A stretch of 64,000 bases of DNA from Scilla litardierei (Eukaryota > Streptophyta > Magnoliopsida > Asparagales > Asparagaceae). The stretch lies in NCBI GenBank assembly GCA_030789695.1, contig CM061141.1:164205579-164269578 (forward strand). Reading direction: 5' to 3'. A program made the translations under genes and the position numbers. Under the pieces are notes generated by a model. That model ran no database searches and had not been told where the DNA came from. It saw only the letters and a list, made by a program, of their open reading frames with translations. Below, piece by piece: positions 1 to 64,000 of this stretch; the first letter of the stretch is position 1, and each line of letters begins with the position of its first letter.

Positions 1-1070
1 CCAGAGATGTGTTTTACAAACATTTATCATCTCAAGGATTGCGTAAGAGCTGAGTTTGTACCAATATAAATTCCCATGTCTGTAAATGATCAAATTTAAT
101 AAAAGAATAAGTTCTTTTTAACATTGCATATGAATTTCTTAAGAAATGTTTGTATACATTTTTGAAATCTCAGCTGAATTCTAGTATGTCGGACAGATTA
201 AGGTTGGCTCTCTCACATGAGCAACCGCCTTTATTTTATCAGACGGGTAAAAATAAAGATGAGACCTGTTTAAAAGTCAAAATCGTCAGACGGACGATTT
301 AGAGTCATGACTTAAACAAAATGGTCGTATGAAAGATCTGCATCATATGGATGCTTTTAAAAGATCTAAGAGGATTTTGAAATCCTATCTGTCTTATGCG
401 GGATGTGAGTCCAGAAGATTATTTGAGTAGTAAAAGGGACTCAAAGTCAGACATTGTGGTGTCTGGTTATCATCCTTACAATATCATTAAGACATACGCT
501 CCCTGGGAAAGAAGTGATGTTGTAATACGTATTCATACTACGTATGCATTTTGACCATTGGGTTAGAATAGTAATTGTGTTTACTATTATGTGAGACCCA
601 AAGACCACATGGGTCTTAACTCATTACCCTTATGGACTCTAATTGGTTCCTTAAGATTTGACTGGGTGATTGCTATCTTAGCATGTTGCTTATGGACTAT
701 GGTTAATTCAGTCCGGTGGGGCATGTTAGAAAAGTGAGTCAAGTCAAGATCAAAAGGATCGCAAGAAGAGGAAGATTAATTTCATATTCACATTTGGACT
801 TTAGAGATTCAAAGCTGGCCAGCCAATTGTAATCCAGATGGGATTCAATTGTTGAATATAAAGTATAAGAAACGTGAAGAAATAATCTAGGGTAAAGCAT
901 GCGTTGATCTACTCAACTTTGCACCTCGAGGAGTGTTGTGTATCTCTAACAAGTGCACAACAGTGGACTCTATGCGCATGACGGTCACACGGCCTATTTC
1001 TCGGTATGACAAACAGAAGAGATAAAGGAAAAGATGTTTCCTTACAATCCCATCAAGTGTGAGTGGGAGA
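1..1070 (+). mobile_element. Non-coding 3' internal tail of a truncated copia element
   Basis: No coding frame is recognisable. The stretch ends in a purine tract (gagtgggaga, 1061-1070) directly before an LTR that starts TGTTGGATATGG, the usual order of polypurine tract then 3' LTR. It is therefore read as the post-pol region of a plus-strand Ty1/copia element whose gag-pol lies left of the window. The LTR matches that of the copia at 58131, so both belong to one family. Confidence 0.65.
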
Positions 1071-1388
1071 TGTTGGATATGGACGACATGAATACACCCA
1101 TGAGGGGATGTATGAGGGGATGGTATACGGACCTCAGATGTCGCGTGCATGAAAGCGTGCACGAAGGGAACCTTTTCTCGTGTGAAAAGGACCACTCGAT
1201 AAGTGGAAAAAGCCACTCGATAAGTGGAAAAAGTCACTTTATAAGTGCATAAAGGCACTTGATAAGTGAATGAAGAAGAGGATAAATGAATGTGCTAATA
1301 TAGGCTAATAAGCTTATAGTTGGTTATTTCCTACAATAACCACCCCTAAAGCCTATAAATAGGACCCAAGGGTAAGCATTACACCTTC
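1071..1388 (+). mobile_element. Partial 3' LTR of copia family G
   Basis: Close to the LTR at 58131-58410, including a TATA box (cctataaatagg, near 1352). Similarity stops near 1376-1388, so the distal part of the LTR is missing. This copy has four short CACTCGATAAGTG-type hairpin repeats (1190-1270), while the copy at 58248-58303 has three. Confidence 0.8.
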
Positions 1389-1416
1389 CTCATGACTGAT
1401 AAACATCACTCGATTG

Positions 1417-1871
1417 AAGAGGGCTTGTGCGTAGGGAAGCCATTTTATAGACGAATTAGACTGCCCTTGGATGAGGATGAGTCTACAGAAGAGACTCCGT
1501 GAGTCTACAGAAGTGACCCCGTGAGTCTACAAAGCAGTGATCATGAATGTACATAAGATTTTATTCATCGCGCACATCTTCCAAAATTATTTGCTCTCCG
1601 CGCACAACGGCCATATTCTTACCGGTTGTGCACGTTGAGCTATTTTGTTTGCTCAACGCGCACCACCATGGTCATACATTATTGGGAACAATACTGGCTG
1701 CTATCAATCTGCTGTAGATTCACGGGCATTCTTCTGTATAATCACAAGCAATTTACTGTAGACTCACGGGGTCTCTTGTGTTGCCTCCCAGTAACTCTAC
1801 TATAGTCTCATCCTCATCCAATGGCATCCAAAGTCGTCTATAAATGGCTTCCCTTCCCACAAGCCCTCATC
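1417..1871. repeat. Foldback element with long inverted arms
   Basis: The arm at 1417-1537 is the inverted complement of 1709-1871 with indels. Both carry gggcttgtg, a TATA-like box, a ggatgaggatga stretch and gtgagtctac repeats. The centre (1565-1671) carries four copies of the CGCGCACAACGG motif in alternating orientation. Each arm has an outward-pointing TATA box: 1839-1847 rightward and 1440-1452 leftward. No transposase is encoded and no target duplication was found. Confidence 0.7.
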
Positions 1872-2613
1872 AACCACTACACTTCTTGATGATATTATTC
1901 TATCTTATTGTATCTGATTCTAGTTATATGATATTTTCTCTACAACATTCTATTTTTTCCTTCATCACTGCTATGTCCTCAACACTCAAAGATGGACAAT
2001 ATACTAGCGTCTAGTGACGTGATGCAGAAATTGAATACATCACATATAAATTGATTTGAAGATGTTCTTTGCTCCTTCATATGTTCTGTTTGTCGTCATT
2101 GAAGCTATCACCTTCCATGCACACCCGTTTCTTCACTGCTTGTATATGTTCTTTGATACTTCGTTGCAGACATCACTGCTCGATGATAATAAATGTTCTA
2201 TCTTATTCTAAGTCTACCCGTACAATATTTTTACTTAATTATGCTTTGTTATGTGTTCATCACTGATTCTTCTTCAACGCAGATAGGGGGACGGATGGCC
2301 AAGATACAAAGAAGCAAGTGACGCTGATGTAGCTGATGGAGCAGCTCATAAATGGCAACAAAGTTTAAATTTTTTTCATGGTGGGAATCCCTGTATCCCT
2401 AGTATAGTCCAGTGCTTTAATTGCTTAGTCGGGCAAAAACTATGATGTTGCAAAATGTTTAGATGTAGTTTCTACTTTGTTGTGTTATGTACATTTGAAT
2501 GCATAAATATTGTAGCATGTTGGAATACAGATCTTAATACAATGTCATTAAATTTGGCGCAATTGCATCACATTACAAAATTGCGTGATGCTAACTTGAA
2601 GTACCCACAATTA
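1872..2613. other. AT-rich stretch without a recognised gene
   Basis: Only short unrelated ORFs are present and no repeat is recognised. It separates the foldback element from the motif array at 2614. Confidence 0.5.
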
Positions 2614-2900
2614 CTCAGCTCGCACCAACGGCAACAGCATTGAACGTTGTGCGAGCTGAGCACAACTGTCTACGATTACCAACATTTACTCAACGAGCAT
2701 AACCGTCAAAGTTATTAACCGTTGTGCGCGTGGATCTTAACTGTTTACAATTACCCATATTACTCAGCGCGCACATCCGTAACATCCTGTAAAATTACCA
2801 AGTTTTGCTCAGGGCGCACAACTGGTAAAAGTTGTAAACGTTGTGCGCGCGGAGCTAAACTGTATACAATTACCCACCATTACTCATCGCGGACAGCTAC
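2614..2900. repeat. Array of inverted CTCAnCGCGCACAACGG motifs
   Basis: About eight copies alternate in orientation, with CTCA.CGCGCACAACGG in one sense and CGTTGTGCGCG..GAGC in the other. The first pair (2614-2630 with 2645-2660) has a changed stem, CAGCTCGC with GCGAGCTG, that still pairs. One copy (near 2726-2732) contains GCGCGTG, the reverse complement of the published FHY3/FAR1 binding core CACGCGC. The same motif recurs at 1565-1671 and 6181-6400. Confidence 0.7.
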
Positions 2901-3399
2901 ATGCCTCATTCTCTTGAATCTTCATTCTCTTCAGCTCTTCTGCTTCTGCTTCTTACTCCTTAATCCCATTAATTTTCTTGACAATTGTCAGGTTCTGCAG
3001 CAACAGAGAAATTATAAGATATGAGATCAGCAGCATCGGATATAGGTCTCGAATGATAGGCATCATCCTCATAGGCTTATAACCAAGACTTGGTGTTTTA
3101 ATGTTCAATTTGGACCCCCAGCCCTATTAATTCAACTCCACGATGGCTGCATTTTGGACTAAAAATATAGGAGGCTGCCGTTTTCAGATGACCATTTTTA
3201 AAGCGAACCAGTTTACTTACAACCCATTTACACTGATATGTCCGTGACAGATGCATCTAGTATATTTCTTCCACGCTGATACAAAATTGTTACCTATAGG
3301 ATATAAAAATGTCGGCCTTCATATCACAGCCTTGTTAAGTCATCAGGCGAAGATTTTTCCTACAGAGATTATGGAGCAATGATGTTACAATAATTTATA
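2901..3399. other. Non-coding stretch downstream of the FAR1-like gene
   Basis: No ORF or repeat is recognised. It lies 3' of the minus-strand gene and could hold its 3' UTR, but no poly(A) signal is clear enough to call. Confidence 0.4.
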
Positions 3400-5852
3400 C
3401 TAGTATATAAAATAGTAACCAGTTGTGCTCATATATACCTTATTTCTACCAGCTGTGCTCATACGACAAGTTCTCATGTCATGACCCTTTTCTGCACAAA
3501 CACTGCATGTCCTTGTTCTTGTTTGACTTTGTTCTTGTGAGACTTGTATTCCAGACAGAATCCTTGACGCCACTCGTGGTCGGCCTTTAGTTCTAGCTTT
3601 TGCAGGATCATGCATAATGACATCATTTACTCCCACTTCTTGTTTGATAGGTGCACTGGACCCCACCTGTGATCTTGGCTCTTCAGAAGCAGTTTGCGCT
3701 TTATTAGTCATATTATGCTGGTCCAAAAAACTGTTTGCCCACCCAAAGACGACATCAAACAGAAGGGGATCTCTTGTTACCGCCTCCACAACTTTATCGA
3801 ATGATGAACGAAGTCTCCAGGCTTGAAGTGGAGTAATTTGAGTTAGACGCACTCCGTGTACTGTGCTAGTCGACGAGGCCCCAAGACTCATGATGCTATG
3901 TCTTGCATTTAGAGTCCACCTGGGTAAAATATATCTCTCAGGGATGGCTTGCATATCATACTTTTGCTTCATCATATATAAAATTTGCGTGCATAGCAAA
4001 CCTTCAGTCACAGCCCTTGCACACGTACACCTGAACATTCCCTTAGATATATTGCATTGAACATTATGCACGTAGCTCTTTCCATCAATCCGCATAGTTA
4101 CTCTATACGTGCTCATATCCCCATCCGTGCTCACCCTTTCGTGCCGACAGTATAAAGTATTTTTGAAACGATGTTGAAAAATGGAAAATATGTTTCTAGT
4201 ATATACCTTTGCGGCATGAACCTCTAACTCATGCATGCCGCTAAATTCTGGTTTGTTCCGCATACAAAAAGTATCTTCTCTCTCCTCTTTGTCTCGCTGA
4301 AATTTTACGGCTTTATCATATTGATCAATGAACTCGTATAATGGAGTCATACAGTTTACGTATCCATCAAAATACGCGTTCATGCTTTCACTCCTTTGGC
4401 TGGACGCCATGCCTACACACAAAACAAGAAATGAATACCATGTGCTGAGTTTATTTAGATCATATATTTTTACACCAATCTATATCGTATTAACATTTTC
4501 ATACCCGCAAAGAAAGTATCCAGTAGGTACGCCTTAATCCAATGTTGTGCTTTCTCATGCATCGTATGCAACCACTTCCAGGCTTTCATTTCATTTTTTT
4601 GTTTTTCTGTCAATGGCTCCTGAAATTCCGTTTGGTACTTCTCCATTAAGATGCGCCAACAATTCTCAGCTTCTTCAACATTTTGACTGTTCTTACACCA
4701 GTTTGTATAGTCTTCTTCAAATTCAGGGTTATAAGAAGACCGCAATGAACGTAGATGCTCATCTTCGTGCAGACTGATATGCCATATGCAATACCTGTGT
4801 TTTGTATTTGGAAAAACTCTTTTGATTGCATTGCATATTGCCGGGTCTTGATCGGTGATGATAGCTCCTGGTGCTTTATCCCACATACATGTTAACCACT
4901 GTCTGAATAACCACACAAATGATTCTTCCTTCTCATCAGCAAGAAGAGCACATCCAAATAAAATAGACTGTTTATGATGATTGACACCTGTAAAAGGTGC
5001 AAAAGGCAACATGAATCTATTTGTCTTATAAGTGACATCAAATACAACAACATCTCCAAACTGGCTGTATGATGTCCTCGCCCTTCCATCAACCCAAAAT
5101 ATACTCCTACATACATTCTCTTCATCATGCTCAATAGCATAATAGAACTGAGAGTCTGTAGCTTGCCTTTTAATAAATTGTTCTATTACTCTAATGCATT
5201 CCTTCCCAATGTTGTTCTTTCTTTCTACTCACCCATGATCAATGCATTGTTGCGTAGTAATATTGACATTACTACTACTCGTGGCATTTAGAATCCTTGC
5301 AATCTTTGCAGGTCCTACTCCACAGCCACGCATCTGATCAACTAAATTCCTACATGTTTCATCCATATGCGATCTTTTATGTGACCGTAGCATCTGGATC
5401 TTCGCTGGGCTTTTTATCAACTCATGATTATGATCATCATTAAAGGAGTTTATGTGCCATACTCCTTCGGTGATTTTATGAACTGTCATTCGAGCCATAC
5501 AGCCTTCTCTCTCGTTTTTCCTTCGATTAACGTCCCTCCCTATCTCCCTCTTATCTTTTAAGCTTTTATACCCTTCTTTGTTGCACGTATACTTCCTCCT
5601 CGTGGTATTGCCATCTTTTCCCTTTCCCGTAGATCCCTTTCGGGTTGCAAAACCTTTCATTTCTGCATATGTATTATAAAATTGATACGCATCTTCTTCT
5701 GTTTGAAATGTCATTCCAACATGTGGGCTGCCTTTTTCATTATCACTATGTCTATCCTCTTGATATACGATGTTTGCACTGTCATTTTCAGCTTCAATCT
5801 CATTTGGCATCTCCTGATCATGCACAAAGGGTTCACTCTCTTCGATTTTCAT
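3400..5852 (-). pseudogene. FAR1-related / MULE-type transposase-like protein with one in-frame stop
   Basis: This is a FAR1/FHY3-family protein of roughly 785 residues, a family derived from Mutator-like transposases that acts as nuclear DNA-binding factors. Domains in order: a FAR1 DNA-binding zinc finger at about residues 50-150 (Cys pair, ending DDHNHEL); a MULE transposase core with candidate catalytic residues in FDVTYKTN, ITDQDPA and SQRSESMN; a SWIM-type finger (CTCARAVTEGLLC); and a C-terminal zinc knuckle (CSVCAEKGHDMRTC). The SWIM histidine is replaced by Gln (CTQ). TGA at 5229-5231 interrupts the frame; homologous coding continues directly after it, and CGA to TGA is the likely change. 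A 92-bp GT-AG intron separates the last two coding blocks. Whether it was a domesticated gene or an active MULE transposase is open; foldback repeats lie on both sides. Confidence 0.85.
4413..4504 (-). other. Intron of the FAR1-like gene
   Basis: Donor GCGG/GTATGA and acceptor GTGTGTAG/GCATGG. Splicing joins FFAG to MASSQRSE, the usual family sequence at the third catalytic residue, and removes the stops at the end of the upstream block. Confidence 0.85.
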
Positions 5853-6166
5853 TTTCTACATTAGAAACAAGTAAAAATATCAGTAATATTGACACAACAT
5901 GACTGCTATACATGTCTATCCAAGTATCAGTAGATCATCATCAGCATGTTAGTTGAAACCACACTACTATTACTAATCATGTTAAAACCTTGCGTATTAT
6001 ATCTATTCTTTTTTCAATCTGATCTAATTGTTACCATCATATTTAATGACCGGATTAAATCCATCAAAAAAATCAAACATATCAACCGTTTTACGCGGTG
6101 GGCAATATTATGTACGCCATTCGCTCTATGTTGTTGTGCTATATGAGCTGCTTCGGCAAGTTTTGA

Positions 6167-6416
6167 TGGACATCTCATATTGCTCAACGCGCACAACGGG
6201 TGAGATGTTTGAAGGGTTGTGCGCGGAGAGTAATTTCCATCGCAACACTTCGCTAGTTTGGAAATTACTCACCGCGCAAAACGAGACAAAAATTTAGCCC
6301 GTTGTGCGCAGAGAGGAATTTCAAGCACTAATCGTCCAAAGGTTGGAAATTACTCCCCGTGCAAAACCCTTCAAAAATTTATCCCGTTGTGCGCGTTGAG
6401 CAATATGAGATGTCCA
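6167..6416. repeat. Palindromic MITE-like foldback with perfect 34-bp terminal inverted repeats
   Basis: Positions 6167-6200 and 6383-6416 are exact inverted complements, starting TGGACATCTC and ending CGCACAACGGG. The arms continue imperfectly inward to about 6245 and 6336, and each arm contains inverted CGCGCACAAC motifs, giving three stacked hairpins. No clear target duplication is seen. The core motif is shared with 1565-1671 and 2614-2900. Confidence 0.8.
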
Positions 6417-8504
<2,088 letters not shown>

Positions 8505-10562
8505 TCAAACAGCGGCACCACCCTCTGGAGGTGGTGATGGGTTCCGCTGCTGTCGACCAGTTGTATCATTAGATGGTGGTGTAGAAGATACTAGTGGTGG
8601 TGCTACAGGTGGTGCTACTGGAGGTGCAGGAGGAGCAACTGGTGCTAGTATGACATGTGGTGCACCTCGTGCTCTAAGGGTCTCTAAAATCTCCCTCACA
8701 TCGCGATGGGTTTGCTCCATGGAATGCTGGTAGGAAGAGAATGCCCGAGTGAAGGCAGTTAAGTCATGTCATAAACCGACAACCTCTGCCTCTACCACGA
8801 TAAGGCGTCCATCGGGGGTGTGGGATCGACCAGCTATGTGTGCACTGCTAGACTCTCTCCTCTCCCTACGTGCTCGTGCGGGTGCACGAGGTCGAAAAAC
8901 AAACTCGGGAGAGGGTGATATATGCAGGATCTCAGCAAATGTGGAAACAGGAATGGAAGTGATTTCAGGTGTAGATGAGTGGATGGAAGGAATATCTGCA
9001 GCTACAGTCGTCATGGAGACAGAAGTGGAGACAGACTTTTTATATGAATACGACAGTGATAGGGACAGAAACGCTCTCAGTAGGAAGTGCAGACGTAATA
9101 GGTGTAGACTCGATATGAGTGGAAACGTATGTACTGAGTCCACAGGCACTGAGGCATCAGAAATGGGTATAGAAGTATCAGGCTCAACAGGTATAGGCTC
9201 AGTGGGAACATGAACGACCGATACTGGAATACCCTCAAAAGCGGGTAGTGCAGAAGATGGTGCAGGTGAGGGAATCTCATGGACGGTGGTGGAAACTACC
9301 CCAGAACTCTCAGTATGTGTGGTGGGTGTGGTCGTAGGAGCACTAACAGCTGTGGAGACAGATGTGCTCTCTATGGTGGCTGAAGTGGTGGTAGTGGTGG
9401 TGACAGCTGCTCTCTCATGCTCTCCCTCTGAACTAAGCTCCCAGTCGCTATTGCCCTCCCCAATGGCATCTACTCTAGGCTCAAGCTCATGAATAGGCAG
9501 GATAGGTGTACCAGGAAAAAGCCAATCTCTATGGATAGGCACAATATGAGTCAGATCAGGCCTAGGTAGGATCATATGGGACTCACGGGCAGGACCTAAA
9601 AGATAGACCCAGTGGCGGCTACCATGTGGCCTAATAATGTGCATACGTGCAAGCACGTCTGTTGTCAGAGTGGTAGGCCCGGTTACTGCCAAAAGATCGA
9701 TAGGAATATCTAATCCTAGAATGAGGGCTAGGAGGGTGAAGAAACTGCAACAACAAATCTCCTTCGAGGAGGAGACCGTGGCAAGTAGGCGGTCGCACAA
9801 CCAACAGGCTGTTTCAGACAGGAGGTATGGGTGGATGGTACAGTCATCATGACGTCTGATAGATCTAGTCATCCCACTAAGATGGAGCAACTCAGGAATG
9901 GAGATGGTGCCAAGCTCAGGCCTACAGAATATAGTCGTGGCCAAGTGGCACTGAGCAAAGCGAAGGCACAGATGAATGATAGAAGAGGATTTGGCACTGC
10001 TAGGGCTGAAATGTGGTAAGCCAGCTATACGTCTCTAGACGCAATTAGGCTCGAAGGAAGATGTGTTTTTGTCAGGTGCAAAGGCCAAATCAGGGTCAGG
10101 GATAGGGGTCCAGCTAAAGAAGGATCGAAGCATGGCATATGTAACCTCTATGTCACGGTCCAAAATCCGAAACATGATGCCCTGGTCAGCCCTAAATATG
10201 GAACTCAATGCCTCGTAGGTGACGCAAACTTAGGTTCTTGCCGTTACCGATAGAAAATCCCCCCAACCTATGGATTCGTATAGCCTTTACACTCTATGCA
10301 ATAACCCGAATCTCTCTAGGGCTGGAATACTAGAAAACTTGGTGGGGATGATAGGGCGCATCGAAATGGTCTCAAATTTCTGATGATGAACGTCATCCTT
10401 AAACATAATAATATATGTGTTCAAGGTGCCCTGGGATGGATGGGGTGGGAGTGTGGGTACGGGGTCACTCGTGGGAGGGTGTTCTAGTGCAAGTGGGGTA
10501 GGAGATGGGGTGGGTGGGGATGGAGTGGGTGTGCGAATGCATGCACGTGTCCAATGGGAAGA
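8505..10562 (-). pseudogene. ATHILA ORF1 family protein, main segment (broken)
   Basis: After a proline-rich N-terminal part (TPTPSPPTPSPTP) come FETISMRPIIPTKFSSIP, then (downstream of a frame change) RSFFSWTPIPDPDLAF, and then a 391-codon open frame (8769-9944) with FCRPELGTISIPELLHLSG, HPYLLSETACWLCDRL and a Thr/Pro/Ser-rich tail. These resemble the Athila-specific extra ORF lying after pol in the envelope position; its function is unknown. It is damaged by a frame change near 10240-10290, a TAG at 10035-10037 and a TGA at 8766-8768. Expected total length is about 700 residues. Its first codons lie 19.7 kb away at 30273-30346, separated by the insertion of C. Confidence 0.75.
10558..10562. 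repeat. Target site duplication of C, left copy (gaaga)
   Basis: Directly precedes the LTR terminus TGTAACG at 10563; the same five bases follow at 30273-30277. Confidence 0.9.
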
Positions 10563-11969
10563 TGTAACGCCCCGCTCCCCAGGATACACAGGAAGTATGT
10601 ATCCATCCCAGGTATTCCTAAAGCAACGAGTGTTACGAAGGAAAAGTACAAAAACTCAAAGCAGGTCCACTGCGCACTGCTGGGATAGTACCAGTAATGT
10701 TTCTCAAATACAATCATAGACGACACATAGACATCCAGAAAGTACAAACTCAGAGACAACCAAGGAACAAACTTATATATATCCCATATCCATTGTACAT
10801 CTTTTATACAAGTTTACAATTCTCATTAATCAACACCCAAAAACAACTCCAAAAGGTACAAGTGTCTCTCCAACTCGTCTCACCACCCAGCCCACGCTTA
10901 ACTATCGACTATCTGTTATCCCAACTCCAACTGTAGCCTCTGATCCATCCAACCAACACTCACACCTGAAATAGTCAACGGTGGGGCACGTCAACGCGTG
11001 ACCCAGTAGAAATTCCATATCTCAACTAGTCCTTACATGGATGCAATACAATATAAATAACATGACATGTGAGCATGGATGTAGGTATAAGCATAAACAA
11101 ATATATTAACATGAAATGGCATATTGGCATAAAATGGTGAACCACATACCAACATAATGAATCTGATTACGTGGAATGGTGTACAAGCATAGATTGACAT
11201 ACTAGCATACTAACAACTAACATATTAACATAGGTGTTATGCCACAAGTTAAACATAGAAATATGATGAAGCCAACCCGTTAGTATTACACATATGCATT
11301 CTAACATCCTAAAATGAAACATGGCGTACAAAGGAACATTAGTAGCATATTAGCATGGACAAGATATAACATGACATCTAATATGGCCAATAAACAGAAC
11401 ATGACATAAGAGAGTTATAGCAGTAATGTAAGGAACTACAGCTATGCAAGTGTGGAAAAGGTGCACGTACAACAGGCAAGGTGCATAACAATGGTATACG
11501 ACATAAAAGAACCATGGTAAGGAAACTCAAATAAACAACACATACATTTACCATTGCTACGAGAGTAATGAGGTTAACAATTAATTCTTTGGTTAGCATT
11601 TTGGAACCCGGATAAATCGTAGGACGCTAAGGAGCCGGAGTTCACCCAAGGTGGGTGAAAAATGGTACCTCAACCAGCGACACGAGCACTGGAGGGGCCT
11701 CTCGTAACTCCGTACCTGACTGGCAAGGTAGGAGTGAGAGTCATCTCGGTTTTTCATGGGACAAACGGAGCAAACCATCAGTTACCGTCATAGTGCATCA
11801 CGAGTATACCAGCGGCCTCTCCAACCCTCTCAAACTCCCCCTTCTGGGAGTGACACATCGGGTGAGAATTCATATCATCTGTCTGCTCCTTAACTCCTAT
11901 AATTTATCCGTATTTCCCCCCAACCCCGTGTCACCCTCCTTTAAGAGGACTTAGTCATTTTCTTGAAAC

Positions 11970-11974
11970 GTAAC
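11970..11974. repeat. Target site duplication of A, left copy (gtaac)
   Basis: Precedes the outer LTR terminus TGTCACG at 11975; repeated at 28565-28569. Confidence 0.93.
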
Positions 11975-12316
11975 TGTCACGCCCCGCTTCCCTAAAATGG
12001 AGGCGAGACGTGAGAAGGTCCGCTCAGACTTGGAGCTGTGAGGCTCCAGTCTATAAAGCGTCTGGATTTAACCGAGTTCAGGTCCTTGCAAATGCGAAGC
12101 AGAACAACAATAATAATAAGGAAAGAGAGACAGATAAAAATTCATTCAATCTCAGAATGTCCATAATAATTAAGTTCCAACATCACAGAAAAGCCACCAG
12201 GCTGGAAAGAAAAGAGTCTAAAAGGCCCAAGCATGGCCAACAAAAGTACAGAAAGTAAAGGTGCTACGCATCGACAACTAACAGCAACCTAAAACAGAAG
12301 TAACTCAGAACAGTCT

Positions 12317-12462
12317 CTAAGACTGGTCACCGGTGTCCACAAACTCCTCGTCAAACGTGGGCTTAGGCTCGGCGTCAGCGAACACCTCGTCCTCAGCAAC
12401 GGTCTCGGGCTCTGGGTCTAACATGTGACACCCAAAAGAGAGAGTGGCACATGTCAGCAAGT
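12317..12462 (-). CDS. Putative acidic exon in LTR1 of A
   Basis: After a TTTTGTAG/AC acceptor, the frame runs through a hydrophobic stretch (LLTCATLSFGCHML) into an acidic tail (DPEPETVAEDEVF, ending TGDQS stop). The same frame is kept in LTR2 (18177-18322) and LTR3 (25957-26102). The unrelated LTRs of B and F carry a comparable exon with EPE at the same place, and B also ends DQS. The product is unknown, and upstream joining in A is uncertain because the nearest donor is preceded by a stop in the needed frame. Confidence 0.45.
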
Positions 12463-13437
12463 CTACAAAAGACTTGAGCAAGGAAACTAAAAGAAAAGTA
12501 AACAACCTAGCAGTTCTAAAATTTATGCAATGACATGGCAGTTATAGTATGAGTGAAACAGGTAAGGAAAACAACAAGTACAATAAGACAACTAGCATGG
12601 CATGGCAGTAGTAGTAAGGCTACTAACATTCACATGGATTCACAAGTCACGTTTTCATGTCGTGCACAGAGTTTATGCCTTACAACTGATGTGGCTGTAC
12701 GGGCCCACTTCTATACTGAGTGGTCGCTTAACCCTACCCCAAACCCAGAGTTTACGCCTTACAGCTGAAGTGGTTGTACGGGCACACTTCTACGCTGAGT
12801 GGTCGCTTAACCCTACCCCACCATGTGTATATGGACTGGCATACATCTTCTGGATCACGAGCCAGGGAGTGTTATTGGCATAGGGTTGTGCCTGCAAAAG
12901 CAGGTGCCTAGCCTGAACAAGGGAGTACAAGTATGGTAGCGTGTGCTACGAATGCAACATTCATGTATGGATGACATGGCATGGCATATCTATTTAAAAG
13001 CGTACAGATAAGAAATTTAAACTTTACAGGCAGAGATGCAAGGATGACATGGCAGCATGAACAAAAGCAAGTAAAAGGGGTCGGATCTAGCTTCGTTGTT
13101 AAGCTAGATCAAGTGGGGTGTCGGATCTAGTTTCGTTGTCAAACTAGATCAAATAGGCGTCTAGGCAGCTATCATTTCACTGCCTAGTCTCTTTTACGCT
13201 ACGGTACAACAAGTGGCCTAAAGCATGGCCTAAACAAGGAACGGGCAAGTTTCACTTGCCTGCAACCTAACGTTCGAAAACACCGTCCAAAAGTCCAAAC
13301 TACCTATGTGCACAAGCCCACCAGCATACAGTCCCAATTTATGTTATCTTGATTAGTGAATCTAAACAATTAAAAACACCAGATTTTATCTTGTTTAACA
13401 GGCAAGGGTTGGGGATCCTAAGAGTGCAGAACGTTAC
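12463..13437 (-). other. Putative leader intron in LTR1 of A
   Basis: Donor TTGAG/GTAACG at 13437 and acceptor CTTTTGTAG at 12463, 975 bp. Counterparts are 18323-19298 (LTR2) and 26103-27078 (LTR3). B (1,107 and 1,077 bp) and F (1,148 bp) have GT-AG intervals at matching places. It contains the conserved stem-loops. This is an inference; no transcript evidence exists here. Confidence 0.4.
13083..13187 (-). other. Three stem-loops in LTR1 of A
   Basis: Stems GATCTAGCTT/AAGCTAGATC (13084-13110) and GATCTAGTTT/AAACTAGATC (13124-13150) share the loop CGTTGTY. CTAGGCAG/CTGCCTAG (13161-13187) has the loop CTATCATTTCA. The loops match those of B while the stems differ and still pair. Copies occur in LTR2 near 18960-19050 and LTR3 near 26740-26830. 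Confidence 0.75.
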
Positions 13438-14285
13438 CTCAACACGACGCGAGAGCTACACTGGCGTCGGGTAGCGACGCCAGGGGTTGGAATAAAAGAT
13501 CGCGCTCCTAGTCCAGATTCCAAAATAGATTCCTCGCTCGCCAAGTCTGGGTAGTAACCAGAACAACAAACCAAGATTCCAAAGCTAGAACGTGCGACGA
13601 AGGAGATACGACGTGTCGCAACGTCGTAATAGGCCAAACAGCGAAGGGGATCGCTGGAGGGGCCCCACGGCAGTGCTAGGGGTCAATGGGGGACCCACAA
13701 CAGCTCTGGAGGGCTTGGGGGACCCACGGCTGCACTGTAGTGCGATGCGAAGAAAATCGTCGGTCGCAGCGAGTCAATGCGGGGGTTCCTCTCGGTCAGA
13801 CCGAGAGAATGCGGGCGCTTGGGTCGGTCGGGCGCTGCGGGTGCGGGCGTTGCGATGCGGAGGGCTGCAATGAGCGGGGCTTGGTGCGGAGCGGGGGATT
13901 CCCTCGGTCAGACCGAGCGGGGGCATCGGTCGAAGCGATGGATGCGGGGCTTGCGAAGCGGGGCGGCTGCAATGCGGAGCGCTGCGATGCGGAGCGGGGG
14001 ATGGCTCTCGGTCGTAGCGGGCCAATGCGAGGATGCGGGTCGGTCGGGGCGAGCAGATGCAGGGTTACAGCGGTGCGGGGTTGCAGCGGAGGGCTGCAAC
14101 GCGGAGCAATGCGAGATGCAGGAGCGGCTCTCGGTCAGACCGAGCGGATGCGGGGGAAATCCTTGGTCTGGCCAAGCGGTTGCGGGGGTGCGTGAGTGGG
14201 GTTGGGCTGCTGTAGTGCGAAAATTTGAGGAGGGGGAAAATGACGGCTGGGGTGAAATGCTTTGGGAAAATAGGTTAACCTATGG

Positions 14286-14295
14286 TATATATATA
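14286..14295 (-). promoter_or_regulatory. TATA box of LTR1 of A
   Basis: Minus-strand CCCTATATATATACC, 30-50 bp downstream of AAACCCTAG (telo-box type). Equivalent boxes lie at 20159-20166 (LTR2) and about 27939-27946 (LTR3). LTR2 and LTR3 also keep paired GTGCACG elements near the start of U3. Confidence 0.7.
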
Positions 14296-14372
14296 GGGTA
14301 GAGGGGGTTTGACTAGGTCTAGGGTTTACAAAAGTATTTGTTTTAATAAAAATTGTAAAATTAGGATATATG

Positions 14373-14374
<2 letters not shown>

Positions 14375-14434
<60 letters not shown>

Positions 14435-14447
14435 CCCCCCCCCCCCC
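14375..14447. repeat. CT microsatellite plus poly-C in the A LTR
   Basis: Read on the element's strand, this is poly-G then GA repeats about 80 bp upstream of the TATA box. Copies at about 20245-20292 and 28025-28068 differ in length. Confidence 0.95.
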
Positions 14448-14572
14448 TCCTCACAAGTGTGTGTGTGTGGCCGAGCAAGGGTGGATGGGCTGAGTCAACT
14501 AGGTTTGGGGATGTAAAATATAATAGTAATTATATTAGGGATATAAGCCAAGAGAACTTAGGGTTTAAAAAT

Positions 14573-16444
14573 ATCATCAACAAAGAGGTCTCTCCAGGAA
14601 AAATAATCTCAATACCAGACTCACAAAAATCCTGCTGCAATCTCCACTGCGAAGTCAACATCATCACCGCTGGAAGTCTGCTCAGCACATCTGGAACCAC
14701 ATTCACCTTGCCAGGGTGAAACTGCAAGTCAATCTCATAATCTGCCATGAGCTCTAACCATCGACGATGTCGCATGTTGAGCTCCTTCTGTGTAAAAATG
14801 TACTTCAAACTTTTTTGATCGGTGAAGATCTTCACCTTCTCACTCAGCAGGAAGTGCCTCCAAATCTTGAGCGCAAACACGACTGCAGCCAACTCCAAGT
14901 CGTGCGTCGGGTAATTCTTCTCATGGGTCTTGAGCTGACGAGAAGCATACACAACCACGTGCCCATGCTGATGCAACACACAACCGAGATCCTTTCCAGA
15001 AGCATCGCAAAAGATCTCGAATCCTCCACTCCGATCAGGCACAGCAAGAACAGGGGCAGTCGTCAATCTCTCCTTCAGAATAGAAAAGGCCTTCTCACAA
15101 TCATCGGACCAGATGAAAGATACATCCTTCCTCGTCAGTCTGGTCATCGGCTCAGCAATCCTTGAAAAGTCCTTAATGAAGCGCCGATAATAACCTGCAA
15201 GCCCAAGGAAACTCCTGATCTCAGACGCTGACAGCGGAACAGGCCACTCTCTGATAGCCTTAATCTTCTCAGGATCTACTGAAATTCCATCCCCTGACAC
15301 CACATGCCCGAGAAAAGCAACACTGTCCAGCCAAAACTCGCACTTGGAATACTTAGCATACAAACGATGCTTCCGCAAAATCTCTAACACTGTCCTCAAG
15401 TGCGATGCATGCTCTTCCTCCGACTTTGAATAGATCAGGATGTCATCAATAAAGATAACGAAAAACTTGTCTAGAAAGTCGTAGAAGATCAGATTCATCA
15501 GGTGCATAAAACTACGGGTGCGTTGGTTACACTGAAAGGCATAACCACGAACTCGTAGTGACCATACTTTGTCCTGAATGCTGTCTTCGGGATATCTTCC
15601 TTCTTCACCTTCAGCTGATGATAACCACTCCTCAGATCCAACTTAGAGAACACCCTCAATCCTCCAAGCTGGTAAAAAATGGCATCTATACGAGGCAAGG
15701 GATATTTATTCTTGATGGTCACAGCATTCAGCTCCCTGTAGTCCACGTACATGCGACGCGAACCATCCTTCTTCTTTACCAGCAGTACCGGTGCTCCCCA
15801 CGGAGACACACTAGGATTGATGTAACCCTTTTGCAAAAGCTCATCCAGCTGCCTACGCAACTCCTCCAACTCAGCTGGAGCCATACGATATGGTGCCTTC
15901 GAAATAGGCTGCGCTCCCGGAATAAGATCGATCGAAAACTCGAGAGCTCGATCGGGCGGTAGTCCAGATATCTCCTCAGGAACGACGTCGTCAAATTCTC
16001 GCACCATAGCTGGTCTACTCTGCTACATCTGCATAGCAACAATCTCCATCGTTCTGGCCCGAAATCTGACAGGGCCAAGCGAACTGCTACCTCGACTGAA
16101 CTCAAACACTGGATGCCCTGGAATCTCGAACACCACCTTCTTCCTCCAGCAATCGATCGTAGCATAGAAACTTGCAAGCCAATCCATCCCAAGGACGGCA
16201 TCATAGTTGATGATGTCGTGGACAATAAAATCAGCGTAAAGCTCATGTCCACAGACCACCAAAGGGAAAGAATTGCAACCACGATGTACCGAGATCACGC
16301 CATTTCCTGTAACGATGTTCCAACTCTTGGGAAGAGGGGATGTCGTCAAGGAATGCTTGTCCACAAAGCTCCGGGATATAATGCACATCGATGCACCAGA
16401 GTAAAATCGGACTCGTGCAGAAAATGTGCAAACCAAAATCACAC
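14573..16444 (-). pseudogene. A1 protease-RT-RNase H fragment
   Basis: Nearly identical to A2 at +7,780; one visible difference at 15682 changes Asp to Ala in PLPRIDxIF. It has a protease with YSGAS, a polymerase domain with [10 protein letters not shown], and RNase H. It ends abruptly inside the sequence after RNase H, fused to LTR1. It carries the same frameshift near 15515 and the same TAG at 16020-16022 as A2. Integrase and chromodomain are missing. Confidence 0.9.
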
Positions 16445-16571
16445 CTAACAGACAATCTAACAATCAAACCCTATTCTAGCAAACAATCATATGCAAGCAA
16501 CCAAACATAATCTAACTAGCCAAAACTAACTAAGGAAGGAAACAACTAGGCTGAGGGTTACCTGCGATAAC
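16445..16571 (-). other. Gag-protease intron of A1
   Basis: Same sequence as 24225-24351. Confidence 0.65.
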
Positions 16572-17687
16572 CTCATCCACAGCCTTGCTCTCCACTGTCG
16601 TCATCAGGAAAGCCTGCCTCCTTGGCTGCATGGCCTGCTGGAAAGCCTGCTTCTGTGGAATGAGGGCTTCTCCACGTCCAGCAGGTACCGGTGCTCTCTA
16701 CTGCAACGGCTGAGCTGCAACTGGTCCTCTCTGTTGCTGAACTCCATCCGGTGCTCTTCGCATCTGGTTTGCATGCTGACAATCCTTCGCTGCATGAGTA
16801 GCGTCTCCACAAATCAGGCACTGGCCCAGAAATCTCCTACACAGCTCCTTGATGTGACCAGTCTTGCCGCAGAAATGGAAAGTCTTCAGAGTAGGCCCAC
16901 CTGGCCTCTTGAACTGCATTGGCTGGTTAGGCTTGAACCCTGGCCTAACCACTGCTCTGGCCTGCTCCATAGGCCTTTTCCCAGCTCCAGAAGTCTGCCC
17001 TCTCTTCTGGTTCGCAATCCGTTCCTGTCTCCTAGCAGCTACCAGCAACTTCTGATATGACTCCAAATCTGATGAAGACATCAGGCTCTGCAGATCTAGG
17101 GAAAGACCCTGCAGAAACCTCTGAGCTTTCTCCTCAGCATCCTGCACCATCTTCGGTGCGAAGCGACTCAGTCTGGTGAACTCCTGATGGTACTGGTCCA
17201 CCGTCAGATTTCCCTGCTTCAGTTCAATGAATCGCTGTAACATCTCCCTCCTGGCAGCCTTCGGAAAGTACTCCTCATCGAACCTGGACTTGAAAGTAGC
17301 CCAAGGTATCGGCTTCACCAACAGCTCCTCTTCTGCATCCCACCAGTTGCGGGCATTATCCCTGAGCTGCTTCTTCACCAAATCAACCCATCCAGCCGGG
17401 TTGTTCTTCGACATCTTCAGATTATCTTCCATATTTCGAATCCACTCATCTGCAGCCAACGGTCCTTCAGATCCATCAAAATAGGCCGGGCCCAGCTCCC
17501 GAAACTGCTTCGCTCCCGGCTCGAAGCGAGGGGCATTCTAGGTATTCTAGGTATTCTGAAGCATACCATGTTGCACCTGCATCATCTGATGCATCATCCT
17601 AATGATCTCAGCATTGGTGTGCTCTCTATCCGGCACCGCATCACGGGAGGGCCTACCACCAGCTCGGGTCTGTCGTCTTCCTGCCAT
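16572..17687 (-). pseudogene. A1 Gag
   Basis: Duplicate of the A2 Gag, with the same stops at 17538-17540, 17547-17549 and 16698-16700. Confidence 0.9.
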
Positions 17688-17834
17688 CTAATGTCATAGG
17701 AAAACGATATAAATTAGACTCAAAGCTTATGACTCGGATATCGAAATTTATTTATTGGACATCCTATAATTACTATCGTTGTTCCGATAATTCGCAGTTG
17801 TAAAAGGGGACCTGCATGGGCCACCAACAAACCC

Positions 17835-20242
17835 AGTCACGCCTCGCTTCCCTAAAATGGAGGCGAGACGTGAGAAGGTCTGCTCAGACTTGGAGCTGTG
17901 AGGCTCCAGTCTGTAAAGCGTCTAGATTTAACCGAGTTCAGATCCTTGCAAATGTGAAGCAGAACAACAATAATAATAAGGAAAGAGAGACAGATAAAAA
18001 TTCATTCAATCTCAGAATGTCCATAATAATTAAGTTCCATCATCACAGAAAAGCCACCAGGCTGGAAAGAAAAGAGTCTAAAAGGCCCAAGCATGGCCAA
18101 CAAAAGTACAGAAAGTAAAGGTGATACGCATCGACAACTAACAGCAACCTAAAACAGAAGTAACTCAGAACAGTCTCTAAGACTGGTCACCGGTGTCCAC
18201 AAACTTCTCGTCAAACGTGGGCTCAGGCTCGGCGTCAACGAACACCTCATCCTCAGCAATGGTCTCTGGCTCAGGGTCTAACATGTGACACCCAAAAGAG
18301 AGAGGGGCATATGTCAGCAAGTCTACAAAAGACTTGAGCAAGGAAACTAAAAGAAAAGTAAACAACCTAGCAGTTCTAAAATTTATGCAATGACATGGCA
18401 GTTATAGTATGAGTGCAACAGGTAAGGAAAACAACAAGTACAATAAGACAACTAGCATGGCATGGCAGGATTAGCAAGGCTACTAACATTCACATGGATT
18501 CACAAGTCACGTTTTCATGTCGTGCACAGAGTTTACACCTTACAGCTGAAGTGGTTGTATGGGCCCACTTCTACACTGAGTGGTCGCTTAACCCTATCCC
18601 AAACCCAGAGTTTATGCCTTACAGCTGAAGTGGCTGTACGGGCACACTTCTACGCTGAGTGGTCGCTTAACCCTACCCCACCACGTGTATATGGACTGGC
18701 ATCCATCTTCGGGAACACTAGCCAGGTAGTGTTATTGGCATAGGGTTGTGCTCGTAAAAGCAGGTGCCTAGCTTGAACAAGGGAGTACAAGTATGGTAGC
18801 GTGTGCTACGAATGCAACATTCATGTATGGATGACATGGCATGTCATATTGTATTTAAAAGTGTATAGATAAGGAATTTAAACATGATAGGCAGAGATGC
18901 AAAGATGGCATGGCAGCATGAATGAAAGCAAGTAAAAGGGGTCGGATCTAGCTTCGTTGTCAAGCTAGATCAAGTGGGGTGTCGGATCTAGTTTTGTTGT
19001 CAAACTAGATCAAATAGGCGTCTAGGCAGCTATCATTTCACTGCCTAGTCTCTTTTACGCTACGATACAAAAAGTGGCCTAAAGCATGGCCTAAACAAGG
19101 AACGGGCAAGTTTCACTTGCCTACAACCTGAGGTCCGAAAACACCGTCCAAAAGTCCAAACTACCTATGTGCACAACTCCACCAGCCTACAGTCCCAATT
19201 TAAGTTATCTTGATTAGTGAATCTAAACAATTAAAAACACCAGATTTTATCTTGTTTAACAGGCAAGGGTTGGGGATCCTAAGAGTGCAGAACGTTACCT
19301 CAACACGACGCGAGAGCTACACTGGCGTCGGGTAGCGACGCCAGGGATTGGAATAAAAGATCGTGCTCCTAGTCCAGATTCCAAAATAGATTCCTCGCTC
19401 GCCAAGTCTGGGCAGCAACCAGATCAACGAACCAAGATTCCAAAGCTAGAACGTGCGACGAAGGAGATACGACGTGTCGCAACGTCGTAATAGGCCAAAC
19501 AGCGAAGGGGATCGCTGGAGGGGACCCATGGCAGTGCTAGGGGTCAATGGGGGACCCACAATATCTCTGGAGGGCTTGGGGGACCCACGGCTGCACTGCA
19601 GTGCGACGGATGCGGTGATGCGAAGAAAATCGTCGGTCGCAACGAGCCAATGCGGGGGTTCCTCTCGGTCAGACCGAGAGAATGCGGGCGCTTGGGTCGG
19701 TCGGGCGCTGCGGGTGTGGGTGCTGTGATGCGGAGGGCTGCAACGAGTGGGTCTTGGTGCGGAGCGGGGGATTCCCTCGGTCAGACCAAGCGGGGGCGTC
19801 GGTCGGAGCGATGGATGCAGTGCTTGCGAAGCGGGGCAGCTGCAATGCGGTGCGCTGCGATGCGGAGCGAGGGATGGCTCTCGGTCGTAGCGGGCCAATG
19901 CGAGGATGCGGGTCGGTCGGGGCGAGCGGATGCGGGGTTACAGCGATGCGGGGTTGCAGCGGAGGGCTGCAACGCGGAGTGATGCGAGATGCGGGAGCGG
20001 CTCTCGGTCAGACCGAGCGGATGCGGGGGAAATCCTCTGTCTGGCCGAGCGGCTGCGGGGGTGCGTGAGTGGGGTTGGCTGATGTAGTGCGAAAATTTGA
20101 GGAGGGGAAAATGACGGCTGGGGTGATTTGCTTTGGGAAAATAGGTTAACCTATGGTGTATATATAGGGTAGAGGGGGTTTGACTAGGTCTAGGGTTTAT
20201 AAAAGTATTTGTTTTAATAAAAATTGTAAAATAAGGATATAT

Positions 20243-20281
<39 letters not shown>

Positions 20282-20788
20282 CCCCCCCCCCCTCACAAGT
20301 GTGTGCGGCCAAGCAAGGGTGTATGGGTTGGGTCAACTAGGTTTGGGGAGATAAAATATAATAGTAATTATATTAGGGATATAAGCCAATATAACTTAGG
20401 GTTTAAAAATATCATAGGTTGGGCCAAAAGTGCAAAATAGGTCAAATGAAGTCCAAAAATCGTGAAATAAATACTGGGGTGACCGGGACGACGAGAGAAG
20501 GAAAACTAAGAAGGCGGATCACAATTTTGACGTCGAGGGACGAAACTAAAAATAGAAACGTCTCTCGTCAAAAGTGAAAATCGTGACGTCTCTTCAAACA
20601 ACATCAAATCGTGGGAGAATGACTCGAGAAATGTTGTTCCAAATTAATTCCACAATTTAATACTCTCAGAGACGATCACAACGACATATCACACCAAAGT
20701 GTTCAAAAACAAACAAAGTCAAAAATAAATACGTGCACGGTCAAAAGCATGTGCACGAAAAAGGTACGATCGAAAACCGACCGTTACA
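17835..20788 (-). mobile_element. LTR2 of A (shared, recombinant)
   Basis: 5' LTR for A1 and 3' LTR for A2 at once. By eye it matches LTR3 from 17835 to about 20590 apart from microsatellite length, but the last ~196 bp (20593-20788) carry about eight differences. This marks the crossover boundary. The inner terminus reads AGTCACG in place of TGTCACG, as in LTR3. Confidence 0.9.
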
Positions 20789-20813
20789 CCCTCCCCACCT
20801 TAGGAATGATTCC
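20789..20813 (-). promoter_or_regulatory. Polypurine tract of A2
   Basis: Minus strand CCTAAGGTGGGGAGGG directly before the LTR start TGTAACGG; priming site for plus-strand DNA synthesis. Confidence 0.85.
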
Positions 20814-20829
20814 GCCCTCGGAATCAACA

Positions 20830-21735
20830 TCAACTACTGCTCGGGAACAAGTGCGGGAAGCGCTCTCTCATGTCATCTTCACGCTCCCAGGTGGACTCCC
20901 CAGGGGAACCATGACGCCACTGCACTCGAACCAAGTCGACGGTCTTATTCCTCAGCTGCTTCTGCCGTCGATCCAAAATCTCTACTGGCTGCTGATCATA
21001 AGACAGATCCGGACGAACCGTGATCTCCGAGAAATCCACAGCATGGGACGGATCACTGACGTATCGACGTAACTGAGATACGTGAAATACGTTGTTAACT
21101 CCCTCCAGTGACTGTGGCAACGCCAAGCGATAAGCCACCGCTCCAACTCTCTCCAGGACGTCAAACGGCCCAATGTACCTTGGACTCAGCTTGCCTCTCT
21201 TCCCAAATCGCATAACTCCACGGTTTGAAGAGATCTTCAGGAAGACATGATCTCCAGGCTGAAACTCCAAAGGCCTCCGTTTAGCATCTGCACAATGCTT
21301 GAAACGGTCCTGCGCAATCCTCAGCTTCTCCCGGATGTTCCTCACAACATCCAATGCCTCCACAATCATCTCTGGTCCTAACAGCTCCCTGTCTCCAATG
21401 TCATCCCAGCTCAGTGGCGAACGACATTTCTTCCCATATAGCGCGGCGAAAGGCGACATGCCAATACTCGCCTGGTAGCTGTTATTTTATGCAAACTCAA
21501 CATGATGGAGATGATCTTCCCAAGATCCCTTGAAGTCCAACATGCACGCCCTCAGCATGTCCTCCAAGATCTGAATCGTCCTCTCAGACTGGCCATCCGT
21601 CTGCGGATGGTACGCCGTGCTGAAACTCAGACTCGTACCCAGACTCTTCTGCAGACTCTGCCAAAACTGAGACATGAATCTCGTGTCTCTGTCCGACACG
21701 ATACTCACGGGGACTCCGTGAAGTCGTACAATCTC
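20830..21735 (-). pseudogene. A2 integrase C-terminal half and chromodomain
   Basis: Starts after the integrase intron with [17 protein letters not shown]. Candidate catalytic residues are in SDRDTRF and GQSERTIQ. The C-terminal part has the integrase C-domain (ADAKRRPLEFQPGDHVFL) and a chromodomain-like end (WRHGSPGESTWEREDDM) typical of Tekay/Del chromoviruses, which may direct insertion to particular chromatin. TAA at 21487-21489 replaces a Tyr codon (B has Tyr there). Confidence 0.9.
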
Positions 21736-21806
21736 CTGCACGATCCACGTTACATCACTATCTAAACTAGTAAAAGGAAATAGAAACGGAGAGTAAAAGA
21801 ATTTAC
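21736..21806 (-). other. Integrase intron of A2
   Basis: 71 bp, donor ATGGAG/GTAAAT, pyrimidine-rich middle, acceptor CGTGCAG/GAG. Joining gives RRYME then EIVRLHG, the usual integrase sequence; read through, it ends at a TAG. Element B has a 72-bp interval at the same codon. Confidence 0.65.
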
Positions 21807-22306
21807 CTCCATGTATCTCCTCGCTAGCGTCTCAGTGGACTGTCCTACTCAAAAGGGAATAAAGTGCGCGGATTTGGTCAATCAGTCTACGATCACCCAA
21901 ATCGTGTCATTCTGCTTCGGACTCCGAGGTAGTCCAGTCACGAAATCCATAGTGATGTATTGCCACTTCCACTCTGGAATCGGAAGCGGTTGTAGCAACC
22001 CTGCCGTACGCTGATGCTCTGCCTTGACCTGCTGGCATACCAAACACTTGGCTACGCTCCAAGCCACACTCCGCTTCATACCACGCCACCAATAGTTCAG
22101 GCGAAGATCTTTGTACATCTTGGTACCACCAGGATGTACAGAATACGGCGAACTGTGTGCCTCAACTAATAACTCCTCTCTGATATCCCCAGCTAGCACA
22201 CACAACCTGGCTACATACCTCAGCGACCATCCTCATGAATCAAGAAGTCAGTCCGCAGACCGGCTTCTACCTACTCCCGAATCTTCACCAGCTTCGGATC
22301 TCCAGC
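21807..22306 (-). pseudogene. A2 integrase N-terminal half
   Basis: Contains an HHCC zinc finger (HSSPYSVHPGG ... KCLVCQQVK, both Cys present) and the first catalytic region MDFVTGLPRSP. Broken by a frame change near 22210-22300 and by TGA codons where B has Arg (DRLTK, PFRVG). Confidence 0.85.
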
Positions 22307-24224
22307 CTATCCAGCCTTGATCCTACCCACGATTGTCGACTGTATCTGCATACACATCAACAAAGAGGTCTCTCCAGGAAAAATAATCTCAATACCAGAC
22401 TCACAAAAATCCTGCTGCAATCTCCACTGCGAAGTCAACATCATCACCGCTGGAAGTCTGCTCAGCACATCTGGAACCACATTCACCTTGCCAGGGTGAA
22501 ACTGCAAGTCAATCTCATAATCTGCCATGAGCTCTAACCATCGACGATGTCGCATGTTGAGCTCCTTCTGTGTAAAAATGTACTTCAAACTTTTTTGATC
22601 GGTGAAGATCTTCACCTTCTCACTCAGCAGGAAGTGCCTCCAAATCTTGAGCGCAAACACGACTGCAGCCAACTCCAAGTCGTGCGTCGGGTAATTCTTC
22701 TCATGGGTCTTGAGCTGACGAGAAGCATACACAACCACGTGCCCATGCTGATGCAACACACAACCGAGATCCTTTCCAGAAGCATCGCAAAAGATCTCGA
22801 ATCCTCCACTCCGATCAGGCACAGCAAGAACAGGGGCAGTCGTCAATCTCTCCTTCAGAATAGAAAAGGCCTTCTCACAATCATCGGACCAGATGAAAGA
22901 TACATCCTTCCTCGTCAGTCTGGTCATCGGCTCAGCAATCCTTGAAAAGTCCTTAATGAAGCGCCGATAATAACCTGCAAGCCCAAGGAAACTCCTGATC
23001 TCAGACGCTGACAGCGGAACAGGCCACTCTCTGATAGCCTTAATCTTCTCAGGATCTACTGAAATTCCATCCCCTGACACCACATGCCCGAGAAAAGCAA
23101 CACTGTCCAGCCAAAACTCGCACTTGGAATACTTAGCATACAAACGATGCTTCCGCAAAATCTCTAACACTGTCCTCAAGTGCGATGCATGCTCTTCCTC
23201 CGACTTTGAATAGATCAGGATGTCATCAATAAAGATAACGAAAAACTTGTCTAGAAAGTCGTAGAAGATCAGATTCATCAGGTGCATAAAACTACGGGTG
23301 CGTTGGTTACACTGAAAGGCATAACCACGAACTCGTAGTGACCATACTTTGTCCTGAATGCTGTCTTCGGGATATCTTCCTTCTTCACCTTCAGCTGATG
23401 ATAACCACTCCTCAGATCCAACTTAGAGAACACCCTCAATCCTCCAAGCTGGTAAAAAATGTCATCTATACGAGGCAAGGGATATTTATTCTTGATGGTC
23501 ACAGCATTCAGCTCCCTGTAGTCCACGTACATGCGACGCGAACCATCCTTCTTCTTTACCAGCAGTACCGGTGCTCCCCACGGAGACACACTAGGATTGA
23601 TGTAACCCTTTTGCAAAAGCTCATCCAGCTGCCTACGCAACTCCTCCAACTCAGCTGGAGCCATACGATATGGTGCCTTCGAAATAGGCTGCGCTCCCGG
23701 AATAAGATCGATCGAAAACTCGAGAGCTCGATCGGGCGGTAGTCCAGATATCTCCTCAGGAACGACGTCGTCAAATTCTCGCACCATAGCTGGTCTACTC
23801 TGCTACATCTGCATAGCAACAATCTCCATCGTTCTGGCCCGAAATCTGACAGGGCCAAGCGAACTGCTACCTCGACTGAACTCAAACACTGGATGCCCTG
23901 GAATCTCGAACACCACCTTCTTCCTCCAGCAATCGATCGTAGCATAGAAACTTGCAAGCCAATCCATCCCAAGGACGGCATCATAGTTGATGATGTCGTG
24001 GACAATAAAATCAGCGTAAAGCTCATGTCCACAGACCACCAAAGGGAAAGAATTGCAACCACGATGTACCGAGATCACGCCATTTCCTGTAACGATGTTC
24101 CAACTCTTGGGAAGAGGGGATGTCGTCAAGGAATGCTTGTCCACAAAGCTCCGGGATATAATGCACATCGATGCACCAGAGTAAAATCGGACTCGTGCAG
24201 AAAATGTGCAAACCAAAATCACAC
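22307..24224 (-). pseudogene. A2 protease, reverse transcriptase and RNase H
   Basis: From the N-terminus: protease with YSGASMCII, in which Tyr replaces the catalytic Asp found in B (DSGAS); RT with [22 protein letters not shown] and [10 protein letters not shown] (catalytic Asp pair present); RNase H with [12 protein letters not shown] and [10 protein letters not shown]. Damage: TAG at 23800-23802 and a frameshift near 23290-23305, where the RT frame moves between NAPVV and MHLMNL. The translation starts at the splice acceptor at 24225. Confidence 0.92.
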
Positions 24225-24351
24225 CTAACAGACAATCTAACAATCAAACCCTATTCTAGCAAACAATCATATGCAAGCAACCAAACATAATCTAACTAGC
24301 CAAAACTAACTAAGGAAGGAAACAACTAGGCTGAGGGTTACCTGCGATAAC
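24225..24351 (-). other. Gag-protease intron of A2
   Basis: 127 bp, donor ATCGCAG/GTAACC, acceptor TCTGTTAG/GTGTG. Joining gives VIAG then VILVCTFSARV leading to the protease. Unspliced, Gag ends 9 codons later at TAG. Intervening stops exclude simple ribosomal frameshifting as the only link. Confidence 0.7.
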
Positions 24352-25467
24352 CTCATCCACAGCCTTGCTCTCCACTGTCGTCATCAGGAAAGCCTGCCTC
24401 CTTGGCTGCATGGCCTGCTGGAAAGCCTGCTTCTGTGGAATGAGGGCTTCTCCACGTCCAGCAGGTACCGGTGCTCTCTACTGCAACGGCTGAGCTGCAA
24501 CTGGTCCTCTCTGTTGCTGAACTCCATCCGGTGCTCTTCGCATCTGGTTTGCATGCTGACAATCCTTCGCTGCATGAGTAGCGTCTCCACAAATCAGGCA
24601 CTGGCCCAGAAATCTCCTACACAGCTCCTTGATGTGACCAGTCTTGCCGCAGAAATGGAAAGTCTTCAGAGTAGGCCCACCTGGCCTCTTGAACTGCATT
24701 GGCTGGTTAGGCTTGAACCCTGGCCTAACCACTGCTCTGGCCTGCTCCATAGGCCTTTTCCCAGCTCCAGAAGTCTGCCCTCTCTTCTGGTTCGCAATCC
24801 GTTCCTGTCTCCTAGCAGCTACCAGCAACTTCTGATATGACTCCAAATCTGATGAAGACATCAGGCTCTGCAGATCTAGGGAAAGACCCTGCAGAAACCT
24901 CTGAGCTTTCTCCTCAGCATCCTGCACCATCTTCGGTGCGAAGCGACTCAGTCTGGTGAACTCCTGATGGTACTGGTCCACCGTCAGATTTCCCTGCTTC
25001 AGTTCAATGAATCGCTGTAACATCTCCCTCCTGGCAGCCTTCGGAAAGTACTCCTCATCGAACCTGGACTTGAAAGTAGCCCAAGGTATCGGCTTCACCA
25101 ACAGCTCCTCTTCTGCATCCCACCAGTTGCGGGCATTATCCCTGAGCTGCTTCTTCACCAAATCAACCCATCCAGCCGGGTTGTTCTTCGACATCTTCAG
25201 ATTATCTTCCATATTTCGAATCCACTCATCTGCAGCCAACGGTCCTTCAGATCCATCAAAATAGGCCGGGCCCAGCTCCCGAAACTGCTTCGCTCCCGGC
25301 TCGAAGCGAGGGGCATTCTAGGTATTCTAGGTATTCTGAAGCATACCATGTTGCACCTGCATCATCTGATGCATCATCCTAATGATCTCAGCATTGGTGT
25401 GCTCTCTATCCGGCACCGCATCACGGGAGGGCCTACCACCAGCTCGGGTCTGTCGTCTTCCTGCCAT
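24352..25467 (-). pseudogene. A2 Gag
   Basis: ATG at 25467 (MAGRRQTRAGGRPSRDAV). Capsid-like retrotransposon Gag domain (ARNWWDAEEELL, EEYFPKAARREML, LKQGNLTVDQYHQEF), basic linker, then two zinc knuckles. The first has lost its first Cys (FHFCGKTGHIKELC); the second (CLICGDATHAAKDC) is complete. Stops: TAG at 25318-25320 and 25327-25329 inside a repeated QNT-type triplet, and TAG at 24478-24480. Gag forms the virus-like particle and binds RNA. Confidence 0.9.
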
Positions 25468-25614
25468 CTAATGTCATAGGAAAACGATATAAATTAGACT
25501 CAAAGCTTATGACTCGGATATCGAAATTTATTTATTGGACATCCTATAATTACTATCGTTGTTCCGATAATTCGCAGTTGTAAAAGGGGACCTGCATGGG
25601 CCACCAACAAACCC
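25468..25614 (-). promoter_or_regulatory. Leader and presumed primer binding region of A2
   Basis: Next to the LTR end the element strand reads TTGGTGGCCCATGCAGGTCC. The same core, GTGGCYCATGCAGGTC, follows the LTRs of B and F. It is not the common initiator-Met site TGGTATCAGAGC; the matching tRNA was not identified. Confidence 0.6.
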
Positions 25615-28022
25615 AGTCACGCCTCGCTTCCCTAAAATGGAGGCGAGACGTGAGAAGGTCTGCTCAGACTTGGAGCTGTGAGGCTCCAGTCTGTAAAGCG
25701 TCTAGATTTAACCGAGTTCAGATCCTTGCAAATGTGAAGCAGAACAACAATAATAATAAGGAAAGAGAGACAGATAAAAATTCATTCAATCTCAGAATGT
25801 CCATAATAATTAAGTTCCATCATCACAGAAAAGCCACCAGGCTGGAAAGAAAAGAGTCTAAAAGGCCCAAGCATGGCCAACAAAAGTACAGAAAGTAAAG
25901 GTGATACGCATCGACAACTAACAGCAACCTAAAACAGAAGTAACTCAGAACAGTCTCTAAGACTGGTCACCGGTGTCCACAAACTTCTCGTCAAACGTGG
26001 GCTCAGGCTCGGCGTCAACGAACACCTCATCCTCAGCAATGGTCTCTGGCTCAGGGTCTAACATGTGACACCCAAAAGAGAGAGGGGCATATGTCAGCAA
26101 GTCTACAAAAGACTTGAGCAAGGAAACTAAAAGAAAAGTAAACAACCTAGCAGTTCTAAAATTTATGCAATGACATGGCAGTTATAGTATGAGTGCAACA
26201 GGTAAGGAAAACAACAAGTACAATAAGACAACTAGCATGGCATGGCAGGATTAGCAAGGCTACTAACATTCACATGGATTCACAAGTCACGTTTTCATGT
26301 CGTGCACAGAGTTTACACCTTACAGCTGAAGTGGTTGTATGGGCCCACTTCTACACTGAGTGGTCGCTTAACCCTATCCCAAACCCAGAGTTTATGCCTT
26401 ACAGCTGAAGTGGCTGTACGGGCACACTTCTACGCTGAGTGGTCGCTTAACCCTACCCCACCACGTGTATATGGACTGGCATCCATCTTCGGGAACACTA
26501 GCCAGGTAGTGTTATTGGCATAGGGTTGTGCTCGTAAAAGCAGGTGCCTAGCTTGAACAAGGGAGTACAAGTATGGTAGCGTGTGCTACGAATGCAACAT
26601 TCATGTATGGATGACATGGCATGTCATATTGTATTTAAAAGTGTATAGATAAGGAATTTAAACATGATAGGCAGAGATGCAAAGATGGCATGGCAGCATG
26701 AATGAAAGCAAGTAAAAGGGGTCGGATCTAGCTTCGTTGTCAAGCTAGATCAAGTGGGGTGTCGGATCTAGTTTTGTTGTCAAACTAGATCAAATAGGCG
26801 TCTAGGCAGCTATCATTTCACTGCCTAGTCTCTTTTACGCTACGATACAAAAAGTGGCCTAAAGCATGGCCTAAACAAGGAACGGGCAAGTTTCACTTGC
26901 CTACAACCTGAGGTCCGAAAACACCGTCCAAAAGTCCAAACTACCTATGTGCACAACTCCACCAGCCTACAGTCCCAATTTAAGTTATCTTGATTAGTGA
27001 ATCTAAACAATTAAAAACACCAGATTTTATCTTGTTTAACAGGCAAGGGTTGGGGATCCTAAGAGTGCAGAACGTTACCTCAACACGACGCGAGAGCTAC
27101 ACTGGCGTCGGGTAGCGACGCCAGGGATTGGAATAAAAGATCGTGCTCCTAGTCCAGATTCCAAAATAGATTCCTCGCTCGCCAAGTCTGGGCAGCAACC
27201 AGATCAACGAACCAAGATTCCAAAGCTAGAACGTGCGACGAAGGAGATACGACGTGTCGCAACGTCGTAATAGGCCAAACAGCGAAGGGGATCGCTGGAG
27301 GGGACCCATGGCAGTGCTAGGGGTCAATGGGGGACCCACAATATCTCTGGAGGGCTTGGGGGACCCACGGCTGCACTGCAGTGCGACGGATGCGGTGATG
27401 CGAAGAAAATCGTCGGTCGCAACGAGCCAATGCGGGGGTTCCTCTCGGTCAGACCGAGAGAATGCGGGCGCTTGGGTCGGTCGGGCGCTGCGGGTGTGGG
27501 TGCTGTGATGCGGAGGGCTGCAACGAGTGGGTCTTGGTGCGGAGCGGGGGATTCCCTCGGTCAGACCAAGCGGGGGCGTCGGTCGGAGCGATGGATGCAG
27601 TGCTTGCGAAGCGGGGCAGCTGCAATGCGGTGCGCTGCGATGCGGAGCGAGGGATGGCTCTCGGTCGTAGCGGGCCAATGCGAGGATGCGGGTCGGTCGG
27701 GGCGAGCGGATGCGGGGTTACAGCGATGCGGGGTTGCAGCGGAGGGCTGCAACGCGGAGTGATGCGAGATGCGGGAGCGGCTCTCGGTCAGACCGAGCGG
27801 ATGCGGGGGAAATCCTCTGTCTGGCCGAGCGGCTGCGGGGGTGCGTGAGTGGGGTTGGCTGATGTAGTGCGAAAATTTGAGGAGGGGAAAATGACGGCTG
27901 GGGTGATTTGCTTTGGGAAAATAGGTTAACCTATGGTGTATATATAGGGTAGAGGGGGTTTGACTAGGTCTAGGGTTTATAAAAGTATTTGTTTTAATAA
28001 AAATTGTAAAATAAGGATATAT

Positions 28023-28059
<37 letters not shown>

Positions 28060-28564
28060 CCCCCCCCCTCACAAGTGTGTGCGGCCAAGCAAGGGTGTAT
28101 GGGTTGGGTCAACTAGGTTTGGGGAGATAAAATATAATAGTAATTATATTAGGGATATAAGCCAATATAACTTAGGGTTTAAAAATATCATAGGTTGGGC
28201 CAAAAGTGCAAAATAGGTCAAATGAAGTCCAAAAATCGTGAAATAAATACTGGGGTGACCGGGACGACGAGAGAAGGAAAACTAAGAAGGCGGATCACAA
28301 TTTTGACGTCGAGGGACGAAACTAAAAATAGAAACGTCTCTCGTCAAAAGTGAAAATCGTGACGTCTCATCAAACAACATCAAATCGTGGGAGAATGACT
28401 CGAGAAATGTCGTTCCAAATTAATTCCACAATTTAATACTCTCAGGGACGATCACAACGATATATCACACCAAAGTGTTCAAAAACAAACAAAGTCAAAA
28501 ATAAATACGTGCACGGTCGAAAGCACGTGCACGAAGAAGGTACGATCGAAAACAGACCGTTACA
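25615..28564 (-). mobile_element. LTR3 of A (outer 5' LTR)
   Basis: Full LTR with U3 starting TGTAACGGTC at 28564, G-box-like GTGCACGTGC, a TGACGTC-type motif, GA repeat, TATA box, palindrome cluster, stem-loops and acidic exon, in that order. Confidence 0.93.
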
Positions 28565-28569
28565 GTAAC
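28565..28569. repeat. Target site duplication of A, right copy (gtaac)
   Basis: Follows the outer LTR terminus CCGTTACA at 28564. Confidence 0.93.
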
Positions 28570-30272
28570 ACTTTCCATTTCTTTCTTTCCACATTTCACC
28601 ACACATTTGGGACATGCATCACCTTGTGCATTCCCTTTCTTATTTCTTATAATATACATGAAACATAAAACCAAATTCACATCATCATTTGCATTTGTCA
28701 AGAACATAAACCACATCTCACCATATAACAACAACAATTAAGAACACTAATGGCAAGATTAACCCCAAAAGAACTTAAAGTAACATTCAAATCCTTCAGC
28801 TTGCTGGAAAAGTAGGATAGTTAGATTAAGAAGCACATTTCTCCATAATTTTGTATCAAACATGTCCATACAATACAAATGAGAGTTGTATATGTAGTTG
28901 TGCTGGATTCACCAATAAATTTTCATGCAGAAATATGAATTGGGTGATTTATGGTGAATTGTTTGGTGAGACCAATCGAATCTATTTTTCAGACAGATTC
29001 TAAGAGCTGTAAAAATTGCTAGTTTAGGACATGTTACTGTTAGAATCTCGAAAATGTATATTAGTAAAAAGTTTTCGAAAAAGTTGTTATCTTTCCAACG
29101 AGACCAAGATGATTAATTTCTATGGAGTGTGGAGGGACTGATCTATGTTTTGCCAAACTGTGTCCAGGCTGGTTGAAATTCCGACATGTTGAAAGATGGA
29201 ATTTTTACTTCTAATTACTATACTGAACATATGTCATATATATATATATGATTTTGGGGTAGAATTTCAATATCTGCAGGAATATAATTTTTCCAGAATT
29301 TAATTCAAGATAAAACTCAGGATTGATCACCGCGCACAACCATACAAACTCAGGATTACTCATCGTACACAACCATACAAACTTAGGATTACTCACCACA
29401 CACAACCATACAAACTCAGGATTGCTCACCGCACACAACCATGCAAATTCAGGATTAACTTAAAGAGATCTAAAACCACAACAACAACAACAGTAAGAGA
29501 GGATTTTATAAGGACAATGCATGAGTTCACTTGGATAAATAAAGATGCAAGCTTTCCTTTGAAACTAAACATGCAACTCTAGTACAGTTGAGATGGAAAT
29601 CCTACCTTATGGGTGATGAGAGACAAGGGTGTAGACCAAATCCATATGGCTCCTCCTTCTTCAAGCCCTTCTACTTCTTCCTACCCTTCTCTTCTTCTCT
29701 AAATCCTTCTTCTTCTTCACAAGTTCCTAGAATGAGCAACAGCACCCAAACGACGACAAGGATGCTACGGGGATGTGCAGAGTGAGGGTGGCGTAGCCAT
29801 ATGGATGCTCAGCATCCCTAAAGTCTAAGAAAGAGCAAGGGAAAGGGATGAATTCGGCCTGGTCTTGGGGAGAGAGTGAGTAAATGAAAAACTTCTCTCT
29901 AATTCCTAGAGTAGCCACCTCATCTCCCTAAAATCCTCTAAGCATGCCACCAAGCCTTGGGTTAGGTAAGGATCAAGGAGATCTTGACACATCAAAGGTG
30001 GAGGTGTCCCTTAAGAAAAATTAGGATCTTGTTTTTTAAAAAAATAACCATACCTACTTAATACTCATACAATACTTAATACTCATCAAGACATTAGTAT
30101 TCCAACCATATACTTTTTTTAAGAAAATCATATCATACAAAATTATTTAAAAATAATTTTTTTAGCTTGAAAAATTAAATAAAATACATAAGGATTTCCC
30201 AAAACTTATACGCACTTATATACACTCAAAAATGCGTATTAATACACGTATATGAATTTTGGGGTCATTACA
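28570..30272 (-). mobile_element. Right part of solo LTR C
   Basis: Non-coding. Contains the minisatellite at 29313-29458. The short ORFs here are not credible genes. It ends at ...GGGGTCATTACA. Confidence 0.75.
29313..29458. repeat. 33-bp minisatellite, about four units, inside C
   Basis: Each unit has AACTCAGGATT, then CTCACCGCGCACAACCATAC or a variant. The core CTCACCGCGCACAAC is the same motif as in the foldback elements at 1.5-6.4 kb. Confidence 0.8.
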
Positions 30273-30277
30273 GAAGA
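30273..30277. repeat. Target site duplication of C, right copy (gaaga)
   Basis: Directly follows the LTR terminus ...CATTACA at 30272. Confidence 0.9.
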
Positions 30278-30346
30278 GGAAGCACCGGCATCGTCGGTTT
30301 TCTGATTCTTCGTCGGGGGTTTCCTACCCAATGTCCTAGGAGGCAT
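30273..30346 (-). pseudogene. ATHILA ORF1, N-terminal segment
   Basis: ATG at 30346 starts MPPRTLGRKPPTKNQK. After removal of element C and one copy of its 5-bp duplication, the frame continues exactly into SHWTRACIRTP at 10557, so C inserted while the frame was still joined. A pyrimidine-rich acceptor (TTTGTTTTGCAG) lies 204 bp upstream at 30550. Confidence 0.8.
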
Positions 30347-31590
30347 GGTGTATGATATGCAAACGAATGCAAGCACGAACAAAAGTATGCAAAAATAGTG
30401 CTCAACTAGATGAACGAGTGTACCAAATGTTCCGTGATGCAAGACGATCGGAAGCAATAAGAACGTAAGATGCCTATAAGGTGAATCCTCCCCCAAGCTT
30501 GCTCTAAGGTAATCCAAGCCCAAATTAAGTCTCCCAAGCTCCAATCAACCTGCAAAACAAATTAAATTAAGGATATTAGTTGCAAAGTTTACAACATCGA
30601 TGGAGATGAGGGTTTAAAATTGAATTTTTGGGGTTTATGGTTTAATGAGATATTGAGAGAGAGAGAGATGGAGATGAAGGGATGGGGTGGAGGGAGTGGA
30701 GATGGGAGTGAGAGTCGATCAAGTAGGTGGAGCTACTTGGTCGGACTGGCGGCGCTGGTGTTCGGAGGAGGCAAGTCGAGTGGTTTTGAGAAAAATGGGG
30801 AGCTCGGTTGAAGGTTTAGCTGGGAGTGTGAGGGAATGAAAGAATGGGGTTAGGGCTCTTATAGGGTCGATTCGAGTAGAGATACTCGGCCGAACTATTT
30901 TCAAATAGGTGTGGCCCCCATCACTTAGTCGGTTGCTCGGTCGAGTGGCCAAAGTCACTCAGTCGAGCTTGAATATAAACAGAGTGGAAATTTTCCCCTT
31001 GTCTATATGCTTCTCTACTCGACCTAGTAGCTTACACTACTCAGTCGAGTCAAATATATGGCAGAAGGCCATTTTTCGCTTCTCCTGCAGGCTTTGGTGC
31101 ATGACCGAGTAGCTCACTTTACTCGATCGAGTAGAATATATGGCAGAGCCATGTTTTTGAGTTGTTCATGCAGAGCTCCGGTGCTCGACCGAGTAGCTCA
31201 CTATACTCGGTCGAGACAAAATGTAAATAGCATGATAATTTAGTGGCTTCTGCAGGCTCCTCTACTCGGACCGAGTGGCAAAACACTCGATCGAGTAAGC
31301 TCCTTTCTCCTCCAAAGTCAGAATATGCTCCTCTCCTCTTCTCCTTTCAACTCCTCCTTCGTTCCTTCATCTTTTTGTGCGCTCCCTTCATTGATTTCCT
31401 GTACATAAATGTAAGTGTTAGAGATTTTTATATTTTTAAATATTAAATATTTTTAATTGAATTTAACAACTTTTTTATTTGGATTTTTGAAAAGAAATGA
31501 AAGAAAGAAAGAAATAAATAAAAACTAAAAGTAAAAGATTCTGGTTGCCTCCTGAGAAGCGCTTGTTTAAAGTTGTAAGCTCAACTCCTT
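30347..31590 (-). mobile_element. Non-coding spacer of D between pol remnant and ORF1
   Basis: Begins (31590 downward) with the Athila pol-end signature AAGCGCTTCTC then GGAGGCAACC. It then holds many ACTCGACCGAGT-type palindromes (30700-31310), a pyrimidine-rich segment and an acceptor-like TTTGTTTTGCAG at 30550, suggesting that ORF1 was reached by splicing. Confidence 0.6.
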
Positions 31591-31597
31591 TTGATAT

Positions 31598-32827
31598 TCA
31601 ATGTTGCTTCAAAATGTTTGGCGCATATGAGATGTGCTCGTCATGCTTCCCAATGAGGCCATGAGGTGGTAGTTTGCCTATCTCATCCAGTGGACCTTCA
31701 GCGGTCGCATCAATGTTGTTCATCCTTGATTGGTGCTCCAAAGATGCCTTCTTAATGTGCTCACGGATCTTGACGGCCTCTAGGTCGTAATCAATTCTAT
31801 CTTCCAGATATTGTTGAGGATGTGATGCATTAGGTGGTTCCTCGTCCAATACTTTCAGGTAGGCAGCCAATGCTTTATTATGTATGACATTGTCGTCATC
31901 ATCTATATCTCACCTTATAGGGTCCTTTAAGACCTCCTCGATGGTGAAGTCCTCAGCAACTTCAAACTCTACGAGCTCCAAATAACTTGCATCTTCATGG
32001 GAAAAACGTTCCTTCATCGGCTTTTTCAAGTGGAACTCTATCTCAATATTCCCAACATTCATCGATAATGTCCCTTAACGGACATCTATAAGGACTCCAA
32101 CTGTAGCCATGAAAGGACGTCCTAATATAATTTGAGAGCTCCCCTCCTCAGACATGTCCATGATCACAAAGTCCACCGGTACACTAATTCCTTCCGACAC
32201 TTGTAGAATGACGTCTCGAGCAATGCCTACCGGGTAGCTGACGGATTGATCTGCCAACTGTATACTTATAGCCATGGGCTCCAACTCTAGCCCGATGTTC
32301 AATCCCTTGAAGATGGAGAGCTGCATCAAATTAATGCTTGCTCCCAAATCGACTAGTGCTCTCATGATAGAGATGCCACCAATGGAGCATGGCACCGTGA
32401 AACTATCGGGGTCGGGAAGCATCTTTGGCAAGGTGTTCTTCAAGACTGATGTGCAACTATCTGCTAACATGTCAGCTTCTTGCGTCCTCATTCCCGCTAT
32501 CAAATCCTTCATGAATTTAGCATAAGTAGGGATCTCCATCAATACATCCATGAAAGTGATGTTCAAGTGAACACCATTTAGAAGCTCTATGAATTTCACA
32601 TATTTCATCTCAATCTTCGCCATGGCTAGTATTTGAGGATATGGAGCTGCAGGTCGACCTTCCTTAACTTTCTCGACATCCTTTGGTGTAGATTTCTGAA
32701 TAGTTTTCTCCACGAAAGGTAGAGTGCCAACCGGTACCGTAGCGATGGGAATAGCCAAAGGGATGGCTAATGACTCCTTCTCTGCAGCGCCAGATGGTTC
32801 TTCGACGTCCTTCTCCTCGTTCACCAA
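31598..32827 (-). pseudogene. D protease and linker (Athila)
   Basis: Athila aspartic protease with ALVDLGASINLMQ and ILGRPFMATVGV, followed by a linker (MNVGNIEIEFHLKK, IHNKALAAYLKVL). A TAA follows GVLIDVR near 32075 and a stop follows KDPIR. The reading ends at 31598, where RT should begin but does not. Confidence 0.8.
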
Positions 32828-32836
32828 TATGATCAG

Positions 32837-34409
32837 CTATGAAGCTATGAGACTCTCTTCATCTATGATTGTTGAGGGCTGTGGATCCACTAGCTTCGGT
32901 ACAGGTACCATAACTGTGTCTGTGGTCTTCCCTCCTCTCGTTGTCACTGCTACCACCGCATTTACATGGCCCCTTGGATTAGGCTCAGATTGAGCCGGTA
33001 GTTTTCCTTGAACCTTGGTAAGTTGGTTCATTTGGGCTGTCAACTGATCTACGGTGATAGAAAGCTGCTTCTGAGTAGCCACCAACTCCGCATTATACTT
33101 AGCTTGGGCATTGATGAAAGCTTCCAATGCCCCCTCCTCTCCTGATTTTGGTTCCCCCGTTGCTGATATGTTGTTAATACGGTTGACGGTTGTAGTGGCT
33201 CGGCGGTCTATAAGGCTCAGCTAGCCTAAACACATACTGCTGCTGCTATGGAGGTGGTGCTTGTTGTTGGGACAGAGGTTGTTATGGCCTTGGTTGAGTG
33301 GGTGGTTGTATCGCTCCGTTGGGGTTGCTGTAGGAGAATCCTAGATATGTCTTCCAGGCCAAATTTGACCATTATGGCCTTGGATTACTCCCATCACCCA
33401 ATATGTAGTTGATTTGCTCTGTTGGTACGTCCGTTCCATCAAAAGAATCTTCAATTGGAATGTACCTTTAATCCGTGTAATCTTCACATGATGTATAACT
33501 GGAGCCTTTGTAGATGTAGGAATAACACTCAACCTCCGTTCAATGCGAGCAACTTGCTTTGAGAGACTCTCAAGTTGCCCATCAAGATTTGTAGCTAGCT
33601 TCAGTTCAGATTGGCTTCCAACAGCACTCCTAGAAGATGTTGAGCGATCATCGCTCCATTGCTTATTGTTGGAGGCCATCTGCTCCAATAGTGATGTCGC
33701 CTCTTCTAGAAACTTGGCCAATAGTGCTCCATTAGCAGAAGCATCGATGATCATCTTTGTGTCAGACTTCAAACCATTGTAAAATCTCTGAATGATATCC
33801 CAATCATGTACTCCGTGATGTGGGCACTGATGTTGTAAATCCTTGAAACGCTCCCATGCTTCATATAAAGTTTCTTGTGGGAGTTGTGGTGCTCCAAAGC
33901 CTCACCATTTTGGATGGTGGATAGTAATTATTGACGAATGCTTGGGCTAGCTGCTCCCAAGTCTTGAATGTATTAGTAGGGTGCGCCTTCAACCAATAAG
34001 CTGCCTTGTCCCGAAGAGTGAATGGGAACGATCGAAGTTTGATGGCATCTTCACTCATATCTTTAACTTGAAAGGTATCACACTTTGCCAAGAACAGATC
34101 AATGTGGTGATTAGGATTCTCATGATGATGTCCATGGAAAGGATCCTGCTGCATCAATTGTATCAAGCTCGTCTTTAATTCAAAGTTGCATGCCGCTAGC
34201 TGCGGTCTCAAGATAGAAGAAATATTCGAAAGATTGGGCTTCATATAATCCTCAATATTGCTAGCACGTGGAGGAGATGTTGGTTGATCTGCCATTTGAT
34301 CCTCTAACAGTTGCTGCCTCCTTTCAGCTCTGAGTTTCCTTGTAGTTCTTTCGATCTCGGGGTCAAATTGTAGATCGTTGGGTCTCCCTAGACGAGTGTT
34401 CATGCACAA
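32837..34409 (-). pseudogene. D Gag (Athila)
   Basis: Athila Gag pieces: MADQPTSPPRASNIEDYM and NFELKTSLIQLMQQDPFHG (33861-34409), DAIKLRSFPFTLRDKAAYWL, then KSDTKMIIDASANG and SKQVARIERRLSV (33341-33772), then QKQLSITVDQLTAQMNQLT (32837-33127). Frame breaks lie near 33860-33900 and 33130-33340. No zinc knuckle was seen. Confidence 0.85.
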
Positions 34410-34526
34410 ACAACAAACTCAGAGAAAATATTAGTAACAAATTAAAGAATAAAAATACGGTAGGGTGAGAGGTGGATGGAGAAACCAACAATTCTCCAAC
34501 TAAGAAAAATAACCCAAGTAAATTGT

Positions 34527-34553
34527 TGCCTCCCCGGTAACGGTGCCAAAAGC
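34527..34553 (-). promoter_or_regulatory. Primer binding site of D
   Basis: Minus strand TTTTGGCACCGTTACCGGGG resembles the Athila/Tat primer site TGGCGCCGTTGCCGGGG. It lies next to the LTR end ...TCGAACA at 34555. Confidence 0.75.
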
Positions 34554-34554
34554 T

Positions 34555-35089
34555 TGTTCGAGCCCGCAAGTGCACGGTGTCGATGCTTTGTAATATAGAA
34601 AGATTGGTGATCCCACAGGGAGGCAATTGTTTAAGGTATTGGGCTTTATTTCAGAGTTGTATGATTTTTTTAGTTAAGGGGGTATCTAAGAAGGTTGTCA
34701 CAATAATCCTCACACAAATAATATCAATATAATGGAAACTATGGCATTAGGAGTCACCGCTAGGATCATTGGATGTCGATGCTAGGTTATAATTTCTAGG
34801 TTGGATTGGTTTTATAGGGTGAGATTATCGCATCTTAAATGTGGAATTCGTAGCCAACTATCGTTTTACTACTCATCTAATGTAACATATACATAGCCCC
34901 ACCATCGTGGATGGCCTTGCACGTAGTACGTGCATTACGATCGACAATTATTCTTAATCTCCGTTCATGCCACTATCGTGTATTAGAGCTTTGATCTGTG
35001 ATATGATGGCTCTTATTGATGCCACCATCGTAGATCACCAATTAGTTATATATGGCATTAGTGGAGAGCCTCAAAGCACGTGCCACTAT
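34555..35089 (-). mobile_element. D 5' LTR, inner part
   Basis: The LTR end is TGTTCGAGCCCGC on the plus strand. Contains several copies of GCCACTATCGTGGATCAC-like sequence; element B inserted inside one of them. Non-coding. Confidence 0.75.
35085..35089. repeat. Target site duplication of B, left copy (actat)
   Basis: Precedes TGTCACG at 35090; repeated at 45917-45921. Confidence 0.95.
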
Positions 35090-35429
35090 TGTCACGCCCC
35101 GCTTCCCAAAAGTACGGAGGCGAAGCGTGACTAAGGCCCGCTTAGGCCGGAGCTGAGAGCTCAGACCCAATAAGCTTCTGTGGTATTCCAAAACGAAGGA
35201 ACAGGTCCCTGCAAGTTAGTACGGAACAATAAAAGTACTGAAAGGAAAGAGCATATCATTTTATTCCAAACATAGACATCCAAAGTACTGAAAGTCGAAA
35301 ACGCCCGAAGGGCTACAACTGCAGAAAGGAAACTACCGGTGCAAGCACCCAACCTAGTCAAGAAAACAAAAAGTGCTACACACCCAATCTAAACTGGGAA
35401 AGAAACTCTGGATCAACAACGAGAGGCCT

Positions 35430-35571
35430 CTAACTCTGGTCCTCCTCTGGGTCGTACTCCGGATCAATGTCCTCCAGCTCCCCGTCTGCTGGCAAGTCCG
35501 CCTCGTCGACGTACTCCGGCTCAACACCTGACGTACAGTACCAAAGAAGGAAACTGTACGTCAGGTAAAGT
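35430..35571 (-). CDS. Putative acidic exon in B 3' LTR
   Basis: After a TTTTTGTAG/AC acceptor the frame gives a hydrophobic part (LYLTYSFLLWYC) and an acidic tail (GVEPEYVDEADLPADG, ending EEDQS stop). The B 5' LTR copy at 43274-43416 keeps the frame with mainly conservative changes. It resembles the A exon in plan and at the end (DQS). Function unknown. Confidence 0.5.
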
Positions 35572-35909
35572 CTACAAAAAGTGGTCAGACTCTACTACAA
35601 GTGTATCAACTTTTAGACAACAATTTACTGGTTGATTAGCATGCTGGGGTTATAACTGAGTAACAAAAAGAAGTAACGTAGCAGGAAAGTAAAACGTAGC
35701 AAGTAGTAGTCGTAGTGTGTGCTACCAACTACGGGACTAACCTACAGGTGTCAAGACAAGTCGGTACGTGACGGGACAAGACGAGACAAGACAAGTGAGA
35801 CACAAAAGGGTTCACGCCTTACGGTTCGAGGGGGATCAGACCCTCTTGTCGTGCGCACGCTCAACCCAACCCCAAACCCCAAGTATGACAAGACAAGATA
35901 AGCACGACA

Positions 35910-36078
35910 AGGGATCACTCACTCTAGCTTGGCGAGTGCCCTATTGCCCTCTGGGCTGTGTATCACGACAAGGGATCACCCACTCACTGGTGAGTGCCCT
36001 ATTGCCCTCTGGGCTGTGTATCAGTACAAGGGATCACCCACTCACTGGTGAGTGCCCTATTGCCCGCAGGCTGTGCAA
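35910..36078. repeat. ~66-bp tandem repeat in B LTR
   Basis: Three units containing GGGATCACCCACTCACTGGTGAGTG and CCCTATTGCCC; the copy in the other LTR (43738-43880) has an internal deletion. Confidence 0.85.
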
Positions 36079-36174
36079 GACGGGACGGGACGTGACAAGA
36101 CGGGAAGGGTTGTTCTAGGGTGTCCACACACACGCACACACATGATAGCCCTACGATGTCAAAAGATGTTGTCA

Positions 36175-36241
36175 GGCTCAGACTTCGTCGTCAAGTCTGA
36201 GCCGTCAGAGGTCGTCCCGGACGCTATCATTTCACGTCCGG
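36175..36241 (-). other. Two stem-loops in B 3' LTR
   Basis: GGCTCAGACTT/AAGTCTGAGCC with loop CGTCGTC (36175-36203), and CCGGACG/CGTCCGG with loop CTATCATTTCA (36217-36241). The loops equal those of A; the stems do not, yet both pair. Confidence 0.8.
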
Positions 36242-38103
36242 TTCTCTTGGTTCACAGTTAACAGTTCTAACAATCTAGGGCCTAAGCACGGCCAAAAGTG
36301 CAAGTGGATACACTTGCCTGCGATGGCGAGTGTGTCGTCCTCTCGAAGCGTCTCGTCCAAGCGTCTCGTCCGCGGAAGTCCGTCTGAAATAGCGACACGA
36401 CGACGGTGTCAGGTCTCAATTTCATCAAATCCTATTAAGGTTCGCTTCTAGGTTATCGGGACCATCCTATTCGTCAAAAGTCACATTTTGATGTTTCAGC
36501 CTTATCGACGAATCTATCCTATGTGCACAGTCAAAAAGAGTCCGTTCGTCGATTTTCTATATTTGTACAACATTTTACTGGTGCTGGAAAGAAATTTTAG
36601 TTCAAATTGTCGACTTTTAATTTAGGGTTCAATCAGCTATTGTGGGGGTTTCTACGAGTTCGGAGGACCAAACTTTACAGGGGTTCGTCGTAGGATGGAA
36701 GTCGTGTCTGAATGGAGAACTCCTCGGTTTCAAATCTGGTCCACGCACGAATTCCCAAAAGCTGAAACTTGCGACGAAGGCCTACGACGTGTCGTAACAT
36801 CGTAGACGGCAATTCCACGAAGTAGAACACCCAAGTGGGGCCCACAGCAGTGCTAGGGGTCAATGGGGGACCCACAACACTTCTGGAGGACTTGGGGGGC
36901 CCACGGCAGCAGTTGGTGTGGAGGATGCGAAGTTGCGACGATCGGCCGTCGGTCAGACCGAGCCGCTGCGGAGAAATCTCTCGGTCAGACCGAGAGATCA
37001 CAGTGGGGGGTCGGTCGCGTTACAGCGGAGCACGGTGCGGAGTGCGGAGCGTCAGTCGGGTGCGGGGATCTCGTCAGTCGAGCGCTTGGTGCGGGGTCTG
37101 CAGCGGAGCGGGGTTGTAACGGAGCGCTGCAGCGTACGGATGCGGGGAGCGGGATCGGTCAAACCGATGGGATCCATCGGTCGCAGCGCTTGCGGAGCGG
37201 GGTTGCAACGTTGCAATTTGCAACGTTGCGGAGTGGTTGCGGATGCGGGGCGGGGCTTCGATCAGACCGGGAGGCACTCTCGTCGTAGCGAGCGGCTGCG
37301 GGGCTTGCAGCAGATGCGCTGCAAGCGGGGCGATGCGGGAGCGGGCCTCGGTCAGACCGAGCGGATGCGGGGGGTTTGCTCGGTCTGGCAGAGAGAATGC
37401 GGGGAGATGGCTGGTGCGGATGCTGCTGCGGGGTGCGTGAGTTTGGAAAAGAAGTTTGGCGGCTAGGGTTTGTGTGGCTGCGAAAATAGCTTAGCCTAGG
37501 GCTTATATAAATAGAAAAGAGGGTTAGGGTTAGGTCTAGGGTTTAGGAGATTAATCAAAATAATTTAAAAATTAAAAATACTAAAATTAACTCTCCCTCA
37601 CCCTCTCGCATAGATGTGTGCGGCCAAAAAATAGCTAAGCTTTGGTCAAAAATTATTTTGAGAGTTATTATTATATAGGAATTTTATTGAAATTAAAATA
37701 CTTATAAAAGTAGGTTTTAAAATTATTTAAAACTTACTCAAAAATGGAAAAATAGGTCAAATTAAGTCTAAAAATTGTAAAATAAATATTAGGGTGATTG
37801 GGGCGACGAAAGAAAGAGAACGAAGAAGACAGATCTAAATTTCGACGTCGAGAGACGAAACTAAAAATAGAAACGTCTCGCGTCAAAACAGAAAGTCGTG
37901 ACGTCACATCAAATAAGATAGAATCGCGGAAGAACGACTCGAGAAATGTCGTTCCAAAATAGTTCCACAATCTAATACCCTCAGAGACGATCACAACAAC
38001 ATATCACATAAAAATGTTCAAAATCAACTAAAGTCTAAAATAAACACGTGCACGATCAAAAGCACGTGCACAAAGAAAGTACGATCGGAAACCGACCGTT
38101 ACA

Positions 38104-38128
38104 TCCTCCCCAACTTAGAAATGATTCC
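38104..38128 (-). promoter_or_regulatory. Polypurine tract of B
   Basis: Minus strand TCTAAGTTGGGGAGGA directly before TGTAACGG. Confidence 0.88.
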
Positions 38129-38144
38129 GTCCTCGGAATCAACA

Positions 38145-39050
38145 TCAAGCACTACCCGGGAAAAGATGCGGGAAGCGCTCTCTCATATCATCCTCACGCT
38201 CCCAGGTGGACTCTCCAGGTGATCCGTGACGCCACATCACTCTCACCAAGTCGACTATCTTATTCCTCAACTGCTTCTGTCGACGGTCCAAGATCTGCAC
38301 AGGCTGCTGGTCGTATGTCAGGTCCGGACGAACTGTAATCTCTGAGAAATCAACCGTGTGCGACGGATCGCTGACGTACCGATGTAGCTGAGATACGTGG
38401 AAAACGTCGTGGACTCCCTCCAAAGACGGTGGCAGAGCAAGGCGGTAGGCCACTGCTCCCACACGCTCTAGCACATCGAAAGGCCCAATATACCTTGGAC
38501 TAAGCTTTCCCTTCTTCCTAAAACGAATAACTCCGCGGTTCGAAGAAATCTTCAGGAAGACGTGATCTCCAAGCTGGAACTCCAAGGGTCTCCTCTTGGC
38601 ATCTGCCCAATGCTTGAAGCGATCCTGTGCAACTCTAAGCTTCTCCCTGATGTCCCTCACGACATCCACAGCTTCCACTATCATCTCCGGACCCAACAGC
38701 TCCCGATCTCCGATGTCATCCCAGCTCAGTGGTGATCGACATTTCCTTCCATATAAGGCAGCAAACTGCGCCATGCCAATGCTCGCCTGGTAGCTGTTGT
38801 TATATGAAAACTCCACTAAGTGAAGATGGTCCTCCCACGGTCCCTTCAAATCGAGCGTGCAAGCTCGCAGCATATCCTCCAGAATCTGAGTAGTCCTCTC
38901 TGACTGGCCATCGGTCTGCGGGTGGTACGCCATGCTGAAACTCAGACTCGTACCCAAATTCTCCTACAGACTTCTCCAGAACTGAGATGTGAACCTCGTA
39001 TCTCTATCAGACACGATGCTCACAGGGACTCCATGTAAGTGTACAATCTC
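38145..39050 (-). pseudogene. B integrase C-terminal half and chromodomain
   Basis: Begins after the intron with [17 protein letters not shown]. Candidate catalytic residues are in SDRDTRF and GQSERTTQ. Then come PLSWDDIGDRELLG, the integrase C-domain (DAKRRPLEFQLGDHVFLK) and a chromodomain-like end (MWRHGSPGESTWERED). One TAG at 38964-38966 interrupts SLQENLGT-type sequence (CAG to TAG); otherwise open for about 270 residues downstream. Confidence 0.92.
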
Positions 39051-39122
39051 CTGCACGTACACGGTCTACATCACAACCAACTCAAAGAGGAAATTAAAAG
39101 AGAAGTAAAAAAGAAATTTTAC
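39051..39122 (-). other. Integrase intron of B
   Basis: 72 bp, donor CTGGAG/GTAAAA, T-rich body, acceptor TACGTGCAG/GAG. Removal joins RKYLE to EIVHLHG between complete codons. The unspliced frame stops at TAG after about 18 codons. Confidence 0.68.
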
Positions 39123-39728
39123 CTCCAGATATTTCCTCGTCAAAGCTTCCGTAGACTGGCCCACTCGGAATGGGATAAAGTGCGCGGACTTGGTCAATCG
39201 ATCTATGATCACCCAGACTGCGTCGTTCTGCCTCGGGGTCCGAGGTAAACTAGTCACGAAATCCATCGTAATATGTTGCCACTTCCACTCCGGAATAGGA
39301 AGCGGCTGCAGCAACCCAGCAGCACGATGGTGCTCAGCCTTCACCTGTTGGTATATCAAACACTTGGCAACGCTCCGTGCCACACTCCTCTTCATGCCAA
39401 TCCACCAATAGTTCAGATGGAGGTCCTTATACATCTTGGTGCCTCTAGGATGTATAGAATACGGCGAGCTATGAGCCTCGATCAACCGCTCCTCCCGAAC
39501 ATCACCTGCAGGTACGCAGAGTCTGCTGTCGTACCGCAGCGAACCATCCTCATGAATCACGAACTCCGTCCGTAGTCCAGCTTCAACCTGCCTCCTGATC
39601 CTCTGCAGTTTTGGATCTCCTGCCTGTGCTGCCTTGATCCGATCCACGATCGTGGACTGAATCTGCAAATTCATGAATGAAAGAACCACACCAGGTAGGA
39701 CGACCTCCAAATCCATATCTCTCAGCTC
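39123..39728 (-). pseudogene. B integrase N-terminal half
   Basis: Zinc finger region HSSPYSIHPRG ... KCLIYQQVK, in which the second Cys is Tyr (A keeps Cys), then MDFVTSLPRTPRQND and RLTKSAHFIPF. It follows the RNase H frame after one TAG (39729-39731, CAG to TAG). Confidence 0.9.
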
Positions 39729-41554
39729 CTACTGAATCCTCCAGTCAGCAGTATGCATCATAGCAGTGGGAAGTCTACTCAAAGCATACGGCACTACGTT
39801 CACCTTCCTCGGATGATACTGCAAATCAATCTCATAGTCAGCCATGAGCTCTAACCATCGCCTCTGACGCATGTTAAGCTCCTTCTGCGTAAAGATGTAC
39901 TTCAAGCTCTTGTGATCGGTGAAAATCTTCACACTCTCACCTAGCAAGAAGTGCCTCCAAATCTTCAGTGCAAAAATCATCGCTGCCAACTCCAGATCGT
40001 GCGTCGGGTAATTCTTCTCATGAGTCCTTAACTGACGAGAAGCGAACGCGACCACGTGGCCATGCTGATGCAAGACGCATCCTAGGCCCTTCCCTGATGC
40101 ATCATAATGTACTTCGAATCCTCCGCTTCGATCCGGTACTGCCAACACCGGTGCTGTGGTCAATCTCGCCTTCAAGATACTGAAGGCCTCCTCACAAGCA
40201 TCTGACCAAAGAAACTCCACATCCTTCCTCGTCAGCTTCGTCATCAGCTCAGCAATCTTCGAGAAATCCTTGATGAACCGCCGATAATAGCCTTCTAAAC
40301 CAAGGAAGCTCCTGATGTCTGACGCTGACTGCGGAGTCGGCCAATCTCTGACTGCTCTGACCTTCTCCGGATCCACAGTTATGCCATCACCGGACACCAC
40401 GTGCCCCAGGAATGCGACTCTGTCCAGCCAAAACTCGCACTTGCTATACTTGGCATAAAGCTTGTGTCGCCTCAGCGTCTCCAGCATTGTCCTCAGATGA
40501 CAGCTGTGCTCCTCCTCAGACTTCGAATAAATAAGAATGTCGTCAATGAAGATAACGACAAACTTATCTAGGAAGTCGTAGAAAATCAAGTTCATCAAAT
40601 TCATGAACACAGATGGAGCATTGGTCACACCGAAAGGCATGACCACGAACTCATAATGCCCATACTTCGTCCGAAATGCTGTCTTTGGAACATCATCCTT
40701 CTTCACCTTCAACTGATGGTATCCGCTCCTCAAGTCCAACTTCGAGAAGACTCTCGAACCTCCAAGCTGATCAAAGATATCGTCGATACGTGGCAGCGGA
40801 TACTTATTCTTCACCTTGACAGCATTCAATCCTCGATAGTCCACGCACATCCTGCGGGACCCATCCTTCTTCTTCACAAGCAAAACTGGCGCACCCCACG
40901 GTGACACACTAGGGTGGATGAAACCCTTCTGTAGCAACTCATCTAACTGCTTCCGCAGCTCCTCTAGCTCAGCGGGAGCCATACGGTACAGCGCCTTCGA
41001 TATCGGTTGCGCTCCCGGCATAAGATCAATACCAAACTCTAAAGCTCTGCCGGGTGGCAAACCTGAGATATCCTCTGGGAAGACGTCGTCGAAGTCTCTG
41101 ACGACTGCTGGTCGCTCGATCTCCATCTCCATCTGCATGGCTGCAACAATCGACACCTCTGGCTTGGCCAGATATCTGATGGGCCCAAGCGACTCGTCTC
41201 TGCTGCGAAACTCGAACTCCGGATGGCCTGGAATCCGGAACACCACCCTCTTGCTGTGACAGTCGATCGAGGCTTGGAAATCTCCCAACCAATCGATGCC
41301 AAGAACGACATCGAAATGTGGCAGATCGTGGACAATGAAATCTGCAAAGAGCTCATGTCCACTGACCACCAAAGAAATCGATCGACATCCCAAGTTCAAT
41401 GTCACCACTCCGTTCCCTATGGTGATGTCCCAACACTTAGGAAGTGTATGGGTGGGAATGGAGTGCTTTGTTACAAACCTCCGGGATATAATGCACATAG
41501 ATGCACCGGAGTCGAACAAAGCCAAGGCCAGGTGAGAGGACACTAGAATGGTGC
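39729..41554 (-). CDS. B protease, reverse transcriptase and RNase H
   Basis: Open for about 608 codons from the splice acceptor. Protease with [12 protein letters not shown] with [58 protein letters not shown] and [10 protein letters not shown]; RNase H with [19 protein letters not shown] and [11 protein letters not shown]. The active-site motifs appear complete. It ends at TAG 39729-39731 before integrase, probably a mutated Gln. Copies element RNA into DNA. Confidence 0.95.
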
Positions 41555-41663
41555 CTAAGATATAAACAACTACGGTCAAACCAAGCTACTCTAACAAACA
41601 AGTCAACAAACAACACAAATAATAAGATCTAACTATAAAAGAAAGACTAGAATCAAGAGTTAC
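41555..41663 (-). other. Gag-protease intron of B
   Basis: 109 bp, donor ATTGCAG/GTAACT, T-rich, acceptor ATATCTTAG/GCACC. Removal joins VIAG to [13 protein letters not shown] in phase 1, as in A. Unspliced RNA stops at TGA two codons past the junction. The protease frame is also closed upstream by TAG. Confidence 0.75.
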
Positions 41664-42810
41664 CTGCAATAACTCCATCCAGCTCCTCAGTCTCAACAGC
41701 TGTCATGGTGTAAGCCGGCCTCTAGGGTTGCGCTGCTCGCTGAAACATCTGCCTCTGTGGCACAAAGGTTGGTCCATGAACAGCAGGTCCTCTCTGGACT
41801 GGGGCAGGCGCTCTCATCTGCAGCGGGGCTGGCGCTCCAACAATAGCATGACGAGCTCTTGGACACTCCTTCACAGCATGCGAGGCATCTCCACAAACTA
41901 ATCATAGTCCCATCTTCTTCCTACAGTTGGCCTGAACATGTCCAGGCTTTCCGCAGAAGTGGCACGGGCCCTTGCCCTGAATCTGAACTGGTGCTCCAGG
42001 CCTCTTGAATGACACCGTCTGAACTGGCCTCATCACCGGCCTAGCAGGTGGCTGGTACTGCTCCATAGGACGCTTCCCTCTATCAGCTGAAGGATCAGGT
42101 AGACGCGATATAATCTCATGATTCTTCGCAGCATCTAGCACCTCCCTCATAGTCGTGAAATTTACCGAAGACGTAGAAGCCTGAATCTTCGGGCGCAGTC
42201 CCTGACGAAAGCGATCAACTCGCTTCTCCTCCTTCCTTACCATATGCGGGGCAAAACGACTCAACATCTCGAACTCAGCTTCATACTCCTCGACAGTCAT
42301 ATCCCCCCGCTTCAGATCTATAAACTTGCTCAACAGTTCCCTCCTAGCAGACTTGGTGAAATACTTGTCCTTGAACATAGACCTGAAGGTCTTCCAATCC
42401 ACTGGCTTCTCAAGACGCCTCTCCTCGATGCGCCACCAGTTCCTAGCATTCTCCATCAGCTGCATCTTCGCTATCTCCACTCGGGTATCGTCAGGAATCT
42501 TCGCAGCAACTAACTTCTCCTCCGTGCTCTGGATCCACTCGTCAGCAGCTAGGGGTCCCTCCTTCTCCGAAAATGTCCTCGGCTGGAGCTCATTGAACTG
42601 CTTCACTCCTAGAGCAGCTCGTGGGGCAGGCGGAGGTAGTGGTGGTGCAACTGGAACAGCCTGGGCAGCACGCTGGGACTGCTGAACCAACTGATGCTGA
42701 ACAACCAGCATCTCTCTCATCACACCCAAAAACTGACGGAACTCTCCGCCCTGATCCTCCGTAACTCCATCTCCTGAGCTCCCCGATCGGGTAGTACGTC
42801 GTCTTGCCAT
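41664..42810 (-). pseudogene. B Gag
   Basis: ATG at 42810 (MARRRTTRSGSSGDG). Gag domain with ADEWIQSTEEKL, ARNWWRIEERRLE and LKRGDMTVEEYEAEF; basic linker with GKRPMEQ; first zinc knuckle CHFCGKPGHVQANC complete. TGA at 41902-41904 falls on the first Cys of the second knuckle (followed by LVCGDASHAVKEC), and a TAG lies at 41722-41724. It continues to VIAG at the splice donor. Confidence 0.92.
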
Positions 42811-42934
42811 CCTATTGACAGAAAGACATAAATTAGACTCGTACAATTACTGGATGATAATAAAATGAAGTTCAATACTTCGATTGTTCCGTATTTGCAG
42901 AAGGATGGGACCTGCATGAGCCACCACCAAAACC
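42811..42934 (-). promoter_or_regulatory. Leader and presumed primer binding region of B
   Basis: Next to the LTR: TTTTGGTGGTGGCTCATGC then AGGTCC, shared with A and F. No common tRNA match recognised. Confidence 0.6.
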
Positions 42935-45916
42935 TGTCACGCCCCGCTTCCCAAAAGTACGGAGGCGAAGCGTGACTAAGGCCCGCTTAGGCCGGAGCTG
43001 AGAGCTCAGACCCAATAAGCATCTGTGGTATTCCAAAACGAAGGAACAGGTCCCTGCAAGTTAGTACGGAACAATAAAAGTACTGAAAGGAAAGAGCATA
43101 TCATTTTATTACAAACATAATCATCCAAAGTACTGAAAGTCTAAAACGCCCGAAGGGCTACAACTGCAGAAAGGAAACTACCGGTGCAAGCATCCAACCT
43201 AGTCAAGAAAACAAAAGGTGCTACACACCCAATCTAAACTGGGAAAGAAACTCTGGATCAACAACGAGAGGCCTCTAACTCTGGTCCTCCTCTGGTTCGT
43301 AATCCAGATCAATGTCCTCCGGCTCCCCGTCTGCTGGCAAGTCCACCTCGTCGACGTACTCCGACTCAACACCTGACGTACAGCACCAAAGAAGGAAACT
43401 GTACGTCAGGTAAAGTCTACAAAAAGTGGTCAGACTCTACTACAAGTGTATCAACTTTTAGACAACGATTTACTGGTTGATTAGCATGCTGGGGTTATAA
43501 CTGAGTAACAAAAAGAAGTAACGCAGCAGGAAAGTAAAATGTAGCAAGTAGTAGTCGTAGCGTGTGCTACCAACTACGGGACTAACCTACAGGTGTCAAG
43601 ACAAGTCGGGACGACAAGACAAGTGAGACACGAAAGGGTTCACGCCTTACGGTTCGAGGGGGATCAGACCCTCTTACCGTGCGCACGCTCAACCCAACCC
43701 CAAACCCCAAGTATGACAAGACAAGACAAGCATGACAAGGGATCACTCGCTCTAGCTTGGCGAGTGCCCTATTGCCCTCTGGGCTGTGTATCACGACAAG
43801 GGATCACCCACTCACTGGTGAGTACCCTATTGCCCTCTGGGCTGATCACCCACTCACTGGTGAGTGCCCTATTGCCCGCAGGCTGTGCAAGATGGGACGG
43901 GACGTGACAAGACGGGAAGGGTTGTTCTAGGGTGTCCATACACACGCACACACATGATAGCCCTACGATGTCAAAAGTTGTTGTTGTCAGGCTCAGACTT
44001 CGTCGTCAAGTCTGAGCCGTCAGAGGTCGTCCCAGACGCTATCATTTCACATCCGGTTCTCTTGGTTCACAGTTAACAGTTCTAACAATCTAGGGCCTAA
44101 GCACGGCCAAAAGTGCAAGTGGATACACTTGCCTGCGATGGCGAGTGTGTCGTCCTCTCGAAGCATCTCGTCCAAGCGTCTCGTCCGCGGAAGTCCGTCG
44201 GAAATAGCGACACGGCGACGGTGTCAGGTCTCAATTTCATCAAATCCTATTAGGGTTCGCTTCTAGGTTATCGGGACTATCCTATTCGTCAAAAGTCACA
44301 TTTTGATGTTTCAGCCTAATCGACGAATCTATCCTATGTGCACAGTCAAAAAGAGTCCGTTCGTCGATTTTCTATATTTGTACAACATTTTACTAGTGCT
44401 GGAAAGAAATTTTAGTTCAAATTGTCGACTTTTAATTTAGGGTTCAATCAGCTATTGTGGGAATTTCTACGAGTTCGGGGGACCAACCTTTACCGGGGTT
44501 CATCGTAGGATGGAAGTCGTGTCTGAACGGAGAACTCCTTGGCGTCAAATCTGGTCCACGCACAAATTCCCAAAAGATGAAACTTGCGACGAAGGCCTAC
44601 GACGTGTCGTAACGTCGTAGACGGCAATTCCACGAAGTAGAACACCCAAGTGGGGCCCACAGCAGTGCTAGAGGTCAATGGGGGACCCACAACACTTCTG
44701 GAGGACTTGGGGGGCCCACGGCAGTAGTTGGTGTGGAGGATGCGAAGTTGCGACGATCGGCTGTCGGTCAGACCGAGCCGCTGCGGAGAAATCTCTCGGT
44801 CAGACCGAGAGATCACAGCGGGGGGTCGATCGCGTTGCAGCGGAGCGCGGTGCAGAGTGTGGAGCGTCGGTCGGGTGCGGGGATCTCGTCGGTCGGGCGC
44901 TTGGTGCGGGGTCTGCAGCGGAGCGGGGTTGCAACGGAGCACTGTAGCGTGTGGATGCGGGGAGCGGGATCGGTCAGACCGATGGGAGCCGTGGGTCGCA
45001 ACGCTTGCGGAGCGGGGTTGCAATGTTGCAAGTTGCAACATAACGGAGCGGCTGCGGATGCGGGGCGGGGCTTCGGTCAGACCGGGAGGCGCTCTCGGTC
45101 GTAACGAGCGGCCGCGGGGCTTGCAGCGGATGCGCTGCAAGCGGGGCGATGCGGGAGCGGGCCTCGGTCAGACCGAGCGGATGCAGGGGGTTTGCTCGGT
45201 CAGGCCGAGAGAATGCGGGGAGATGGCTGCTGCGGATGCTGCTGCGGGGTGCGTGAGTTGGGAAAAGAAGTTTGGCAGCTAGGGTTTGTGTGGCTGCAAA
45301 AATAGCTTAGCCTAGGGCTTATATAAATAGAAAAGAGGGTTAGGGTTAGGTCTAGGGTTTAGGAAATTAATCAAAATAATTTAAAAATTAAAAATACTAA
45401 AATTAACTCTCCCTCACCCTCTCGCATAGATGTGTGCGGCCAAAAAATAGCTAAGCTTTGGTCAAAAATTATTTAGAGAGTTATTATTATATAGGAATTT
45501 TATTGAAATTAAAATACTTATAAAATTCGGTTTTAAAATTATTTAAAACTTACTCAAAATGGAAAATAGGTCAAATTAAGTCTAAAAATTGTAAAATAAA
45601 TATTGGGGTGATCGGGACGACGAAAGAAAGAGAACGAAGAAGACGGATCTAAATTTCGACGTCGAGAGACGAAACTAAAAATAGAAACGTCTCTTATCAA
45701 AACAGAAAGTCGTGACGTCACATCAAATAAGATAGAATCGCGGAAGAACGACTCGAGAAATGTCGTTCCAAAATAGTTCCACAATCTAATACCCTCAGAG
45801 ACGATCACAACAACATATCACACAAAATGTCCAAAATCAAATAAAGTCTAAAATAAACACGTGCACGATCAAGAGCACGTGCACAAAGAAAGTACGATCG
45901 GAAACTGACCGTTACA
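42935..45916 (-). mobile_element. B 5' LTR
   Basis: Same layout as the 3' LTR, with scattered differences that date the insertion. TATA box near 45319-45330; leader intron 43417-44493 with a strong donor CCCCG/GTAAAG. Confidence 0.95.
44494..45140 (-). CDS. Sense ORF in B 5' LTR (216 codons), possible exon 1
   Basis: Starts about 185 bp downstream of the TATA box and runs to the putative donor. Arg/Pro-rich with repeated SDR motifs from the DNA palindromes, then a less repetitive end (VFYFVELPST, LRHVVGLRRKF, RLPSYDEP). The stretch RGPPKSSRSVVGPPL resembles RGSPKPSRDIVGPPL in A. It would continue in frame into the acidic exon (43274-43416). Whether it is translated is unknown; a chance ORF in GC-rich sequence is possible. 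Confidence 0.35.
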
Positions 45917-45921
45917 ACTAT
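45917..45921. repeat. Target site duplication of B, right copy (actat)
   Basis: Follows CCGTTACA ending at 45916. Confidence 0.95.
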
Positions 45922-47298
45922 CGTGGATCACGAACCCTAAGTGAATTCACTAACGACCTTAATCTAGGCAATAGAATAATTTCTAGTGCAAGTGCCACTA
46001 TCGTGGATCACAAACCCTACATGAGAATTCTATAAACTTGAATAGATCAAGCACTTCACATCCCTTATTCACCAAATCAACCTAAAAATCTCAACTTTAC
46101 ATCTAAATCCTAAAATCCTAGGGCTCATCCATTAGCCCTAAATAGAAATACTCACGATTCATAGAAAAAACGATAAAAACAATAGCAATATAAGATTCTA
46201 CATCGTCGCAACAACTAGCCTCAAAACAATAAGAGAGAGATAAGAAAATGTTACCAAACAAATGGGAGCAAAGAGTCTTCTTAAGAAATTTAAGATCAAA
46301 CAAGGTTCCAAAGCAATAACAATCCAAAGATCCAAATCTTGTCTTCCAAAAGAATTATAGAGGCGGCCAAAAGAACTCAGAACTCTCTGAAACTAAAACT
46401 CATCAACTCCACTCTAACCTAGGAAATAAAAGTGCTTAAATACAAGTGGGTTTGCACCCACGAAAAACTGACACAGAAGCCCAACTCGGTCCAAAAAATT
46501 GTTGGAGAGCCACCGACTCGGCCGAGTGGCAAGACTACTCAGTCCAAGTAGGGCATATTTGCACCGTCTGCAGCAATTGGGGAAACGATCGCTCCGACCG
46601 AGTGGATGCCCACTCGGTCAAGTGGCAGGGACTGAGAAATGGCCTCAAATCATCATTCTGCCAAGTGTTCTACTCGACCGAGTCAACTTGGCACTCGGTC
46701 GAGTGGCCGTGTCTGATCGGTCGAGCGACAGTGGCTGCAGAAGCTTCATAAATTGTTGTTCTGTCGATTATTTGACTCGACCGAGTAGCAAGGCTACTCG
46801 GTCGAGTAGCTCTTCTTGCTCTCAAATGCGGCTAAGTATTGAACTCCTTCTCTTTGGCATCACCAACTCGATCGAGTAGCTGGATCTACTCGGTCGAGTT
46901 CTGGACTCGATTTTGTCCTTCGAAATAATGTGCTCCCATATGCTTCACTCGACCGAGTAGCTATGCTACTCGGTTCGAGTGCACAGGGAAATGCTGAGAA
47001 GTTGGGAGTTCTCATTCTTTTGCTCTCCTATCTCCTTCCTCTCTCTTCTTCTCCTCAAATCTCCTCTTCCACCAAGTCAAGCACCTTGTAGGTCATGCCA
47101 TCGATGCTCGGGATGTCTCAGATGTGTCCATAACTCCAATTTGCTCTGAATCTCTCCAAAGTTCATGAAAATCCACAAATCACTACGAGAATTAAATATA
47201 TCATGAAATGCACGATAAAGTATAGAAAGGTGAACTTTGGACGATGAAAATGAGATGAAAACATGCAGTAAGAATATAAAAAATATGGACACATCAAC
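45922..47298 (-). mobile_element. D 5' LTR, outer part
   Basis: Continues the LTR after B. Contains many ACTCGACCGAGT-like palindromes (46500-46985). Ends at GGACACATCA (47289-47298), the LTR start on the minus strand. Confidence 0.75.
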
Positions 47299-48640
47299 TT
47301 CATGGGACCGTTCCCATCCAGCAAAGGGAATAAATACATTTTTGTGGTCGTTGATTATGTTTCAAAAGTGGGTGGAAGCTATTGCCACCCCCATCAAATG
47401 ATACCAGAGTAGTTGCCAAGTTCTTCAAACAAAACATATTCCCCTGTTTTGGAGTTCCTAGGACACTGATAAGTGACAGAGGGAGCCATTTTATCGAGAA
47501 TAATTCTGAAGCCATGCTAAAGAAGTATGGGGTACATCACAGAGTTGGACTGGCATATCATCCTCAAACAAGTGGGCAAGTGGAAGTCTTCCATAGGGAA
47601 ATCAAGCAAATCCTGGAAAAGACGTTGATCAGTCAAGAAAAGATTGGTCAATGAAGCTAAATGATGCACCGTGGGCATACCACACAGCTTTCAGGACTCC
47701 CATCGATACCACCCCATACCGACTAGTTTATGGGAAGGCGTGTCACATGTCGGTAGAGTTAGAGCACCGTGCTTACTGGGCCATCAAGACACTCAATTAT
47801 AACTACAAGTTCCTAGGAGTATGGTAACTCCTCGATATCAATGAGCTTGACAAGATTAGAAAAGACGCCTATGAGAGCTCCCGAATATACAGAGAGAGGA
47901 CGAAGATTTTCCACGGTGCCCGCATTATGGTGAAAGGCTTTGATGTGGGAGATAAGGTCCTATTATTCAACTCTAGGCTTCGACTCTTTCCAGATAAGTT
48001 GAGATCTCGTTAGTCGGGGCCATTCACCATACGACATATACATCCGGAGGAGCTATTGAAATAGTAGGAAATGATGGAGTGTCATTCAAGGTCAACGGGC
48101 AAAGACTGAAACATTACTCCGTGGGAGATCTTAGTGGTGAAATAAAGAGCATCTAACTCGGAGACACTTGGACTGAAAGTTTGGCAACTACAACAACACG
48201 GTCGACTAACAAAGAGAATGACTACGTCAGCCGACTTGAAGAGGTCATCGAAGAAGCCACGCCTTACACCGTGAAAACCTTGCTTATGGAAGAATCTGAT
48301 TGGGAGCCAATTTCTGAAAAGAGTTCCCAAATAGAAGACACCCTGGACCCTCTCACTGATGAAGAGGACAACGACGCTGACATCGTGAGGATAAGAGAGC
48401 TCTGTAAACTCTCTTCTGGGAAGCATCCAAACCACATGCCACCGGTGAAGATTCTAACATCACCGAAGAAGAACACGGAGCCTTTGAAGGCTAGAAGCAA
48501 AGCTTGTGGGGAGTCATCTCCCACCATTATGAAAAGGAGATGCCGCTTGAGGAGACCAAGCAAGAAAACATTGAGCGTTCAAAGCCCACAGGTCTCCTAG
48601 CCAAATTCGACATGCGCATCTCCTATGCACCGAATATCAC
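47299..48640 (+). pseudogene. Element E: Athila integrase and pol end
   Basis: Begins inside the integrase core ([20 protein letters not shown]), cut by D's insertion. Then come [59 protein letters not shown], the C-domain (KVLLFNSRLRLFPDKL) and an acidic/basic tail. Frameshifts near 47365 and 47395 and several stops make it inactive. Confidence 0.85.
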
Positions 48641-49105
48641 GCGCGGAACGTAAATCATTAGGGGTCGAGCTCAAGACCATAAAAAAGTACTTATCTGGAG
48701 GCAACCTGACATTTCTATCTTATTTTTAGTTCATTCTTAGTTTTTAATTTGTTTAAACTTACAAAAAAGTCGATAGATCAAAAGCTAGGAAAAATTCTAA
48801 TATTAGGCGACGTTTTATCTGCAGTGTGAAGACCATGAGGATGCCAACCCAATAGAGAGCATATATGATGAAGGAGATTCATGCCACGGATCAGTTTGAA
48901 TGAGAAAAGGAAGAGGAACTTGAAGAAAGAAAGCAAGAAAGAAGATGCAGAGAAACAAAAACCTGAAGCTGGAAAAATTAGCTCCACTCGGCCGAGTAAA
49001 CCCTCACTCGACCGAGTGAGAATACTGATCAGGGAAGTGTAAAACTCAACTATGTATATTTATACCACTCGACCAAGTGACTATGTCACTCGACCGAGTG
49101 GATCC
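48641..49105 (+). mobile_element. Element E 3' spacer
   Basis: Pol-end signature GGAGGCAACC at 48693, then non-coding sequence with ACTCGACCGAGT palindromes (48985-49100). Cut by element H at 49106. Confidence 0.7.
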
Positions 49106-50778
49106 TGTTGGATCTGGATCTAAGCCTATAGGGTGGTGAATATGTTAATAAAAATTCTCGTGCAACCCACGAGGAAACACATGCAGTTATAGCAGATGCA
49201 GAGTAAATAATAAGCAATCATAGAGTGCACAGCAGATTTACCATGATTCGGTCAACCCAACGACCTACTCCAGCCCCAAAGAAGATAGAATTAATATGTT
49301 TCTTTGTACAACTACAATGAACTATGGGCCCCAACTCAACTCTCACCTAGTTCGTACCACACTCACCGAGTGCAAAACACTATCAACCTAGTAAATGCTT
49401 TCTCTTGACAAGCCCCAACTCATCAAGACCCTCTTGTTTAGTCCCGGACCAAACAAGACCCCAAAACACAAGTATGGTAAAGTTTTCCCTATAAAGATCG
49501 CTACTACTACACAAATATAATAATAAAGAGTTTAGGAAATCTCAGTTTGTGTAGCGGCAGTTGTCTCTGTCAATCAGCTCAGGTTAGATCACGTATGACG
49601 ATGAAGTAGTCGTCAATGTCTCGTCCCTCCTTGAAACGTGTGGCCTTGTAAAAGTATCCCCCTTCTATGTTGCGCAATAATGGATGGAAAGCTCCTTTGG
49701 TATGCTTGCTAGGTTGCGACCTTGGAGTAGTCTTCCTTGATGAGTTGTGCAATGAAGAGATGGGGAAGACTCTTGATGAAACTTGCGGCTTTGAGGCTTG
49801 GAGCTTACGCAATATGTCTTGGAGATGGAGAAGACCCCTTGCAATGATGTTGTGCAATGTATCTTGGAGATGGAGTAAGGTTGCGCAATGGAGGATTGCA
49901 GTGGGAGATGAAGCTATGGCCTTGGTTTGATGCTTGATGCAATGAAGATCTTGGAGATGGCTATGTTGCGTAATGGATATGGGATCTCTTAAGGATGTTG
50001 CGCATGGATTGAAGGAGAGGCTTTGCTATGGAGATAGGAGCTCTTTGGCATTGGCTTTAGAGATGCTTGCAATGGAGAAGATGAAGCTAGTTGCGCAATA
50101 TATGAGGGATTTGAGTTGCAAAGTTGCGCAATGATGCTAGGAGGGTGAAGTTTTGGCCGGGCTCCCTTTGGTTCTCTTGTGTTTTTGCCCTCTCACTTAT
50201 CTCTTCTTTGAATATGGGTTTATATAGGAGATGATGGGATAGATTAGAATCAAATAGAATCCCATAATTGATGGAGATAGAAAGGAATCCTAACTTGAAT
50301 ATGATTTGAATGAATCAACATGGATATAGAGTTTGAATATGGATGGCTATAGGAATTGAATTTGAATAGCTATAAGATTTCATAAAGGATCTCATTTAAT
50401 CTATTATATTGATTTGCATGAGACTCTCCATATCTCTCCATCTTTGACCAAGTCTTCAATTTGCATGGCTTTAGGAATTGATTCATGCACTAATTGATTT
50501 GAATCAATTCAAATATGGATTTGAATTGATTTCCTCCTTATCTCCACATCTTTGACTTAGTCCAATATTTGTATCCATTATCTTCATCATTGACCAAGTC
50601 CACTTTTCTAATGCATCGCAAATTCTCCATCACTTTTACTTAGTCTCTCTTTAAGTATTTGCGAGAGTGCCATTCCTGAAAACACTTAGCACATAGACAT
50701 TAAATCGTTCATACACGTTTGTTATCATTAAACATAAAGTCATCGATCGTTGTATCCAACTACACGTTGTATCCAACA
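49106..50778 (-). mobile_element. Element H: 3' LTR of a SIRE-type copia
   Basis: 1.67 kb, plus-strand ends TGTTGGATCTGG and ATCCAACA. Typical SIRE/Maximus features: AAGCCTATAGGGTGGTGAAT and CCAACGACCTACTCCAGCCC. Non-coding; the ORFs here are short. Confidence 0.75.
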
Positions 50779-51526
50779 ATCTCGCCCTTTTGATGATGAC
50801 AAACTAATATAAGATTTACAATAACGATTCAAATGATATCATCATGACATGTGTGTGTGAAATGTGATAATGGAGGATGTATGCAATATTCAACAAATGC
50901 AACAATGATGTGTAACATACAATCATGCAACAATGATGTTTCAACCATACAAGCAAGCTCCCCCTTTATTCATGCTCCCCCTTGAACAAATATTCACATA
51001 TTCATGAAGCACATGCATTCATTCCTTATTCATTAATGCTCCCCCTTAAACCAATATTCATATATTCAACATATAAGCATTAATGCACACCAAATCTTCT
51101 CAATAATTTCTCCCCCTTTTGTTATCATCAAAAGTGTATACATGAAGTCAAATTTATACCACATACAAAAAGTGAGAATTATAAATTACAACAAACACTT
51201 GCATGTTGATATTCGTATAATAAGCACTTCAAATTCAATGAAAATTATAACGACAACTTCTACACCATCGTGTAAGTGTGATGATTAAACATTAAAGCCC
51301 ATGAGGAGAACTTTTAATAAATTCAACCAAAACCAATCAACATTTTCCATTAAACATGAAATCATATAGGATTGATTTTCCTCATCTCATTAAAAATGAG
51401 TTCAAGATACCACACCCAAAAACATAGCCTATAATGACTCTTAGATGTTGGGGTGGCATTGCTTGACGAGTATAACACCAATGCTAAAGATAACCCGTAA
51501 AGCATATGTTGGATACTCATAGGTCG
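50779..51526 (-). mobile_element. Element H internal 3' region
   Basis: Polypurine tract next to the LTR (CATCAAAAGGGCGAGAT on the minus strand), plus several internal GGGGGAG tracts (near 50950, 50970, 51040, 51110), a SIRE hallmark. Cut by element F at 51527. No coding. Confidence 0.7.
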
Positions 51527-52927
51527 TGTAACGACCACTGTCCGGTGGTACGTATTTTTTAGCGCGTATGTTGTTTGTGGTGTGTATATTCGTATTGGTT
51601 TGTATTACTTTATTCCGTATCTCAGACGCGTAACCGGACCCCGTATCCACGATCCTCTCGGAGGCGCGATCACACCAACACCTTCTTTTTAATTTTTGGA
51701 TGACCGAGGGTATTGCTAATCCGATTTCTATTATCATTAATCTTTCTAACCTTTAGTTCTAATTTCAAACTGTTTCTTTTAAACAAATTTAATACAAACC
51801 AAGTTATGTAAAACGACAGGGCTTTGAGGCAAAGCTAAATGGTTGCCTCTTATAACTAGTAAATGATTAAAATCCTAAACTAATAAATTTACAACACTTT
51901 CAGTTAAAAAACAAAGGAAGTCAAACCAACCATAACTATTCAAAACAGATCCTAACGGCACCCCCAACATCTTTAACCTCTGACCCGTTCCCCCACGTCA
52001 TCATGTTCCATGCAACAGATCTCCCATATCCCTCAATCTCTCCACACGTCATCACAACCCAGGCCCGTACGTCCTTTCTTTTAAACCAAAATGAAGCCCT
52101 GAGAACTACAGCTTATATTCACAGCAGCCTAGCTACCCTCTACTCTTTTATAATAAAAAATAAACCCTAGGTTCTCCTTCGTTTCCCCTCAACATCTCAC
52201 AGCGCCCGACTTCATCTCTCCCATGCGACAGTCCGCGCCATCCTTCCGGCCGTCAGCCCGCCATCTAACCAAACGCCCACGAGCTCGTGTGACCTCGTCA
52301 CCGCCCCCTCCACAACCCGCCGTTCCTGCCATCACCGGTCACCGCGTGCGCCCTCCGCCGCCTGGGACCGCCGCTCAACGTTTCTCTCCGACGTCGATGA
52401 TCTCCAACCAGCCGCTCCGCCATCGTCACCTCCCCACATGTCCGCCCACTTCTCCTTCTCCTCAAAACAACCCGAACCTCCCGATCCCATTCCCTCGCCT
52501 GAACCCCGACCCGCCGGCACCCTCCACGGCCCACCGCCTACCTTCACTTCTCCTTATCCGCCCCAGACCTCCCGACGGTAACTATCTCTCCCCAACGGCA
52601 TGTCCCACGCTCTGACCACCAAGCCGCACCAAGCCCTATCACCTTCATCTCCTCTCCCCTTCCGTTCAACGTCCGATCACCATTCCATCGGTGACCAACC
52701 CGCACAACAACTCTGCTTGCCCCGACCTCCGACCAGCCTGCCTCCGGCAGTTCCTATCAGCCCCAAGCTCCCTCCGTGTCGCTGCCAACCTCTCATGCCA
52801 TCTTCCTCACCCCTGTCGGCAACCCCGACTCCGGTCCCACCTCTGAAGCCACTGGTGTTGTCGTGTCAAAGTACCGCGGCCATCATACATCTGCTGTAGT
52901 GCACTCGATGAATCACCCTTATAAACC

Positions 52928-54075
52928 GTAAGTTCTTATATATATGTGAGCTGTGCCTTATATTAAGTATGTATATATATATGTATTTATCTCATTTGCA
53001 GTAGGTGTAGCATGTTCAGTAGTGATAACGTTTGGGTTATATATTATAATGCTTATATACAATCGGAGTATATATAAGTAAGGCAGTATGTGCAGTAATA
53101 TAATGTCTATATTATATGCTAATATGTGAACAGTGAATTACATTAAACATATTAGCAGTAGGTTATATATACATGCTAGATGTTTAGTATTATGGTCAGT
53201 TTTAATATTATTCTTTGGCCTGACGATAGGATTTAATGACGCGATATGCGGCGCCCCGTTGCAAATCACCTGGTCACCCAAATCACCGGTAACATGCAAG
53301 TGTGCAATTAAATATGAATTTTTGAAGTTTGATGATTGTTACATCATTTTTACTTTAATCTACATATCTTAAAAACTCACGTAAAATGACGCATGAAACT
53401 ATTTCCATAATGTTCTTGACTAAAAATGTGATATTTTGACATATAACTTGATAGGTTTCAATTTTAGACATTAGCAGAGAAAATTGTTTCCTGTAACCAG
53501 TAACCCGTCTCGACCTCCCTTCAATTTTTGTAAATGTTGTGCAATAATGGAACATTGAAGACTTGAAATGAATGAACATCTTGCTTGGTCATTAGAGAGT
53601 GACATCGTGAAATCGTGCGCCTCGAAGGCGGATTCGTGACTTTCGTGATGTCGTGTGAGTCGACTAGGCCGGCTCGTGTTGCAGCAAACTTTTGGGTGGG
53701 GTTAGGGTTGAACGGCCACTAAGCGTATGTAGGGTTCATGTCTTCAATAACACCGTCTATACGGTGGGTTAGTATCAATCACGATTATACCCCCGTGAGA
53801 AGAATGACTTACTCATCACGTCTTAAAGGCGGGAACCCTAGGCGTGAATAGAAGACACGGACATGAAATTATAAATTACCATGCCAATAAAATAAATGTC
53901 ATTACTTTACTTCCACGTACCTGCTTAGAACTGTCATGCTAGGAATGTTTAATTATACTTCGCTTTTAATTTTCCATCCCTTAAAATGTTGTGGACACCT
54001 TATATGCAAATAACTGTCAATTCTAAATTCATATTATATGCACACCTTGCCTTGGTTTCTGACCCTTACTTGCAG
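52928..54075 (+). other. Putative leader intron in F LTR
   Basis: ACC/GTAAGT donor and TACTTGCAG/ACC acceptor, 1,148 bp; AT-rich inside, GC-rich before. Same relative place as in A and B. Confidence 0.45.
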
Positions 54076-54081
54076 ACCTTG

Positions 54082-54117
54082 CTGACATACATTCATGTCT
54101 TTTCGAATGTATGTCAG
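54082..54117 (+). other. 13-bp perfect stem-loop at the acidic exon of F
   Basis: CTGACATACATTC and GAATGTATGTCAG separated by 10 bases. The 3' arm contains the ATG of the acidic ORF. A and B have stems of different sequence at the same site. Confidence 0.8.
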
Positions 54118-54173
54118 ATCTCGAGCCGGAGTCTCAGGAGGATCCGTTGGAGACGCTTGACTTAGCGAGCTAG
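54111..54173 (+). CDS. Putative acidic ORF in F LTR (20 codons)
   Basis: MSDLEPESQEDPLETLDLAS. Its start aligns with MLDPEPET of A and TSGVEPEY of B. Confidence 0.4.
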   Translation: MSDLEPESQEDPLETLDLAS

Positions 54174-54497
54174 GAGTTCGTTGTTGAAGCCGAGTCCTTC
54201 CCTGCGGAGGATTAGACCTACTCGTTGCTGTTTTCATTAGTTCACTTTCAGTACTTTGGTTTGTGTACGTTCCTTCGCTGTCCTGTTGTGGTTTGTCGTT
54301 TAATTTTGTGTATGGACTTAATATTTCTGGATGTGGCTTTTATCTTTTGAATGTATTCTTATTGTTCTGAAAAGCACGCAAGAACTTGCCATGTGTTAGT
54401 ATCACCACGCTTATTGGACTCGAGCGTCACCACTCCAGTTCAAGCGAACCGTGCAATGTTCTCGCTTCCGGTGTCTTTTGGGAAGCGGGACGATGAA

Positions 54498-57400
54498 GGT
54501 TTTAGTGGTGGCCCATGCAGGTCGTGCATCTGCAAACTTCAGAATGGTAGCAATACTATCCTTAGCCAAAACATCCAGAATAGTTTGTACGCAAAATTAC
54601 TCGAATACCTGGCCTCAGCACGATAAGAAACCTATACCAGGAAAATAGGATAAGTTAGTTAAACGCTCGTGCTCGTTAGTTAGACATCCTTTCCACGACC
54701 TAATATTATCATCTTGGGAGTCACCCTAGCGATTGATCATCCAGCTCTAACCATAATAGTTTCGTTAGTCGTTCGCTTAGATTTATCGAATCTAGGGCCC
54801 AACCGAACGCAGCGATCGTTAGGGGTGGACAAAGATCCGATTAAATGATTGAATCCACCCGATCCGATCCGAAAAAGTAGATCGGATATCCGATCCGATG
54901 AAAGTGACTTGTTATTAATAAGCAGATCCGACCGATCCGTTTGAAACTGATTCGGATTCGGATTTTAGTTTTCATCCGACAGAATGTGATCCGATCCGAT
55001 TAGGTTTCGAGCGGATTGTGTTATTGTTTAAGTTCATCCGAATATCCGATTCTGAATCCGATCCTATTGTTTTTCACTACTACCTAAAAGCCCCTGAATC
55101 GATGCATTCATGGCTATTGATTAAGAAGACTAAGAGACTCAATTGCATCCTCCTTGAAGGAGAGCTCTTGGTTGTCAAGCTCATCCTCCTTGAAGTTGAT
55201 GCCAAACTAGTATGAAACTTTCAGAATCTAATGAAACGAGTTACAAATTGTGGCATCAATAACTTTAAAATTTCAATAAAGCTAATATTCATCCGATCCG
55301 AATCGTATCCGATCCGAAATTCTAATCATCCGAATTTTCAGATTAACTTTTTTTTATTAGTGGATGCGGATAAGATTTTTCATCATCCGATTCAATCGGA
55401 TCAGATGGTGGATTGAGGCATAATCCGATCCGAATATTCGGATGCCCACCCCGACGATCGTCGCGTCCGTGCAAGTCAAACCCGAGGCGCCTGCAATGAG
55501 TAGACTTCGAAGCGTAGGATATTCCAGATCTATAAGATCTCGATCTCGATCCTCAACGAACCCTTACCCCAGCTTCCCTATCGCAGTCTAGTTCGTTGTA
55601 GAACCTTAGTGCTAAACCTTAGTCGACCCAATGATTATTCCCCCCGATTTTTCTATTTCCTAAACATTACACTTCCATGTTAATGATCGTAGAAGGCCAT
55701 CGTAGTATTCACGGAGTTACTTCTTAAGTCGTCCTTACGTTACGATCGTCAAACCTATTCCTTGTTCTCGATTCACATAAACTTTTCAGGCCCGTCATCT
55801 TTAACCTTGAACCTCCCCATTGCAGATCCAGGGTCTTTTAAAAAGCGTGTGCGATATTTCTTTGATTGAATTCTTCGCTAAGTTTAAAATCTTTTCGAAA
55901 ACTTTTATTTAGATTTTCTACACTTCAGTCGACTTAACCCCAATCTTGATTATGAAACTCTTCTGGCGCGATCTTTAGTTACTATCTTATAGCGATTTTC
56001 TAACATACACCTTCCGCACTTCTATTTCACATAACCTCGAGCTATTCTATTTTCCTCATGTAATGAACTTCTTTTTTATAAAAAAACTTTATTTCTATCT
56101 TGCTAGTTCAAAATATCATCTCCTTTTCTTACTAACATATTTCAAAACGGTCATTTATACATACCTTTAAAATACTTTCCTGGGTTAAATATAATTTCAA
56201 AATCTTGTGTGTCAGTCTTATAAATCATTGTCTTCATATTTTTTTTAAAAAAAGAAAAAAATCTTTCTACAAACCTATTTCCATTTACAAAACAAGCACT
56301 ACGACACTATGCCCATATTACTCTTCACTATTATTTGACAAATCGTATTTAACGTTTTACCTTATATCACATAACTGCCATTCGACTTCGGATTCTTTAC
56401 TTTTGCCTAGTCATCACATTAGTTTTTAGCATTGCTTATTTCGACTTTAGCGAGTCCAGTTTAAAATTTCGTTATAATCCTTTTTAAATGTTACCTTCCA
56501 TTTTTAATCCATCATAGGTGGGTTAATTTTGTTATTCGTTACATTGTTAGAATATTTGATATGATTAATACTATTATGGGATTTTATTTACAGATATGCG
56601 TAGTTTGAGATTATAAAAGGTATAGTTAGGATTAGTTGATTATGAACACGAATAACTTAGATTACTCCAATTTATGAGGTGATAAAGAGAATGAGGTGTT
56701 CAAGACTTATTTTTTATAATACATGTGCGTAACTGATCCAATAAAGTATTCTTGGTGAAAGAATTGTACACATGAAGATGAGTAATAGCTAAGAGTAGCT
56801 ATGAAAGTATAATATTATTTATGGTGACGATGATAAGGAGTAAAGTATTTAAAGTAACAAAACTTGATTATACGGGTAGAATGATGAAGGTTTTAGAAAT
56901 GATACGATGTGTTGATACGAACGGATAGTTGTGTGGATGGATCTAAAATTGCTTAGGGTAAGATATATGGGAAATGATAAGATGTGATTTAATATTTCAG
57001 TAATTATGATGAATAAATTCATGAGTCATCATGATGAAGAAGGTATTGGAAACATGAAAATTGTTGATTGTAAATGGCAAAGTATGTTAGGTGTATTTGT
57101 ACTTGTTATCATAGAATAGTAATTGGTAGGGCATCATTATAGCGATTGATTGATATAAGGATAAGATTGAACTTGGATGATATCATCAATTATAGAGCTA
57201 CAGGTTAGGTTAGATGATGAATAAGGTGATGACACGTTAATGGATAGGACGACGGATAGGAATAAACAGTTTTGAAGAATTTGGCTACGGAGGAGTTATA
57301 CATTAGAAATTTCCCAAGAAATGTTACTGCTCTGATAACAAATAATAAGTGAAGAAGTGATGGAATTTACAAAAGGATATTGTTTAGTGATATTTAGTAA

Positions 57401-57935
57401 GGTTGTTGGTGTAAAATATTGATTATTTTAAAGCGAGAACCTTGAGTTAGAATTTGGGCGGCATTGATTGATATATGGTTAAGTGTTAGGATGTGATTAT
57501 AATTGTAGCGTTATTCAGTGATGAGACGAGTAGTGATGCCTTATTTGAAGAACGCTTGATTGAAGTTACCAGTTAGCGTTCATTAAGTCGAAACTTTGGG
57601 GTTGCAGTTATAGGTATATACTTTTCCACTCATCCTTATCCTAAACACTTTGGTGCAAATTCATTAGTAGTCATCCGTGGTTAGGTTACTCGTCCACTAA
57701 TAGTTAGATCATCGATAGTGCATCAACATCCGAACCCATTTTGAATTAAACCTTGACCACCTCACCTGTACCGATTCCTGACTAAATTTCATTTCTCCGT
57801 CTCGTAGTTTTTTTTTCAAATCAGAGTTTACCTCGTAGAAATACGACGAGATGTATAAGTTTTATTGTTATCTATGTAAGGTACTCAAAATTCTAGGAAA
57901 TTCCGAGGACGGAATTTTCTGTAAGGTGGTTAGGA
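54498..57935 (+). mobile_element. Element F non-coding core (LARD-like)
   Basis: No gag-pol in 3.4 kb (2.8 kb without the MITE). The leader GTGGCCCATGCAGGTCG equals that of A and B, and the end (CGAGGACGGAATTTTCTG, then AAGGTGGTTAGGA) is a gypsy-type polypurine region. LTR and core sizes resemble large retrotransposon derivatives, which need proteins from relatives. The 55462-57935 stretch shows no gene or repeat. Confidence 0.75.
54820..55453. mobile_element. hAT-like MITE rich in GATCCGAT
   Basis: Termini TAGGGGTGGACA and TGCCCACCCCG are inverted complements with few mismatches, as in plant hAT elements. Flanked by GCGATCGT (54812-54819) and ACGATCGT (55454-55461), an 8-bp duplication with one change. 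The interior is full of CCGATCCGAT-type repeats; no transposase. Confidence 0.8.
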
Positions 57936-58130
57936 TGTAACGACCACTGTCCGATGGTACGTATTTTTTTAGCGCGTATATTGTTTTGTGGTGCGTATAT
58001 TTGTATTGGATTGTATTACTTTGTTCCGTATCTCAGACGCGTGACCGGACCCCGTATCCATGATTCTCTCGGAGGCGCGATCACACCAACACCTTCTTTT
58101 TAATTTTTGGATGACCGAGGGTATTGCTAA
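57936..58130 (+). mobile_element. Element F 3' LTR, first 195 bp
   Basis: Matches 51527-51720 with few changes and is interrupted after TATTGCTAA by the LTR of G. The rest should lie right of the window. Confidence 0.9.
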
Positions 58131-58659
58131 TGTTGGATATGGACGATATGAATACACCCATGAGGGGATGTATGAGGCTATATGGACCTCAGATGTCGCG
58201 TGCATGAAAGCGTGCACGAAGGGAACCTTTTCTCGTGTGAAAAAGACCACTCGATAAGTGGAAAAAGTCACTTTATAAGTGCATAAAGGCACTCGATAAG
58301 TGAATGAAGAAGAGGATAAGTAAAAGGGCTAATATAGGCTAATAAGCTTATAATTGGTTATTTCCTACAATAACTACCCCTAAAGCCTATAAATAGGACC
58401 CAAGGGTATGCCTTTTACACTAATCTAACCATGCCATAAGGTTGCATAAGGCAACTTGTGTTCTTCTTCTCCCTTCCATTAAAATCCTCTTCTAAATAGA
58501 GATTTAGGCGGTGAAACTCTTCTTCGATCCTTCCGTGACGAAGTACCGACCATTGTGGTGAATCCGAGGGTGAAGTTCAGAGACTACGGTGCCACGTACG
58601 CAAGCGTAAGTCTATGTTATAATTCGATCCTAATGTCGTTGTTTTGACAGGATCCCACA
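58131..58659 (+). mobile_element. Element G 5' LTR (copia)
   Basis: 529 bp, TGTTGGATATGG to ATCCCACA. TATA box CCTATAAATAGG near 58387; short CACTCGATAAGTG repeats upstream. Confidence 0.92.
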
Positions 58660-58660
58660 T

Positions 58661-58673
58661 TGGTATCAGAGCC
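58661..58673 (+). promoter_or_regulatory. Primer binding site of G
   Basis: TGGTATCAGAGCC, complementary to plant initiator tRNA-Met, one base after the LTR. Confidence 0.93.
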
Positions 58674-60251
58674 ATATGGGTTCGCCCCGGTCTAACCGTC
58701 TCCCCGGTCTCAACGATGAACGCAGCGTTGTCTCTTTCACGAATGAGTCTCCTTCCATTATGGATATGGTAGGAACGCATCGTGACGGAGAGAATCGCAA
58801 TAGTTGTTCTTTTCACGTTAGGGTCTTCTGCCATTACGGATATGGCAGGAACTCTCCGTGACGGGAAGAACTTACCGTTCATATCGCCAAACTCACGCTC
58901 CTCATGGATGCTGAGTCTCCATTCAATTGAGAATGTGAACTCTCTTCATGTAGAGAGTGAAGTTTGCGGCCTTGAAAACGTGTTCTCTTCATTTTTTTGG
59001 CACACGGCCATTGAAGCAAAACCGTTTTCTCGATGAACGGGTGCTTCATCGGAGAAGACGATGGTGGTTATTTTCAACGGAGAAGATGAAATTTTTGGTG
59101 CATGATCACCATGGCCATATGGGCTATGGAGGCAATGCATCCCCCCTCCCCATGCAGAGGGGGTTGGCTACGGCCAATAACAACCACGGCTACCCCTCCG
59201 GCGGGGGGTGTGCGGCCAACCCCATGCAAGGGGGTGGCCGGCCATGGCCATATGGGCCATGGCCGGCCCTGGCCAAAAAGGGCCATGGTCGGCCCTGGCC
59301 GGCCCCGGCCGGCCCTGGCCGGCCCCGGCCGGCCCCGGCCAGGGGGCCCTGGCCGTGGCCAGGGCCTGCCCTGGTCGAGGCCAGACCAGGGCCAGGAGGC
59401 CCTGGCCGGCCTCGGCTAGAGCCAGGGGCCGGCCTGGCTGGCCCTGGCAGGGGCCAGGGCCGGCGCCCTGGCCTCAGGCCAGGGCCTGGTTGACCCTGGC
59501 CTCAGGCCAGGGGCCTGGCCAGGGGCCCGGCCAGCCGGCCCTGGCAGGGGCCAGGGCCAGCGCCCTAGCCGGCCCTGGCCCCTGCCAGGGCCACGGACGT
59601 TCCTGGCAGTGTCCAGGGCCACTGCCGGCCCTGGCCGAGGCCAGCGCCAGGCCATTGCCGGCACCGGTCTCGGTCAGTGCCGAGCCCCGGTTGACCCTGT
59701 ATTGGGGGGGCTTGCATGAATGTGACATGCATAGCCAGCCCATACGGGGCCGACGGCAGTCATCTGCGGCAAAATTCTCCTATAGGGGGGAAGCGCCTGG
59801 ATCCATACGGGAGCAGATGACGATGGCTTGCAGAAAAATCCCCTCAAGGGGGCATCCGGCCTTGGCACGGCTACGGCTAAATCCTGGCAATGGCCAGGGA
59901 TTGCCGTATATTTCACAAGTATCATAAGGGTACTAGATTGAAATATCGCATTTTTTTTGAAAAATACGTTTTCAAAAACGCTTTTCCGCTGCAAAGTACT
60001 ATAAGAGTACTATCGTTTGATAAGTGAGGGGGAAATATCGAAGTTGTTCTAGATGGTGATTGGGATCGTAGAGACCTTTCCGATTCTAGAGCAACATCTT
60101 CAATATTTTTCGAAAGTAACTTATCAAATATAATAATATCATTCTAAGTGGGATATTCCAAGCGGGAGTGATATTTATGTATAAGAATTTTATGCAATAA
60201 TTTTTGATCGAACCTTCGGTTTTTGGTCTTTTGCAGCAGTTTAAAGTTAAA
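58674..60251 (+). other. Long leader of G with GC-rich repeat
   Basis: Contains a ~80-bp direct repeat (around 58750 and 58829, ATTAYGGATATGG ... GTGACGG) and a very GC-rich run of GGCCCTGGCCGG-type units (59206-59690). Long ORFs across the latter are compositional. No gene. Confidence 0.75.
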
Positions 60252-61787
60252 ATGTCTTCCGCTTCAAAGAACATCGTCGCTGAGTTAAACAGAGGTGAAA
60301 AACTCAACGGCGATAATTACAAACTATGGTCCATCAAGATACAATACGTTCTAGAGGAGCAAGAAGTGCTCGAAACTCTGAAGAACGTAATGATTGAACC
60401 CGAGTTGGGCACTACGGCCCAACACAGACGAGACCAGGAAGCTTTTGATGCTTGGTCTCGGAAGAACAAGATAGCTCGCATTACGTTATTGTCCAGTATG
60501 GCCGATGACATAATGCGCATCTTCCGAGAGCATGACCTAGCCATGGACATATGGTCCAAGCTTGAGGAGAAGTTTGGTGGCACATCGGTGTCCAAACTTC
60601 GTTCTTTAACTATAAGATTTGATTCATACAAGAAACGTCCAGATCATTCCATGGGGAAACATCTGCGACATATGGCGAATCTAATCTCAGAGTTAAAGGA
60701 TGCAGGTCATGTGCTCACTGATGAGCAACAAATCCAAGCAGTCATACGTTCCCTACCAAATGGGTGGGACCAAATGAAGATGCATCTCACTCATAATGAG
60801 AGCATCAAGACCTTCAGCGATGTTTCTAAGCACCTCGAGTTAGAGGAAGAGCGGCTTGCGGCTGCCAAGCCAAGTGCAGAAGTGCACATGGTTGTAAGTT
60901 CCTCACACTGGGGAAAGAAACGGAAAGATCGTTCGAAGTTTACTAATGAACGTAATAAGCAACCTGAGTCTACCAAGAAACCCAAACATAAGGGTGGGCA
61001 CAAGAAATGGCACAAGAAGAAATACTTGAAGAGGATCAAGTGCTTCAAGTGCAACAAGTTAGGTCACTATGCATGTTCTTGTACGGATGAAGGTGACAAT
61101 GTAACTTGTAATGATAGTTACATATGTGTTTCTAGTTCAATATTTCTTGTGGAATCTAATCCATTTTGGATAATTGATTCAGGTGCCACCGACCACATAG
61201 TAAGGGACAGACGGTCCTTCGTGGAGTATCACCGGATACCCCAAGGAACAAAGTGGATTTATGTAGGAAACAACACACGTGTTGAAGTGAAAGGCGTTGG
61301 GACTTGCAAGCTAGTCTTGGACAACGGCCGCACTATCTTACTACATGATGTCCTCTTCGCTCCAGATATTCGAAGGAATATTATATCTGTGGTCGTGTTA
61401 ATGGTTCTTGGTTATAGCTGGTTTTTTCATGATTGTAAAGTGGACTTGTTTTGTAATAATTCCTTAATTGGTACTGGGTATGTATTCAAAGGATTTATTG
61501 TATTAAATACAATGTATGACTCTTCATTTTGTAATGAAAATTTCCTTGTTACAAATTCTCTGACTTATGAGTCTGATATAATTTGTTGGCACGCAAGGCT
61601 TGGTCACATTGGACCAACACGAATGGATAGACTTGCCAAACGTGGCCTTCTATCCAATGTTTCAAAGGTCGAAATGTCGACTTGCGAACATTGCCTTGTA
61701 GGGAAATCTTGTCGCAAGCCGTTTGGAACGGCACAAGGGCCGAGGTTCCATTACAGCTCATCCATTCGGACATATGTGGTCCGATGA
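60252..61787 (+). pseudogene. G Gag, protease and start of integrase (frame broken at the end)
   Basis: ATG at 60252 (MSSASKNIVAELNRGEKL). Copia Gag (UBN2-type) with YKLWSIKIQYVLEEQE, zinc knuckle CFKCNKLGHYACSC, protease IIDSGATDHIV, and the GAG-pre-integrase finger (WHARLGHIGPTRM, CEHCLVGKSC). The frame shifts at about 61730-61745; integrase continues in another frame. Confidence 0.92.
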
Positions 61788-63547
61788 ATGTCAAGACAAG
61801 ACGTGGGAAATCCTATTTCATCACTTTTATTGATGACTTCACCCGATTCGGACATATATATTTGATATCCCACAAAAGTGAAGCATTAACCTGCTTTAAA
61901 AACTATATGAGTTTAGTGGAAAATCAATTAGATCGCAAGATTAAGGTCTTGCGGACCGATAAGGGCGGTGAATATCAATCAGCAAGTTTTAAGGAACTTT
62001 GTGATGAAAAGGGCATAGTTCATCAGGTAACTATGCCTTATACGCCGCAACAAAATGGTGTTGCAGAAAGGAGAAATAGGACTTTAATGGAAATGGTCCG
62101 TTCAATGATGGCGCAAGCTAACTTGCCAATCACCTTTTGGGGTGATGCATTATTGACGGCCGCTTTCATCTTGAACCGCGTACCCTCGAAATCAGTTAGC
62201 TCCACTCCTTATGAGTTGTGGAACCAAAGGTCTCCTGACTTAAACATTTTAAAACCTTGGGGATGTGCATCCTATGCACATATTTCCTCCCATAAGTATG
62301 GCAAACTTGGGCCACGGGGAAGGAAATGTATCTTTATACGATACGCAGAAAACTCCAAAGGTTATGTTTTCATTGGTCAAGAAGACAATGGAGGTCTAAT
62401 TGAATTTGAGTCGAGGGATGTCACTTTCTTGGAAAACGAGTTTCCAAGACAGGGCGAGATAAGTCAGGACTTATCTCTATTTGAAATTAATGATCAAGAA
62501 GGATTACCTCATTCGAGTGGGAGAATTCTTGGTGAAGACGAAAATACGTTTCCAACTTCACCAATGGATGATACGAATGACGCTAATCCTATTCCATACG
62601 GGAATAATGATCCAAGTGGGAGCATTTCTAACTACATTCCAAGTGGGAGTGATATTAGAATTGATCTAAATTCGAGTCAACAAGGACTTGAAGAATCTCG
62701 AATACGACGTAGTAGTCGTACAAGGTTGGCTCCTCTAAGATTTGAGGATGAATTTCCGCAAACCTTTATGACTTTACTACAAGATGATGACGAGCTTGCT
62801 ACTTTCAAACAGGCCGTATCATGCCCTGCAAAAGACAAATGGATGGAACCGATGAAGGAGGAGTTGGAATCCATGAAAGTTAACCGAGTCTGGGACTTAG
62901 TTGACTTACCCAGAGGACGTAGAGCTATTGGGAACAAATGGGTTCTCAAGATCAAGCATAAGGCTGATGGCTCTATATACAGATATAAAGCTCGCCTTGT
63001 CGCGAAAGGTTTTACGCAACAGGAAGGGATAGACTACGAAGAGACCTTCTCACCTGTTGTTCGTTTTACCTCGATTCGCCTGATTCTGGCTATGGTAGCT
63101 TGCTTAGACCTCGAATTACATCAGATGGATGTAAAGACTGCCTTTCTCAATGAAGAATTGGACGAGGAGATCTATATGGAACAACCAACAGGGTTTGTAA
63201 AAGAAGGAAACGAACATAAGGTTTGTAAACTTCGTAAGTCCATATATGGTCTTAAACAATCCTCGAGGCAATGGTATATACGATTTCAAGAAGTTGTCTT
63301 ATCAAATGGTTTTTCCATGCTTGATGAAGATAACTGTGTATATATCAAGAGGATTAAGAGCAAGTACGTTATTATGTCTCTATATGTAGATGACATTTTA
63401 ATAGCCGGAAATGACAAGGGCTTTGTGATGGATATCAAGGCTTGGCTTTCATCAGTTTTTGAGATGAAAGACATGGGAGAAGCCGCATATATCCTTGGAG
63501 TTAAGATTTCAAGGAATCGTTCGAAGAAACTTCTTTCTCTTTCATAA
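61740..63547 (+). pseudogene. G integrase and reverse transcriptase
   Basis: Integrase catalytic residues in HSDICGPM, LRTDKGGEY and NGVAERRNR. After a variable spacer, RT with KVNRVWDLVDLPRGRRAIG, KARLVAKGFTQ, DVKTAFLNEELDEEIYM and LYVDDILIAG. Stops at TAA 63545-63547 after KKLLSLS, where CAA is expected. Confidence 0.93.
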
Positions 63548-64000
63548 GAGACTTATATAAAGAATGTTTTAGAACGTTTTAATATGCAGGACTGCAAGTC
63601 CATTGATACTCCTATAAGCAAATGCAATAATTTATGCTGAAATCGTGTCCAAAGAACCAAAAGGAAAAGGAAATTATGGAAAAAGTTCCATATTCCAGTG
63701 CAGTTGGAAGTCTAATGTATACTATGATGTGTACAAGACCGGACATCTGTTTTGTCGTTGGAATGGTAAGTCGTTACTAATCCAATCCAGGGCAAGTACA
63801 CTGGAAAGCGGTTAAAAGGATAATGCGGTATCTTAAAGGAACTGCAGACTATGCCTTATGCTATCAAGGAGATGCCTTGAGGCTCGAAGGCTACACTGAT
63901 GCTGATTGGGCGGGTGATCTCGATGAGCGACGATCGACCTCAGGATATGTTTTTCTACTCGGATCTGGTGCAATATCCTGGAGTGGCAAGAAACAATCCT
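63548..64000 (+). pseudogene. G RNase H region, running off the window
   Basis: Homology continues past the stop: TYIKNVLERFNMQDCKSI, YTMMCTRPDICF, YTDADWAGDLDERRSTSGY. A frame change near 63630-63650 and a TAA where SRYQSNPG is usual show further decay. Confidence 0.9.

Follow-up and report, generated by a model that had tools for sequence, protein, structure and literature searches.

Plant LTR elements generally lack introns, Ogre and EVADE being among the exceptions that the available text of one study names (PMC12786077). In the Copia elements BARE1 (PMC3735527) and EVADE (PMC12786077), splicing is described in the accessible parts of both papers as making Gag in excess of Pol, and spliced Copia transcripts are likewise mentioned for sunflower in what is available of PMC7730604. 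Bagy2, Ogre and CRR are the other plant Gypsy elements with splicing that the accessible text of PMC3735527 lists, and that of PMC9289625 contrasts an orchid element with the putative intron of Ogre. In its available portion, a study of Beta chromoviruses makes no mention of splicing and names an intron only as an insertion site (PMC3605345). Among the titles and abstract openings that our searches of open-licence papers returned, none names an intron between Gag and protease for a chromovirus, which does not prove its absence.

Here we describe two related families of chromovirus-type elements, A and B, from a 64,000-nucleotide stretch of a plant genome (hereafter the window). We consider it highly probable that a short, U-rich, U2-type GT-AG intron parts Gag from protease-Pol in both of them, is spliced in part and thereby sets the Gag:Pol ratio. 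Like the intron of Ogre (Ty3/gypsy, Tat lineage), it parts a polyprotein and its removal gives a single frame: 29 of the 32 intronless copies that we examined keep an open frame through 41 codons spanning the junction. Unlike Ogre, in which the intron lies between GAG-PROT and RT, here it precedes the protease; its length in the window is 109-117 bp, and the elements that carry it have a chromodomain-like end. We read it as working like Ogre's intron at a different junction, and do not class the elements as Ogre. CRR, a centromeric chromovirus, is likewise a plant Ty3/gypsy element with spliced transcripts, as we propose for A and B; its splicing removes the RT region, whereas here the intron is at the Gag-protease border. 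As in BARE1 and EVADE, splicing would be a route to an excess of Gag over Pol. However, in the accessible accounts of those two elements splicing yields a Gag-only RNA from one long frame, whereas the frames predict here that the spliced RNA encodes Gag-Pol and the unspliced RNA Gag.

Bianca, a member of the Copia superfamily and in this unlike A and B, resembles them in having two ORFs with a short gap between. According to the available text of PMC6317226, most plant LTR element groups encode one polyprotein; the two ORFs of Bianca lie on average 172 bp apart, a unique expression strategy is suggested for it, and splicing experiments are cited for Ogre only. In Asparagus officinalis, the protein of LOC109833769 (P0017) has the same protein order, 63% identity in protease-RT and VITG-KVLVSS at the same site; unlike the copies described here it reads through the site, in a database gene model that is possibly annotation-spliced. 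Another protein of this species (LOC109838678, P0021) jumps from ..NDQVIT into the protease at the same border. Searching with the Gag protein returned four distant matches, and a scan of viral contigs gave no confirmed relative.

The Gag-protease border of elements B and A

Both elements lie on the minus strand. Their features in the window are the following.

Element B
35085-35089, target-site duplication ATAGT
35090-38103, minus strand, 3' LTR
38145-39728, minus strand, integrase pieces in two further open frames
38145-38963, minus strand, SH3_Tf2-1 and a weak chromodomain match
39066-39728, minus strand, integrase zinc-binding domain
39729-41554, minus strand, protease-RT-RNase H exon (RVP_2, RVT_1, RT_RNaseH), no ATG before the catalytic DSG
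41663-41555, minus strand, putative intron of 109 bp in phase 1 (GT at 41663-41662, AG at 41556-41555)
41575-41579, minus strand, branch-point-like YTRAY motif TTGAC, its A 22 nt from the intron 3' end
41664-42810, minus strand, Gag from the first ATG (42810) to the donor, with a capsid match (PF03732) and two in-frame stops
42935-45916, minus strand, 5' LTR, TG..CA
45917-45921, 5-bp target-site duplication ATAGT

Element A
22307-24224, minus strand, protease-RT-RNase H region, frame broken, like that of B by tblastn, one piece matching RVT_1 and RT_RNaseH
24225-24341, minus strand, putative intron of 117 bp in phase 1 (CAG/GTAACC ... TGTTAG/GT), coordinates corrected
24243-24247, minus strand, branch-point-like YTRAY motif TTGAT
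24342-25317, minus strand, Gag region with an open frame at 24478-25317 (PF03732), broken between this frame and the donor
16445-16561, minus strand, identical duplicate of the putative intron in the tandem copy A'

Element B occupies 35090-45916, and its TG..CA LTRs are about 95% identical to each other. The copy in the window is defective, its Gag containing two stops and its Pol being split into several open pieces; that of A is defective as well, its frames being broken. At 11976-28501, A forms a tandem of two near-identical internal regions (A and A') and three LTR copies, an arrangement as left by unequal recombination, in which 300-base internal pieces of A and A' are 100% identical. 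Domain matches in A comprise gag, RT, RNase H and SH3_Tf2-1. At the expected end, PF00385 matches B with an E-value of 7.8e-5 (23.0 bits) and A with 4.2e-5 (23.8 bits), both just below the Pfam cut-off of 25.1. These weak chromodomain matches speak against the Tat lineage of Ogre, which has no chromodomain and carries an additional RNase H, and the lineage is apparently another one. A Tekay/Del-type label is plausible, given the chromodomain-like end and the LTRs of about 3 kb, which presumably fit that clade. Elsewhere in the window, pieces of another Gypsy-type element (Retrotrans_gag twice, aspartyl protease) adjoin B outside its LTRs at 32075-34418 (minus strand), a Copia element with two long overlapping frames (gag, Pol_BBD, integrase, RVT_2) lies at 60201-63547 (plus strand), and adjacent frames with a FAR1 DNA-binding domain and a MULE transposase domain at 4470-5855 (minus strand) belong to a Mutator-like/FAR1-type gene or relic.

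The original prediction had placed a GT..AG interval of 109 bp at 41555-41663 in B, which is exactly what we find on the minus strand. The donor reads CAG/GTAAC and the acceptor CTTAG/GC, and the junction as a whole, on the minus strand, ..GAT GGA GTT ATT GCA G/GTAACTC..TATCTTAG/GC ACC ATT CTA. The codon after Gag's ..VIA is split in phase 1, directly upstream of the protease motif LFDSGAS. The interval in A needed revision: its acceptor end at 24225 holds, whereas the donor end given at 24351 (127 bp) does not. The stretch 24225-24351 starts with GTTATCGCAG, 10 bp upstream of the donor, which follows the first base of the G codon of VIAG; the true donor is at 24341 and the length 117 bp. In the duplicate, 16445 is equally retained and 16571 corrected to 16561. 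With this correction A has the same layout as B, the codon after ..VIA being interrupted in phase 1 before the protease, and the claim that the interval follows the VIAG set in phase 1 and joins Gag to the protease is borne out by the frames of both.

Left unspliced, Gag would end within two to nine codons as predicted, after the tail NS and a stop in B (2 codons) or NPQPSCFLP and a stop in A (9 codons). Since 117 is a multiple of 3, Gag and protease share one frame in A, with stops between them, four in the copy in the window. In B the two frames differ, and the TAG that had been said to close the protease frame upstream is found inside the intron. No ATG precedes the catalytic DSG in the Pol frame of the copies in the window, and only removal of the intron would connect this frame to Gag.

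Genomic copies with and without the intron

The donors of B and A are the best of 36 and 32 GTs, respectively, in the surrounding 501 bp, with 8 and 7 of 9 matches to the consensus CAG/GTAAGT. The intron T content is 51-53% in copies of B and 45-49% in copies of A, against 18-34% in the 300-base flanks of the window. A YTRAY motif stands 22 nt from the 3' end in all 10 B copies and 20 nt from it in 26 of the 29 A copies. The marks of a U2-type intron, i.e. GT..AG ends, donor consensus, branch-like motif and U-richness, are therefore all present. The introns of A and B are homologous, aligning with a score of 27 against a mean of 3.3 (sd 2.5, maximum 22) over 2000 shuffles. A chance GT..AG is ruled out by the rank of the donors among the local GTs and by this alignment.

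Among 39 intron-bearing genomic copies (10 of B and 29 of A, the duplicate L014 dropped), compared as the original prediction had proposed, GT is kept in all 39 and AG in 38. These copies were picked by similarity to intron-containing queries, and the presence of the intron in them is no independent test. In every one, both the Gag frame and the protease frame are closed inside the intron. The claim of two families with the intron stands, and further subfamilies exist.

The plant genome of the window (3.68 Gb) gave 5067 first-look candidates for B and 7175 for A, of which 40 each were scored. The joined-exon pattern of B (26 bases) occurs at 2 genomic places and that of A (30 bases) at 35, both with up to 3 mismatches; the reversed controls occur at none. 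We examined all of the B places and 30 of the 35 found for A, and by construction of the search none of the 32 has an extra base at the junction. The deletion boundaries share the three nucleotides AGG, leaving their position ambiguous by 3 nt. Intronless A-type places are not rare, and therefore the intron is not indispensable. Relatives with an uninterrupted frame, which had been expected to count against an intron, thus exist, yet they favour it because several sit among intron-bearing copies and lack precisely the predicted intron.

One such copy, L011, is a recent insertion. When its 501 bases were searched against the genome, 37 of the 40 scored places matched at 95-100% identity on each side but were split at the junction by 113-117 bp (110-116 nt as read, plus 1-3 overlapping query bases). 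The three unbroken matches were L011 itself, L012 (85%) and C1:70561616 (83%). Introns read in six of the 37 split relatives measure 113-117 bp, each GTAA..CTTAG. L011 differs from L073 and L074 by one mismatch in 501 bases and by the lack of exactly their 116-bp GTAAC..CTTAG. The element was read from both ends, with the part from pol to the 3' LTR taken in incompletely; it has TG..CA ends and a target-site duplication, CTCAG. Comparison of the LTR ends shows 3 differences in 870 bases and 1 in 910, and a further 37-base match that overlaps the second LTR stretch is an internal repeat. At a rate of 1.3e-8 per site per year, the insertion would be about 0.1 million years old. The intron-bearing relatives have apparently been active recently, since they are 95-100% identical to L011, and some of the 37 may be segmental duplicates rather than independent insertions. 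Near-identical L011-type copies lie on contig C5816 near 109, 247, 400, 545, 707 and 860 kb, i.e. about every 150 kb, suggesting a large segmental tandem array, and their spacing on C3601 is similar.

For L043, 22 of the 40 scored places were unbroken and 18 were split by 109-112 nt plus four overlapping bases. Its best unbroken relative besides itself among these 40 is L057 (92%), and the split, intron-bearing relatives reach 96% on both sides (e.g. L084). A tree of 83 rows requires at least five changes of intron state, three of them forced by starred branches; one row, L086, is under half filled, its acceptor (ATAG) having been missed in extraction. The changes fall at L011, at L012 with L079, at L043, at L057 and at the main intronless A group. 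L011, L043 and L057 sit among intron-bearing copies. Branch support around L043 and L057 is only 22-93%, and the two are likely separate intron losses. In an earlier, smaller tree, which omitted L014, L023 and five outliers, 24 intron-bearing A copies formed one clade (support 99.5) nested in intronless ones. Taken alone, that tree would read as intron gain in A, a reading put in doubt once the intron-bearing relatives of L043 were added; state counts alone cannot separate gain from loss. A protein tree with intronless copies basal in both families is distorted by frameshifted rows and was not relied on.

Age of the intron and alternative explanations

Between A and B, the introns diverge by 0.50 and fourfold sites by 0.84. 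Within the two families the corresponding values are 0.05 vs 0.12 and 0.03 vs 0.08, so that the rate for introns is about 0.4 of that for fourfold sites. Comparing intron-bearing with intronless members, family by family, gives fourfold divergences of 0.37 and 0.30 (rows kept: 24 of 30 intron-bearing and 27 of 30 intronless for A, 10 of 10 and 2 of 2 for B). By this rough clock, the age of the intron is apparently close to that of the split of A from B, because its divergence accrued at the lower rate, and greater than that of the splits from the intronless groups; the clock favours loss for the older intronless groups also. Comparison of intron-bearing copies of A with those of B gives a dN/dS of 0.16 over the first 200 codons of Pol and 0.25 at the Gag C-terminus, from 120 random pairs each with dS near saturation (1.7 and 1.5) and with broken frames dropped (leaving all 10 B rows for both regions, with 23 of 29 A rows for Pol and 28 of 29 for Gag). 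These ratios point to purifying selection on both sides of the intron, and the Pol value implies that these lineages produce Pol and use it.

Many LTR elements use recoding, and programmed frameshifting, stop readthrough or ribosome bypassing could join Gag to Pol beside a fortuitous GT..AG; in A, moreover, both frames are the same. We give this almost no credence and reject it on the frames, as the original prediction had done for plain frameshifting or readthrough: the copy of A in the window would have to pass four stops and that of B both to shift and to get past a TAG, all 39 intron-bearing copies have a closed protease frame, and copies lacking exactly the GT..AG would be left unexplained. 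Also very improbable is that the intronless copies are DNA deletions between AGG repeats or never-interrupted ancestors and the stretch a spacer in dying elements. For a single copy taken by itself, a microhomology deletion is formally possible, the boundaries sharing AGG, and the smaller tree nests intron-bearing A copies in intronless ones. However, distinct subfamilies of A and B share exactly the same junction, L011 (with its own target-site duplication), L043 and L057 lie among intron-bearing copies, and a Pol under selection needs a route to translation.

Two further alternatives leave splicing itself in place. The intron might have moved between A and B by recombination instead of being inherited from their ancestor, as the basal position of intronless copies in both families (in the distorted protein tree) and in A (in the DNA tree) could indicate. 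This is improbable and not favoured, because A-B identity beside the intron is no higher than farther away, and because the intron divergence of 0.50 exceeds the fourfold divergence between intron-bearing and intronless copies. Alternatively, the intron may be spliced with no regulatory role: gained once in an ancestral element, tolerated and slowly being lost, the Gag:Pol ratio unaffected. We regard this as unlikely, though it carries more weight than the other three. Intronless lineages do exist and at least one has multiplied; of 125 proteins scanned (P0001 included, 120 being the best of 7605 relatives), 66 have the protease motif and most run uninterrupted upstream of the site, in gene models that may be annotator-spliced. 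Against it stand the apparent age of the intron, the recent activity of the intron-bearing relatives of L011, and the need of splicing for the Pol fusion, so that splicing efficiency should affect the ratio.

Proposed mechanism and implications

A spliceosomal-type intron joining Gag to the protease, as first proposed, thus remains the best reading, given the donor, the acceptor, the branch-like motif and the exact intronless copies among intron-bearing ones. Splicing in vivo is very likely, because reverse transcription of spliced RNA leaves such exact intronless copies. Host spliceosomes would remove the intron from part of the element RNA; the unspliced RNA would be translated into Gag with its short extra tail and the spliced RNA into a Gag-Pol polyprotein, products that we infer from the frames. 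The intron would thereby set the Gag:Pol ratio, a function that, like the partial splicing and the translation products, we infer. None of the 37 nearest scored relatives of L011 lacks the intron, although an intronless query favours intronless copies, an indication that retrotransposition usually takes unspliced RNA as its template; the intron would persist for that reason. Spliced RNA would occasionally be packaged and reverse-transcribed, giving intronless copies with Gag-Pol across the junction in one frame.

More tentatively, and as a possibility to which we would not commit, the intron may be an ancient, selectively kept ratio switch of a chromovirus clade, whose lineages repeatedly and irreversibly flip to a single-frame Gag-Pol through retrotransposed spliced RNA. 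If so, each loss of the intron would repeat a natural test of the Gag excess that an element requires, and some means to export and package unspliced RNA preferentially would be implied. How single-polyprotein plant LTR elements make excess Gag is often unclear, and a Gag-protease intron would be a clear physical answer, in elements that have been amplified to high copy number. The same genome holds recent, near-identical copies minus the intron, a matched comparison for splicing efficiency, Gag:Pol ratio, packaging choice and transposition success, and from the rare intronless copies one could gauge how frequently spliced RNA gives rise to a new insertion.
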